Assembly (NCBI RefSeq): GCF_026210795.1
Contig: NC_089452.1
Span: 1,240,001-1,304,000 of the forward strand
Length of the DNA: 64,000 nucleotides
Source: Rhizophagus irregularis
Taxonomy: Eukaryota; Glomeromycota; Glomeromycetes; Glomerales; Glomeraceae
Direction: 5' to 3'
This document shows positions 1-64,000 of the stretch, piece by piece (position 1 is the first letter of the stretch; every line of letters begins with the position of its first letter). Position numbers and translations under genes: made by a program. The notes under the pieces are model-generated. The model had not been told where the DNA came from, did not search any database, and saw only the letters and a list, made by a program, of their open reading frames with translations.

Positions 1-1362
1 AGAATTATGATATTCTTTAATTATTCTTTCTGCTTTATATTTTTCTATCAATTCTACTTCATCTATCATCTGATTTAATTGTAATGACATAGGATTCCTA
101 CCTTTCCAATTATCAAAAAATAATTTTAAAGATTCTAAATTGAATATTGAATGATTATAAAATTTAAATTTAGACAAACTAATTGGTGAAGAACTAGTTA
201 ATATTTCAAATAATTTGTTCCAATCAAACATATCTGCTGTAATACTCATAATAAATAACCCATTCAAATTTTGACAGCTAACTAATAAATTTTCTAATTC
301 TAAAATATTACTACTTCTTAACATCAATCTAAGATATTTAAGTTTTGGACTATTTTGATAAATTACTTGAATAATTCTTTTGTTATTAATTTCATTATTA
401 TCTATATAAGAAAAAATACTTATTTCAACGAGATGTCCACTTGTATTTTCGATCAAACTTATTAAAAATTTGATTGGAACGTGCTTAACTCTTAAAATTT
501 GTAAGGAAGGTAAAGATATATCTTCTAAACAATTACATGCCCCATGATTATTATTATACAATTCTAATATTCTTAAATTAATAAAAGATGAAAGAATTTT
601 AGTTGTAGGTTGTTTCGTTATCTTAAAATATTGTATTGTATCTGCATGTTTAATCAACGAATTTTCAAGAGCCTCGCGAAATGATTCATCCCGATATTGT
701 CTATAATTATCTAATAAACGAAATTTTAATAATTTTTTCTGGTTATCAATTAATTTAACAATTCCATGATTGCTATATTTTGCTTTAATAATAAGTTCTA
801 ATTCTTTAATTGATTTACATATTCCTGTTAATCCAGATAATATATCATCATACATTTTAGTGTTACAACTAAGATATTCAATATCTGAAAGTGAGTATTT
901 TGCTCCAGAAATAAGATGTAATGGATAATCAAATTTATAAGGTATATATAGATGTGTAAATCTTGTATTTCCATTAATAAAAAGATTAAGTATTTCGTCT
1001 CTAACAATCATTACTTCAGATTTATCGAAAACATTATTAATTATACTTTGAATTACATTTAAATTTAAATGTTTACAAAAATTAACATAGTTAATCAAAG
1101 GTCTCTGATAGGAAATTTTCAATGAACATTTTTGATTCAAATTATTTTTTGACTCATCTGATAAATGTGAAATTATTATATTTAATAATGATTTTTCTTT
1201 TTCATTTCCCTCTTTTAAGAATTTCCAAGGATTTTTCCATAGAATCGGAATCGTTATTTCGGAAAAAGTTTTATTAACTGATAGACATGAACAAAGAGTC
1301 TTTTCATCATCTTGTAATTCTTCCAATATTAAACAAACAATGTCTCTAATTAACTTGGACAT
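1..1362 (-). CDS. F-box/LRR-type protein, partial (C-terminus outside window)
   Basis: I read an open frame of 454 codons with no stop from the ATG at 1362-1360 to the window edge. The N-terminus begins MSKLIRDIVCLILEEL and continues with a short 'DDEKTLCSCLSVNK' and 'ILWKNPW' stretch. This is the usual start of the large F-box family in Rhizophagus, where the F-box binds Skp1 of an SCF ubiquitin ligase and the remainder is irregular leucine-rich repeats that select a substrate. Leucine/isoleucine-rich segments with cysteines and asparagines recur through residues 150-450, as expected for degenerate LRRs. No intron is needed in the visible part. The A+T-rich stretch just upstream (1363-1420) is a plausible promoter. 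The substrate is unknown. The family assignment rests on remembered resemblance, not a search. Confidence 0.75.
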   Translation of the reverse strand, partial: MSKLIRDIVCLILEELQDDEKTLCSCLSVNKTFSEITIPILWKNPWKFLKEGNEKEKSLLNIIISHLSDESKNNLNQKCSLKISYQRPLINYVNFCKHLNLNVIQSIINNVFDKSEVMIVRDEILNLFINGNTRFTHLYIPYKFDYPLHLISGAKYSLSDIEYLSCNTKMYDDILSGLTGICKSIKELELIIKAKYSNHGIVKLIDNQKKLLKFRLLDNYRQYRDESFREALENSLIKHADTIQYFKITKQPTTKILSSFINLRILELYNNNHGACNCLEDISLPSLQILRVKHVPIKFLISLIENTSGHLVEISIFSYIDNNEINNKRIIQVIYQNSPKLKYLRLMLRSSNILELENLLVSCQNLNGLFIMSITADMFDWNKLFEILTSSSPISLSKFKFYNHSIFNLESLKLFFDNWKGRNPMSLQLNQMIDEVELIEKYKAERIIKEYHNS

Positions 1363-1773
1363 TTTATTTATTTTTTTTTTATAAAAAAAAAAATTGTAAT
1401 TTGAAAAGGCGCATCGAATGACATTTTATTAATGTTGACTTGTATGTTGTACATCCCGTTACGGGTATCAAATGTATCACGTAACTTTATTTTTTTTTTT
1501 TTGATAATGATAATGAAAAAGATTTGCGGCTGAAAAGGTGAAAAGGCACTCAGCCCCAGGATCTGCGGCAGATCATTTATTTCAAATTTCTAAATTTAAC
1601 ATTATTGTGCATACGCCATATTTTGCAGCAAACAAACTGTACAACATAATACAATTTTTAATCAGATTTTTTTTTTTTACATATAATATATATTGCAAAA
1701 TTAGAAACTAATCTTTTATTAAATGAGAATATAAAATTATTCTTTTGCCAAACTATTACAATAAATTTAGGCG

Positions 1774-2668
1774 AGTTGATCAAATACTTCTTGTTCAGAT
1801 TTGTCAAAAGATATTATTGAATGATCATTATAGTCCGCAAGACCTTAAGATTCTTATGGCCATCGGCTAAAATGCAAGTTGCGAAGGCGTAAATATTCCT
1901 TTTTTAGTCCGGAACATAGCGATATGTTTTGTCGATGGTGACACAAAAAGTGTCCGTTTGTTCTCCCTATTTGACTTCAAGAAGACGTATCTAATATTTC
2001 TTTTTTTTTCTAGGGCGCTCTAAGAACGCTAGTTTCTTATACAAACTGGACTTGAAAGGTAAATTGGGAGGGGAAAGAAGTATGTTTTCTTTTTTTTATT
2101 TTAGAAATATTTTTAATGTTTCATTTTTATTTGTTTTCTAGAAATACGATATTTCTTGTACAAATCAGACTTAAAAAGGGTATGTGTCTTATTTTTTTTA
2201 TTTAATTGATTTAAAAACGTTACTAACATTCATTCCTCTTATTTTTTTATAGAATCTGCTTGGACTTTTAGCAATTAATTATATTGGGAGAATTATGTAG
2301 TTAAATGGAAATGAAAATGGAAATGAGTGTAACTATATTTTTTTTTATTTTTTTTTATCTTATTTGCTAATCTCGTTTCATTTGTTGATTTTCTATTTAC
2401 GTTGTAATAAGAATTTATTTGTACAAATACGACAATTCAAGGTCAAAATGTTCGGAAATACAACATTCGCCTAGAGAAAACCTTTCTCTTGCGCTCGTTT
2501 AAAAATGGGTTGTTAATTGTACTGAAGTTCCCTCGTGTCGTAGTTAGGATACGTAAGAGTAACGAACCCGCAACGTACAAGAGCCTGTTTCACCTCAACC
2601 TGCTTGGAAAAGTTAGTGATGACTCTATCCTTTGCGGAATACATTTTCAACCTGGGTATCAATTTTGA
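1774..2668 (+). pseudogene. Remnants of a spliced, unidentified gene
   Basis: This stretch is richer in G+C than its surroundings and holds several coding-like pieces. A frame from about 1775 to 1990 reads almost continuously, with one internal TAA near 1868 (including VNIPFLVRNIAICFVDGDTK). Two short exon-like segments, ending about 2059 and 2180, are each preceded by a T-rich tract plus TAG and followed by a GT donor (GTAAAT, GTATGT). They encode similar peptides (SFLYKLDLK and YFLYKSDLK). A third open frame of 85 codons without ATG lies at 2411-2668 (ending GIHFQPGYQF). The pieces do not join into one clean frame, so this is either a decayed gene or a multi-intron gene that I could not solve. 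No family was recognised. Confidence 0.3.
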
Positions 2669-5350
2669 TAGTGAACAGCTACCAATTTAACATAATAAAT
2701 TTAATTTTTAATTACACTTTACAACACTGTATAAATTTCAGTAAATATAAAATATTTTATTTGAAAATTCTTTTCATTTAATAAATCAAAAGCACAAATT
2801 GAATTACATGAATATTCTATTAAAACTAATCATAATTCTTAGGTTTAATTTCTATCCAAGCGTAATGTCAAACTTAATGTCAAGGCATAGTGATGCGAGT
2901 GTTCCTTGATATTTATTAGACTCAAATTCATGAAAAACACCATCCAGAATTATTTAGAAATTACAAGTAAATTTACGATATATAATTTCACATAAATCAA
3001 ATAAATATAATGTTTTCATTTGTACTACGTTAATAAAAAAAGAAGACCTTATTGTGCGACACGTGCCAGATGTCTGAAATAAACATTTATATAATATATA
3101 ATAATAGTAAATAAACTTTATTGATTGATTGATTGATTTATATTTTACGTAGTTTTATTAGATTTGGATTAGTTTTACCAGTTTCTTTGGATAGTTTTAC
3201 CAGTTCGGATGATTTTACCAGTTTTACGTTTTGGAAAATAAAAAAATATATCGGAAACAGTTTTACCAGGTTTCAGCTTTGCAGTTTTGCAGTTTGGAAA
3301 CTACTATTAAGATTAAGGCAGCATCTTTAGCAAAATTCTGTAATTTGGTGAAATATGAATCAATATTTATCTTAAAAATGTATATTTTTTTCTTTTCCTT
3401 TGACATTCAACTAAGTATACTAGCCAATTAAATTTATCGTTGTTGAATACCAGATAATAAATTTTACATTTCTTAAATAAATGGACTCTTTTTTCATTCC
3501 CTATTAAAAAGATCATTTGAACATATTATTATAGATAATATCCAACTGAAAAATAATTTAAAAGTGATATAAAAATTTGTACTTTTAAAGTTTTATACAA
3601 TATTAAATAGTTAATAATTTAATGAATATTCATGATATTATAATTTAACCAATAAAAAATAAATATATGGTATTTGATTTATTTTCAGAAAAATAATAAT
3701 ACAAAAGTCACATAAAAGCCTTGATCTATACTAATTACTTATCTATCAACTTGTATGAAACAACAAAATTTTTTAAATGATTGAAGTATGGATTTGGTCA
3801 TTAAATTTAAATGTTCTAAACAAATTACAATTGAAAATAAAAATATAAATAAACATTGTTTCAATAATATAATTGTTCTACTTATATTTAATATTGTAAA
3901 AAACTGTAAAAGACTCGTAAAAGTACGTACTACTTGTAAATTTTTTATCGGAAAAATTTTTTATAAATTATTCAAAATTATTCATTTTATTAAACATTTT
4001 CTTAAACAATACCAAATCTTGATCTTCATACAAGATTATAAGAAAAAAAATCATATACTTTTTAACCATTATAAATTTTTTAATCAATATTCTATTTATT
4101 TTTACTTATTTTTGGTGAAAATTAATTTGATCTTAAAGGATTATAAGAATCTATATAACTAAAAATTTGTCTGATGTTTGGATTAGTCTCCGCATAAATA
4201 ATTTGAATTGTGTAACTTGAAACATAATTAAAACCTGTGACATGCCTCCGCCTAATCATTTATGGTCAAAACTATCCGATCCGTATAATCAAGAAATTTT
4301 TTTAAATTTCATTTTTTTTTTCAAACCGAAAAAATTTTTTGATCCCTTTTCTTTCGGTTTATTTTTTTTTTCAACCCGAAAAATTTTTAATTTTTTTCCA
4401 AAACTGAAAAAATTATTTTTTAAATAATCCCATTGTTTCGGTCTTTTTAAGATCGAATTTTTTTTTTTTGATTTTTTTTTGACCGTATTGTTATTTTTTT
4501 AAAAAAATATTTTTTTTCACTCTTTTTGGACCGAATTATTGTCCTTTTTTTCGGTACTTTTTTTTCGGATTCCTTTTTTTTGGAAACTTCCCTTTTTTTA
4601 AACCAATTTCTTTTTCTTTTTCTTTCAATTTTTTATTATTATTAAATAAAGAAATAAAATACTATATTAAATACATTTTAAAAAATCAACATAACATGTA
4701 GGAAAATTGACCGACGTTGATAGAAAGATAATTAAGACTTTTTCGATTAAATTGAACGCTGGATAAATAGTTTGATTTAAAAATCAAAAAACAAATTGAT
4801 ATTTTACCAATTAATTGAAAAAATTATTGATTTAATAATAGATTATCAAATCCATATCCGGAATTTTCTAAATAATCACTAGATTTTGAATAAAGAACTT
4901 AATTCAAATGGTTTAGTTAAATTAATAATTTATTCGAGTAAAATGAGTATCAAAAGAATAATAATAAATGAAATGAAACAATTAGTTATAAGTTTAAGAT
5001 TGACGTAATATAAAATAATAAGAAATAATTAGTATAGTACTATTTTCATAATATTAAAGTTTTTTCGAAAATACTTCTAAAAAATTAATTGATAATTATT
5101 TTTTCACAATCCCTTAATTATTCCGAATTTCATCCTAGACTCAAACGTCAAATCATAGCTACATTATTGTAAATATAATTTATATCATTCTAATATTATA
5201 ATATAATTTAATACATATTATTTTATTATTTTTTGCTAACTAATTATTACCATATTAAATCCTAATTATAAACAAAGAACTACCGTAACCATCTTTAATT
5301 TACTTAGTATTACATTATAATACTAAATTTTTCCACTTAAACAAATTCAT
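2669..5350. other. Long non-coding stretch with low-complexity repeats
   Basis: I saw no convincing gene. It contains a short TTGA tandem (about 3119-3138), a cluster of five decayed 'agttttaccag' units (3150-3270), a region matching the flank of the second Sel1-kinase gene (3325-3900), and a T-rich block at 4290-4640 in which 'ttcgg' and 'ccgaaaaa' alternate with poly-T. The longest open frame (3788-4162) lies in the duplicated flank and is asparagine/lysine/isoleucine-rich, so it is probably not a gene. Confidence 0.6.
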
Positions 5351-5351
5351 T

Positions 5352-5384
5352 AGTTCCGGTGCGAAGCAACGGGTGATTGCTAGT
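5352..5384 (+). mobile_element. Helitron-type 3' terminus
   Basis: The sequence ccggtgcgaagcaacggg (5356-5373) can fold into a short hairpin (CCG/CGG and TGC/GCA around a GAA loop). Seven bases later comes CTAG followed by T (5380-5384). A 3' hairpin a few bases before CTRR, inserted before T, is the signature of Helitron rolling-circle transposons. I found no RepHel coding sequence and could not fix the 5' end, so this would be a non-autonomous or truncated copy. Confidence 0.45.
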
Positions 5385-5664
5385 AATATACTATTAAAAA
5401 ATTAATTTGATTACCTAATTTAGTTGATAAGATTTATGTAATGTAAAGTAAAGATGTATTTTAAAAAAATCCTATAATCATTTGTGGTATAATTGATGAT
5501 CATATTTAGCTTAATTTATGATGGAAAAAAAAAATCTTAAATAATTTTTTTGTTTTTAATTTGTCATACTACCTCTGTTAATTAACTTATTAAAATAGTA
5601 GCTTAACTTAAATATATATATATATAATTTGCCTTACTAATCATGTAATATATTTTCTATTCTT

Positions 5665-8600
5665 TTAGAACTTAGATTTAGACATTTCTGTTTTTATACT
5701 CAGATCTTTTAATGGTGTAATTGTAATTTCACAATCCATGCACTCAGAAATATCATTGACTAGAATTTCAGTAAGTTTACGACTTGTATAATATGCTTGT
5801 AGATGATATTGGATAATAGAGAAATTTTCTTGTTCTTGTACTAAAGCTTTGCTTGCTTCTACAAATTCCAATATATCATTTAAATGTTCAGGTAAATATT
5901 TATGTTTTCCATCACAATCTCCATATCCATTCATTATATAATAATAATTAATACATTCAATCCAATTAGACACAATATATTCAAGTGACGTTATAGTTGG
6001 TCTATTGGAAGGATCTGAATCCCAACATTTTTTCATTAAATCTACATAACATTTTGGAGTATTTTCTATAATTTCAGGACGTTCCCCTTCACAAATACTT
6101 AAGACAAGATGATGATCATATACTTTATTTTTAAATGGTGGAATTCCGGATATAAATTCCCACATTATCATTGAAAAACTATAAATATCACTTGCTGGGG
6201 TATAGGGTTTATTTCTCAAAATTTCAGGTGCCATATAAGGTAAAACTCCACAAACTTCATTATCATTATTATCATCATTTATAGGTTTACATAATCCTAA
6301 ATCAATAATAAATATCTCATTGTAATTGTTTGACATTAAAATATTACCATCATGAAAATCACCATGAGTTAAATTTGATTCATGAATTACTTTAAGTCCT
6401 GATATAATGTTTTTCAATAACTGTAGCCTATCTTGCCACTTAAATTTAATTATATCAGATAAACAATTTCTTAAACTTCCTTTCTTTGCATAACTCATAA
6501 CTATTATATATTTTAAGTTATTTGGATCTTGAGTAATTCCAAAGAATTGAATAAATTTTGAAAGTGATTTTTTCTGACAATTATAATGATATTTCCACTA
6601 CATAAATGAATAAAAAATTATTAAATTTTTTGCAAAAGTAAATAGACTTTGCCATTAATACAAATACTATACCTCATCCAGAAATTTATTATCTAAACTT
6701 GATGAATTATTAAGTATTTTAAGAACAACCTCATAACACGCTTGTCTATTCCATCGTTGTTTATCAAAATTCCAACCACAAATAGGCCCATCTGACCAGA
6801 TAGCTTTGTAAATTTCACTAAATCCTCCTTTATCATAGTAATTAATACTTGACAAATTATTATAAGGTATCCACTCTAAAATTTCATAACTATTTTTAGC
6901 ATTAATTTGTGCTTCTTGAATAAATTTATCAATAAATTCATTTTTACTAGTCTAATTTGAAAAATATTTTTGGAATCGTTTAGCATTACATTGTTGGCAC
7001 CATTGGTAATCAGTATATGGTTGCTTACACTCATTACATAATCCAACTTCACTCTTAGAATTTATCTGGTTTTTTTCTACTGCTATTTGATGCCAATAAG
7101 AGGCTCTTTCTAAATTCTTTTCTGTTCCTTCCCCATTTCTATAATATGTAGCTAAACAAGATATTGCCTCAATATCTCCTTTTTCTGCTGCTTTTTGACA
7201 CCAATGAAAGGCTTTTTCTAAATTCTTTTCTATTCCTTCTCCATTATAATAAATTTCGGCTAAACTAAACATCGAATAAATATTTCCTTTTTCTGCTGCT
7301 TTCTGATACCAAAGAATGGCTTTTTCTAAATTCTTTTCTGTTCCTTTTCCATTTCTATAAATCATGGCCAAGCCAAACATTGCATGAATATGACCATTTT
7401 CTGCTGCTTTCTGAAACAAATGAAAGAATTTTTCAAAATCATTTTCTGTTCCTTCTCCCAAAAAATAGAGTTTGGCTAAAACAAACATTGCTCCAATATG
7501 ATCTTTTTCTGCTGCTTTTTGACACCAATGAAGGGCTTTTTCTAAATTCATTTCTGTTCCTTCTCCATTTTCGTAATGTATGGCTAAATTAAACATTGCA
7601 TCAATATGACCATTTTCTGCTGCTTTTTGATGCCAATGAAAGGCTTTTTCAAAATTTTTTTCTATTCCTTCTCCTTTATAATAGAAAATGCCTAAATTAA
7701 ACATTGCATCAATATGACCATTTTCTGCTGCTTTTTGCTGCCAATAAAAGTATTTTTCAAAATTTTTTTCTATTCCTTCTCCTTTATAATAGAAAATGCT
7801 TAAATTAAACATTGCAATAATATAACCATTTTCTGCTGCTTTTTGCTGCCAATAAAAGTATTTTTCAAAATTTTTTTCTGTTCCATCTCCTTTCAAATAA
7901 CATATAGATAAATTAAACATTGCATCTTCATCACCACCTTCTGCTGCTTTTTGATACAAATAAAAGGCTTTTTCAAAATTCCTTTCTATTCCTTCTCCAT
8001 TATAATAATATAGATTAGCTAAATTAAACATTGCCAAAATATCATCTTTTTCTGCTGCTTTTTGACACCAATGAAAGGCTTTTTCTAAATTCCTTTCTGT
8101 TCCTTTCCCATTTCTATAATATGTAGCTAAACGAGACATTGCATCAATATTTCCTTTTTCTGCTGCTTTTTGATACCAATGAAAGGCTTCTTCTAAATTC
8201 TTTTCTGTTCCTTTTCCATTTTCATGATATCTTGCTAAATTATACATTACAACTTCATCACCACCTTTTACTGCTTTTGATACCAATAAAAAGCCTTTTC
8301 AAAATTCTTTTCGGTCACTTCCCCTTTTTCATAACATATGGCTAAATTATTCATTGCCTTTTTATTTCCACCTTCTGCTGCTTTTTGATACCAATAAAAG
8401 GCTTTTTCTGAATTTTTTTCTGTTCCTTCTCCATCTGAATAACATGCAGCCAAATTAAACATTGCACCAATGTAATCTTTTTCTGCTGCCTTCTGAAACC
8501 AATAAAAGGCTTTTTCTAAATTTTTTTCTGTTCCTTCTCCATTATAATAGAAGCAAGCTAAATTAAACATTGCTTTCTCATCCTCATTCTCCGCTGCTTT

Positions 8601-9164
8601 TTGATACCAATAAAAGGCTTTTTCAAAATTCTTTTCTGTTCCTTTTCCATTTGTATAACATATGGCTAAATTAAACATTGCAATAATTTGATCTTTTTCT
8701 GCTGCTTTTTGATACCAATAAAAGGCTGTTTCTAAGTTTTTTTCTGTTCCTTCTCCATTGTAATAACATATGGCTAAATTATTCATTGCTACAGTATGGT
8801 CTTTCTCTGCTGCTTTCTGATACAAATGAATGGCTTTTTCAAAATTCTTTTCTATTCCTTCTCCATTATAATGAATTTTGGCTAAATCAAACATTGAATC
8901 AATATGATTTTTTTCTGCTGCTTTTTGATACCAATGAAAGGCTTTTTCTAAATTCTTTTCTGTTCTTTCTCCATACCTGTAACAGTTGGCTAAATTAAAC
9001 ATTGCTTCTTTATCATTATTTTCTGCTAATTTTTCTAAAGAATTAATACATTCATTACACCATAATTCTTCAGTAAAAAGTATATTGCAATGTAAACAAT
9101 TTTTGGTATATATTGTAACAGTATCTTTATCAGAATTATTTGGTTTGCTAAATTTAGTTCCCAT
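5665..9164 (-). pseudogene. Sel1-repeat / TKL-type protein kinase gene, broken copy
   Basis: Paralogue of the intact gene at 29164-35950. Order from the N-terminus (9164): a cysteine-rich leader with CxxC pairs, about 18 Sel1-like repeats of 36 residues, a second CxxC motif with WCQQC, then a protein kinase domain. Sel1 repeats are alpha-helical protein-binding solenoids. The kinase keeps the Gly-loop (KGGFSEIYKA), HGDFHDGN in place of HRD, DLG in place of DFG, and APE. Two lesions are visible. At about 8276 a run of five A is reduced to four (TATCAAAAGCAG), shifting frame inside a Sel1 repeat. At 6952-6954 a TAG replaces the TGG (Trp) of the paralogue. A 75-bp GT-AG intron (6598-6672) matches the paralogue; the last exon is 6597-5665. 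The frameshift could be an assembly error, but the nonsense codon makes full-length product unlikely. Confidence 0.8.
6598..6672 (-). other. Intron in broken Sel1-kinase gene
   Basis: On the minus strand the exon ends GATGAG, then GTATAG opens and TAG closes a 75-bp intron before TGGAAATATCA. The same phase-0 position and flanking codons occur in the intact paralogue (30064-30139). Confidence 0.8.
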
Positions 9165-9341
9165 TGATTATTTAGAAATTTGTTTTTACTGGAAATAAAA
9201 TTTTATTTTTTCTAGACAAATTTTTTAGATAAAATTTTTTTTCTTATTTGCCCTATATAAATTTTTTAGAAAATTGAAAAAATTTTTTATAGGGTTACTG
9301 TAGTACATCATAAATGAGCTACTAAAAAGGAATATTTTTTT

Positions 9342-9500
9342 GAACAAATAGAATTGTGACATAAAATTTCACAAACTAATTATTTATTTTTTAGAACAAA
9401 TAGAGTTGTGACATAAAATTTCACAAACAAATAATAATTTATCTTTTGAACAAGTAGAGTTGACATATAATTTCACAAACAAATAATAATTTTATTTTTT
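9342..9500. repeat. Three tandem ~53-bp units upstream of broken Sel1-kinase
   Basis: Units starting at 9342, 9394 and 9448 share 'gaacaaatagagttgtgac' followed by 'ataaaatttcacaaac'. The intact paralogue has only one related unit at about 36060, so the 5' region expanded in copy 1. Confidence 0.7.
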
Positions 9501-9504
9501 CGGG

Positions 9505-10883
9505 CCGTATTATTTCGGTGCACTGATGTGCATTAACGAGTGACAAATTTCCAGTATCACCATCACTTTTTCCCACCCACGTGATTTTTGTGGCGTTTAA
9601 ATTTAATTGGCTCAATTTCAATTGAGTTGGTCGGTAGTTTTGCGTGTAACATTTGTCAGAAAAAAAAAACCACAAAAAAAAAAAAATTTTTTTTCTTAAA
9701 ATATTATATAAAATAAAATTATTTTATTACTTTTACAAGAAAAACAATTAAAAAATAACTCTCTTACACTTTTAATCATATTAAATTCAATAAACAAATA
9801 AATAAAAACTTTTTAAAAATACTCAAGCTAGCTTGATAAATATTAACATATAGACAGTTCTACACCTGTTGAATAACATTACTTAATCTCCAAAGACATG
9901 TTTTATTTAACAAAAGTACCAAAATTACGCTAAAAGTGAAAATACCACTCACGCGCAAGTGGCCCAGTAATTCTATACAAAAATATTAATATTTTTACAA
10001 ATATTCAAGATATTTTGATAAAATTAATATTTAAGTAGCCCCATACCCATTGAATAGCATTATTTAAGATTCCTAGACCTACTTCATTTAACTAAAGCAT
10101 CAAAATTACACTATAAAATTAAAAATAAATGTAAACAATTAATTTTATTATTCCATACCTGTTAAATAACTACTTAGTCCACTCAAGTCTGTCATTTCAA
10201 AATTAATAATATAAATTCTAAAAAAAAGTAAAAAGAACGTATTTAATGTAAATAAAAGTCATTTACAGCTTCATAAAAATATTATATGCTTAAGCTTTTC
10301 AAAAAATTTTTATTTTTTTTATTATTTAATGAATTTATAAAAGTATAAAACATTATTTTAACGTGAAAAAAAAAGGAATAAGAAAAAAAGGAGAGTTTTA
10401 TTTATTTTATTTTATTTTACTTTAGAAGTGTGGTTAAACTAATCAGACCATTATACAGAAAGGGACAGCTGAAGCTTAGCTAAACTATATAGAGAAGTCT
10501 AAGTTAGAGAAAACGCCCGAACATGATCGAGTCGGACCCACCCTTCAGAAAAAATTCTGCAGCATGGAATAACTATGCTGCCAGCTGAGTTAAAATAATA
10601 AAACAAGAAAAAAACAGCCTAATCTATAACAAATGATGAAGGGGTTATATCGTAAAGTAAAAATTATAAAAGTTACATGAATCAGAATAATTTACATTAG
10701 CAAAATCAAGTGAAGACAAATCTATAGTTTTTACATATGAGAGTTGTCTAATTGACGTCTATTATCGTTAAATGGGTTGCTACTTGCTATAGACAAAATG
10801 ATTGTTGTGATTATGTGACGCAAAAGTAAAGTGAATGCGTTATGTATCACATTGACGGTGCTTGTAAGTGGTGAACGATTTCT
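9505..10883. other. Intergenic, with diverged ~182-bp tandem repeat
   Basis: No gene seen. Two and a half diverged tandem units lie at about 9815-10190: 'tactcaag...cttgataaa' is followed by 'ttgaataacatt', then by 'caccaaaattac'-type text, and the pattern restarts about 182 bp later. The stretch 10430-10620 is less AT-rich and may be the 3' part of the LINE remnant that follows on the minus strand. Confidence 0.5.
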
Positions 10884-12110
10884 TCATAATATTACGCTCA
10901 ACTTTCCATTTTCAAATAAATCTTGGTGAAGTTCAAATAAGAATTCATTGATCAGAGCATTGTATTTTTTCTTAGGTATATCAGCTGCTATAAATACTGT
11001 GACTAATTCAGAAGGGACTAGGCTTAAAAATAAAATTGATAAATGTTGATTGGCTTCAATCTTGTGTGGGTGATTCATAAGCTATGCAAAATCACAAGGT
11101 ATAAACTAAGCAGTTTATCAGAATTGATAAGAAATACAGCTTTGAATTTATCTCGATGTTTGACAAATATGCCATGATAATTTGCGTGATACTAGGCCTA
11201 AGGTTGCTTGTCTAAACCTCTTCAAAATCCTACGATTAGTTTCGTCAAAATTTTACTATAGATTTATTATAGTTTCGGCAGAGTTTCGGCAGTTTCGGCA
11301 TTTATAATAAGTTTCGGCAGTTTCGCCTTTCTCCAAAGTTTCGCCAGTTTTTTAATATAACTTTAATATAGTTTCGGCAGAATTTCGCTTTTCGGCGAAA
11401 CGCCATCTTGCCTAAACCCCTAGGTTTCGGCAAGCAACCTTAACTAGGCCAGTCCCAAAAGTGATCATTTGTTTCAGGTTGAGCATTACAGAAGAAATAT
11501 AAAGAAAGATTTTTAATAAATCTGGATAATTTCGCTTAAGTATATCAATAGTTGGTAGTGGGCGCGTAGAGGCTTTAATTTTCCAACTAACGTGTTGACT
11601 ATATAAATTGAGGCTTATAGGACGAGTGAGAGGGTTGTATTTAATCAAATTCTGTGATATTTCCAATCAATAAGGTTATTAAAGTCAATAATAATCATAA
11701 TTTGTTCATCAAATGATGTGATAGATGAAGTTCAAAGCGTTTGAAGTTTACAATCTTTTAATAGCTTTTCGTATATCTCTCCTATTATAATAGAATTGTT
11801 GAACCATAATGTACAATTTTGATCAGGAATTCCTAAATGACTGATATAACTATGAGGTAGAACTGTTCGTTCCTCATTAGCAAGGCGATCGTCAAAATCA
11901 TTGAAGTAATCGTCTGAGTGAGCTTTGACTTTCATAAGGTTGACAACTAGATTTAAAGATTTGATGATATATTTGATATTTTGCCATATGAGTACATTAT
12001 TTTGTTTTTGTAATTTCGGTGTGTATAAATTTGAAAAAGGAGAGAGTTTTGTTAAACAATGAACCAATATATTAGCAGCGCCATATAAGTCACATGAGGT
12101 GGAAATAAGA
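10884..12110 (-). mobile_element. Decayed non-LTR (LINE) retrotransposon 3' fragment
   Basis: Three minus-strand pieces lie in order. 12067-11732 carries an RNase H-like tract (VNLMKVKAHSDDYFNDFDD then RLANEE), 11666-11443 carries 'IDILKRNYPDL', and 11078-10884 carries 'LVPSELVTVF'. These motifs follow one another at the C-terminus of LINE polymerases common in Rhizophagus. The reverse transcriptase core is missing and frames are broken, so it is a dead fragment. A 244-bp MITE has inserted between the second and third pieces. Confidence 0.55.
11199..11442. mobile_element. hAT-type MITE, 244 bp, copy A
   Basis: Terminal inverted repeats TAAGGTTGCTTG / CAAGCAACCTTA are flanked by the 8-bp duplication ACTAGGCC at 11191-11198 and 11443-11450. 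The interior is rich in 'tttcggca' and has no coding capacity. An inverted copy of exactly the same length lies at 20896-21139. An 8-bp duplication is the hallmark of hAT transposases acting in trans. Confidence 0.88.
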
Positions 12111-13324
12111 CAATTTCTGAATTACAAGTAAGTGTAATGAACACAAAATTTTGTGTTACAATGACAGAACCAGTAAAAAATTTTTTTGCCCGATGGCTAA
12201 ACTATTTATCCGGGATCACGTGATTGCCATATTTAATAATCCCGGCCGACACTATGTATCTGGCCAGAATTAGCCCAAGACCGAGGTCTTCTAGGACTGG
12301 TGACCATCCTTAGATTTCAAGGAGACAAGCAATTTAGAAGGAAACATAAGAAATTGATTCCAAGGAGAAAAAATGAGATTCTGGGGTTAACGTTAAGATT
12401 TATTTTACTTTATTTAAATTAAATACTATTATTTGTGATTTTTTTTTTCCGCAGCACATTTATGAATTTATTAAAATAATAAAACTCATAATACAAAACT
12501 ATTCTAATATTATTATGCTTATTTGCACAGTAACTGATTGTCAATCCCGTTAATCTACTTTGTATTAATAATAAAGTTTATAAAAAATTTTCAATATTAA
12601 TTTTTATTATTGTCTCATCCCCCTTTTGCTACAGGTATCCCTTAGTTGTTTGATAACAAAAAATGTTAAAGTGACTAGTTTTATTTATATAATCTTACAA
12701 AGAGCAGTTTGATAAATAATATTAATTAAACAAGTTTTTATGAATAAAATTTGTCAGATCTTCAAAATATCAAATTTTACAGTTTAATGTTAAGATCATT
12801 GAAAATCTAGTTGGGTTCTTTGCCAATTTATTATTAATTATTTATTAAGTTCAACAAAAAAAGTCAAAATGTCTTAAATTTTGTGATTGACAATCAAGAA
12901 TGGTTTGATGGCTTAAAGGTTTAATATAATCATATAGTATTATTGAAGTCAAATATCATAACAGATAATGTAATTAATGTATCATTTTATAACATTCAAC
13001 TCATTTCAGTTAACAAAGTCTGATCGAATTCAATCAGAAAGTAGTATTACCAAACTGAAGTCCCTTGTGGTAATATTAATTAAATTTGATTTTCAAGTAC
13101 TTGATATTATTTTTTTAATTCTAAAGTCCAAAAGTCTATACTTTATTTACATTAAATTGTTCTTAAAAATTTATTCAGCCTTGTTGAACTCACACTACTA
13201 GTCAAATTCCAAAATTTCATTACTTAACTTCCTCCTCATACTACTGCTTCCATTTATTAAAATAACTTATATATATCATGATGGATAGCCTATAGATGCT
13301 GTCAAATCACAATCAATGTTTATT
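12111..13324. other. Intergenic, no gene seen
   Basis: AT-rich. A less AT-rich patch at 12190-12320 shows no open frame. The short open frame at 12977-13201 has no coding character that I recognise. Confidence 0.6.
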
Positions 13325-13550
13325 CTAAAAATTCTGAAATTTGGCATATATGAATATGAAATATAAAATGTACTATGTTTTTTTCTTTTTTCTCTGATAT
13401 TTGACTAAACATATTAGCCAACCAAATTTATTATCGTTAAGACACCAGGTATTAAATTATATATTTTTTAACATTATTATAAGTATATCCAAAAGAAGTT
13501 TAGAAATTCTAATTTTATATATTACTTTTAAAGTATTATACATTATCCGG

Positions 13551-14275
13551 TGTCACCGGCACCTGCCATGTACCGATAGACGAAATCTTAACATTTATAA
13601 ATATATATGTATCCGTGCTTGGTTTAGATTTTATCATTTTAATTTATTCAAAATTTCAAACTTCGATAATTTCCCTTAGTGTTATCATAACATTATTAAT
13701 TATCATTATATTTTCCTAAGTTCCCAATATTATTTTCAATTTCAAGTCGAAACTCCCTCCGCTTCACTTAAGTCCAAAATCTCGATCTTAAATAACTTTT
13801 CTTATCTTGAATATCTTTTCTTATCTCTTGATCATCTATCTAAAACTTAACATTCCCCAACAATTTACTTGTTATTCCATTATACATTCCCCAACTTAAC
13901 ATTTTCATTATAAATCTGTATCCATGAATTATTTCCCCAACAATTGATTTGTCTGATTCCCTTTTAATTTATCATTTATAATTTTCCCATTCCATCAATT
14001 AAACTATCAAAGTCCTCCCAACGAAATAATAATCTATTTATGCTAGACTACTAATAACTAATCTAATAATATAAATAATTATAAATAACTGAATTATAAA
14101 TAAATATTATTATAAATAACTAACTATTGTACAACTATAACAATGTATTTCTAATTATTTCAGTTAAATATTCTTTTGTCGGTTAAATGTTTATCTATAT
14201 TCCATTTGGTATTTCATTCAGCCTTCGGATAATTATTCCTCTGTTCACGTGATTATTTCGATATCTAGGGTTACA
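13551..14275 (-). repeat. 3' LTR of element 1
   Basis: Matches 25302-26026 with only a few substitutions (for example catgtacc against cacgtacc). TG...CA boundaries as read on the plus strand. Confidence 0.93.
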
Positions 14276-14290
14276 GTTTGCCCCCACCAA
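14276..14290 (-). other. Polypurine tract of element 1
   Basis: On the minus strand ttggtgggggcaaac directly abuts the 3' LTR start. This is the expected primer site for plus-strand DNA synthesis. Confidence 0.75.
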
Positions 14291-14304
14291 AAATTTGAGT
14301 CCCA

Positions 14305-15492
14305 TCAAATTCTAATTATTACTTCAAAGTTTGTTCTATCAATATATTCTTTCAATAGTTCACCATTGACTGGTGTTTTTAATATTTTTCCTTTTATAGT
14401 TTTAATTTTATATGACCCTTTATAAATTATTTCATGAATATAATATGGTCCTTTCCATTTTTCTTCTAATTTTCCAGACCATTGTTTTTCTTTTGCTGCA
14501 TCATAATATAATACTTTATCTCCAATTTGAAAATCTTTCTTCAATTTGTTTTTCTTGTCATGGTATAATTTCTGCTTTTCTTGAGATTTTTCAATATTAT
14601 CTCTAGCTTGATTTCTGATTATTGGTAATTCTTCAATTAGTCCATTAATTCTATCTACCATTGTAACTTCTTTATCTTCTAAATTTAATAGTGTCTTCAT
14701 TTGTCTTCCATATATTAAATATCCTGGTTCTAATTTTGTTGAATCATTCTTTTTAGTTTGATATGCGAATAAAACTCCTGGTACTTTCAAGTCCCAATCC
14801 TCAATATTGTTTAGCTTTGCTAATGATTCACAGAGTGTTTTGTTGAATCGTTCAATTAATCCATTAGTCTTTGGATGATATGGTGTTGAAAAATTGTGTT
14901 TTATGTGAAATTCTTCCATTAATGATTTTATCAATTTATTATTAAAATGACTTCCCCTATCACTTAATATCTTCTTTGGACATCCATGTCTACATATAAT
15001 GTCTTCATAGATAAATCTTGCGACTTCTTGAGCATCTGCTGTTTTTAATGCTCTAGCTTCTGGCCATTTTGTAAAATAATCCATCGCTGTAACAATATAT
15101 TTATTTCCTCTTTCCGTTATTTTTAGTGGTCCCACAATATCAATTCCAATTTGATAAAACGGTTCTTTAACTTTAATTACGTTCAATTCATGTTTTCCAA
15201 TTGGTTTTCCTCTTCTTTGACAACTATCACATGATTTAACATAAATTTCTATATCCCTTCTCATTCCTTTCCAATAATATTTATCCTTAATTCTATTATA
15301 AGTTGCATCTATACCAAAATGTCCTGATAATTCATGATCATGTGCTATATACATTAATCCTTCAAATTCATAATTTCTTATTACTCTGAATTTGTTTTGT
15401 CCTTTTATTCTATATAATATCCCTTCTATTAACTTGTAATTATTTTCTTTTGAAATATTGTCTATTATCCTGTTATATTCATTTTCTTCCAT
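14305..15492 (-). CDS. Integrase (element 1)
   Basis: 395-residue integrase, separate from the upstream RNase H-kinase frame. Residues 70-120 hold the HHCC zinc domain (HDHELSGHFG, then CDSCQRRGK). The catalytic core follows, with GIDIVGP (first Asp), LSDRGSHFN (second Asp) and NGLIERFNK (Glu, DD35E spacing). The C-terminal part has an SH3-like 'GDKVLYYD' and 'WKGPYYI' tract. It would insert the cDNA into chromosomal DNA. The ATG lies 10 nt after the TAA of the preceding frame, in a different frame, which suggests termination-reinitiation or a +1 shift. No internal lesion seen. Confidence 0.9.
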   Translation of the reverse strand: MEENEYNRIIDNISKENNYKLIEGILYRIKGQNKFRVIRNYEFEGLMYIAHDHELSGHFGIDATYNRIKDKYYWKGMRRDIEIYVKSCDSCQRRGKPIGKHELNVIKVKEPFYQIGIDIVGPLKITERGNKYIVTAMDYFTKWPEARALKTADAQEVARFIYEDIICRHGCPKKILSDRGSHFNNKLIKSLMEEFHIKHNFSTPYHPKTNGLIERFNKTLCESLAKLNNIEDWDLKVPGVLFAYQTKKNDSTKLEPGYLIYGRQMKTLLNLEDKEVTMVDRINGLIEELPIIRNQARDNIEKSQEKQKLYHDKKNKLKKDFQIGDKVLYYDAAKEKQWSGKLEEKWKGPYYIHEIIYKGSYKIKTIKGKILKTPVNGELLKEYIDRTNFEVIIRI

Positions 15493-15502
15493 GATATTCT
15501 TT

Positions 15503-16739
15503 TTACTCCAAGTATTCTTTTATCCCTTTATACACTTTTTTCCAACTTCTATCATCATTTTTAATTTTTATATTTTTATATTTTTCTTTATTCTCATAAA
15601 TATCTTGATGATCTTTAAACATTTTAACCATATCCATGTATTCTTCTTTATTTAATGTATCATAAGATGATTTATGTCCTTCATTATTCTTTTTAGTTTC
15701 TCTTCCAATATAGTTATTCCAACATTCCTTATTTTCCAAGAAAATTACTATTGCATTATCTATAATATCCTTATACTTGAAAATTTCCTTTTCCATTTTG
15801 TGATTTCCATACGGATTTATCAATCCTCTGTCAAAACTTTTAGTTTTCTGGTAAAAATATTCACAATATGGTGATTTATCCAATATTATAATATCTTCAT
15901 CATCAAATTCAATTAATCTTCTATTAATTTCTCCTACAACTTGTTTTCTAAATAACCATTCATATTCTTTTGAAGGTTCCCTAAATCTTTCATCATCATT
16001 CCTTCTTCGTTTGAATGTATTAAATCTCACTTTCAATTTATCTTCCTTTTCCAACTGTTTAATTATATTTTCTACTACTGTAGATTTTCCTGTACCATCT
16101 ACTCCTTCAACAATAATAACTTGTGGTTTATTTTCTCTTCCTATCCTTTTTAATAATTCTTTTTCTGTCTTTTCTTCTAAATTTAGAAGTATTACTTCTT
16201 TATCAGTAAAATCTCTTATCTCATCCCATCTTCCTTTAAATCTTTTAGCACTGTACCATTGACCTTTTGATTTAACATATTTTGATTTTTCTTTATTATT
16301 CTCCATTTTCATTATTTCTTGGTTGTCGTCCTCAATGTCGTCATTTATATTTTCTTCAAACCTTAATCTTGATAATGCATCTGCATTCTTAATTTTCTTT
16401 CCACTCCTGTGTACTACTTTAAAATCAAATTGTTGTAATTTCATTACCCATCTTGCTCTCCTTCCTGTCTGTTCTTTACCATCTGTCAATCCTTTTAATG
16501 CTGCGTGATCTGTTATTACTATAAATTTCCTTCCAACTAAATATTTCTGGAAATGTTTTATTCCCCAAAATACTGCTAAACATTCTAATTCTGTTGGTGG
16601 ATAATTCTTTTCTGCTCCAACAGTACTTCTGCTGGCATATGCTATTACAGCTTCTTTATTTTCTTCATTCATTTGAGCTAGTACCGCTCCTAATCCCATT
16701 TTAGATCCATCAGTTATTAGTATAAATTCTTTATCAAAG
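15503..16739 (-). CDS. RNase H fused to thymidylate-kinase-like domain (element 1, 5' part cut off by MITE)
   Basis: The frame continues from RT across the MITE at 16743-17037. The first ~115 residues counted from the Met at 16699 are Ty3-type RNase H (ITDHAALKGL, NADALSRL). A charged ~80-residue linker follows, then a P-loop kinase: VEGVDGTGKST (Walker A, about residues 197-207), RFNTFKRRR, and ILDKSPYCEYFYQ (the DR/DK motif of the thymidylate/deoxynucleoside kinase fold, about 272-284). A LID-like stretch with GRETKKNNEGHKSSY comes next. Length and motif order match thymidylate kinase (dTMP to dTDP). The frame ends with TAA at 15503, so here the kinase is the C-terminal extension of RT-RNase H and not part of integrase. 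Confidence 0.85.
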
Positions 16740-16742
16740 TCT

Positions 16743-17037
16743 CACTGGTCAAAAACCAATATATCGGGTAGCAGATATGTATCAGATATGTACCCGATAT
16801 GTGTAGTATTAATGCAGAAAATCGGGTACCTGATATGTGTAAGATATGTGTAAATATATATATCATATACATATCGGGTACCGATATGTATATGATATGT
16901 AAATGATATGTATATGATATATATATTTACACATATCTTACACATATCGGGTACCCGATTTTCTGCATTAATACTACACATATCGGGTACATATCTGATA
17001 CATATCTGCTACCCGATATATTGGTTTTTGACTAGTG
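16743..17037. mobile_element. CACTA-type MITE, 295 bp, inside element 1 RT/RNase H
   Basis: Ends are CACTGGTCAAAAACC and its inverse GGTTTTTGACTAGTG, with arms of roughly 130 bp that include repeated 'atatcgggtac'. It is flanked by the 3-bp duplication TCT (16740-16742 and 17038-17040). CACTR termini with a 3-bp duplication are typical of the EnSpm/CACTA superfamily. Removing the element plus one TCT restores a continuous RT-RNase H frame (298 bp removed), which confirms the boundaries. Confidence 0.9.
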
Positions 17038-17040
17038 TCT

Positions 17041-18053
17041 GGATATACCAAAATTGGTTTTTCTGTTAGTTTTGTCCTCAATATATCAAAAGCTTCCTGT
17101 TGTTCCTTTTTCCATTCAAACTTTTCATCCTTTTTAGTTAAATTATGCAAAGGTTTTGCTATTTTTGAAAAGTCTTTTATAAATCTCCTATAGTATGAAC
17201 ATAATCCTAAAAATGACCTTACTTCTGTAACAGTTTCTGGTCTCTTTATGCCTTTTATTTTCTCAACCTTCTTCTCATCTGGTCTTAAACCATCCTTTCC
17301 TACTATATGTCCTAAAAAGTTTATGTTCCTTAACCCAAATTGACATTTCTTTAATTTTGCAATCATATTACTTTTCCTTAATTTATTTAACACTTTGTTA
17401 ACATGTTCTAAATGTTCTTCAAAATTCCTTGAATAGATCATTATATCATCCAGATATACTGTAACAAATTCTCCAACGTATTCTTCTAATATTTCATCCA
17501 TTAATCTCTGAAATGTTCCTGGTGCATTCTTTAAACCAAATGGCATGACATTATATTCATACAATCCCTGTGAACATATGAATGCTGTTTTCTCTTTATC
17601 TTCTTCTGCCATTTCTACTTGATGATATCCTGCTGCTAAATCTAGACTTGTAAACCAATTTCCTTTTCTGAATTTTTCCAATAATTCATCTATCCGTGGT
17701 AATGGATATGCATCTGTTTTAGTTACATTATTCAATTTTCTATAATCAATACAGAATCTATAATTTCCACTTTTCTTTCCTGCTAATGTTACTGGAGATG
17801 CCCAAGGACTCCATGATTTTCTTATCTTTCCCATTTTTAGTAATTGCTCAATTTCTTTCTTTATGAATTTTCCTTTTTCATCAGTTTCTCTATATCTCTT
17901 TTGCAATATTGGTTTCTGATTTTCCTCAATCTCTATCCTATGTTTAACTATATCTACTCTCCCTAATTTTTCTCCATCATATTCAAATATATCCTCATAT
18001 TCTCGTATTAATTCTTCGAATATTTCCTTTCTTTCGTCACTCATTTCTCCCAA
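17041..18053 (-). CDS. Reverse transcriptase (element 1, truncated by MITE)
   Basis: Ty3/gypsy-type RT. It starts at the ATG at 18053 (MGEMSDERKE), 83 nt after the protease stop and in the -1 frame relative to it. Motifs: SPWASPVTLAGKKSG, YRFCIDYRKLN, WFTSLDLAAGYHQ, NAPGTFQRLMD, VYLDDIMIYS (catalytic YLDD) and FLGLCSYYRRFI. The coding sequence continues into RNase H after the CACTA-type MITE. The natural frame is truncated by stops within the MITE. RT copies the element RNA into cDNA in cytoplasmic particles. Confidence 0.92.
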
Positions 18054-18136
18054 ACATATTTTCTTTTCAAATTTTTCTTCCTTACTTTCATTTGGCGTCT
18101 TTATCGTCTCTCTCTCTTTTAGAAAGCCAAGACTAG

Positions 18137-18745
18137 TTATTTTACATTATTTTTCTTTTTCCTTCGGACTTTTTCCATAGTAGAGAGTACCTCTTCCTTT
18201 TCATTATCCTCGTATTCGTTTTCACTTTCTGATTCTTCACTAGAATCATCACTCATATTTTCCATATTCTCTGAATCTTCATCAGATTCACTTTCACCTT
18301 CTGATTCATCAAATTTGACATTTTTCTTTCCTTTAAAATCAATTGGTATTTCATATATTTCATCATCCAATTCTATTGTTAATAGACCTTCCCTCATATT
18401 TATTATTCCATATTTTAATAAATCAGTTCCTAGTATTAAATCCTTTCTTTTTGAATCAATTACTTCAAATTCTAAAGGTATTTCCAAATTTTCATCAATT
18501 TCTATTTTAATTTCTGCTCTTCCCAATGATGCTATACTTTTTCCATTTGCTATTGTTAATACAACATTGCTTTTCTTTGTTATTGGTATATTTAATTCTC
18601 TTCTTAGTTCATTTGTTATTACTGAAGGTCCTGCACCTGTATCAACTAATGCTCTTATCATTTTTCCCTCAATTATTATGTTACATCTAGTTGCTTGTGA
18701 TTTTTCCTCTTTTTGGTTAATATTTTTCAGTTCGCCCGAGTGTAG
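18137..18745 (-). CDS. Aspartic protease, read through from gag (element 1)
   Basis: In frame with gag and open from the CTA codon right after gag's TGA (18746-18748). An internal Met lies at 18661. The active-site loop is LVDTGAGPSVI, followed by a flap region and LGTDLLKYG near the end of the fold. Then comes an acidic serine/glutamate-rich tail of about 60 residues. Retroviral-type proteases work as dimers and cut Gag and Pol. It ends with TAA at 18137. The next frame (RT) opens only after this stop, so no frameshift overlap exists in this copy. Confidence 0.85.
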   Translation of the reverse strand, partial: LHSGELKNINQKEEKSQATRCNIIIEGKMIRALVDTGAGPSVITNELRRELNIPITKKSNVVLTIANGKSIASLGRAEIKIEIDENLEIPLEFEVIDSKRKDLILGTDLLKYGIINMREGLLTIELDDEIYEIPIDFKGKKNVKFDESEGESESDEDSENMENMSDDSSEESESENEYEDNEKEEVLSTMEKVRRKKKNNVK

Positions 18746-21700
18746 TCAATATTTTAAGCCATTTCTCAATTTCTTCTTTGCATTTGGCTTTTCATTAAGA
18801 TACTGTCCCCAAGTAATTGGTACATTTGAATTTATGAATTCTTTTACTGGTTCAAACTCTTCAATATTAGGTATTTTTCGATTAAGTTTCACTTTTTCAT
18901 TCATACATTCTCTAGCAAAATGTCCCTGTTGACCACAATTGTGACACGTGTTATTATTTCTTCTGGTTTCTTGTGCTTTCTGTCGCTGTTCTTGAGTAAA
19001 ACCTTTCTTATTTCCTTGTGCTTTATTTTGCTGTCCTTGCCATTGCATATTTCTTCTTCTATCCCTTTCATCGTTCATGACTTTATCTTTATTTCTTTCA
19101 CTTCTTCTAGGTGGTACTGGATACATCTCATATTCTTCAATATCATCTTCATCTTCCATTTCACAGATGTCAAACTCATCATCATATTCATAATTTTTAT
19201 CGTAATCATTACATTTTATGTTATAGACATTATACTCATCATTATAATATTCATCATCCATATAATTAAGTTGATTATTTTGTCTGTATGATCCTCTATT
19301 ATTTCCTTTATATGGTCTCCTCTGACTTTCTCTACAAATTCTAGAAGTGTGCCCTTGTTTTCCACATGTATAACAAGTCATTTCATTCCAGTTGACATTA
19401 TTTCTTTGATTATTGTTATTCCTTATAGGTGGTCTTTCATTATTATTTCTCTTTATCATATGTGCTTCCATTCTATTCATTCTATTAATTAAATCATCCA
19501 TTTCATCATCTTTTACTGGTTTTTGTAATTCTTGCATAACTGGATTTGTTTTCTTATATTTGTTTGTTTCTTCATTCAGAATATTTTCCATACTCCTTTC
19601 TTGTCCTACTCGTCCTATATCCAGACCCATTGTTTTCATTAACAATTCACCTTTTGCTTCCTCTTCCCTTCTTGCCATATTAACTGCATCATTCAGATTT
19701 GTTGGACTGTCTCTTCTAACTTGATATCCTAACATAGGTTCTAATCCTTGAATAAAATAATTTACTTGGTACAAATCATGCAATACCTGACCTCTAGTCA
19801 CAATTCTTAATATTGATCTAAACCTTCTAGTATATTCTTCAACACTTTCATTTGTTCCTTGTTTAATCCTTGTTAATTCTATCATTTTTCTTCTTTTAAC
19901 ATCTTCCCTAGTAAATCTATTAATTAATTTTCCTTTCAAATTTCTATCATCATCATGATCACACCAATTTACCAAATTAGCTACTGCTCTTTCTTTTCTT
20001 CATTATACCATTGTAATGCAATTCCTCTTAAACAGGTTATTGCTATATTTGCCTTATTTTGTCTGCATGCACCTCCTGCAACATTTCCTTCTGGTCTTCC
20101 ACTTACTGTAAATGCTACATCAAACTGTCTAATCCAATCATTAACATCTTCATCTTCCTTTCCACTAAAAGTTGGTATACCTACTATTCCTCCCATTGCT
20201 GCAGTTTGAATTCTATCTGCCAAAGTTTGTCCTGCTCCTAATACGTTATCTAATGCATTAGGTGTGAATCCTAAAGCATTTTCTATTATTCTCTTTATTT
20301 GGTCTTGATTTGCCATATTTATTATATTTTCTTGAAATAATCCTTGTAAATTGTAATCGGATAATTCAAAATTGTAATCAGATAATTCACTTTCACTATC
20401 AGAATTTTCAAGATTCAGTGAATTATTCGAATCTGAATTTTGATCTAAGCCAAGACCTCCTGTATTTATAATATTTTCAAATTCATTTTCTTCAAAATTT
20501 TCAATATTTTCATCCCAATTTTCATGTTCTCCTGGACTTAGAATTTCTCCAATCTTTTCAGATTCATCTGATTCTTCATCATCAGATTTATTTCCACTGC
20601 TTTCACTATCTTCAATTCCTGCTTGTTGTCTTAAAAATTTATCCAGTATTCGTTTCAAATTCTTTTCCAAATTATTTTTATTTTTATGGAATGTTTCAAT
20701 AAATTCTTGATCTAGTATTTCTCCATCAGTATATCCCATACTGATCAACCTTAATAATTCCCCTTCAGTTATTTCCATTCTGACATCATCGTATGTTTGT
20801 TTCAATCTTTTAACTCTAATATCAATTTCATTTTCCTCATTTTCACAATTCTTACACTTTGTTTTTCCTTCATCAAATTTGTTATTGATCCATCTTAAGG
20901 TTGCTTGCCGAAACCTAGGGGTTTAGGCAAGATGGCGTTTCGCCGAAAAGCGAAATTCTGCCGAAACTATATTAAAGTTATATTAAAAAACTGGCGAAAC
21001 TTTGGAGAAAGGCGAAACTGCCGAAACTTATTATAAATGCCAAAACTGCCGAAACTCTGCCGAAACTATAATAAATCTATAGTAAAATTTTGACAAAACT
21101 AATCGTAGGATTTTGAAGAGGTTTAGACAAGCAACCTTAATCCATCTTATTCCACATTCATTACAAAAGGTTGTATTTTCATTTACCCATTCATACAATT
21201 TTATCCTTAATTCTCTGTCATTTAATTCAATTTCTTGGAAATATTTTTCCATAAATTCCATTGTCAACATTACACTATTGCTTATCCTGAACTCCTTTAT
21301 TCTCCTTATTTCTGGTACATCTAATTCATACCCTAATTTTTCTAGGTTGTCCTTTAATTCCAATAGTTCTTTTTGTTCACAACTTTTACATTGTTGTGGA
21401 TCTATCATCCTATCGGGTAATTTTTTGTTTCCACAATCTTTACATATTAATGTTTCTCTTATTAACCATTCATTTAACTCATCTTTTAATTTTTCGTCAC
21501 TTAGTCCCATTAATTCAAAAAATGTTCCTAAGAAATCTTCTGTTAATATCAATTCTATCCTTATTCTTAGATCCCACATTCTTTGTATATTTTTATCGGT
21601 GAATCTTCCACCCATTTCTTCAATTTTTCTTTTTAATAATTCCACTGTCCATTCGATATTGTCTTCTATTTTTATTTCATAACCTATACTACCATCACTG

Positions 21701-22494
21701 TCCTCTAATTCATAACTTTCAGGACTATCCCTTTCTGGGTCCTCAGGTTCTCTTGTAAATTGTTTGGTATCAATAAATCTTTGTCTTACTTTTGATATAT
21801 ATCTCTTCCATGCATCACTTCCTTCTTGAGTGTCTGTCTCACATCCATTCTGATATTCTATCTGGAGTAATAATTCAACTACCTTTCCTTTCCTCAACAG
21901 ATCTTCTGTTTCTTCATATAATAAATCCCTGAATAACTTTATTGCTTTCTTCTTAACATGTATTGCTTTCATTTCATTTTCCAATATCGTGTTGTACCAA
22001 TCCCAAAATTTTTGAAATCTATTTTCAACATCCCAATCTTCTAAAATGTATCCATGTTTCATTATTTCTGGACATCCTATTAATCGATCAAATACTTCAT
22101 TTTCTAAGTCTCCTTCAATACAATCTCTTACAATCACTACCATTATTATTCTCAATCCTTTTTCTTTCATTTTTGGTTGTTGTCTGTACCTTATTGATTC
22201 AATTATTCTATCCGCTATATCTCTACATTTTCCTTTATGTATTGTGTCTTCCCTTTCTCTATTATCCATACTTACTAAGTCTAATAACCCTTTTAGTGTT
22301 ACATTATTGTACATTAGTATTGTATCTTCAAACTTGAATAACGCATCCCAAAATTTCTTGAATACTACTGGTATTTCTCTATTCATTGGATTACATATCT
22401 CACATGATAAACATTCTTCTGGTTCTAATACCCCTGAGTCATGTTCCTGTTTATGATTTATATATTCAGCATTCCAAACATGGTACCATTCCAT
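18746..22494 (-). pseudogene. gag of element 1 (disrupted)
   Basis: It starts at the ATG at 22494 (MEWYHVWNAEY), as in element 2. The N-terminal ~480 residues contain CxxC pairs (CLSCEICNP, CKDCG...CKSCE, CNECGIRW). A 244-bp hAT-type MITE interrupts the frame right after CNECGIRW; it adds 252 nt with its duplication, so the frame is kept but stops are brought in. Downstream come an acidic linker, a retrotransposon-gag capsid-like region (GIPTFSGKEDEDVNDWIRQF, ALQWYNEEKKE) and two CCHC knuckles (CYTCGKQGHTSRIC, CHNCGQQGHFAREC). Near 19985 a single-base loss (AAAGAGCAG) shifts frame before LVNW. The gag end is TGA followed by CTA. Two lesions make this gag non-functional. Confidence 0.88.
20896..21139. 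mobile_element. hAT-type MITE, 244 bp, copy B (inverted relative to copy A)
   Basis: Termini TAAGGTTGCTTGCC and GACAAGCAACCTTA; 8-bp target duplication ATCCATCT at 20888-20895 and 21140-21147. Element 2 keeps the unoccupied equivalent of this target site in its gag. It is nearly identical to copy A at 11199-11442, so the family was active after element 1 inserted. Confidence 0.92.
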
Positions 22495-22672
22495 TTTAAT
22501 AAAATTTTATTTACGGTTTATTTTATTTTGATCACTTTTTAATTTCTACTTTTAAGACGATAACCTTTATTTATATTTTATCCTTTAATATTTACATGTT
22601 TCCTCATTTTACATGATTTTCAAACATATCTTTTGATAAATTATCCTTATTCTGTCATTTTACTCCATTATT

Positions 22673-23380
22673 TTAATTCCTAAAATGTCCGATTATCTCC
22701 TTCTTTTCTGATTCTGTAAATTTTATTATTGTTGTCACAAATGTTTCCTTTATTCTATTTATTTTGTCTTGTCTGATTTCAATAAATAATTCATATATTT
22801 TTACAGCTCCTTGCATCCTTTCCTTTAATGCTCCCCTTACTCTAAGTTTTTCTTCAGCATCTTCATCCCCTTTTACTAGTAGTCCCATCATTTCATTGTA
22901 CAAATCTCTCCTGGCTGTTTGTTCTGATTTCTTCTTCCTTCCTTGATTCTTCATTTCCTCCACCTTTCGTTCAAAATCTCGTCCGAGAAAATACCATTTT
23001 TGAATTGCTCTGGAGTTTATATCTCCTAAGTCAAGATATTTTTCCACTAAATTTTCTATATCATTAATTTCCTCATTCTGATTGTCAATTCCAGTGAATT
23101 GACTTTCTAACGTCATTCTCTCATTTCCTTTAATTGGTGTGCTCACTTCTTTGATAAATTTTTCCACTTTATCTTCTTTTTTCCTTTTCTTTATCTCAGC
23201 ATTTTCTTCACAGACTCCACAACTTTTTCTTTTCCCTCCATTATTAGTTGTCTTTTTAGCTAGGATTTTCTTTTCAATTATGACCTCATTTTTATCATGT
23301 ATTTCTATTTTAATCTGTTCTTCACCTCGTAAGTATTTTCCCAATTCTTCTTCAGTTAAATTGATTTTATGTACAATCAT
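22673..23380 (-). CDS. Extra leader ORF upstream of gag (element 1)
   Basis: A 235-residue frame lies between the 5' leader and gag. It is hydrophilic and rich in Lys/Glu, with a CGVCEE cysteine pair next to a basic KKRKKED stretch (possible nuclear signal) and predicted long helices in the second half. I do not recognise the family. Element 2 has no counterpart; its leader holds tandem repeats there. Its compact start at an ATG, stop-free length and location inside the LTRs support a real protein, perhaps an accessory factor that only this lineage carries. Confidence 0.55.
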   Translation of the reverse strand: MIVHKINLTEEELGKYLRGEEQIKIEIHDKNEVIIEKKILAKKTTNNGGKRKSCGVCEENAEIKKRKKEDKVEKFIKEVSTPIKGNERMTLESQFTGIDNQNEEINDIENLVEKYLDLGDINSRAIQKWYFLGRDFERKVEEMKNQGRKKKSEQTARRDLYNEMMGLLVKGDEDAEEKLRVRGALKERMQGAVKIYELFIEIRQDKINRIKETFVTTIIKFTESEKKEIIGHFRN

Positions 23381-23399
23381 TTTAATTTCTTGTTATAAT

Positions 23400-25285
23400 T
23401 ATTATTATTTTATTATTATCGTTATTTTGTTATATTTTGAAATAATAAGTGGGAGATCCAAATCTCCCTCCTATATTTATATTTTTCCTTGGTCATGTGA
23501 TTTTTGTCAATCTTCCTATTTTTATTACTTATTACATCATTCATCTTGATGTTAATTTCATTCCATTTTATCTTTTCAACATTCTTTTCACATCCATTTT
23601 ATTTTATAAATTTCAAATTTTCCAGAGTATCCATATTAATTCGATTTCAGAAATTCATTTTGTACATTCTTAATACAAAATCCACTTTACATTTTCTGAA
23701 CTTCATAAATTTTATTGTTCATTTCATCTATCATTTTTTTTTTTTTTTTTATGTTCAAAATTCCCTTTACTATAATAAAATTCTTCTGTAGAAATTTTCC
23801 TTTATTTTTCCTTCACGCCATTTATTCTCCACACAATTTATTTTTCCCATCTTTTCTTGAAAATCTAATTATCATTTTATCCTCTTTTAGTAATTATTAC
23901 TTCTATTGGTCCATTTAATTTTAATTTATCCTTTACTCCTTATTATGGTAACTTTTAATCTTATCGGTTCTCCTTTTCTTTTATTTATTTTATTTTGTGT
24001 AATAAATTACATCATTATATAATTACACGATTAATTGAACTACATAACTTACTGTACTATTTGTATTACCTCATGTGATTTGACTTGTATTACCCACATT
24101 TATTACACTTACTGCGCCATCTTGTGTTACCTCAAAAATATACAAATAGTACCCCCTTTCCTTTTATCTCTCACCTTTTCGTATTTTCTTCAATTATTTT
24201 CTTTTGGTAAGTTTTATTGTGCCTTGTGTAATATTTATTAGTCACCTGACTTGTGTAATACATGTGATTCATATCTCTCACATGTCTTGTACTACTCACA
24301 TGATCTTGTGTATTATTTTACTGCACCATTCATTTAATAAGTGGGAGATTCAAATCTCCCTCTTTCATATACTCTTACTACGCCTCAAATTCTATTATAT
24401 CCTAAAATTTACTGTGCTTTGATAATCTTTAATTAATAATCTCGACACCTGTGTTGACATTTTATATAATTTTACTGCGCTACAAAATCTCTTATCATTT
24501 ATATCCTTATTAATTTTTAATAACCTATACCAGGCTTACCTTTACCTTCAATTATTGAAGTATAGTAGTTTCTGGGTTTGTCATTAACATTTTATCACTT
24601 GACCTGCAAGTTTTATCTTTCACAATCTTTTTATATTAACTGAAGAAATAACAGTTTTAATTTTAAATTTATCTGGATAAGTACATCATACCCAATTATT
24701 TCACCGCATCCTTCTTTTTATAATTCCTAAAGTAGGCTTATAATTTAAGTATTTCACCCAAATTCTTTTTATATTAACTGAAGAATTCCAACAGTTTTAT
24801 TTATTTTGATCCATTACAATACACAGAAATTCTCTCTTGTAATAAATCCATTTTATTTTATTTTATGGATCTTTCATTAAAATACGAAATTCGTTTACCA
24901 TTTTTAAATTTTAGTAAACCTTACTCAACCCATATATTTTATTTGTCCATGAATTTTTCATTAAAATACTAAATTCATTTACCATTATTTATGATAAACC
25001 TTATTCAACTCATGTTTTAAAATTTTTTTTTTTTTTTTTTTTTTTGACCTAATATAGTACGCAGAATTCTTTCCTATAGTAAGCCTTTTATCAGTTTTTA
25101 GGTACTTAAAAACCTTTTATTATTATTTTGAATACCTCAAGTTCAGATTCTCTAGGAATACCTTATTATTGGTACTTGATCATATGAGGATGATCAAAAT
25201 GACCTTTTGCATAGTTGTTAATAATAACCTTTTGCATAATTGCTAGTTACAACCTTTCACATGATTGCTGATCATTTCCTTTCTT
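23400..25285 (-). other. Long untranslated leader of element 1
   Basis: About 1.9 kb without a gene. It contains two copies of a perfect-arm hairpin (gggagatccaaatctccc at 23451-23468 and gggagattcaaatctccc at 24343-24360), a CACATG/TTGTGTAAT-rich cluster (24040-24320), a repeated 'tttttatattaactgaag' (about 24629 and 24764), and a two-unit tandem of about 108 bp (24845-25015). Such leaders often hold packaging or translation signals, but I can assign none. Confidence 0.55.
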
Positions 25286-25298
25286 GGAGCATGCACCA
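25286..25298 (-). other. Primer binding site of element 1 (tRNA-Gly)
   Basis: On the minus strand TGGTGCATGCTCC begins 3 nt after the 5' LTR. It is complementary to a tRNA ending GGAGCATGCACCA. The terminal CATGCACCA matches tRNA-Gly(GCC) 3' ends known from eukaryotes. Confidence 0.75.
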
Positions 25299-25301
25299 TA
25301 A

Positions 25302-26026
25302 TGTCACCGGCACCTGCCACGTACCGATAGACGAAATCTTAACATTTATAAATATATATGTATCCGTGCTTGGTTTAGATTTTATCATTTTAATTTATTC
25401 AAAATTTCAAACTTCGATAATTTCCCTTAGTGTTATCATAACATTATTAATTATCATTATATTTTCCTAAGTTCCCAATATTATTTTCAATTTCAAGTCG
25501 AAACTCCTTCCGCTTCACTTAAGTCCAAAATCTCGATCTTAAATAACTTTTCTTATCTTGAATATCTTTTCTTATCTCTTGATCATCTATCTAAAACTTA
25601 ACATTCCCCAACAATTTACTTGTTATTCCATTATACATTCCCCAACTTAACATTTTCATTATAAATCTGTATCCATGAATTATTTCCCCAACAATTGATT
25701 TGTCTGATTCCCTTTTAATTTATCATTTATAATTTTCCCATTCCATCAATTAAACTATCAAAGTCCTCCCAACGAAATAATAATCTATTTATGCTAGACT
25801 ACTAATAACTAATCTAATAATATAAATAATTATAAATAACTGAATTATAAATAAATATTATTATAAATAACTAACTATTGTACAACTATAACAATGTATT
25901 TCTAATTATTTCAGTTAAATATTCTTTTGTCGGTTAAATGTTTATCCATATTCCATTCAGTATTTCATTCAGCCTTCGGATAATTATTCCTCTGTTCACG
26001 TGATTATTTCGATATCTAGGGTTACA
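25302..26026 (-). repeat. 5' LTR of element 1
   Basis: 725 bp, paired with 13551-14275. It begins TGTCACCGG on the plus strand and ends GGGTTACA. It supplies the promoter for minus-strand transcription. Confidence 0.93.
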
Positions 26027-26237
26027 CCGGTATCGCATGATCTTTATAATTAAAAATGGTTATAATAAATCATATCAGGCATTAAAATCGTATCAGACAT
26101 TAAAATCTTATATCAGGAATTAATCGCAATATTCAAATTACGTAGTACCAGATAAATCACTTATTCAGCACTTTAAGCCAAATAACAGGACCAGAAATAT
26201 ACATATAAGGGTCAGGTTTGCGAATTTTGAACTAAAA

Positions 26238-26346
26238 AAAATCATGAAAATCTTTCCCTTTTAGATAATTTTTGATAATGCCAGTCAGAATTTTATTTCC
26301 TATTATAGTAACCGACTGACATTATCATAATTCCGGCCCTGAAAAA
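26238..26346. repeat. Short dispersed repeat (CAGTCA...CCGGCCC family), copy 1
   Basis: Contains 'ccagtcagaattttatt' then 'gactgacattat' and 'aattccggccc'. Related copies lie at about 37072-37160 (inverted) and 62010-62075. The inverted CCAGTCA/TGACTGG cores suggest a very small foldback element. Confidence 0.45.
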
Positions 26347-26449
26347 ATGCGTACAGCTCATAGTAAAAAATTTTTTCATCACCTGACCCTTATATATATA
26401 TTTCTGGGTCCTCAAATAACTAACGCCACCTAAAGGTAGCTTGTTATAT

Positions 26450-27453
26450 GGTTACACCACGATTTTCCGACAATCTTTTTTCCGACATACCCTTTGCCCG
26501 ACAATGATCACCCGACAAGACATATTCCCGAATGTATATTTTACCGACATGACACATTCCCTAATGGACATTATACCGACATGTTAGTTCTCCCGACATG
26601 ACATTATCCCGACAACACATTTCCCAACAGACATTTTCTCGACATGACATATACATTAAAAAAAGCGATTTCCCGAATTTCCCAATTATTTAAAATAAAA
26701 CATATGGAGAAAATTTTTTTATTTGTTTATTCATATATTTATTTTAGTAAAAATTCGCAATTTCATGTACACTGTATATTTCATTTTAATAGTGCAAATT
26801 TTTAATAAAATAGCTTGCAGCAACCCGTTGTGTCCCTACAAAAATTTATTTTAGTTGCATTTATTTATTTCCAGTTATTTTTTTAACAACTTTTTAAAAA
26901 AGAATTTGCCATAAGACAATTGTCTTATTAAATATATCCATGTCTTATAAAGTACAACGGTTTAAGAAACCTTTTTTTTAAAAAAAAATTGTTATAAAAT
27001 AGTTATTTTTTAAAAAAAATGATAATAAATTAAAAATAAATTTAGATAAAAAAGTAAATTAAAACGGTTTTAAAAAATTATTAAAAAAAATGAAATAATT
27101 ATTAAATAAATAAATAAATATATATATAAAAACCATGCTAGTCGTGAAAAATCACATTGAAAAAAAAGGAAAATAAAGAACTGTTAATAACAGTCATTTA
27201 TATTTATATTTATAAACATGATACATTATAATAAATTACTTTTTGTAAATCATCTCAACATGTCGGGAAATTTCTGTCGGGATATGTGTTGTCGGGATAA
27301 TGTCATGTCAGGAAAACTAACATGTAGGTATAATGTCTATTAGGGAATGTGTCATGTCGGTAAATATACATTCGGGAATATGTCTTGTCAGGTAATCATT
27401 GTCGGGCAAAGGGTATGTCAGGAAAAAGGTTGTCGGGAAGTTGTCTGACATTG
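26450..27453. mobile_element. 1.0-kb foldback DNA element with CCGACA-repeat arms
   Basis: The two arms of about 200 bp (26454-26655 and 27250-27453) are inverted copies of each other. Each is built from degenerate 'ccgacatgac' units spaced about 20 bp apart. The centre is AT-rich and non-coding. The candidate 8-bp flanking duplication TGTTATAT occurs at 26442-26449 and 27454-27461. Non-autonomous; superfamily uncertain. Confidence 0.7.
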
Positions 27454-27769
27454 TGTTATATTACCAATATAACAGTCACCACAAAGTGCTGAATAACTAT
27501 TAAATATTGAGTATTTAATAATTTATAAAAATACATAACTTATGACATTATAATTGGATAAATAATTATACAGTATTGATTTATTTTCAGAAAACAAGGA
27601 ATTTAAAGTCATATAATCATATAAAAATCTTTATAGTAATCACTAATATATATATTCGTTTATTTTCAAAAAACAAGAAATTTAAAAGTCAACATAAAAT
27701 CTTTATAATCACTAACATATATTCATAATTATTTTACTCTATCAACCTCTTTGCCTACAATAAAAATAA

Positions 27770-28808
27770 GGGTATTGCTAAATCTCACCGGTGGTGATTC
27801 TCACTGGTGGTGATTTTCACCGTTATTAATGTTGGCAGAAATTATGATTTAGCCAGAATTATAAAAAATTTTTTTGCAAATTTTTACCAAGAAAAAAAAT
27901 TAAATGTAAGTAGTTTTTTTAAATATTGAACATGTTTTACTTAATAAAAAAACTTAATTTATTTGACCAAAGTAAGGAAATTACACTTTAAATTTAATAG
28001 ACAGAAAAAAAAAATTTGAAAGTTAATACTATTATGAGAAATGCAATTTTTTCCAAAAGTAATACATTTACACTCATGAAATTTGATACACAACTAGTTT
28101 TAATCTTGCTGAACAACGATTTCATTTGACCAAAGTGGTGAAAGTACACTCTGAAATTAACAAATAAAAAAGAAAAATTCGAAAGTTAGTATCATTATGA
28201 AAAATGCGATTTTCTTCACAATTATTACACTACATCCATGAAATTTTATATACAACTAGTTTCGACCACGCTGAACAACTTTCACTTAATAAAGAAAGAC
28301 GATTTCATTTGACTAAAGTGGTGAAATTACGCTCTGAAGTTCACAAACGGAAAAAAAATATTCGAAAGTTAGTACCGTTATGAAAAATGTGATTTTCTCC
28401 ACAAGTATTATACTTACATCCATGAAATTTGATATACAACTAGTTTCAACCTCGCTGAACATCTTTCACTTAATAAAGAAAGCTGATTTCATTTGACTAA
28501 AGTGTTGAAATTACGCTTTGAAGTTGGTAAACAGAAAAACAAATATTTAAATGTGTTTTTTTTTCATAAATATTATATCTAACTTTATGAAATTGAAATA
28601 TACTCCTATGGGTTTAATAGTGTAACAAAAGTAATATTTTTTGTATTAAAAACACGTAAAATATTAAAAGAAAAGCAAAGCAAGCAAAGCAAGCAAAGCA
28701 AAAACAAATTTCATAAATATGATAAATATATGTTATGTTGTGTAACATAAGTAATCACATGATCACATGACCGGTGAAAATCACCACCGGTGAAAATTTG
28801 ACAATTCC
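27770..28808. mobile_element. 1.04-kb MULE-like non-autonomous element with internal tandem repeat
   Basis: Ends GGGTATTGCTAAATCTCACC and, inverted, GGAATTGTCAAATTTTCACC continue into matching 'ggtggtgattttcaccg' arms. They are flanked by the 9-bp direct repeat TAAAAATAA (27761-27769 and 28809-28817); 9 bp is typical for Mutator-like elements. Inside are four tandem units starting near 27961, 28124, 28307 and 28491 (period 163-184 bp), each with 'atttgac(c/t)aaagt' and 'gaaagttagta'. A short (agcaaagca)n tract lies near 28675. No transposase. Confidence 0.75.
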
Positions 28809-29163
28809 TAAAAATAATATATAGTCTTAATTAAAAGGGGATCATAGAAGTGATAATCTAAGTTGTTTCAGAAAGACTAGTAGCATTAATGATACTTCAA
28901 TCAATGAATTTTATGATAATGTTTCAGATATACAGTTGTATTGCAATTTATAAGAAATAATAATTATTAAATTTTCTAAACAAATTTCAAATGAAAGTAA
29001 AAATATAAATAAACATTTCAATAACTGAATTTTTATACTTATATTAATCATATTTAATCTTTATTACTTTATTGTAAAAACGTAATAGAAGCACATAATA
29101 AAAATGTTTTCTATGTAATTATTGATAAATAATCTAACAAATAAAGAATAAATAATAGAATTA

Positions 29164-32100
29164 TTAATTTTCAATTATACATTCTAAACACTCAGAATCT
29201 TCTTTAGCTAAAATTTCAGTAAGACTGCGACTTGTATAATATGCTTGTGAATGATATTGTATATCAGAAGTACTTGCTTGTTCTTGCCATAAAGCTTTGT
29301 TTGCTTCTACAAATTCAAACATATCATTTTTTAATTGATTATCAATATCAAATACTTCATATTTATAATTTCCATCCCTGTTTATCTCATAATGTTTATC
29401 AATACATCTAATCCATTCAGATATAATATTTTCAAGCATTATTATGGTTGGTCTATTTGAAGGATCTGAATCCCAACATTTTTTCATTAAATCTATATAA
29501 CATTTTGGAGTATTTTTCATAATTTCAGGACGCTTTCCTTCTTTACAAATACTCAAGCTGAGTTGAAGATCATGTGCTTTATTTTCATATGGTGGAACTC
29601 CCGATGTAAATTCCCACATTATCATTGAAAAGCTATAAATATCACTTGCTGGAGTATAGGGTTTTTTTCTTAATATCTCAGGTGCCATATAAGGTAAAAC
29701 TCCATAAATTTCATTAACTTTATTATAGGAATCTTCTAAATCACTTATAGGTTTGCATAATCCTAAATCAATAATAAATAACTCATTGTAATTATCTGAT
29801 ATTAAAATATTACCATCATGAAAATCACCATGAGCCAAATTTGATTCATGTATTACTTTAAGTCCTAATATAATTTTTTTCAATAATTGTAATTTTTCTT
29901 GCCACTTAAGCTTAATTATATCAGATAAACATTTTCTCAAGCTTCCTTTTTTCGCATAACTCATTATTATTATATAATTTAAATTTTCTGGATTTTGGGT
30001 AATTCCAAAAAATTGAATAAATTTTGAAAATGATTTTTTCTGACAATTATAATGATATTTCCACTATATAAATAATAAAAAATTATTAAATTTTTGCAAA
30101 AGGAAATAAACAGCATACTATTAAATATAAATATTATACCTCATCCAGAAATTTACTATTCAAACTTGATGAATTATTAAGTGTTTTAAGAATGACCTCG
30201 TAACCTGTTTGCCTATTCCATTGTTGTTTGCTAAAATTCCAACTAAAAATGGGCCCATCTGACCAAGTAGCTTTATGAATTTCACTAAATCCTCCTTTAT
30301 CATAATAATTAATATTTGACAATTTGTTATAAGGTATCCACTCTAAAATTTCATAACTATTTTTAGCATTTAATTGTGCTTTTTGAATAAATTTATCAAT
30401 AAATTCATTTTTACTAGTCCACTTTAAAAAATCTTGTTGAAATCGGTTAGTATTACATTGTTGGCACCATTGGTAATCAGTACATAGTTGCCTACATTCA
30501 TTACACAATTCAGCCTCATTTTTAGGATTCACTTTGTTACTTTCTGCTACTTTTTGATGCCAATAAAAAGCCTTTTCAAAATTCTTTTCTGTTCCTTTTC
30601 CATTTTCATAGCACATGGCTAAATTATTCATTGCTTGAATATGTCCATTTTCTGCTGCTTTTTGATACCAATGAAAGGCTTTTTCTAAATTTTTTTCTGT
30701 TCCTTCTCCGTTTTTACAACATATGGCTAAATCAAACATTGCTTCTTTGACACCATTTTCTGCTGCTTTTTGATACCAATGAAAGGTTTTATCTAAATTC
30801 TTTTCTGTTCCTTCTCCATTTTTATAACATATGGCTAAATTAAACATTGCTACTTCATTTCCATTTTCTGCTGCTTTTTGATACCAATAAAAGGTTTTTT
30901 CTAAATTCTTTTCTATTCCTTCTCCATTACAATAACTAATGGCTAAATTAAACATTGCTTTTGCATCGCCATTTACTGCTGCCTTTTGATACCAATGAAA
31001 GGCTTTTTCTAAATTCTTTTCTGTCCCTTCTCCATTTTTATAACATATGGCTAAATTAAATATTGCTTCTTCATTACCATTTTCTGCTGCTTCTTGATAC
31101 CAATAAAAAGCTTTTTCTAAATTCCTTTCTGTTCCTTCTCCATTTTTATAAAATATGGCTAAATTAAACATTGCAATAGAGTAACCATCTTCTGCTGCTT
31201 TTTGATACCAATAAAAGGCTTTTTCTAAATTCTTTTTTGTACCTCTACCATTTTCATAACATATAGCTAAATTAAACATTGCTTCTTTAACATCCTTTAC
31301 TGCTGTTTTTTTATACCAATAAAAAGCTTGTTCTAAATTCTTTTCTATTCCTTCTCCAATATAATACATATTTGCTAAATTAAACATTGCAACAGTATAA
31401 CCATCTTCTGCAGCTTTTTGATACCAATAAAAGGCTTTTTCTAAATTCTTTTCTGTTCCTTTTCCATCCTTGTAACATATAGCTAAATTAAACATTGCAT
31501 TAGTATAACCATTTTCTGCTGCTTTTTGATACCAATAAAAGGCTTCTTCCAAATTCTCTTCAGTTCCTTCTCCGTTTTCATAATGTATAGCTAAATTAAA
31601 CATTGCTTCAATATGATCTACTTCTGCTGCCTTATGATACCAATAAAAGGCCTTTTCTAAATTCATTTTTGTACCTTTTCCATTTTTATGACATAAAGCT
31701 AAATTAAACATTGCTTCAATATGATCTATTTCTGCTACTTTTTGATACCAATAAAAAGCTTTTTCTAAATTCATTTTTGTGCCTTTTTCATTTTCATAAC
31801 ATATGGCTAAATTAAACATTGCTTCAATATGATCTATTTCTGCTGCCTTTTGATACCAATAAAAGGCTTTTTCTAAATTATAATTTGTACCTTTTCCATT
31901 TTCATAACATATGGCTAAATTAAACATTGCAATAGTGTAACCATTTTCTGCTGCTTTTTGATGCCAATAAAAGGCTTTTTCTATATTCTTATTTGTACCT
32001 TTTCCATTTTCATAACATATAGCTAAATTAAACATTGCTTCATTAACACCTTTTACTGCTATTTTTTTATACAAATAAAAGGCTTGTTCTAAATTTTTTT

Positions 32101-35100
32101 CTATCCCTTCTCCAATATAATACATATTTGCTAAATTAAACATTGCAACAGTGTAACCATTTTCTGCTGCTTTTTGATACCAATGAAAGGCTTTTTCTAA
32201 ATTCTTTTCTGTTCCTTTTCCATTTTTATAACATATGGCTAAATTAAACATTGCTTCATTAACACCTTTTACTGCTGTTTTTTTATACAAATAAAAAGCT
32301 TTCTCTAAATTCTTTTCTATTCCTTCACCATTATAATAGCTATTAGCTAAATTAAACATTGCATTAATGTGATCTAATTCTGCTTCTTTTTGATACCAAT
32401 AAAAGGCTTTTTCTAAATTCGTTTCTGTTCCTTCGTCATTATAATAGCAACTAGCAAAATTAAACATTGTGTTAGTGTGATCTTTTTCTGCTGCTTTTTG
32501 ATACCAATAAAAAGCTTTTTCTAAATTCTTTATTGTTCCCTCTCCAATATAATATTTATTGGCTAAACTAAACATTGAAATAATGTGATCTTTTTCTGCT
32601 GCTTTTTGATTCCAATAAAAAGCTTTTACCAAATTCTTTTCTATTCCCTCTCCATTATAATAGCAATTAGACAAATTAAACATTGCATTAATGTGATCAT
32701 TTTCTGCTGCTTTTTTATACCAATAAAAGGCTTTTTCTAAATTCTTTTTTGCACCTTTTCCATTTTCATAACATAAAGCTAAATTAAACACTGCATTAGT
32801 ATAATCATTTTCCGCTGCTTTTTGATACCAATAAAAAGCTTTTTCTAAATTCTTTTTTGTACCTTTTCCATTTTCATAACATATGGCTAAACTAAACATT
32901 GCACCTTTAACATCTTTTACTGCTGTTTTTTTATACCAATAAAAGGCTTGTTCTAAATTCTTTTCTATTCCTTCTCCACTATAATACATATTTGCTAAAT
33001 TAAACATTGCAACAATATAACCATCTTCTGCTGCTTTTTGATACCAATAAAAGGATTTTTCTGAATTCTTCTCTGTTCCTTCTCCATTTTTATAGCATAT
33101 GGCTAAATTAAACATTGCTTCATTAACACCTTTTACTGCTGTTTTTTTATACAAATAAAAGGCTTTTTCTAAATTCTTTTCTATTCCTTCTCCATTATAA
33201 TAGTTATTGGCTAAATTAAACATTATTTTAATGTGATCTAATTCTGCTTCTTTTTGATACCAATAAAAGGCCTTTTCTAAATTCTTTTCTGTTTCTTCTC
33301 CAATATAATACATATTTGCTAAATTAGATACTACATTAGTGTAACCATTTTCTGCTGCTTTTTGATACCAATGAAAGGCTTTTTCTAGATTCTTCTCTGT
33401 TCCTTCTCCATTATAATAGCTATTAGCTAAATTAAACATTGCATTAATGTAATCTTTTTCTGCTGCTTTTTGATACCAATAAAAGGCTTTTTCTAAATTC
33501 TTTATTGTTCCTTTTCCGATGTAATATTTATTGGCTAAACAAAACATTGAAATAATGTGATCTTTTTCTGCTGCTTTTTGATTCCAATGAAAAGCTTTTA
33601 CTAAATTCTTTTCCGTTTCTATTCCAATTTCATAACATGTGGCTAAAATAAGCATTGCTTCTTTAACACCATGTTCTGCTGCTTTTTGATACCAATAAAA
33701 GGATTCTTTTAGATTCTCTTCTGTCCCTTTTCCATTTTCATAATGTATAGCTAAATTAAACATTGCTTCTTTAACACCATTTTCCGCTGCTTTTTGATAC
33801 CAATAAAAGGCTTTTTCTAAATTCTTTTCTATTCCTTCTCCATTTTCATAATGTATAGCTAGATTAAACATTGCTTTAATATGATCTTTTTCTGCTGCCT
33901 TTTGACACCAATGAAAGGCTTTTTCTAAATTCTTTTTTGTTCCTACTCCATTTTCATAATAATGTATAGCTAAATTAAACATTGCTTTAATGTGATATTG
34001 TTCTGCTGCCATTTGATGCCAATAAAAGGCTTTTTCTAAATTCTTTTCTATTCCTTTTCCATCTTTGTAACATATAGCCAAATTAAACATTGCATTAATG
34101 TTACCATTTTCTGCTGCTTTTTGATACCAATAAAAGACTTTTTCTAAATTACTTTCTGTTCCTTTTCCATCTTCATAATATATTGCTAAATTAAACATTG
34201 CATTAGTGTAACCATTTTCTGCTGCTTTTTGATACCAATAAAAGGCTTTTTCTAAATTTTTTTCTGTTCCTTTTCCATCCTCATAACATATGGCTAAATT
34301 AAACATTGCATTATTGTAACCATTTTCTGCTGCTTTTTGGTACCAATAAAAGGCTTTTTCTAAGTTCTTTTCTATTACTTCCCCATTTTCATAATGTAAG
34401 GCTAAATTATACATTGCTTCTTTAACACCATTTTCCGCTGATTTTTGATACCAATAAAAGGCTCTTTTTAAATTCCTTTCTGTTCCTTTTCCACCTTCAT
34501 GACATATAGCTAAATTAAACATTGCAATAGTATAACCATTTTCTGCTGCTTTTTGATAACAATGAAATGCTTTTTTTGAACTTATTGCAATTTCTGTTCT
34601 TTGATTCCAATAAAAGTAATTTTCTAAATTCTTATCTGTTCCCTTTTCATTTTCATAGTATATGGCTAAATTAAATATTGCATCAGTATGACCATTTTCT
34701 TCTGCTTTTTGATACCAATAAAAGGCTTTTTCTAGATTTTTTTCTGTTCCTTTTCCATTTTCATAACATATGGCTAAATTAAGCATTGCAATAGTGTAAC
34801 CATTTTCTGCTGCTTTTTGATACCATTGAAAGGCTTTTTCTAAATTCTGTTCTGCTCCCTTTCCATTTTTATAGCATATAGCTAAATTAAACATTGCAGC
34901 AGTGTAACCATTTCTTGCTGCTTTTTGATACCAATAAAAAGTTTTTTTCGAACTTCTTGCATTTTTAGCTTTTTGATACCAATATAGGGCTTTTTCTAAA
35001 TTCCTTTCTATTCCCTTTTCATTTTCATAACATATGGCTAAATTAGACATTGCATCAGTGTAACTATTTTCTGCTGTTTTTTGATACCAATAAAAGGCTT

Positions 35101-35950
35101 TTTCTAAATTCTTTTCTATTACTTCTCCAGTTTCATAATGTATAGCTAAATTAAACATTGCTTCTTTAACACCATTTTCCGCTGCTTTCTGATGCCAATA
35201 AAAGGCTTTTTCTAAATTCTTTTCTATTACTTCTCCATTTTCATAATATATGGCTAAATTGAACATTGCTTCTTTAACACCTCTTTCCGATGCTTTTTGA
35301 TACCAATAAAAGGCATTTTCTAAGTTCTTTTCTATTACTTTTCCACTTTCATAATATATAGCTAAATTAGACATTGCTTTAATATGCTCTTTTTCTGCTG
35401 CCTTTTGATACCAATAAAAGGCTTTTTCTAAATTCTTTTCTGCCCCTTTTCCATTTTCATAACATATGGCTAAATTAAACATTGCATCTGTGTAACCATT
35501 TTCTGCTGCTTTTCGATACCAATAAAAAGCTTTTTCTAAATTCTTTTCTGTTCCATCTACATTTTCATAAAATATGTTAAAATTATTCATTGCTATATCA
35601 ACACCACTTTCTGCTGCTTTTTGATACCAATAAAAAGCTTTTTCTAAATTCCTTTCTGTTCCTTTTCCATTTTTATAACATATGGCTAAATTACACATTG
35701 CAATAGTGTAACCATCTTCTGCTTTTTTTTGATACCAATGAAAGGCTTTTTCTAAATTCTTTTCTGTTCCTTCTCCATTACAATAGCTATTGGCTAAATT
35801 AAACATTGCTACTTTATTGCCATTTTCTGCTAATTTTTCAATACATTCCTTACACCATGATTCTTTAGTAAAAGGCTTATTGTAACATGAACAATTTTTG
35901 GTGTATACAGTGTCGGTATTTTTATTTGAATTGCTAAATTTGGTTTCCAT
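29164..35950 (-). CDS. Giant Sel1-repeat / TKL-type protein kinase (two exons, 2236 aa)
   Basis: Exon 1 is 35950-30140 and exon 2 is 30063-29164; the 76-bp intron 30064-30139 (GTATAA...TAG) joins them in phase 0, reading FLDE|WKYHYNC. The protein starts METKFSNSNK, then a cysteine-rich CxxC leader (residues 15-40) and about 48 Sel1-like repeats of 36 residues (EKAFYWYQKAAENG...AMFNLAICYENGKGTEKN). A CNEC...WCQQC motif follows, then a kinase domain of about 270 residues. The Gly-loop is KGGFSEIHKA, the ATP-binding Lys lies in VILKTLNN, the catalytic loop is HGDFHDGN (no Arg before Asp), DLG replaces DFG, and APEIL is kept. Sel1 solenoids usually bind partner proteins, so this is probably a scaffolded cytosolic signalling kinase. 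Two Sel1 units are irregular (NARSSKK, AISSKK insertions). No lesion found. Confidence 0.88.
30064..30139 (-). other. Intron in intact Sel1-kinase gene
   Basis: Donor GTATAA directly after GATGAG; acceptor TATATAG before TGGAAATATC. Its length (76 bp), phase and flanks match the 75-bp intron of the broken paralogue. Confidence 0.85.
30545..35835 (-). repeat. Coding minisatellite: ~48 tandem 108-bp Sel1 units
   Basis: The same 36-codon unit recurs through about 5.3 kb with no frame break. The paralogue at 7.1-9.0 kb has about 18 units. Copy number therefore changes by whole units, as expected from unequal exchange. Confidence 0.85.
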
Positions 35951-36115
35951 TGGTTATTTTAGAAATTTATTTTACTGAAAAAATTTATCATTTTTTCAGA
36001 CGAATTTTTTTTAGACAATTTATATTTTATCATGAATGAGTTATTAAAAAGGAATAATTTAATCAAAAGTAGAAGTCACAATAAAAAAAAATAAATTTTT
36101 TCGGGCCGTATTATT

Positions 36116-37550
36116 TTGAGAAATTCTAACAAGTACATATGCGCCGATTTACATATTCGGCCAAAATTAAGGATTTGTAAAACATACTTTTTGGTTCCAC
36201 GATACTATTTCAATTGTGTTACATGATCATCTTGTGCGGTTGTGCCGACCGATTAAAAAAATTTATACTTGTAAATAAAAAATATGTTCCATAAATACAA
36301 ATAAACAACACGAAATCTAATGGATTTTTAAGATTCCAATGGGGTTCTATTTGCATATTAAAGATAGTTAGTAACTATTTGTTTTGTTTCATAAAGCTTT
36401 TAACATGCTATAAAGTCCTGAGAAGTCGTATATGTTTAGGACTTTAGCTAGAACTTGATATGATTTATTTCATTTTTGTTTATATCATATTTTAGTAAAG
36501 AAATTTAAGTAATAAAAATATTTTATCATTGGCTTCAAGTTAAAAAATTCACAAAAAGTTTCCCACTCTCTCAAATATGAATAAATAAAATTCTAACTCC
36601 TTATTATAAATACTTTTGTTTAATATCATTAGAATCACCTTAGTTAAAACTTTTTTTGGTATAATTTCACCTAATTTTAAATATAATTACAAAATTTTTT
36701 TTTTTTTTGATTATGTTGCAAAAATAAATAATTTAGCTAATTTTAAACCCGATTTTGTAAAAATACTATCATTAGATTATACTCAAGTAGAGCTTTTAGT
36801 TGTGCATAATTTCGCTAGATTTAAATAATAGGGTGTTAAAATACATAAATTTTTTGAAATTTCACGTACGTTTATTATTACGCACGTGATACTCGTTCAT
36901 CCAATCATTTTCGTATTAGTTTTTAAATTTTACATTATTATGTAATCAACGGATTATTTATATGATAAAAAAATGTTAATATAAAAAAAAGTAAACAAAT
37001 TTAATTTTCATAAAAGCTTTAAGATTATAAGAAGCATTTTTTGCTAGAACCCGAAATATAGTACGCGTTTCTTCAGGGCCGAAATTAGGATATATAATGT
37101 CAGCCAGTATCTAAAAGATAATAAAATTTTGACTGGTATTATCCATAAAAGGCAAGATTTACATGATTATTTTGCCCGCATAAATTAAATATTTACTGTG
37201 GGTGTACAACTGATATAATTAAATATTTCGCTTTAGAATTTTTGGTTATTTCTTGAAAAATGGGATAAATTACGTTTAAAAAATTTACATACTAGGTAAC
37301 GGTGACCGACTTGGACGTCTGAAGCGGGTCACGCTGCGCGTTTTCTCAAAGTGAAATCTTATTGGTGTTATATTTTGCGATTTATAAACATTATCTTTAT
37401 TGTCAAACTCAATTGTTAAAGCTTTTTATTAATAATGGTTTAATAAAATAATTTAACATAATTATAAATTAAATACCAAAATTAAATAATATGTAATTTT
37501 AGACTATTTGTAATAATAAATAAATTTTCGTTAAGATTTAATCGTTGAAA
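36116..37550. other. Intergenic, no gene seen
   Basis: AT-rich. It holds an inverted copy of the dispersed CAGTCA repeat at about 37072-37160 and a less AT-rich patch at 37295-37365. The open frame at 36616-36828 has no recognisable character and includes a poly-T run. Confidence 0.55.
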
Positions 37551-37709
37551 TTAATCGCTTTCTTCAGACAATCTTTCTTGCAACCTCTTACATTTTTTTA
37601 ATGCATTGAAGTCTTTCAAACTAAAAAGTACACCATTAAAGAGCATGGACCTTGGAAATTGCCACAATTTTGCGTTTCTAAGTGGTTCAGGATGATAAAT
37701 ACAGGAATT
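37551..37709 (-). CDS. 3' exon-like coding fragment, unidentified
   Basis: A minus-strand frame of 52 residues has clear coding composition (HPEPLRNAKLWQFPRSM, then LKKCKRLQERLSEESD) and ends with TAA at 37551. It opens after an in-frame stop without ATG or a clear acceptor. An internal Met lies at SMLF. It is either the last exon of a gene whose other exons I could not find, or a fragment. Too short for ordinary ORF calling. Family unknown. Confidence 0.35.
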   Translation of the reverse strand, partial: NSCIYHPEPLRNAKLWQFPRSMLFNGVLFSLKDFNALKKCKRLQERLSEESD

Positions 37710-38099
37710 TTATATTTTTAATTTATTATTTTAAGGTTTTAATAATGAAAATAAATTAATAAATTACACAAGATATAAGTTATATCTTTTCATTTATTAT
37801 ATTGTTTCGTTTATTATTAATGAATCTTAAATTGCATGAAATAATAATTTAAAAAAAAACTAAATTTATTAAATACATCTTATAAAAGTTAAATTAAAGT
37901 CTAATTCTAAGCTATAGTATCGAAATTAATAAGCTAATAGTATAAAAAGTATAAGCTTAAATAAAGTATATGCATTATTATATAAGGTCACGTGAGTATA
38001 AGTCACATGCTTTTGCGTAGAATGTAAAAGTCCTCCGGTCTGCTTCAGACAATAATAGTAAAAATTAATAGTGTAAATGTCAAAATTGTAACTTTAATG

Positions 38100-38605
38100 A
38101 TAATGAGGATTTTAAGCATTGTTATTATTGCTGTTTCAAATCAACAGAATTCTAAGAATTCCAAGAAGAACCGCCAGAGACGAGCCTCAGAAGCATGAAA
38201 AGAAGAAGGACAAGTCCCGTATCGAAGGTCTTAGCGGAAATATTAGGTGTTTTACGAAAACTAATTTAGTTTTTGTTTTAGAATTAGTTAAATAATTTTT
38301 TTCAAGTTTAGTTTTTTTTTACAGCTTTTTCCCTCCTCGTTTTTTTTCTGTAGGCTTCTTTTTTTGGCGTCTATGATGTCAGTTTCATTTTTTCCCTTCC
38401 CTTTTAAGGATTTATACCGTACCGACGTACCGTTACAATCTGGTTTATCGAGTCTAGCTTTATTTTACAGAGGAATGACTAGATAGTTGGCTTAGTTATT
38501 GTTGACGTGTAGATTTAACCTATGGTTACAATCAAGTTAACAACACATTTTGTATTTTTTTCGTTTTCAATAAAGTGCGTGTTTAACAAAAAAAAAAAAA
38601 ATTTA
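38100..38605 (+). other. Possible retroposed transcript end with poly(A)
   Basis: A less AT-rich, basic-codon stretch (38160-38250) is followed by a T-rich stretch. Then 'caataaagtgcgtgtttaac' is directly followed by 13 A residues (38589 on). A polyadenylation signal about 18 nt before an encoded A-run is what a LINE-mobilised mRNA copy leaves. A short frame starting at the ATG near 38196 (MKRRRTSPVSK) is coding-like but brief. No source gene recognised. Confidence 0.35.
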
Positions 38606-38628
38606 TTGTCCTGTTACGTCATCCCCCT

Positions 38629-38916
38629 AAGGAAATCGGGTTTCACAAATCTGGAAACTCCAGAATTTTCCTAAATAACTATGTAGAGAAGGGTCGGTTA
38701 TTAGTGATTACCAGAGGAAATTTGTGAAATTTTCAAATGTTTAAGTATTTTTCCTTGGAAATAAGATAGTGTTACACAAAATTTTAAAACTCACTTATAG
38801 TAAAATAATTAAAATAATCGAGATTTCTGCAAGAATTCCTTCGGAGATCGTTAATAATCGACCCGTCCCTACAGGAAAATTCTGAGTTTCCTAGATTTGT
38901 GAAAACTGATTTCCTT
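38629..38916. mobile_element. MITE, 288 bp, long inverted ends
   Basis: The left arm 'aaggaaatcgggtttcacaaa' and, inverted, the right arm 'aaggaaatcagttttcacaaa' continue for about 80 bp with few mismatches (both reach 'gggtcg.ttatta'). The centre is AT-rich. No target duplication could be fixed. Confidence 0.7.
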
Positions 38917-39171
38917 CGCACTATTCTGAAAACAGCGATAATTATTTTTTATTAATTTATAACATTTATTTTTTAAAAAATAGATATTAACCATTTATAT
39001 ATGATTATTTTTTTTAAAAGTATTCTTTCTAATACTATTATATATTTAGGATTTTTGAATATATTTTTTTTAAAAAAAAAAAATTGCAACGCATTTCTTT
39101 ATTAATTCACGTAACCCAAGGTACTGTACATATATTAATTTAGAAATCAAAGTAATCTATCTGAGCGTGAC

Positions 39172-39587
39172 TTAATATATATAGCGAAGCGTGCAAAAGG
39201 CAACTATAAGCAATAAATAAAAACTATAAACCGAATCAACATCACTATCCAATATAAAAATTATAAAAAAAACCCCCAATTCACTCCACAAAGATAAACT
39301 TATCATTTCTAGACCTAACAGATTTTTAGCTGTACACACTAATCCTAAATTACTTAAAGTTTCCTTTGTTTTTGTATTAAGTTCCACCGTAATAAAACCG
39401 TGAATAATGCTAAATAGCTCATCGCCTCTAAAAAGTCTAAACCTTAATACCCAAAGTCCACCTAACAACAACCAAATTCCTACAAAAAGAAAAAATTAGT
39501 ACCCATAAATTCCAATTCTACGCTACTAATCGATCGCCTAATTTCAATCCAAGGAAAAATAGCTTTATTACGACATGCGAGTGACAT
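39172..39587 (-). CDS. Small membrane protein, probable two-exon gene (107 aa)
   Basis: Exon 2 (39479-39172) encodes a clearly protein-like sequence with three hydrophobic stretches (IWLLLGGLWVLRF, SELGVFFIIFIL, FYLLLIVAFCTL). An excellent acceptor lies before it: branch-like TACTAAT, poly-T, then TAG (39482-39480). A donor GTAATA at 39571 gives a 92-bp intron and a 16-nt first exon, ATG at 39587. The joined frame is exactly 108 codons including the stop. The start is uncertain, because another open frame beginning at an ATG near 39688 ends just upstream (FSFHALQS). Function unknown; membrane location inferred from hydrophobicity. Confidence 0.45.
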
Positions 39588-39689
39588 CAGCTTTGCAATG
39601 CATGAAAACTAAAAATCCCAATTATCCACAAAATCCACTTTGGCTCCCGTTTTAATTTGTTATCGGTAAAGAAATTTTTACGTGAAATC

Positions 39690-41290
39690 ATGTTTTTGAA
39701 TATATTTTTCCGTCAATCACAATTTTCATTTCATTTATATTATTAAATCATAAACACATTCATATCAGTAATAGAATTTGAATACAATGTTTTCGACCCT
39801 TCCAATAGTTAAAAACAAATCCAATCTAGTCATTTTAAAATTACAATATTATTCAGAGCAACTCCAATTAATGTATTCAATAAAATAAGGCAGGATTTTA
39901 TAAATGTATAAACCTTCTAATAATTTACAGTGCAATTGGTAAAATTAATTCAAGTTTACCAAGATATTGATCATTTAAAACAATTATAACATATCTAAGA
40001 GCATGTCGGCTGTCGGCTGACGTAAAATCGATAGTTGACACAGCCCGAGCAATACATAAAAAGGTAACAATGAATCTCTGTAAATATAGTAAATATAATC
40101 ACGTATTACAAATAAATAATAAGCGATGGACTTCAACGGTTTCCGTTTATTACCTAGTATAGTATGTGATTTTTTAATTAATTAATTGACAGAATAATAG
40201 ATAAGTGTTGATGTTTTAAATTGACAGATTATTTTCGATAACTTATCTCTTGTTACTAAATTATATTTAAAATATAAACTATCAATTATATTTGATTTCT
40301 TTTAGTTTATTTTATGGTTTAATTTCTTAATAATGTATGTTTGATAAATTACGCATGCTAGGGTTATGTTTACTCAACTAATTATAATCATAATTATTTA
40401 TAATAGAATATGATTAAGACCAATGGACCATCTCATATAATGACATTTTCTGCAAAGATAATTGGCACTTGAAGATATATTTTGTAAAAGAATATTATTT
40501 TACGCTCGCATTCTATTTATAGTTATACACTATATTTGCATTAGATTTTAGAGAAAAATAGGAAAATAATTAATTAATAAACTATAACTATTTTTTGTGA
40601 ATTGTATTAAAATATTTATATCGGTCTAATGTTAAAAAAGAGAAATTGGATAATGAGAATTGTCAAGAAGTTGGTTATTTTCAATCCATTGGACTTCAAA
40701 TAGCGCGAAAAGTATGTTAAAATTTGCTTCAGCATGGATTCATTCTTTATAAAGTAAGCGTGCATTATTACTTCATTTGCATAACACCTGCCCTCTCAAT
40801 AAAATTAAAGTATATTAAAAGTCTTAAATAGAAATTCAAATCGCATATAATCTTTTCATAAGACTATTTAAAGAAGAATAATTCTACCAAATTATCTATT
40901 TGCCGGGATATTCTGATCTATTTAATTTTCAAAAATAATTTCCATAGTAGGGTTAGGGTTTGTCCAATTTTTTCTCTAGCTTTCATCATTATTTTTACAA
41001 AACTCTGATTTACCATTAGTTATCTGCATCATGCAAATTTGTGTATTTGTATTTAATATGTTTCTGTGGCAAAGCTTTTTAGTGAAAATTATGAACTATT
41101 TGAGCAAAATTAATAAATTAAAAAATAATAAATAAAATACAATTAAAATCATTACAAAAATATTTTTACGTATTAGTGATTACGTGAAATACTTTAGTCA
41201 TCTGATGATCACGTGACTTTTACTACTTTGTTCGGACTAGTCTAGGATTATCAGTTATTAGTTTCACCCCTTCTTTGTTAATATTTAAAA
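39690..41290. other. Intergenic, no gene seen
   Basis: AT-rich throughout. A short ATG frame at about 40125 (MDFNGFRLLPS) stops quickly and has no support. No repeat or tRNA was recognised. Confidence 0.55.
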
Positions 41291-41293
41291 ACA

Positions 41294-42110
41294 ATGTCTC
41301 AACTTCCTACTGACCGCTTGAAGAATATTTAGATAACGAAAGACTTACTATATATTCATTTATGATCAAATGATCATGTAAATTGAGAAATACCACAAAT
41401 TTTTAGCAATAATACAAATATAATGGTACAGGAAGTATTTTAGATGTTCATAAATAAGATCTCCTTTTTAAAGAATTCAACTTTTACCCTCTGTCCTGAA
41501 GCAAAAGATCATTTGAAAGTATCTCAGCGTCTGAAATTTTTATCAACTATCACAATTATGTCACTTAGCAGATTTAATTTGTGTATTATGGCAAAATATT
41601 ATAATTATATTATTTCTTTTTTAATAAGAAAACTTCTGAGTACCTTAATCAAGTTAACTCTTTATGAACACAATTATACGTCATTGTCGTTTACCATTAA
41701 ATCCTTGACGAAGTTTTAATTGATTTTGAAAAATTATCAATTTGGTACTTTTCCACGATTACAAATTTTAAAATTTGTACTTCTAACAAATTATTAAAAG
41801 AATTTTATGTACAGCATGTCATATCAATAATACAATAAATTTAGTTACTCAGCTCTTGCACTAACTTTAAATTTTAAAAAATACGAAAAAAACAATGTAA
41901 ATACTTAAAATCTATTGAAATTTCTTGTGGAAACAAATTTTTGGACGAAAAAGAGGTGCTGGAGACGGTTATTAAGTATAATGTACCACATAGATCATAG
42001 GTTACTTTCTTTGGTGATTGTTACGAGTAATTATTTTAAAGAGAGATTAGATAAAAATGAAAAAAAAATGTTAAGTATTACTAAGAATTTTCGATGACGA
42101 ATTAATTAAA
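41294..42110 (+). pseudogene. Decayed F-box gene
   Basis: The first codons read MSQLPTDRLKNI. After a one-base shift the next stretch reads EYLDNERLTIYSFMIK, so together they match the usual N-terminus of Rhizophagus F-box proteins (MSQLP...C..EIFEYL). Near the other end, 'KEVLETVIKYNVP' followed by a broken tail resembles the family's C-terminal region. The middle is full of frame breaks. The typical length is about 500 residues; here nothing longer than 91 codons stays open. Dead copy. Confidence 0.5.
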
Positions 42111-42820
42111 ATTTTGTGCATTATCAACTTACTGTATGTTATGTATAGTTGTATACATATAAGTTTCATTATTATTAAAGATTTTTTTATATATAAATTT
42201 CCATGCAAATATTCATTTAGTACTAAGTATAACTACTGAAGGTTTTTTTTGAAAAGCTCCGCTCCGTTCTTATTTTTTCTAAATTTATTTTATAATTAAA
42301 TAAAAAAGATTTTTTTTTAAGTTAATAAAGGAATTCGTTTTTTAAATAAAAAAGTTCGTAAAAAAATTTAGAAAAAAGTATTATAAAAAAAATTCGTTTT
42401 TTTTTCTATTAAAATTTTTCAAAATACATTTACCTCATGCGCGCAAATCAAGTCGCAAGATCTCTACCAATGAAAAGCTGTGGCATGGCCCACGTGGGTG
42501 CGATCCTTATTTTTTCTAAAGTTAAATAAATAAGTTCATTTTTTTGAGTTAAATAAAAAGAATAAAAAAAGAATCAATTTTAAATTAATAAAAAAATTTT
42601 TTTAAGTCCATTAAATAAAAATAAATCAATTTTTAAGTCCGTTAAATAAAAAAAAACCGCTTCCCCACCCTTCAAGTCCAAGTTCGTTAAGAATCTAACG
42701 TCTTAAAAGTAAAAAGAAAAATGTTAATTTCTTTAAAACAATTAGATAAAATAAAACTCTTGCCTATACTCTAATATAACTTCAAGTTCGGCATCCTAAA
42801 CGTAAAAAAAAAAATATAAA
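42111..42820. other. Intergenic, A/T-run rich
   Basis: Several 'taaataaaaaa' and 'ttcgtt' motifs repeat between 42240 and 42660. A minus-strand exon-like piece with an acceptor (poly-T, TTTAG) lies at about 42735-42800 and may belong to the small gene at 43186-43377. Confidence 0.4.
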
Positions 42821-42959
42821 TACCGTATTTTGCGGTATATAAGCACCCCATTTTTGCACTTGATGCCGGCCAAGATCCTCATAATTTTGGCCAAAATCGC
42901 CATAATTCTGGCCAGGGGTGCTTACTTTCGGGGGTGCTTACTTACCGCAAAATACGGTA
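42821..42959. mobile_element. MITE, 139 bp (TACCGTATTTTGCGG ends)
   Basis: Starts TACCGTATTTTGCGGTA and ends with its inverse TACCGCAAAATACGGTA. Both arms continue with 'taagcaccccc'-type text. The flanking TA could be a 2-bp target duplication, as in Tc1/mariner. It sits in what may be an intron of the minus-strand gene beginning at 43377. Confidence 0.7.
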
Positions 42960-43136
42960 TTAGTAAAATTAAACAAACTAACGAAGCTTACCTTTTGTTT
43001 AAATCTAAAAACCCGTCTCTATAAAAAGAAAATAAAAAAAAACGTTAGTTATTATTCTTAAGAATAAAAAAAAAATAATAAAAATAAAAATACGTACCTC
43101 AAAGTTTCAAATTACAAGCCGAAACCCTATCTAATT

Positions 43137-43165
43137 AAATGGTGCCATCAGTGATGGCACCATTT
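43137..43165. other. Perfect 14-bp palindrome
   Basis: aaatggtgccatca, one G, then its exact inverse. A 14-bp perfect stem with a 1-nt centre is unlikely by chance in AT-rich DNA. It could be a minimal foldback footprint or a binding site. Confidence 0.6.
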
Positions 43166-43185
43166 ACACGAATATGCGAATATAC

Positions 43186-43377
43186 TTAATTATACTTACC
43201 GTCCTTCCGGTACAAGATTTTCTGTAACGTTAAAATAAAGTCCTCGTCCCTGTGGGAAACACAACCCTCTAGAAATTCTGATAGAAAATTGGTAAAGGAC
43301 TCCGTGAACGAGTCTACGAACTCTTGTACAGGTATGTTTGAGGTTGACTTAGTCTTATTTTTATTTTTACTCATCAT
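43186..43377 (-). CDS. Small spliced gene, first visible exon (hypothetical)
   Basis: The frame starts ATG ATG AGT at 43377 and reads a coding-like sequence (VQEFVDSFTESFTNFLSEFL, then FILTLQKILYRKD). A consensus donor GTAAGT at 43201-43196 lies inside the frame, and the codons beyond it (to the TAA at 43186) are probably intron. A candidate acceptor (poly-T, TATAG) at about 43016 precedes a short exon ending AAAAG|GTAAGC. A further exon may begin at about 42800. Upstream, TTTTTTTCAG just before the ATG may be another acceptor, so this may not be the true first exon. Protein family unknown. Confidence 0.35.
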   Translation of the reverse strand: MMSKNKNKTKSTSNIPVQEFVDSFTESFTNFLSEFLEGCVSHRDEDFILTLQKILYRKDGKYN

Positions 43378-43688
43378 TTTCTCTGAAAAAAATTCCGCAG
43401 TAATTTATTGAATCGGTTGCGAGAAGAGAGTTTTATAAATGATTTTTTCACAATAAAATATGATCACGTGGTATGTATTGATAAATAATCGGACTCGTAG
43501 AGTGGCATCGATATGAATAAATAATGATAACGGGTAAATTATCAAATTTAAATGATAAATATCGATTATCAACATTTTAATAAACATCAAAATTTAACTT
43601 AAATTTTATTTATCTAGAAATTAATATGATACAAACAAATTATACAAATAACACCGCAACCATCGTGACCATATTCCCAGATACATGC

Positions 43689-45585
43689 TCAGCTAGCTAT
43701 CTCTAAACAATACCTTGCATAGGATGAAGTGTTGTAACCACCAAAAAGCTTGTTGCAGATACGTTCTATATATTCATTAACGCAACGCATTATATAAATA
43801 ACAGTCATGAATAATAATATAAGCATGAAAAAATATGCAAAAATGACTGCAAAAGCTGTAAGAGGACCAGTAATCTCAATATCACTAATATACAATAAAT
43901 AACCAGGTAGAATGAAAGCTAATGGAAACATTACTATACACAATGAGAGTTGAATCAAGAGTAAACTTATATGAATAATTATCTTAATAATAAGAATTAT
44001 TTTCATCATAATATATAGAAAAATTTTCTTGAACCACTTCGTAATAAATTGAAGCATTCTATTAAAAAATCCCTTATCAACTTGAAATACTTCGTATTCT
44101 TCTATTTCAAAAATTTCTCTGTTAATAATTTTTTTTTCATAAGAATGCTGCCTGCTTTCACAAATGACGCCAACATTACTTAAAGGTTTGATACACAAAT
44201 CTTGTAAACCAAAGCATGGTCCTTTATTTCTACACCAAACGATTGCTTCTTCTTTGGAGGAAATTCGGCTTAATATAGGAATTTTTTGATTTGTTAATGA
44301 AAATATAAAACTATTTGATGTTTTGCATTTATAATTATAATTATTATAAAAATCTTGATTATGAGATAATAGAGATGATGTTTCATTTTCTTCTGTTTTA
44401 ACGCTACGCCATTCTAATGGATTATATCCGCCAATTATTTCTTTTGAATTACGGACTTTAAAGACAACGACTGTTGATCCCTTATTATCACAATTGTTAT
44501 GAAACTTATTAATTCCAAAACCATCTCGACTAGCACGATAAATAAGTTTAAATTTAAAAGGTAAACTTTTATAATGATAAGGCGTTCGTTTCTTATTGAT
44601 CCAACTTGCTATTAGTGCTGCATCTTTAGAATTAATAATCTTAGAGTCAAACGGATACCCTCTTAATGGTAAAATATTGAATGAAGGCTTGGAATTAGGA
44701 TCTGAAAAATATCGTAAAACTTCTTCATCAAGACCATCTGGTAGAATACCTTTAAAATGGAACGTAGCTTTTGTATATTCATTAGGTGACATATTAAAAA
44801 ATCGAATGTGAAAAATACAATTATGTAAAGTATTTTTTAGATCCACAAAATTCTCTGGTGTCCACTTAATTGAATCTTCATCTAAAATAGAATCGGTATT
44901 TTCAATTCCCCATTTAATTAAATATTCCCAAATTTTAATTTCTTCTAATTCAAGCTCATCACTTTTCAAAAGCTGAATAAGTTGAACTTCTGTAATTTTT
45001 GAGAAATATTCTGATTCAAAGATAATTTTAGGATTTCTATTCATTAATCCTAATGCAAAATTATATAAATTAGTAAAACGATCGTGTTCCAAAGCTGTAA
45101 TAATATCTTTTGGTTTCCAAGTCAATTTATTCCCAAGCAATTGATTTTCAAGTTGTTGATAAAGTTCAAGTAATTGAAGCTCATCGGCAGCAATGATGAC
45201 ATCTATAAGATTAACTTCATTATTTCCAACTGAAAGTACTCCTGTATAAATATGCCTATTCGTAATTATATTTTAAAAATTTTTACAAAAATATTAAATT
45301 TTTATTACGAATATCATATATCATTCATTGGAAATAAACTTACTTTATAAGTACTTCAAATACCAAGGGTGCAATATTAGGCTTATTAAAAACGATGATT
45401 CCATCTTCTTTCTTTGCCCATCGTGAAGACAATGCATTTTTGAAATAAATTGACCTAGAAGATAAGATTATCGAATGTACTTTAAATTCTTTAATATTTG
45501 GTTCCTCGCCAACTATAATTTTTACGTTATAATCTTCATTATTTTCAAGTAAATTTGAAAAGTCCACAGACATTGAATTATCCAT
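43689..45585 (-). CDS. BTB-BACK-TLDc protein with C-terminal membrane tail (602 aa)
   Basis: Two exons: 45585-45344 and 45255-43689; intron 45256-45343 (GTAAGT...ATAG). The joined frame is 1809 nt with its stop. Residues 1-110 form the BTB domain (DYNVKIIVGEEPNIKEFKVH, ILSSRSIYFKNAL, HIYTGVL). A BACK-like helical region follows (to ~240). A TLDc domain lies at about 280-460 (FKLIYRASRDGFGINKFHNN, IIGGYNPLEW, ending EIEEYEVFQV). BTB-TLDc proteins are abundant in Rhizophagus; BTB usually recruits Cullin-3, and TLDc is linked to oxidation resistance and V-ATPase regulation. Unusually, the last ~130 residues contain three long hydrophobic segments, suggesting membrane anchoring. Confidence 0.82.
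45256..45343 (-). other. Intron in BTB-TLDc gene
   Basis: An 88-bp GT-AG intron with donor GTAAGT. Joining gives LIK|HIYTGVLSVGN across the BTB domain, the usual family sequence. Confidence 0.85.
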
Positions 45586-45589
45586 ATTT

Positions 45590-46180
45590 TACGTGTAATA
45601 AAAAAAAAAATTTTTTTGATATCAAGCAAAAAATATAATATTTAACGTAGTTATATTACCACAATACCCATGAACCATATTAATCTGTAAATGGCCTTTT
45701 ATACATGTGAAGTACAATAAATCAATCAAGGTTTTTTCGGAAAAAAAAGAAAATCATTTAAGAAAATGGCATCTTAATACCATTTTAGGTCGTAAATGGT
45801 CCTTTTACATGAATCAATCAAGATATATATTCGGAAACAACTATGTCGATGCGAAGATCACGTGATATGTCTCGAGTATTGAATAAAAATTTTTTTTTTT
45901 AGTAACCCATTTCTTTATTGATTAAAAAGTATTTGCATAAATTACACGTTAATTTTAGAAATACACAGGGGAAAGCAATTATAAAAATTGAATGACCCTA
46001 TAACTAAATAGTCTATCTAAATAGTCTATCTAAATACTATGCTAAAAGATCTAACTAAAACACATTATCTGTAATAAGAGAAATCATAAACGAAATAAAA
46101 AAAACCCATGTATCTTGAAGTTAAATGAAAATATTAAAGTTTTTGTCTGGTTAAAATTTTACTTTAATTTATATGAACTC
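45590..46180. other. Upstream region of BTB-TLDc gene, no gene seen
   Basis: AT-rich and contains the gene's presumed promoter. 'atagtctatctaa' is repeated in tandem at 46005-46040. Two diverged copies of a 'tcaatcaag..tttttcggaa' phrase occur near 45722 and 45824. Confidence 0.5.
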
Positions 46181-46489
46181 TAAGGCCACACAAATTCAAT
46201 TTTTCGGTTCACGTAACATTGAAATTTAACCCGGGGACCCGGGTTTACTGTTTATTAATAAAAAAAGTTTATATATAAAATCGTGACATCTGATTGGTTG
46301 ACTTTTAAAGGGGTAATTAAAGAATTTATTTTCGCTTCAGAAGTTCTCAGCCACGTGATAAACTTATCCGCCAATAAAATTACGTATTGATCACGGGATA
46401 ATTTTTTAATATAGACTCTTTTTTATTGAAATTTGAAAAAGTGACCCGGTCGGGTGAAATGAACCGAAAAATCAAATTTGTGCGGCCTA
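46181..46489. mobile_element. MITE, 309 bp (TAAGGCC ends)
   Basis: The left end taaggccacacaaatt and, inverted, the right end taggccgcacaaattt are followed on both sides by 'atttttcggttca'. GC-rich patches (acccggggacccgggt) lie inside. No clean target duplication. Confidence 0.7.
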
Positions 46490-46517
46490 ATAATTAATAA
46501 CTTCACTAAATTTAGAT

Positions 46518-46911
46518 TTAATTTGAACCCGATACTACATCCGCGCGGGTTATCGCTTTCTTCTTCCTTCTTTTCTTATTACTATCTTTCTTTACATCTG
46601 AATCGTCCGAACTTATGTGTTCTTCCTTTGGTTTGGATGAGACTAATGGTCTTATCAGTAATCTTTTACTAGAAGCCTCATTTAAATGTATAAATTCTTC
46701 TACATCCTCTTTATTCGTATTGATTTTTTGATCGGCGTGGCACTGGCGTATCCGTTATTATTAGTTCGTCCATCGCGTTAAAATATAAATCGTTGTCTTA
46801 AATTAAATCGTCGTCCGACTGTTGCTTAGACTTTGTATTTGAAAACGTAGGGTGAACTTTTTTCTTCGATCCATTAAAAATATATTTCTCATTTTTCCCG
46901 AATAATTCTTG
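46518..46911 (-). pseudogene. Broken gene for a lysine-rich protein, unidentified
   Basis: The minus-strand frame reads FGKNEKYIFNGSKKKVHP, then QQSDDDLI, an in-frame TAA, DNDLYFNAMDELIITDTPVP, a one-base shift, and a coding-like tail (DVEEFIHLNEASSKRLLIR, then SSDDSDVKKDSNKKRRKKK) ending at TAA 46518-46520. The basic tail looks like a nuclear signal. Codon use is richer in G+C than the surroundings (acg, gcg, tcg). One stop and one shift mark it as decayed. I do not recognise the family. Confidence 0.5.
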
Positions 46912-47878
46912 TTAACTTTTCATCTGTAACGAAATATGAATTAAGTTTGTAAAATAAAAATAAAATAATACTTAAATGATATACATCGAAATTTATTTAT
47001 TGTCTGAAGCGCTAACAAAGGACTTTACAATACGTATCTATTATAATACCTGTGTATAATTTAAACTAATTAAATTTTTATTAAATTCTTTATTTAATAA
47101 TATAGTGAGTAAGTTATTAATTTGTATAATAATAATTTATTAGTTATATATAATTTGACTTTTAACTAACTGAATTTTTATTTTATAATATTGGAGGTAA
47201 GTTATTATTTTAATTCAATTATTACATATTTTATATGATATTTATATATAATTTAACTAAAATAAATTCTTTATTAATAAAATTATTTAATAATAGAACG
47301 TAATTATTTTATTCTATTACTAATATATTTCTTACATATTTACATATGATTTAAACTAACTAAATTTTTATTTGAAAATTATTTGATAATTTATTATAGT
47401 TAGTAAAGTTGAGTTAATATTATTTATTCAATTAAACATTTATGCATAGTTTTTATTAAACTAATTAAATTCTTTATTTAAAAAAAATATGTATTTGTAA
47501 TATAGTTGTAAGTTATTACGTTTATAAATATCATATATAATTTACTTGATTCTTTATTATTGAAATGAGTGTTTTTAAATTAAAGTAGGGTTTCGACCCT
47601 ATAAGAAATATGTATACGGAAAGGATACGTTTTGTATACATTTTATGTACGTTTCTATAGTTTCCGTATACAAATTCCATATATTTAATAAGCAATTCAT
47701 TTTTGAACATTTTTTAAAAAAACTAATGTATACGGAAAAAATTAATCATACGGAATGTATACGGAATTTTTAAACTTAATATTTTTAGAAAATAATTTTA
47801 CAAAAATCTCGTATCATAACACGAGATCACGTGATTGTTTATTGTTTTGTTATGATACGTTTTTTGTTTTTAAAACAC
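46912..47878. other. Intergenic, diverged AT-rich tandem repeats
   Basis: Between 47055 and 47560 a motif like 'taatttaactaa..aatttttattt..ataat' restarts about every 90-110 bp, heavily diverged. Between 47605 and 47770 'gtatacggaa' and its inverse 'ttccgtatac' occur several times. No gene. Confidence 0.45.
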
Positions 47879-48528
47879 TGTAATGCCGTAGTATATCTAG
47901 TAAATTTATTAATTGTGAGGCGCAGTATTATATTTAGTCTTAGTGTATAAAATTTTAATTTATTTTTATTTTTATTTTAATTGGACCGAAAAGTCGTTAA
48001 ACTATTAGTCATGAGAATCAAGGATAATTGGACCGAGAAGTCGTTAAACTAATAATCACATGGATTAAGGTAGTTGGTCCGTGATGACCTTAAACTACTA
48101 GTCACGAGATTTAAGGATAAATGAAGATCCGAAAGATACTAAATTGAATGAAATCAAGTGACCTGAGGTGTCAAGTGATTAATTTGTTGATCACTACGTT
48201 AATATTATAAATCACAATTCAGGAGTTCATGATGATCAAATGGATACAAAATTAAGATAATGGAAATACTTTAAAACAATGGAAATACTTTAATAAATTA
48301 AATCCATGAATCGAGATTATGAATTTAGTTACACAAAAACAAACATAAAAGGGCGTGAAGATCACCTTTTGAGAAAAAATTAGACGAATTTTGTTATGAA
48401 TTATTTATTTTGTTATTTAATGTTATTAAACCAAGCATATTATTGTATTTATTTATATTATTAATAAAGAGTCATTTTGTTAATACCTGAGGTGGCAAAC
48501 ATAATTCTCTATGGGCTCAGGTGTTACA
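47879..48528 (+). repeat. 5' LTR of element 2
   Basis: 650 bp, TG...CA, apparently identical to 57343-57992. Promoter and polyadenylation signals should lie here; 'aataaagagtca' near 48468 is a candidate polyadenylation signal. Confidence 0.95.
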
Positions 48529-48530
48529 AG

Positions 48531-48543
48531 TGGTGCATGCTCC
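48531..48543 (+). other. Primer binding site of element 2 (tRNA-Gly)
   Basis: TGGTGCATGCTCC starts 2 nt after the LTR. Same 13 bases as element 1; complementary to a tRNA-Gly-like 3' end. Confidence 0.78.
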
Positions 48544-49598
48544 GAGAAAGGAAAAGTGATCATCCTCACATGATCACTACAGGTTATAAGTACAGGATCT
48601 CTGAGAAAAGAAAATGATCACCCCCACGTGATCATTAGAAGTTACGAATAAAGGATCGACGAAGTTAAGGAATTATAAAATTAAAAGTTCTAAGTCTTGG
48701 TTAAAAAAGAATTTAAGGTGTATTAACGTTAAATTTTAATAAAATAAAATCAAATATTTTAAAGGATACGTGAAAATAATGGTTACCAATGTAAAAGGTA
48801 TTAATTTGGGTAAGTATGACCATAAATATATAAAGAGATAATGTTCAAAATTAAATTTTTGATCTAACTTGACCACCGGCTGATAAGTCAATGAAAAATT
48901 ATTATTGCAATAATTTTCATACATATGAACCAAATATGTATGGTAGTAATTGATTATTAAGGGAAATGCGAGGCTAATCAAGTTAGAAGGGGTTTTAATA
49001 GAAAATTGTAAATAAGTTCCATGAATTAAGGATTAAAAATAATTTTTATAAATAATTGAGGTTAAGTTAAGGATAAAAAGTGTACCCAAAAACCGACACT
49101 ATAAATACGATGGTAGGGTAATTCTGTGTGAACTCAATTGAGGTTTTCTGTGTGATCAATTGAGAATAATTCTGTGTGAACTCAATTGAGGTTTTCTGTG
49201 TGATCAATTGAGAATAGTTCTGTGTGAGCTTTTTCTGTGTGAACTCAATTGAGGTATTCTGTGTGATCAATTGAGAATAGTTCTGTGTGAACTTCCAAAA
49301 ACAATTCTGTGTGAGGGTACCCAAGAAAAATCATGATTAACGTTAACAAAAATTAAAATAATGTTTGCTGGACAAATATGAGAAAATTACAGGAAAGAGA
49401 TAAATCAAATATGGAATCACATTCCAACTTTAGGTTGGGAATTTCAAGGAAAATGTAAATTTATTTGTACAAACCTGTAAACTACCATACTCAGTAATGA
49501 ACAAATGAGGTAAAGGCAAGCCCAGTATAGGTCAAATAAAATATAAAAGAAGGATAAAAAGTAAAAGACGCGAAAATTTTTAGAGAATTTTATTAAAA
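48544..49598 (+). other. Leader of element 2 with tandem repeats
   Basis: About 1 kb without a gene. At 49116-49316 'ttctgtgtga' occurs nine times, alternating with 'actcaattgagg' and 'tcaattgagaata', giving units of about 50-60 bp. The palindromic TCAATTGA core could form structure in the RNA. The extra ORF of element 1 is absent. Confidence 0.65.
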
Positions 49599-52500
49599 AT
49601 GGAATGGTACCATGTTTGGAACGCTGAATATATAAACCATAAACAAGAACATGACCTAGGAGTGATAGAACCAGAGGAATGTTTAGCATGTGAAATATGT
49701 AATCCAATAGAAAGAGAAGTATCAGCAGCATTCAAGAAATTTTGGGATGCTTTATTTAAATTTGAGGATACAATACTAATGTACAATAATGTAACACATA
49801 AAGAATTATTGAATTTATTAAGTATGGACAATAGAGAAAGGGAGGACACAATACATAAAGGAAAATGTAGGAATATAGTAGATAGAATAATTGAATCAAT
49901 AAGGTACAGACAACAACCGAAAATGAAGGAAAAAGGATTGAGAATAATAATTGTAGTAATTGTAAGGGATTGTATTGAAGGAAACTTAGAAAATGAAGTA
50001 TTTGATCGATTAATTGGATGCCCAGAAATAATGGAACATGGATATATTTTAGAAGATTGGGACGTTGAAAATAGATTTCAAAAATTTTGGGAATGGTATA
50101 ACACAATATTGGAAAATGATACGAAAGTAAAGCATGTAGGACCAGGTGCAATGGTAGAATTTAGAAAATTGTTATACATGGAAGAAAGAATAGCTGAATT
50201 AGGAGGATATGAGATGTTTGCCTTAATACAAAGCATTGAACACGAAGAACCTGAGTTATCAATTGAGGAATATGTCCAGAGGTTGGGTAAATATAAACAA
50301 AAGACAATACAAAGATTTATTGACACCAAACAATTTACAAGGGAACCCGAGGACCCAGAAAGTGATAGCCCTGAAAGTTATGAATTAGAGGACAGTGATG
50401 GTAGTATACATTATGAAGCAAAAATAGAGGATGATATCGAATGGACAGTGAAATTATTAAAAAGAAAAATTGAAGAAATGGGTGGAAGGTTTACTGATAA
50501 AGATATACAAAGAATGTGGGACCTAAGGATAAGGATAGAATTGATATTAACAGAGGACTTTTTAGGTACATTTTCCGAATTAATGAGACTAAGTGATGAA
50601 AAATTAAAAGATGAAATAAATGAATGGTTAACAAAAGAAACATTAATATGTGGAAATTGTAGAAATAGAAAGTTACCTGATATGATAGCAGACATTGGAC
50701 AATGTAAAAATTGTGAACAAAAAGAATTATTAGAATTAAAGGATGACTTAGAAAAATTAGGATACGAATTAAATGTGTCAGAAATAGAAAGAATGAGAAA
50801 ATTCAGGATAAGCAATAGTATAATATTAACAACGGAATTTATGGAAAAATATTCCCAGGAAATTGATATGAATGACAAAGAATTAAGGACAAAATTATAT
50901 GAATGGATAAATGAAAATACCACATTTTGTGATGAATGTGGAATAAGATGGATGAACAATAAATTTAACGAAGGAAAAACCAAGTGTAGGGATTGTGAGA
51001 ATGATGAAAATGAAATTGATATCAGGGTCAAAAGATTAAAACAAATATGTGATGATAATAAAATAGAAATAACTGATGGAGAGTTATTAAGATTAATCAG
51101 TATGGGATATACTGATGGAGAAATATTGGATCAAGAATTTATTGAAATATTCCAAGGAAATAAAAATGATTTGGAGAAAAATTTAAAACGGATATTGGAT
51201 AAATTTCTAAAACAACAAGCTGGAATTGAGGATAGTGAAAGCAGTGGAAATGAATCTGATAATGAAAAATCTGATGGATCTGAAAAAGAATCAGATGGAT
51301 CTGGAAAAGACGGAGAAATTTTAAATCCAAATGATACCGATAACAATGAAAATTTTGAAGAACCTTATGAAGAAAACATTATAAATAGACCTGGTTTTGA
51401 CTCAAGTGAAAGTTCAGAATCAAACTCTGAGGATAAAAGTGAAATATCTGATTATAATATAGAAAATTTATTTGAAACACCTTTAACACCACCGATACCA
51501 CCAATTCTACCAATAGTACCAATAATTATGGGAGCAACAAGAGCTGAAGTAAGGGAAGATTTTAGAGCGGCTTTACTAGCAGCAACGGGACATGATATAG
51601 GAGGTAATTGGGCTGGATTAGTCGCAGCCAACCCATTAGCAAATGCAATTGAGGATGCAGGAAATGTAGCTGGAGGAATAATTAGTATGCCACAATTTTA
51701 TGGAAGGGAAGAAGAAGACATAAACGATTGGGTAAGACAATTTGAAACAGCATTTACTGCCATAGGAAAAGCAGCAGGAGTAAATGGAGCTAGACAAGCA
51801 GCAATGGCAGCTACCTGTTTGAAAGGTGCGGCAGCACAATGGTATAATGAAAAGAAGGAAGCAAACAATGGTCATTTGGTAAATTGGCAAGATAACGATA
51901 ATGACAATGATTTAAAACATAGGATTAAACAAAGATTTACCAGAGAGGATGTTAGAAAAAGGAAAATGTTAGAATTAAGGAAAATAACACAAGGAGTAAA
52001 TGAAAATGTTGAAGCATATACGACAAGGTTCAGACAAATATTAAGGATAGCAACTAGGGGCCATGCATTAGATGATGAACTACAAGTAGACAATTATATT
52101 GAAGGGTTAACGCCAGTATTGGGGTACCAAGTCAGGAGACAAAACCCAGCAAATTTAAATGATGCAGTAAATACAGCAAGAAGAGAAGAGGAAGCTACTA
52201 ATGAATTAATGAGAAAAACACTTAACATACCAATTAATACCCAAAGAAAAGGAATCGATATACAAGATGACAAGCCAAAGAATATATTTGAAAAACCATT
52301 GGAGAAAAATTATGAGGATGACCTTGCCGACATGTTTAAAAAATTAGAGGTAAAACTAGTAAATCAACTTGGAGGGCAAAAGAGACCACCAAACAATAAT
52401 AATAGACAAGGACCACCACCTCGAGCATGTTATAATTGTAAACAACCAGGACATTATGCAAATGAATGTAGGGTAAATAATGGTCAAAGAAACTATGGAA

Positions 52501-53186
52501 GACCAAATAATCAAAATTATAATAGAAGATCAAATAACTATAATGGAAGACCAAATAATTATAACAGACCACCAAACCACCAAAACAATAATCGAGGATT
52601 CAATGTAGTGGAATATGATAATTATAATGACCAATATGATCAATATGATTATGATAGTCAGGATTATCAGGATAATTATGATCAAGGATATAGTTATGAC
52701 GACCCGTATTATCAAGATAATGATGTAACATTTAACCATGTTGATCAGGATTTTTATATTGGTGAAAGACAAACAAGGAGTAATATAAAAAATAGGTCAA
52801 GTGATCGAGATATAGATATGGAAATTGATCGAGAACAAACACGCAGAAGAAATGATAAATATGCAAGCCAAGAGGAAAGGGCAGCAGCATTACCAAAAAG
52901 AGGATTCACTGATGAAAGTCTGAGGAAAGCACAAGAAGCAAGGAGGAATAATAATACATGTGGAAATTGTGGACGAAGAGGTCACTATGCAAAACAATGT
53001 AAAAATGAACGTGTTGAAGGTATTCATAGGACAAGCGCATTTCAAAGAAATATACCAAAATATAACGTATTAGAGGATATGAAAAGTACCAGAGCAAATG
53101 CAACTTTTTCACAAATTATAGATATGAGCCCAGAACAAAGAAAAATATATTATGATGGTATGAGAAGGTATCCACAAACGGATTGA
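49599..53186 (+). CDS. Gag polyprotein, very long (element 2)
   Basis: 1195 residues, several times the usual Ty3/gypsy Gag. N-terminal ~480 residues: helical, with CxxC pairs (CLACEICNP; CGNCRNRK...CKNCE; CDECGIRW...CRDCE) that look like zinc ribbons. Then an acidic Ser/Glu-rich linker (~540-640) and a capsid-like retrotransposon-gag region (MPQFYGREEEDINDWVRQFE, AAAQWYNEKKE, RFTREDVRKRKM). After an Asn/Tyr-rich low-complexity stretch there are two CCHC knuckles (CYNCKQPGHYANEC; CGNCGRRGHYAKQC) for RNA binding. It ends with TGA followed by CTA, with the protease in the same frame beyond. Start ATG conserved in element 1. Confidence 0.93.
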   Translation: MEWYHVWNAEYINHKQEHDLGVIEPEECLACEICNPIEREVSAAFKKFWDALFKFEDTILMYNNVTHKELLNLLSMDNREREDTIHKGKCRNIVDRIIESIRYRQQPKMKEKGLRIIIVVIVRDCIEGNLENEVFDRLIGCPEIMEHGYILEDWDVENRFQKFWEWYNTILENDTKVKHVGPGAMVEFRKLLYMEERIAELGGYEMFALIQSIEHEEPELSIEEYVQRLGKYKQKTIQRFIDTKQFTREPEDPESDSPESYELEDSDGSIHYEAKIEDDIEWTVKLLKRKIEEMGGRFTDKDIQRMWDLRIRIELILTEDFLGTFSELMRLSDEKLKDEINEWLTKETLICGNCRNRKLPDMIADIGQCKNCEQKELLELKDDLEKLGYELNVSEIERMRKFRISNSIILTTEFMEKYSQEIDMNDKELRTKLYEWINENTTFCDECGIRWMNNKFNEGKTKCRDCENDENEIDIRVKRLKQICDDNKIEITDGELLRLISMGYTDGEILDQEFIEIFQGNKNDLEKNLKRILDKFLKQQAGIEDSESSGNESDNEKSDGSEKESDGSGKDGEILNPNDTDNNENFEEPYEENIINRPGFDSSESSESNSEDKSEISDYNIENLFETPLTPPIPPILPIVPIIMGATRAEVREDFRAALLAATGHDIGGNWAGLVAANPLANAIEDAGNVAGGIISMPQFYGREEEDINDWVRQFETAFTAIGKAAGVNGARQAAMAATCLKGAAAQWYNEKKEANNGHLVNWQDNDNDNDLKHRIKQRFTREDVRKRKMLELRKITQGVNENVEAYTTRFRQILRIATRGHALDDELQVDNYIEGLTPVLGYQVRRQNPANLNDAVNTARREEEATNELMRKTLNIPINTQRKGIDIQDDKPKNIFEKPLEKNYEDDLADMFKKLEVKLVNQLGGQKRPPNNNNRQGPPPRACYNCKQPGHYANECRVNNGQRNYGRPNNQNYNRRSNNYNGRPNNYNRPPNHQNNNRGFNVVEYDNYNDQYDQYDYDSQDYQDNYDQGYSYDDPYYQDNDVTFNHVDQDFYIGERQTRSNIKNRSSDRDIDMEIDREQTRRRNDKYASQEERAAALPKRGFTDESLRKAQEARRNNNTCGNCGRRGHYAKQCKNERVEGIHRTSAFQRNIPKYNVLEDMKSTRANATFSQIIDMSPEQRKIYYDGMRRYPQTD

Positions 53187-53189
53187 CTA
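53184..53189 (+). promoter_or_regulatory. Leaky stop UGA-CUA between gag and protease
   Basis: TGA CTA ends gag, and the same frame continues open through protease. UGA followed by CUA is an established high-readthrough context, used for example to make peroxisomal enzyme isoforms in fungi. Element 1 has the same six bases at the same place (18748-18743, minus). Confidence 0.7.
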
Positions 53190-53726
53190 CAAGAATCAAT
53201 GAACAACATTGAGGCAGAACACTTAACTGCATTAAGGGGTAAATTAATAATAAACCAAGAATTAAAGGACGTAATGTTTGATACAGGAGCAGCAGTAAAT
53301 GTAATAACTAGTCAGATAATGGATGAAATGGACCTAAAAATTGAGGAACCAAGTACAGTAAGATGTGTGATGATAAATGAGGATAAATTAGCATCTAGGG
53401 GTACCACGACAATATACATACAATTTGGGGATAAGGAAATACCCATTAAGGTTGAAGTAATTGATTCAGGGAAAAACGAAATTGTGTTAGGAAATGGAGT
53501 ATTAGATATGTTCAAAGCAAATATAGATTACACAGATAAAACAATAATAATTAGAATGAATGATGAAACTATGGATATACCAGTAAAATACACACAAAGG
53601 ACCATTAAAGGGTTTGAAGAAACATTTGATGAAGAGGAAATATTAGAAGAATTATACCAGGATGAATTGTATAACATATATGAAGATGACCATGAAGGTC
53701 AGGAAGATGAAAATTTTAAAGTATAA
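53187..53726 (+). CDS. Aspartic protease (element 2)
   Basis: Open in the gag frame from CTA; the internal ATG at 53199 is a possible independent start. The active site is VMFDTGAAVNV, with an ILGNG-like 'IVLGNGVLDMF' near the end of the fold, then an acidic tail. It cleaves Gag-Pol precursors. It ends with TAA at 53724. The RT frame (-1 relative) opens at 53720, a 7-nt overlap. Confidence 0.88.
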   Translation, partial: LQESMNNIEAEHLTALRGKLIINQELKDVMFDTGAAVNVITSQIMDEMDLKIEEPSTVRCVMINEDKLASRGTTTIYIQFGDKEIPIKVEVIDSGKNEIVLGNGVLDMFKANIDYTDKTIIIRMNDETMDIPVKYTQRTIKGFEETFDEEEILEELYQDELYNIYEDDHEGQEDENFKV

Positions 53727-55201
53727 GTCTTGGTCAGAATGATACTGAAGAGACGATAAAGAAGCACAAAAGTGACCATGAAAAATTTACTGAAAAATTT
53801 AAAGTAGGGGACATAACCAATGAACAAAAAGGTAAATTAAAAGTATTAGTAGAAAAATATAAGGATATATTTGAGTATGATGGTGAAAAATATAATAGGA
53901 CAAACCTAGTAAAACATGAAATCAGATTAAAAGGGGGTACTGAACCAATAGCCCAAAAGAGGTACAAAGAAAATGATGAAAAAGGTAAATTCATCAGAAA
54001 AGAGGTTGACGAGATGTTAAAATTGGGAAAAATTAGAGAATCTAGAAGTCCATGGTCTTCACCAGTGACTTTAGCAGGGAAAAAGTCGGGAAATTATAGA
54101 TTTTGCATCGACTATAGAAAATTAAATAAAGTTACAATAACAGATGCATATCCATTACCAAGGATTGATGAACAATTAGAAAGGATAAGTTCAGGAAAAT
54201 GGTTTACCAGTCTAGATTTAGCATCAGGGTTTAATCAGATAGAAATGGCTGAGGAAGATATTGAGAAAACAGCATTCATATGCTCAGCAGGATTATATGA
54301 ATATAATGTCATGCCATTTGGGTTAACAAATGCGCCTGCAAGTTTTCAAAGGTTAATGGATAAAGTATTAAAGGAGTACCTAAATGAATTTGTAATAGTA
54401 TACATTGATGATATAATGATATATTCGGAAAATTTTGAAGACCACCTAAAACACATAAAGTTAGTGTTAGAAAAATTAAAGAAAGCCAGTTTAATACTAA
54501 AGTTAAAGAAATGTATATTTGGAAAAACAGAAATAGAATTTTTAGGACATGTAGTTGGTAAAAATGGATTAAAACCAAGTCCAGGAAAGGTTGAAAAGAT
54601 ACAAAAATTAACAGCACCTATAAATATAAAAGGTGTAAGGTCAATATTAGGGTTATGTACGTATTATAGAAAATTTATTAAAGATTTTTCAAAAATAGTA
54701 AAACCAATAACATCTTTATTGAGAAAAGATGAAAAGTTTGAATGGGGCATCAAACAACATGAAGCATTAGAAATATTAAAAAGGAAATTAATCGAAGAAC
54801 CGGTGTTAAGACAACCAGATTGGTTAAGGAAATTTATATTAATTACAGATGCTTCAGGAATAGGATTAGGGGCAGTGCTAGCTCAAAAAGATGAGAAAGG
54901 TCAAGAATATGTAATAGAATATGCCAGTAAAAGTTTAAACAGGACAGAACAAAGATGGCCAATAACCGAACAAGAATGTTATGCAATTGTATGGGGAATA
55001 CAACATTTCCATAAATACTTGATCAATAGAAAATTTGAGGTAGTGACAGACCATGCAGCTTTGAAAGGATTGATGACTGCAAAAGTACCAAAAGGAAAGA
55101 GATCAAGATGGGTCATGGAATTGGAACAGTATGATTTTGAAATAACCCATAGACCAGGAAAAGAAAATAAAAATGCAGATGCCTTATCAAGAATAATATA
55201 A
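53720..55201 (+). CDS. Reverse transcriptase-RNase H (element 2)
   Basis: The frame is open from 53720, but the first ATG is at 54014, inside the RT fingers, so the N-terminus must come from another mechanism (frameshift, non-AUG start or splicing). RT motifs: SPWSSPVTLAGKKSG, YRFCIDYRKLN, WFTSLDLASGFNQ, VYIDDIMIYS (catalytic YIDD), FLGHVVGKNG, ILGLCTYYRKFI. RNase H: ILITDASGIGLGAVLAQ, EQECYAIVWG, VTDHAALKGL, ending NADALSRII, a normal gypsy RNase H end. It makes cDNA and removes the RNA template. Confidence 0.93.
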   Translation, partial: SISLGQNDTEETIKKHKSDHEKFTEKFKVGDITNEQKGKLKVLVEKYKDIFEYDGEKYNRTNLVKHEIRLKGGTEPIAQKRYKENDEKGKFIRKEVDEMLKLGKIRESRSPWSSPVTLAGKKSGNYRFCIDYRKLNKVTITDAYPLPRIDEQLERISSGKWFTSLDLASGFNQIEMAEEDIEKTAFICSAGLYEYNVMPFGLTNAPASFQRLMDKVLKEYLNEFVIVYIDDIMIYSENFEDHLKHIKLVLEKLKKASLILKLKKCIFGKTEIEFLGHVVGKNGLKPSPGKVEKIQKLTAPINIKGVRSILGLCTYYRKFIKDFSKIVKPITSLLRKDEKFEWGIKQHEALEILKRKLIEEPVLRQPDWLRKFILITDASGIGLGAVLAQKDEKGQEYVIEYASKSLNRTEQRWPITEQECYAIVWGIQHFHKYLINRKFEVVTDHAALKGLMTAKVPKGKRSRWVMELEQYDFEITHRPGKENKNADALSRII

Positions 55202-55237
55202 ATAGATGGGTGAAAGAGTTACTTTTCAAAAATAAAA

Positions 55238-57019
55238 ATGGGACCTAAAATAATAATCATATGTGGAGTTGATGGTACTGGAAAAACATTCATTGTAAAT
55301 AAACTTATAAAAGAATTTGAAAAAGTAGGACAAAGTGTGAGGTTTAACACCTTTAAAAGGAGAAGGGAGGACAATGATAAGTATAAAATACCAAAGAAAG
55401 GTATAGAATGGGAATTCAGGAAGGAAGTTGTTGAACAAATCAACAGGAGAATGGAAGAACATGATAATGAGGATTGGTTAATATTGGATAAAAGTCCTTA
55501 TAGTGAGTACTTTTATCAACAGACACCATCATTTGATAGAGGATACATATCAAGATATGAGAACCACTTACTGGAAAAGGAAATATTTAGAAATAAAAGG
55601 ATAATTGATGAATCAATAGTGATATTTTTAGAAAATGAAAAATGTTGGGAAAATTACAAAGGTAGAGAATATTCGAAAAAGGATCAAGGACATAAAACAT
55701 CATACCCATTGTTAAATGAAGAAAGATATATAGAGATGGTGAAATCATTTAAAGAATGTCAAGATATTTACGAAGGAGAAAAATATGCTAATATTAAAAT
55801 ATCAAATAATGACACAGATTGGGAAAGAGTATACAATAAAATAATAGAATTAGATGGAGATAAACCACCAATAGAGGTTAAAAATGTTGAGATTAAGGAT
55901 AACATCAGAGTAACTGATGGTAAAAAGCATATTGAGAAAAACGGTAAAAACATCAGAATAATAGAAGACTTTGAAAAGATGGGAGCACTATATTTAGCTC
56001 ACAGTCATGAATTATCAGCACATATGGGAATCAAAAGTACTTATGATAATTTAAAAGATAAATATTATTGGGAAAATATGCTGAATGATGTTGAAAGATA
56101 TGTAAGGACATGTGATGAATGTCAAAGAAGAGGAAAACCACAAGGGAAAAATGAATTACACCCAATTAAAGTAGTAGAACCATGGTATCAAATCGGGATT
56201 GACTTTGTTGGACCATTGAACACAACAACAAATGGTAATAAATACATCATAGTAGCAATGGATTATTTTACAAAATGGCCAGAAGCCAAAGCAGTAAAAG
56301 AAGCAACTGCCAAAGAAGTATCAAAATTTATTTATGAAGACATCATTTGTAGACATGGATGTCCAATGAAAATATTGAGTGATAGAGGAAGTCATTTCAA
56401 TAATGAAATGATTAAGGAATTAATGGAAAAATTCAAAATTAAATGGAATTTTTCTACAAGTTATCATCCAGAGACAAACGGACTTGTTGAAAGATTCAAC
56501 CGAACATTAGGTCAAGCATTAGCAAAATTATCAACCAAAGATGATTGGGATCAAAGGATAGCACCCATATTATTTGCTTACCGAAATAAAAAGCATAGTT
56601 CAACAAGAATTCGACCATTTTATTTAACATACGGAAGAGATGTACGGACAATAATGGATGAAAATATCAAAGAAATTAACCTAAGTGATAGAATAGTTGG
56701 ATTATTAGAAGAACTACCAAAAATCCGACATGAAGCCAAAGAACAGATACTGAAATCTCAAACAAAACAAAAAGAGTATCATGACAGAAAAATAATTAAA
56801 GAACATACCTTTGGAATTGGAGATAAAATACTACTTTATGATAAAGCCAAAGCACAACAATTATCTGGAAAATTGGAATCAAAATGGTTGGGACCATTTT
56901 ACATTCATGAAATACTACCAAACGGAGCCTACAAAATTAAAGATATTAAGGGTGTAATCAAGAAAACACCTGTAAATGGAGAATTATTAAAGACTTACCA
57001 TACACCGATGAGTAAATGA
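55238..57019 (+). CDS. Thymidylate-kinase-like domain fused to integrase (element 2)
   Basis: 593 residues starting at an ATG 36 nt after the RNase H stop. Residues 1-205 are a complete P-loop kinase: IIIICGVDGTGKTF (Walker A, GVDGTGKT at 10-17), VRFNTFKRRRED (34-45), LILDKSPYSEYFYQ (81-94), a LID-like GREYSKKDQGHKTSY (142-156). This order fits thymidylate kinase (dTMP to dTDP). Residues ~245-593 are integrase: HHCC zinc domain (H257, H262, C292, C295), catalytic D322, D382 and E418 with DD35E spacing, C-terminal 'GDKILLYD' and 'WLGPFYI'. All kinase and integrase motifs are intact. Here the kinase travels with integrase, unlike element 1. Confidence 0.92.
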   Translation: MGPKIIIICGVDGTGKTFIVNKLIKEFEKVGQSVRFNTFKRRREDNDKYKIPKKGIEWEFRKEVVEQINRRMEEHDNEDWLILDKSPYSEYFYQQTPSFDRGYISRYENHLLEKEIFRNKRIIDESIVIFLENEKCWENYKGREYSKKDQGHKTSYPLLNEERYIEMVKSFKECQDIYEGEKYANIKISNNDTDWERVYNKIIELDGDKPPIEVKNVEIKDNIRVTDGKKHIEKNGKNIRIIEDFEKMGALYLAHSHELSAHMGIKSTYDNLKDKYYWENMLNDVERYVRTCDECQRRGKPQGKNELHPIKVVEPWYQIGIDFVGPLNTTTNGNKYIIVAMDYFTKWPEAKAVKEATAKEVSKFIYEDIICRHGCPMKILSDRGSHFNNEMIKELMEKFKIKWNFSTSYHPETNGLVERFNRTLGQALAKLSTKDDWDQRIAPILFAYRNKKHSSTRIRPFYLTYGRDVRTIMDENIKEINLSDRIVGLLEELPKIRHEAKEQILKSQTKQKEYHDRKIIKEHTFGIGDKILLYDKAKAQQLSGKLESKWLGPFYIHEILPNGAYKIKDIKGVIKKTPVNGELLKTYHTPMSK

Positions 57020-57237
57020 TAACCATCATCAATGGACTTAGAAAAATAAAGATAATTTATAATCATGTGAAATAAAATCACATGACATAAAAATAATTTT
57101 GGAAAAGTAGGAAAAATTAATGAAAATTTCCAAAGAAAGACCTAAGTGAAATCCGGTACAAGAAAACCGTGAAATTCAAAAGAACACATGACAAACCACG
57201 GGAACAGCCGCAGGACGCAGCTAAGTCAAGTAACAAC

Positions 57238-57300
57238 GCATGCTTGATTTAGTAGTATAATTCGCACCTACCACTTCGAGACACGAGTTCGATTCTTAGA
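57238..57300 (+). pseudogene. tRNA-Gly-like fragment inside element 2
   Basis: 63 nt align without gaps to the first 63 nt of eukaryotic tRNA-Gly(GCC): acceptor GCATGCT, D-arm with 'gatttagtagtataattcg' (A box), anticodon loop 'ctaccac' (anticodon ACC where GCC is usual), T-arm 'gagttcgattct' (B box). The 3' acceptor strand is missing. The 5' GCATGCT is exactly complementary to AGCATGC in the tRNA end predicted from the primer binding site. It lies about 40 nt before the 3' LTR. Either a captured primer tRNA or a SINE head. Confidence 0.65.
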
Positions 57301-57330
57301 ATAAATTTAATGAGGGCATTAAATTTTTAT

Positions 57331-57342
57331 GCGGGGGATAGT
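57331..57342 (+). other. Polypurine tract of element 2
   Basis: gcgggggata, then gt, immediately before the 3' LTR. It matches the position of the G-run in element 1. Confidence 0.75.
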
Positions 57343-57992
57343 TGTAATGCCGTAGTATATCTAGTAAATTTATTAATTGTGAGGCGCAGTATTATATTTA
57401 GTCTTAGTGTATAAAATTTTAATTTATTTTTATTTTTATTTTAATTGGACCGAAAAGTCGTTAAACTATTAGTCATGAGAATCAAGGATAATTGGACCGA
57501 GAAGTCGTTAAACTAATAATCACATGGATTAAGGTAGTTGGTCCGTGATGACCTTAAACTACTAGTCACGAGATTTAAGGATAAATGAAGATCCGAAAGA
57601 TACTAAATTGAATGAAATCAAGTGACCTGAGGTGTCAAGTGATTAATTTGTTGATCACTACGTTAATATTATAAATCACAATTCAGGAGTTCATGATGAT
57701 CAAATGGATACAAAATTAAGATAATGGAAATACTTTAAAACAATGGAAATACTTTAATAAATTAAATCCATGAATCGAGATTATGAATTTAGTTACACAA
57801 AAACAAACATAAAAGGGCGTGAAGATCACCTTTTGAGAAAAAATTAGACGAATTTTGTTATGAATTATTTATTTTGTTATTTAATGTTATTAAACCAAGC
57901 ATATTATTGTATTTATTTATATTATTAATAAAGAGTCATTTTGTTAATACCTGAGGTGGCAAACATAATTCTCTATGGGCTCAGGTGTTACA
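57343..57992 (+). repeat. 3' LTR of element 2
   Basis: Apparently identical to the 5' LTR at 47879-48528. The element ends ...GTGTTACA, followed by the target repeat ACAC. Confidence 0.95.
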
Positions 57993-57995
57993 ACA

Positions 57996-58136
57996 CTAAA
58001 AGATTTGTTGGGTGCCGATCGTACTAAAATAGAAAAGCTTGATTTGAAATGTATTTATATAATCAGCAAATCAATACCAAAGATGGGGGATCAGCATCTT
58101 AAAATGGAAATCACTCAAAAACTAATCTTATGTTAA
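57996..58136 (+). CDS. Coding-like fragment beside element 2, unidentified
   Basis: A 46-codon open frame without ATG (KIEKLDLKCIYIISKSIPKM, then GDQHLKMEITQKLIL) begins right at the edge of element 2 and ends with TAA. Copy at 62480-62620 with one change in the visible start (LLGADRT against LLVADRT). It looks like an exon or a transposase scrap carried in the duplicated segment. Family unknown. Confidence 0.35.
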   Translation, partial: LKDLLGADRTKIEKLDLKCIYIISKSIPKMGDQHLKMEITQKLILC

Positions 58137-59138
58137 CGTTAAGTTAACGTTAACCTATCATGACATGTCAATCATTTCAAGTCATAACAATAACGTGACG
58201 CGCCACCCACCCACCTATAGGGTGATATTGCACTTATATAGAATGATCTTTCTTGCTTAAAAATTATGGGATAAAATTTTTAGCAAATCATGTGAAAACT
58301 GAATAATTTTTTTGTTAGCCAAAAATGATCAACAACCGGATGACAAATTTTAATATTATGTAAATAAACAATTTGTTTGTATTACTTATTTAAATATAGA
58401 TACATTTTTTTTTTATTTTGAACCAAAAAATAAACAATAATCAAATGGTAAATTTTCATTATCGTCGTCATTACATTATCGTTATAATTAAAGTTCCCTG
58501 CCGAAATTAGGGAGTTTCGGCATGTCAAAATTGTCAAAACTATTTTGACATGTCAAAATTGTCGAAACCTAAAAATATTACATTTCACGTAATAACTCGG
58601 CGTCCAATGATCATAGAAAGATGCACCATAGCTCGTTGGAATCGTCTCATAACGACGAGTCGAATGGTGGCTAAATCGTCTTTCTACGATCACTGGATGC
58701 CGAGATATTAAGCGAAACGTCAAAAATCGGCATTTTGTATTTTGCGATACTGCGCCATTTGACGTTTCACTTAATAACTCGGCATCCAATGATCGTAGAA
58801 AGATGCACCATAACTCGTTGGAATCGTCTCATAACGACGAGTCGAATGGTTGCTAAATCGTCTTTCTACGATCACTGGATGCCGAGATATTGAGCGAAAC
58901 GTCAAAAATCGGCATTTTGTATTTTGCGCTACTGCGCCGTTTAACGTTTCGTCTATTATCTCGGCATCCAATGATCGTAGAAAGATGATTTAACCACCAT
59001 TCGACTCGTCGTTATGAGACGATTCCAACGAGCTATGGTGCATCTTTCTACGATCATTGGATGCCGAGTTATTAAGTGAAACGTCAAATGGCGCAGTATC
59101 GCAAAATACAAAATGCTGATTTTTGACGTTTCGCTCAA
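57997..59138. repeat. Duplicated segment, copy A
   Basis: Near-identical to 62481 onward (for example 'gatttgttgg(g/t)tgccgatcgtactaaaatag'), including the coding-like fragment, the AT-rich body and the left part of the hAT-like element. Element 2 sits at the left edge of copy A; copy B keeps the undisrupted 'ttaaaacactaaaag' junction. Confidence 0.85.
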
Positions 59139-59567
59139 TATCTCGGCATCCAGTGATCGTAGAAAGACGATCTAACCACCATTCGACTTGTCGTTATGAG
59201 ACGATTCCAACGAGCTATGGTGCATCTTTCTACGATCATTGGATGCCGAGTTATTAAGTGAAACGTCAAATGGCGCAGTATCGCAAAATACAAAATGCTG
59301 ATTTTTGACGTTTCGCTCAATATCTCGGCATCCAGTGATCGTAGAAAGACGATCTAACCACCATTCGACTCGTCGTTATGAGACGATTCCAACGAGCTAT
59401 GGTGCATCTTTCTACGATCATTGGACGCCGAGTTATTACGTGAAACGTAATATTTTTAGGTTTCGACAATTTTGACATGTCGAAACTATTTCGGCATTTC
59501 GGCATTTCTACAGGTTTTAGTTTCGACATTTCGACAATAGCCTGTAGAGTTTTGGCAGGCAACTTTA
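58489..59567. mobile_element. hAT-like element, 1079 bp, filled with palindromic 182-bp satellite
   Basis: Ends TAAAGTTCCCTGCC and GGCAGGCAACTTTA; 8-bp target duplication GTTATAAT (58481-58488 and 59568-59575). The ends resemble those of the 244-bp MITE (TAAGGTTGCTTGCC). The interior consists of about two forward and three reverse copies of a 182-bp unit containing 'ggcatccaatgatcgtagaaa', so the whole element is a large inverted repeat. The 60-80 codon frames inside recur with the repeat and are not genes. Confidence 0.85.
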
Positions 59568-60240
59568 GTTATAATGCTATCATGAAAATTTTTTCAGGGT
59601 AGTAATTCTAAAAATGATTAACAATCAGATAATAAGATTGTTGTTTTATTATAATGTTATCATAAAATTTTTTTTTCTCAACAATTGGATGATAAAATTA
59701 AATAAATGTTATATCAAGTAATTTTTTATTTTGAAACAAAACAATAAACAACAACTAAATGGTAAAATTTCATTATCATTGTCTTATTATTATGATATTC
59801 AGTTATCATAATTTTCCAGAACTAAAAATGATCAACAATCGGATAGTAGAATTGTTTTATTACAATATAATCATGAAAAATTTTTTTCCAGAGCCGTAAT
59901 TCCAAAAATGATGATAGTAAATATTAAATAAATGCTTTATCAAGTAATAAACAATCTTTCTGTATTGTTATTTAAAGTTAATCACATATTCTGATATATA
60001 TATTTTTTTATTTTTAAACCAAAAAATAAACAACAATCAAGATAATTAACCTTAAAATGATTAACAAGTGAAATAACTAAGCCAAAAATGATTAACAAGC
60101 AAAATAAACCGAAAATGATCATCCTTTACCAAATGAGAAAAAAATTATGTTAATAGCTAGTTAAGAGTAATTTCTCATTTTTTTTTATAGATATGTTAAA
60201 TATAATCAAAAATTTTGCAAATAAAGTGAAAGTTATGGTT
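59568..60240. repeat. Diverged tandem repeat around the hAT-like element
   Basis: 'aaaaatgat(t/c)aacaa(t/c)cggat' followed by 'ttttgaaacaaaacaataaac'-type text recurs near 58325, 59613, 59827 and 60060, at roughly 200-bp spacing once the insert is discounted. No gene. Confidence 0.55.
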
Positions 60241-60251
60241 TGGCTAGATAA

Positions 60252-60365
60252 GCCCGGCGAGCGAAGCGAGCCAAATGAAATTGCATCATCATAATAAATC
60301 ACATGAATATTTAATACACAATCACATGATCTACCAGTAATTTTTCCACCAGTTAAAATTTAGAA
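60252..60365. mobile_element. Degenerate end of a MULE-like element
   Basis: 'aatcacatgatctaccagtaat' leading to 'ccaccagttaaaatttagaaatt' resembles the right end of the element at 27770-28808 ('gatcacatgaccggtgaaaatc', then 'ccaccggtgaaaatttgacaatt'). A short palindromic ggcgagcgaagcgagcc lies at about 60256-60272. No left end found. Confidence 0.4.
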
Positions 60366-60559
60366 ATTCTCTTTAAATCTTAAAAACTATTTATCATAAT
60401 AATTATGATACTGTATGGTAGTATAAACCAACTTAATTAAAAAAAAAGTCAGAATTATTACAGTTCTAATTATACTATGACTATAGCTCCCTGCCATGTT
60501 TAATGTTAACTTGTTTATATAAACCTTTACTTTGATGAGTTTGATCTTCCGATCTTCCT

Positions 60560-61380
60560 TTCTGTCTTTCCCTTCCTTCTCTTTTCTCTTGTCTTATTTT
60601 TGTTATTTTTTCTAAATTTTTCTTCTTTTTTCGTCACCCCCCTTTTTAAAAAAAATTTTTTTTTTCGTACCTCACTTTAAAAATTTTTTTTTTCATCACT
60701 CTCCTTTAAAAAAAAATTTTTTTTTCGTCACTCCCTTAAAAAAAAAATTTTTTTTCTGATTTTATTCTTTTATTCCCACTATTCCCACTTTTCTTTTTTT
60801 TAAAAAAAATTTTTTTTAACTTTCCTAACTTCGTTACCCTCTTTTTAAAAAAATATTTTTTTTTGATTTATTCTTTATTCCCCTTTCTTTTTTATTTATA
60901 TATATCCCTTTTTTTATTTCATAGGTCAGCAGATTTTTTTTTGTGAGAAGATTCAGTTTCTTTTTTCTTTTTTGTAGATCAGTTTGGGAGTCCTTTCCTT
61001 TTTGTAGGATTGTTTAGGATTTTTTTTCTTTTTTTAGGTCAGTTCAAATTTTCTTTTTTTTTTTTTTTTGTAAGTTGGGTTCAGATTCTTTTCTCTTTGT
61101 AGGTTGTTTCAGTTTTGTTGCTTCAGAGTCTTCTTTTTTTGTAGGTCAGTTTTGGATTTATTTTGTTGTTTTGGTTTCTTTTTCATCAGATGCTTCATAA
61201 TTCTTTTCATTTATATAGGTCAGACATTCTGGAGTTCTCTTTCTTTTTTTGTAGGAATGCTGACCTTTGGTGACTTGGACGATTGCAGATACTATATGAA
61301 GGGGGTTTTTGTTTCCAATTAAGTTAGACGTTCTTATGTTTCTTTTTTTTGTTTTTTTTAGGTTGTTTGACTCCAAATGA
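60560..61380 (+). other. Poly-T / splice-acceptor-like array
   Basis: First (60640-60870) alternating T- and A-runs separated by 'cgtcactc'-type spacers. Then from about 60905 to 61370, at least eight units of a T-run followed by TAG or AGG and 'gtcag' or 'gttgtt' (for example ttttttgtaggtcag). A TATATAA lies upstream at about 60514. The open frame at 61104-61322 follows the repeats and is not convincing. Confidence 0.45.
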
Positions 61381-61642
61381 ACCTGAACTTATAGATAATT
61401 TTGGTTGCAATAGGTGGTTTTAATAAGGAGGGAATTTTCATAATGTATTTGTATTATGTTTATTTTTTATTTTATTTAATTTAATAAAGTAAAATTAGAT
61501 TTATGTAAATATAATTATAGTAAACTGTAATACAAATAGTAAATTCAGTGACCAAATCGTATAAATTTCGTGATAAAATCAGTGATCAAATCATGTAAAT
61601 TCCATATGAATTCCGTGCAAATTCCGTATCCAAACCATGTTT

Positions 61643-61783
61643 TTAGTGATACGGAATTGTGCATTTTTCCGCAAAATAAATATTATTTTCATGACCGGAG
61701 CGAGTACCTCCACGTCTGGCTACATTCAAATCTTTAATAAAATCATCGAAGACATGATTAATATTACTTTGGTAGAGAGACAT
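61643..61783 (-). CDS. Short coding-like ORF, 46 aa, unidentified
   Basis: A minus-strand ATG at 61783 opens a frame with protein-like composition (MSLYQSNINHVFDDFIKDLN, then VARRGGTRSGHENNIYFAEK) ending TAA at 61643. It uses G+C-ending codons unlike the AT-rich surroundings. Probably a first exon or a fragment. The overlapping plus-strand frame (61637-61867) runs into poly-T and is the likely shadow. Confidence 0.35.
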   Translation of the reverse strand: MSLYQSNINHVFDDFIKDLNVARRGGTRSGHENNIYFAEKCTIPYH

Positions 61784-62009
61784 TTTGTATTAAATTTGAA
61801 AGTTGATTTTAAAAAGATTTTTTTTTTCTGGTGTAATTTTTATAATTATTTTTATTTGTATCTTTGATAAAATTGGTGTCTCGAAATGCTTGGATTCAAG
61901 ATATATATATATTTCTAAGAAATTTCCCTAGCAATTTCTAGTAAATTATTTTGGAAATTTCACGAAAATTCTATCACATGGTAGAAACAATCACGTAGAT
62001 CTTACCTTT

Positions 62010-62260
62010 TTTAGAATGGTCAGCCAGAATTTTGGATACTGACGGGCATTATTGTAAATCCGGCCCGAAAATGCAAATCAAATAAATTTCTGACTATAAA
62101 ATCGAATATTAGTGTTTGGATCCGTAACCGGATTCAACCGGATATATCCGGATAATTTTTTTTTTCAGATATCCGGATAATTGCGGTTTTTACCCGGATA
62201 AGAAACCGGTTAAAAATTATCCGGGTTGACCCAGAATCCGGATAAAAAAAATTTTTTTTT
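62010..62260. repeat. Dispersed CAGTCA repeat plus ATCCGGAT cluster
   Basis: 62010-62075 is a copy of the short repeat seen at 26.3 and 37.1 kb ('ggtcagccagaatttt', 'actgacgggcattat', 'aatccggcccga'). From 62120 to 62250 'atccggat' and 'ccggataa' recur at least seven times in both orientations, a palindrome-rich tract with poly-T/A. Confidence 0.5.
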
Positions 62261-62469
62261 GATTTTAATTTTATCCTTTTAATTTTCATTTCATTTGTAA
62301 AATATTCTATTTGTATCATTGATTTATTAATAAAAAAAGATTTATTTGTCTAATAAAATTATTTTATCATGATTTAGAATTTATTTTATATAATACAATA
62401 AATCTTATACTGTTAGAATAGAATTATTCAATAAAAGAGTAAAAAAATATAACTTACTAAAAGATTTAT

Positions 62470-64000
62470 CATTAAAACACTAAAAGATTTGTTGGTTGCC
62501 GATCGTACTAAAATAGAAAAGCTTGATTTGAAATGTATTTATATAATCAGCAAATCAATACCAAAGATGGGGGATCAGCATCTTAAAATGGAAATCACTC
62601 AAAAACTAATCTTATGTTAACGTTAAGTTAACGTTAACCTATCATGACATGTCAATCATTTCAAGTCATAACAATAACGTGACGCGCCACCCACCCACCC
62701 ATAGGGTGATATTGCACTTATATAGAATGATCTTTCTTGCTTAAAAATTATGGGATAAAATTTTTAGCAAATCATGTGAAAACTGAATAATTTTTTTGTT
62801 AGCCAAAAATGATCAACAACCGGATGACAAATTTTAATATTATGTAAATAAACAATTTGTTTGTATTACTTATTTAAATATAGATACATTTTTTTTTTAT
62901 TTTGAACCAAAAAATAAACAATAATCAAATGGTAAATTTTCATTATCGTCGTCATTACATTATCATTATAATTAAAGTTCCCTGCCGAAATTAGGGAGTT
63001 TCGGCATGTCAAAATTGTCAAAACTATTTTGACATGTCAAAATTGTCGAAACCTAAAAATATTACATTTCACGTAATAACTCCGCGTCCAATGATCATAG
63101 AAAGATGCACTATAGCTCGTTGGAATCGTCTCATAACGACGAGTCGAATGGTGGCTAAATCGTCTTTCTACGATCACTGGATGCCGAGATATTAAGCGAA
63201 ACGTCAAAAATCGGCATTTTGTATTTTGCGATACTGCGCCATTTGACGTTTCACTTAATAACTCGGCATCCAATGATCGTAGAAAGATGCACCATAGCTC
63301 GTTGGAATCGTCTCATAACGACGAGTCGAATGGTGGCTAAATCGTCTTTCTACGATCACTGGATGCCGAGATATTAAGCGAAACGTCAAAAATCGGCATT
63401 TTGTATTTTGCGATACTGCGCCATTTGACGTTTCACTTAATAACTCGGCATCCAATGATCGTAGAAAGATGCACCATAGCTCGTTGGAATCGTCTCATAA
63501 CGACGGGTCGAATGGTGGCTAAATCGTCTTTCTACGATCACTGGATGCCGAGATATTAAGCGAAACGTCAAAAATCGGCATTTTGTATTTTGCGATACTG
63601 CGCCATTTGACGTTTCACTTAATAACTCGGCATCCAGTGATCGTAGAAAGATGCACCATAGCTCGTTGGAATCGTCTCATAACGACGAGTCGAATGGTTG
63701 CTAATCGTCTTTCTACGATCACTGGATGCCGAGATATTGAGCGAAACGTCAAAAATCGGCATTTTGTATTTTGCGCTACTGCGCCGTTTGACGTTTCGTC
63801 TATTATCTCGGCATCCAATGATCGTAGAAAGATGATTTAACCACCATTCGACTCGTCGATATGAGACGATTCCAACGAGCTATGGTGCATCTTTCTACGA
63901 TCATTGGATGCCGAGTTATTAAGTGAAACGTCAAATGGCGCAGTATCGCAAAATACAAAATGCTGATTTTTGACGTTTCGCTCAATATCTCGGCATCCAG
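62470..64000. repeat. Duplicated segment, copy B, with second hAT-like element (runs off window)
   Basis: Homologous to 57997-59138. The hAT-like element starts at 62973 (TAAAGTTCCCTGCC) after 'attataat', which differs by one base from the duplication of copy A. It continues past the right edge. Its satellite has four forward 182-bp units before inversion at about 63800, where copy A has two. The junction 'attaaaacactaaaag' at 62471-62486 is the empty version of the element 2 insertion site. Confidence 0.85.

What the first reader, a model, noticed from the sequence alone, without database searches (positions are those of the whole stretch)
55238..57019. LTR retrotransposons that carry a thymidylate-kinase-like enzyme
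Both elements in this window encode a full P-loop kinase (GVDGTGK[S/T], RFNTFKRRR, LDKSPY(S/C)EYFYQ) between RNase H and integrase. Known gypsy-type elements have PR-RT-RH-IN with nothing there; dUTPase is the only nucleotide-metabolism enzyme I know of in some retroviruses and retroelements. A dTMP kinase could raise dTTP locally for cDNA synthesis in a very AT-rich host and element. All motifs are intact in the recent copy and conserved between two diverged copies, which suggests selection. The biochemical role is inference.
Basis: partly seen in the sequence, partly recalled or inferred. Interest (0 to 1): 0.92.

Follow-up and report, generated by a model that had tools for sequence, protein, structure and literature searches.

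The report
Retrotransposons carrying a nucleotide-kinase enzyme
A family of jumping genes in an arbuscular mycorrhizal fungus carries, inside its replication genes, an extra enzyme that looks like a DNA-building-block kinase and is preserved by selection, which suggests that these elements may help make their own DNA precursors.

Summary
Confirmed. Both Ty3/gypsy-type LTR elements in the window carry an extra P-loop kinase domain between RNase H and integrase. The fungus is Rhizophagus irregularis or a very close relative. The kinase has 151 matches in the genome; 15 of the 150 listed hold a stop. It follows 119 of 141 related reverse transcriptases, and 113 of the top 115. A sister lineage lacks it. 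It is under purifying selection: pooled dN/dS 0.086 against integrase 0.090. In one subfamily the kinase alone was replaced by another subfamily's. Two AlphaFold models match deoxynucleoside kinases (ranked first by Foldseek) and thymidylate kinases (tied on Z). The P-loop aspartate, a lid arginine and an LDKSxYSxxxYQ segment point to a type II thymidylate-kinase-like NMP kinase. Substrate and activity are untested. Profile searches found it only in Glomeraceae and unnamed sequences. I found no paper on a retroelement nucleotide kinase; the nearest precedent is dUTPase in some gypsy elements. Best reading: a captured dNMP kinase, made as part of Pol, that supplies dTTP precursors for cDNA synthesis. 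Against the simple AT-richness version, the kinase-less sister is even richer in A.

The parts
47879..48528 (+). Element A 5' LTR (650 bp TG...CA; the script extended it by one shared A to 48529); 4-bp target duplication ACAC at 47875-47878 and 57993-57996
   Evidence: 100% identical to the 3' LTR
48531..48546 (+). Element A putative primer-binding site TGGTGCATGCTCCGAG (the same TGGTGCATGCTCC stands beside the 5' LTR of element B)
   Evidence: a 12-base core word has 90 exact matches in the genome; primer tRNA not identified
49584..53186 (+). Element A Gag ORF, 1200 codons (first ATG 49599): long N-terminal extension, capsid domain, zinc knuckles; ends TGA CTA
53187..53726 (+). Element A aspartic protease ORF, same frame as Gag behind a single TGA stop
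53720..55201 (+). Element A reverse transcriptase - RNase H ORF
55238..55876 (+). Element A kinase domain (thymidylate-kinase-like P-loop NMP kinase), the subject of the finding
55877..57019 (+). Element A integrase (zinc-binding domain and core) in the same ORF as the kinase
57343..57992 (+). Element A 3' LTR
13551..14275 (-). Element B 3' LTR (725 bp); target duplication CCGG at 13547-13550 and 26027-26030
14305..15519 (-). Element B integrase ORF
15503..16741 (-). Element B RNase H - kinase ORF; kinase about 15512-16132, at the C-terminal end of the ORF
16974..18146 (-). Element B reverse transcriptase ORF (frame broken from RNase H)
18137..18745 (-). Element B protease ORF, directly behind the Gag stop in the same frame
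18746..22506 (-). Element B Gag, in pieces
25302..26026 (-). Element B 5' LTR

Best explanation
A lineage of Ty3/gypsy-type LTR retrotransposons in Glomeraceae (arbuscular mycorrhizal fungi) carries a nucleotide-kinase gene between RNase H and integrase, most simply explained by one capture, and has kept it under selection as part of Pol. Shown: position, copy number, spread, selection, predicted fold, motif conservation. Inferred: the domain is a thymidylate-kinase-like (type II) dNMP kinase. It is made joined to RT-RNase H (element B type) or to integrase (element A type), so it would be packaged with RT in the particle. There it turns dTMP, or dNMPs more widely, plus ATP into dNDPs, which host NDP kinase completes to dNTPs. 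This would support synthesis of a first cDNA strand that is 43-45% T, in cells whose free dNTP pools may be low.
Against: No activity, expression or particle data. Pfam scores for the window ORFs lie under the curated cut-off, and NCBIfam's dTMP-kinase models score weakly (E 0.0003 to 0.002), below cut-off and below other models. Foldseek ranks deoxynucleoside kinases before thymidylate kinases for both models: 7.2e-7 against 1.2e-5, and 8.7e-6 against 3.5e-5. hhalign gives the host dNK 96.5%, a phage TMPK 95.4%, the host TMPK 78%. The DR pair reads DK. A kinase-less sister lineage persists and is richer in A, 48.8%, so the kinase is not required by AT-richness. At dS under 0.05 the kinase is looser (0.251) than integrase (0.147). 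The host has its own TMPK gene.
Confidence: 0.6

Rival explanations
1. The domain is a deoxynucleoside kinase (salvage of deoxynucleosides to dNMPs) or a broad kinase doing both steps, not a thymidylate kinase.
For: Best Foldseek hits are deoxyadenosine kinases and dCK; hhalign to the fungus's own dNK gene is the highest, 96.5%; LDKSPYSEYF resembles that gene's IMDRTPLSSYF.
Against: The P-loop has Asp where dNKs have Ile: the host dNK reads EGGIGVGKSS, two solved deoxynucleoside kinases IEGNIGSGKTT. The Glu after strand 2 that dNKs use as base (role recalled) is absent in the alignment; an invariant Lys/Arg cluster stands there. The dNK family is not in the Pfam lists nor among the 25 families shown.
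Confidence: 0.17
2. The domain is no longer a catalyst but a structural or nucleic-acid-binding part of Pol that keeps the kinase fold, as the title of PMC4261571 claims for the dUTPase-related gene of one lentivirus.
For: Invariant basic KRRR cluster; Lys in place of Arg in the DR pair; precedent seen in a search listing only.
Against: P-loop Lys kept in 52 of 52 and its Gly15 in 50 of 52 genomic rows, Asp84 and lid Arg in 52 of 52; loss of catalysis usually loosens these (general knowledge).
Confidence: 0.13
3. A kinase acting on nucleic-acid ends (5'-OH of RNA or cDNA) rather than on free nucleotides.
For: Sits next to RNase H and integrase in Pol; conserved basic cluster.
Against: Among the 50 rows shown by each structure search nothing of polynucleotide-kinase type outranks nucleotide and nucleoside kinases; a weak or missing match excludes nothing.
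Confidence: 0.07
4. A passenger kept only because the frame must stay open.
For: A kinase-less sister exists, so the domain is dispensable for a gypsy element.
Against: In element B type loci the kinase is the last part of its ORF, so loss would cost nothing downstream, yet it is kept; amino-acid level selection is close to that on integrase; replacement by another subfamily's kinase kept a kinase.
Confidence: 0.03

Closest known systems
dUTPase-bearing Ty3/gypsy retrotransposons (Postia placenta; bdelloid Juno, Vesta, TelKA) and retroviruses
   Same: Elements that captured one enzyme of thymidine-nucleotide metabolism inside Pol (PMC2864245 and PMC5408684, passages). In vertebrate retroviruses the dUTPase can also stand between RT and integrase (passage).
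   Different: dUTPase is an unrelated enzyme and removes dUTP; in the gypsy elements named it stands at the Pol ends or between PR and RT. Here a P-loop kinase stands between RNase H and integrase.
Thymidylate kinase, type II, including phage enzymes of PHROG_761
   Same: Fold, P-loop Asp, lid Arg, D-[RK]-S-x-Y-S...YQ segment.
   Different: Only about 11-19% identity to solved enzymes in the structure searches; DK in place of DR; own FNTFKRRR cluster; part of a retroelement polyprotein; activity unknown.
Deoxynucleoside kinases (dCK, dGK, deoxyadenosine kinase)
   Same: Fold, with scores equal to or better than those of thymidylate kinase.
   Different: P-loop lacks the dNK pattern and the dNK Glu is missing in the alignment.
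Gypsy-type and other LTR elements with other captured enzymes (orchid AlkB; bdelloid DEDDy nuclease and GDSL esterase ORF3)
   Same: Rare stable gain of an enzyme by an LTR element (PMC9289625, PMC5408684, passages).
   Different: Different enzymes, in separate extra ORFs rather than between RNase H and integrase.

Membership tests
Ty3/gypsy LTR retrotransposon | Paired LTRs with short target duplication | tested here: met
   651 bp at 100% and 725 bp at 99.3%; 4-bp duplications ACAC and CCGG read from the flanks
Ty3/gypsy LTR retrotransposon | Pol order PR-RT-RH-IN with gypsy-type domains | tested here: met
   protease, RVT_1, RT_RNaseH, Integrase_H2C2, rve and Retrotrans_gag over cut-off (Ty3_capsid seen but under its cut-off); order
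Ty3/gypsy LTR retrotransposon | RT placed inside the family by a tree with reference elements | not tested
   trees hold only copies from this genome
Thymidylate kinase (PF02223 / EC 2.7.4.9) | Score over the curated Pfam cut-off | tested here: not met
   21.0 bits against 27 for the window A domain; 17.7 and 16.1 for the two window ORFs. Some unnamed relatives carry a precomputed PF02223
Thymidylate kinase (PF02223 / EC 2.7.4.9) | TMPK fold | tested here: met
Thymidylate kinase (PF02223 / EC 2.7.4.9) | P-loop GxDxxGK[ST] with acidic residue (PMC3169407) | tested here: met
   GVDGTGKT; D12 in 52 of 52 genomic rows and 93 of 100 database sequences that cover the column
Thymidylate kinase (PF02223 / EC 2.7.4.9) | Type II: Gly after the P-loop Asp and an Arg in the lid (PMC3169407) | tested here: met
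   Gly in both window copies; R143 in 52 of 52 genomic rows, 95 of 97 database sequences. That R143 lies in the lid rests on its place in sequence and model, not on a solved complex
Thymidylate kinase (PF02223 / EC 2.7.4.9) | DR pair after strand 3 (weight of the motif recalled; seen in the host TMPK and two phage TMPKs) | tested here: not met
   DK in 52 of 52 genomic rows; conservative change
Thymidylate kinase (PF02223 / EC 2.7.4.9) | dTMP + ATP -> dTDP activity | not testable with these tools
   no assay
Deoxynucleoside kinase (PF01712) | dNK fold | tested here: met
Deoxynucleoside kinase (PF01712) | Pfam PF01712 match | tested here: inconclusive
   not in the lists or among the 25 of 49 families shown; the fungus's own dNK gene scores 1.2e-31
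Deoxynucleoside kinase (PF01712) | G-x-I-G-x-G-K P-loop and Glu base after strand 2 (roles recalled) | tested here: not met
   D in place of I in the P-loop, K/R cluster in place of the Glu

The most novel reading that the evidence does not exclude
The first retroelement known to bring its own nucleotide kinase into the particle: Pol contains a private step of dNTP synthesis beside RT, and the kinase cassette is exchanged between subfamilies as a unit, which implies a direct fitness benefit to the element.
Probability: 0.45. Interest if true: 0.88.

Novelty: new variant of a known kind. Interest (0 to 1): 0.78.

Why it matters
Reverse transcription depends on dNTP supply, and viruses and hosts contend over that pool (general knowledge). 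A retrotransposon that encodes a nucleotide kinase in Pol would show an element solving the problem itself, beyond the dUTPase cases. The protein is a short domain with more than a hundred natural sequences, so the idea can be tested by ordinary enzymology. Natural controls exist in the same genome: a kinase-less sister lineage and a subfamily that replaced its kinase.

Tried and rejected
Donor search: two profile searches of 5.8 billion proteins, viral contigs and phage records gave no clear relative outside Glomeraceae and unnamed sequences. After the family (E about 1e-11 or better, plus one short piece at 7e-5) the next hit has E 0.066; 393 passed E 10 and only the best 120 are shown. Candidate choice there uses shared 5-residue words, so distant donors may be missed. 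Best phage match: a Vibrio phage tmk gene, E 2e-4, 31% over 41% of the query, found with one of three queries. The host TMPK gene and the host dNK gene were considered as donors; both are far from the domain.

FtsY and other GTPases top the PDB sequence search, but mainly over the P-loop region, at most about 90 residues; rejected in favour of whole-domain fold matches. AAA_28 has a better Pfam E-value than Thymidylate_kin for the window A protein, under cut-off there and 27.1 against 27 bits for the isolated domain; not followed further.

A canonical -1 slippery heptamer between protease and RT was considered and dropped: the overlap of 4-10 nt in the loci that have one does not fit X XXY YYZ in element A, and several loci have a gap or the same frame there. 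It is also wrong to say that all 20 loci have the full domain order: several lack matches for gag, PR or RT in the stretch fetched.

Weak points of the selection tests: pairs are not independent; ignores the tree; at dS under 0.05 the kinase (0.251) is looser than integrase (0.147). Matches under about 80-85% of the query length were dropped before (52 kinase, 46 integrase, 48 RNase H, 43 RT rows kept of 52 sources, in which window element A appears twice, as WA and L001). The tree is unrooted, so one gain and one loss cannot be told apart. The integrase tree places the kinase-less copies with the L038 group (89/84), unlike the RT tree. Groups for the AU tests were named after seeing the trees.

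The claim that no paper describes this rests on searches of open-licence PMC text only: thymidylate kinase + LTR retrotransposon: 0 papers; + retrotransposon: 6; deoxynucleoside kinase + retrotransposon: 3; listings, each only the top of a longer list. I saw passages of two of the six and listings only of the rest. Two Rhizophagus TE papers were seen as passages: thymidylate and P-loop were searched in one (0 each), kinase in both.

Full report
WHAT IS THERE. The window lies in a 146.7-Mb, 32-contig genome. Close copies of its proteins are named Rhizophagus irregularis DAOM 197198 in public databases (for example P0057, 98% over the whole query), so the host is that arbuscular mycorrhizal fungus or a very close relative. 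Two LTR elements stand in the window. Element A (+) has 651-bp LTRs that are 100% identical (47879-48529 and 57343-57993; 650 bp if trimmed to TG...CA with target duplication ACAC). Element B (-) has 725-bp LTRs at 99.3%. Pfam finds gag, aspartic protease, RT, RNase H, integrase zinc and core domains of the Ty3/gypsy kind. Between RNase H and integrase both carry about 205-213 residues of a P-loop kinase.

TWO LAYOUTS. In element A the RT-RNase H ORF ends (TAA at 55199-55201) and kinase-integrase is a separate ORF with its own ATG. In 30 of 30 family A copies (the window's among them) that ATG is kept, and the ORF runs 593 codons in 20 of 30. In 23 of 26 measurable copies the spacer is 262-266 nt; in the one I translated (L007) it holds a small ORF that overlaps the kinase start. 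In 3 of 26, the window copy among them, it is 35-36 nt. In element B and in most of the other loci read, the kinase is fused behind RNase H and ends the ORF; the integrase follows as a separate ORF that seems to start with its own ATG. In the 20 diverged loci fetched, the kinase lies between RNase H and integrase matches in 19; in L040 no integrase match was seen in the stretch held.

HOW COMMON. The family A kinase finds 151 matches in the genome; 150 are listed, 15 of those with a stop inside the match, and the count is a lower bound. Of 141 RT places found with the family A RT, 119 have a kinase match within 6 kb downstream. Among the top 115 the exceptions are 2; among the last 26 there are 20 without. 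Two of these kinase-less copies were fetched over RT to integrase: RNase H is followed by the integrase ORF with nothing of the kind between. In an RT tree 3 kinase-less rows (the third judged so only) and 22 kinase-bearing rows are parted by fully supported branches. The tree is unrooted: one gain, or one loss, explains it.

SELECTION. Counting substitutions by Nei-Gojobori in 52 kinase rows, pooled dN/dS is 0.086 for pairs with dS 0.05-0.2, against 0.090 integrase, 0.050 RT, 0.038 RNase H. For more distant pairs it is 0.19-0.24, and for the closest pairs (dS under 0.05) 0.251. Within family A, 45 synonymous, 33 nonsynonymous and 0 stop changes were seen against 22.1, 52.8 and 3.1 expected if the same changes fell at random; no simulation of 500 had as few nonsynonymous changes. 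Constraint is weaker than on RT (ratio 0.307 against 0.086). Because the kinase is the C-terminal end of its ORF in element B type copies, a need to keep the frame open cannot explain this.

A MOBILE MODULE. Loci L036, L037 and L046 have the RT of L032 (L036 to L032: 97.8% DNA identity, RNase H 98.4%) but the kinase of the L038 group (89.1% DNA to L038, only 70.1% to L032); integrase again follows L032 (91.3%). AU tests reject the single-history alternatives (p 1e-72 for the kinase, 4e-15 for RT; groups chosen after seeing the trees). So a kinase alone was replaced by another kinase and kept, as expected if the domain pays for itself.

WHAT KIND OF KINASE. AlphaFold models of the A kinase (pLDDT 87.5, pTM 0.84) and of the B kinase with its N-terminal extension (89.1, 0.85) match deoxynucleoside kinases and thymidylate kinases. 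By Z they tie (16.3-15.4 and 15.5-14.6 over the 50 rows shown). Foldseek puts deoxynucleoside kinases first in both (7.2e-7 against 1.2e-5 for the best TMPK; 8.7e-6 against 3.5e-5). Profiles: PHROG_761 'thymidylate kinase' in 30 of 30 members, Pfam Thymidylate_kin in 24 of 30, but under the curated cut-off for the window proteins; PHROG_761 also matches the fungus's dNK gene, so it does not discriminate. A profile comparison scores the fungus's own dNK gene (96.5%) and a phage TMPK (95.4%) alike and the fungus's own TMPK lower (78%). The sequence details lean to TMPK. The P-loop GVDGTGKT has the Asp that a TMPK structure paper calls unique to TMPKs among NMP kinases, followed by Gly as in type II enzymes, which carry a catalytic Arg in the lid (PMC3169407, passages). 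Here Asp12 and Arg143 are kept in 52 of 52 genomic rows. The segment ILDKSPYSEYFYQ lines up with ILDRSAYSGLAYQ of a phage TMPK. Where dNKs have their Glu base (recalled), an invariant FNTFKRRR cluster stands (nearly invariant over all rows), as would suit a phosphate-bearing substrate (inference). I therefore call it a thymidylate-kinase-like NMP kinase with unknown specificity.

WHERE ELSE. Two profile searches list 105 proteins at E 0.01 and 393 at E 10, of which the best 120 are shown. The organisms named in those lists for the family are R. irregularis, R. clarus, R. diaphanus and Glomus cerebriforme; the two names that I looked up, R. irregularis and G. cerebriforme, are in family Glomeraceae. 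The rest are unnamed metagenome or other sequences, several also carrying RT or RNase H domains (P0031, P0035, P0043, P0058). UniRef already names some 'Thymidylate kinase-like domain' proteins (P0049, P0059, P0068; truncated names), so the domain is annotated, but I found no text that says it belongs to a retroelement.

MECHANISM. Most likely the kinase travels with RT in the particle, because it is encoded in Pol, and makes dTDP or other dNDPs for cDNA synthesis; host NDP kinase would finish the step. The sense strand is 43-45% A, so the first cDNA strand is 43-45% T. Against the simple AT-richness argument, the kinase-less sister is 48.8% A over RT to integrase. A need set by cell state, such as low dNTP pools in non-dividing hyphae or spores, fits as well; a similar argument is quoted for viral dUTPases in PMC2864245 (passage). 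Packaging, cleavage and activity are all inferred.

NOVELTY. dUTPase is the known nucleotide-metabolism enzyme in gypsy elements (PMC2864245, PMC5408684, passages); AlkB, DEDDy nuclease and GDSL esterase are other captured enzymes. No paper in the searches describes a nucleotide kinase in an LTR element, as far as the listings and passages that I saw show. I class it as a new variant of a known kind.

Noticed in passing
window 53184-53189 and 16 other loci: Gag and protease lie in one frame parted by a single TGA followed by CTA in 17 of 17 loci examined, the pattern of a leaky stop codon (recalled); suggests readthrough instead of frameshift between Gag and Pol.
   Followed up: partly
window 53710-53726 and related loci: Protease and RT join differently between subfamilies: short overlap, same frame, or a gap; how RT is translated is unclear.
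   Followed up: partly
L007 spacer between RNase H stop and kinase ATG: 23 of 26 measurable family A copies carry a 262-266-nt spacer; in L007 it holds a small ORF starting MEQVVRNTNHKIKD that overlaps the kinase start; the window copy lacks most of the spacer.
   Followed up: partly
window 49599-51300: Gag has a long N-terminal extension of about 560 residues with repeated CxxC motifs and no Pfam match at E 0.01.
   Followed up: no
window 22673-23392, - strand: Element B has an extra 239-residue ORF upstream of Gag with no Pfam match at E 0.01.
   Followed up: no
window 49122-49318: Tandem TTCTGTGTGAACTCAATTGAGG-type repeats in the element A leader.
   Followed up: no
window 58575-59430: Direct 182-nt repeats and, as read by eye in the sequence, inverted copies just behind element A; looks like a hairpin-forming array.
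   Followed up: no
L055 1985-2995 (G000:C28:1222000-1226500): The fungus has a stand-alone deoxynucleoside kinase gene (Pfam dNK 1.2e-31).
   Followed up: partly
L051 (G000:C24, near 3288271): Second TMPK-like host gene whose P-loop reads GCEDTNTT, without the Lys; may be a dead paralogue.
   Followed up: no
window 30134-35953, - strand: A single open frame of 1939 residues, mostly Sel1-like repeats by eye, leading into what looks like the start of a protein kinase.
   Followed up: no
protein P0114 (R. irregularis) and locus L041: Gag-type sequence fused directly to the tail of the kinase or to RNase H-kinase, apparently internally deleted element copies.
   Followed up: no
genome-wide, word GGAGCATGCACC: 90 exact matches, 0 for the reversed control, consistent with one shared primer-binding site in these elements.
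   Followed up: partly
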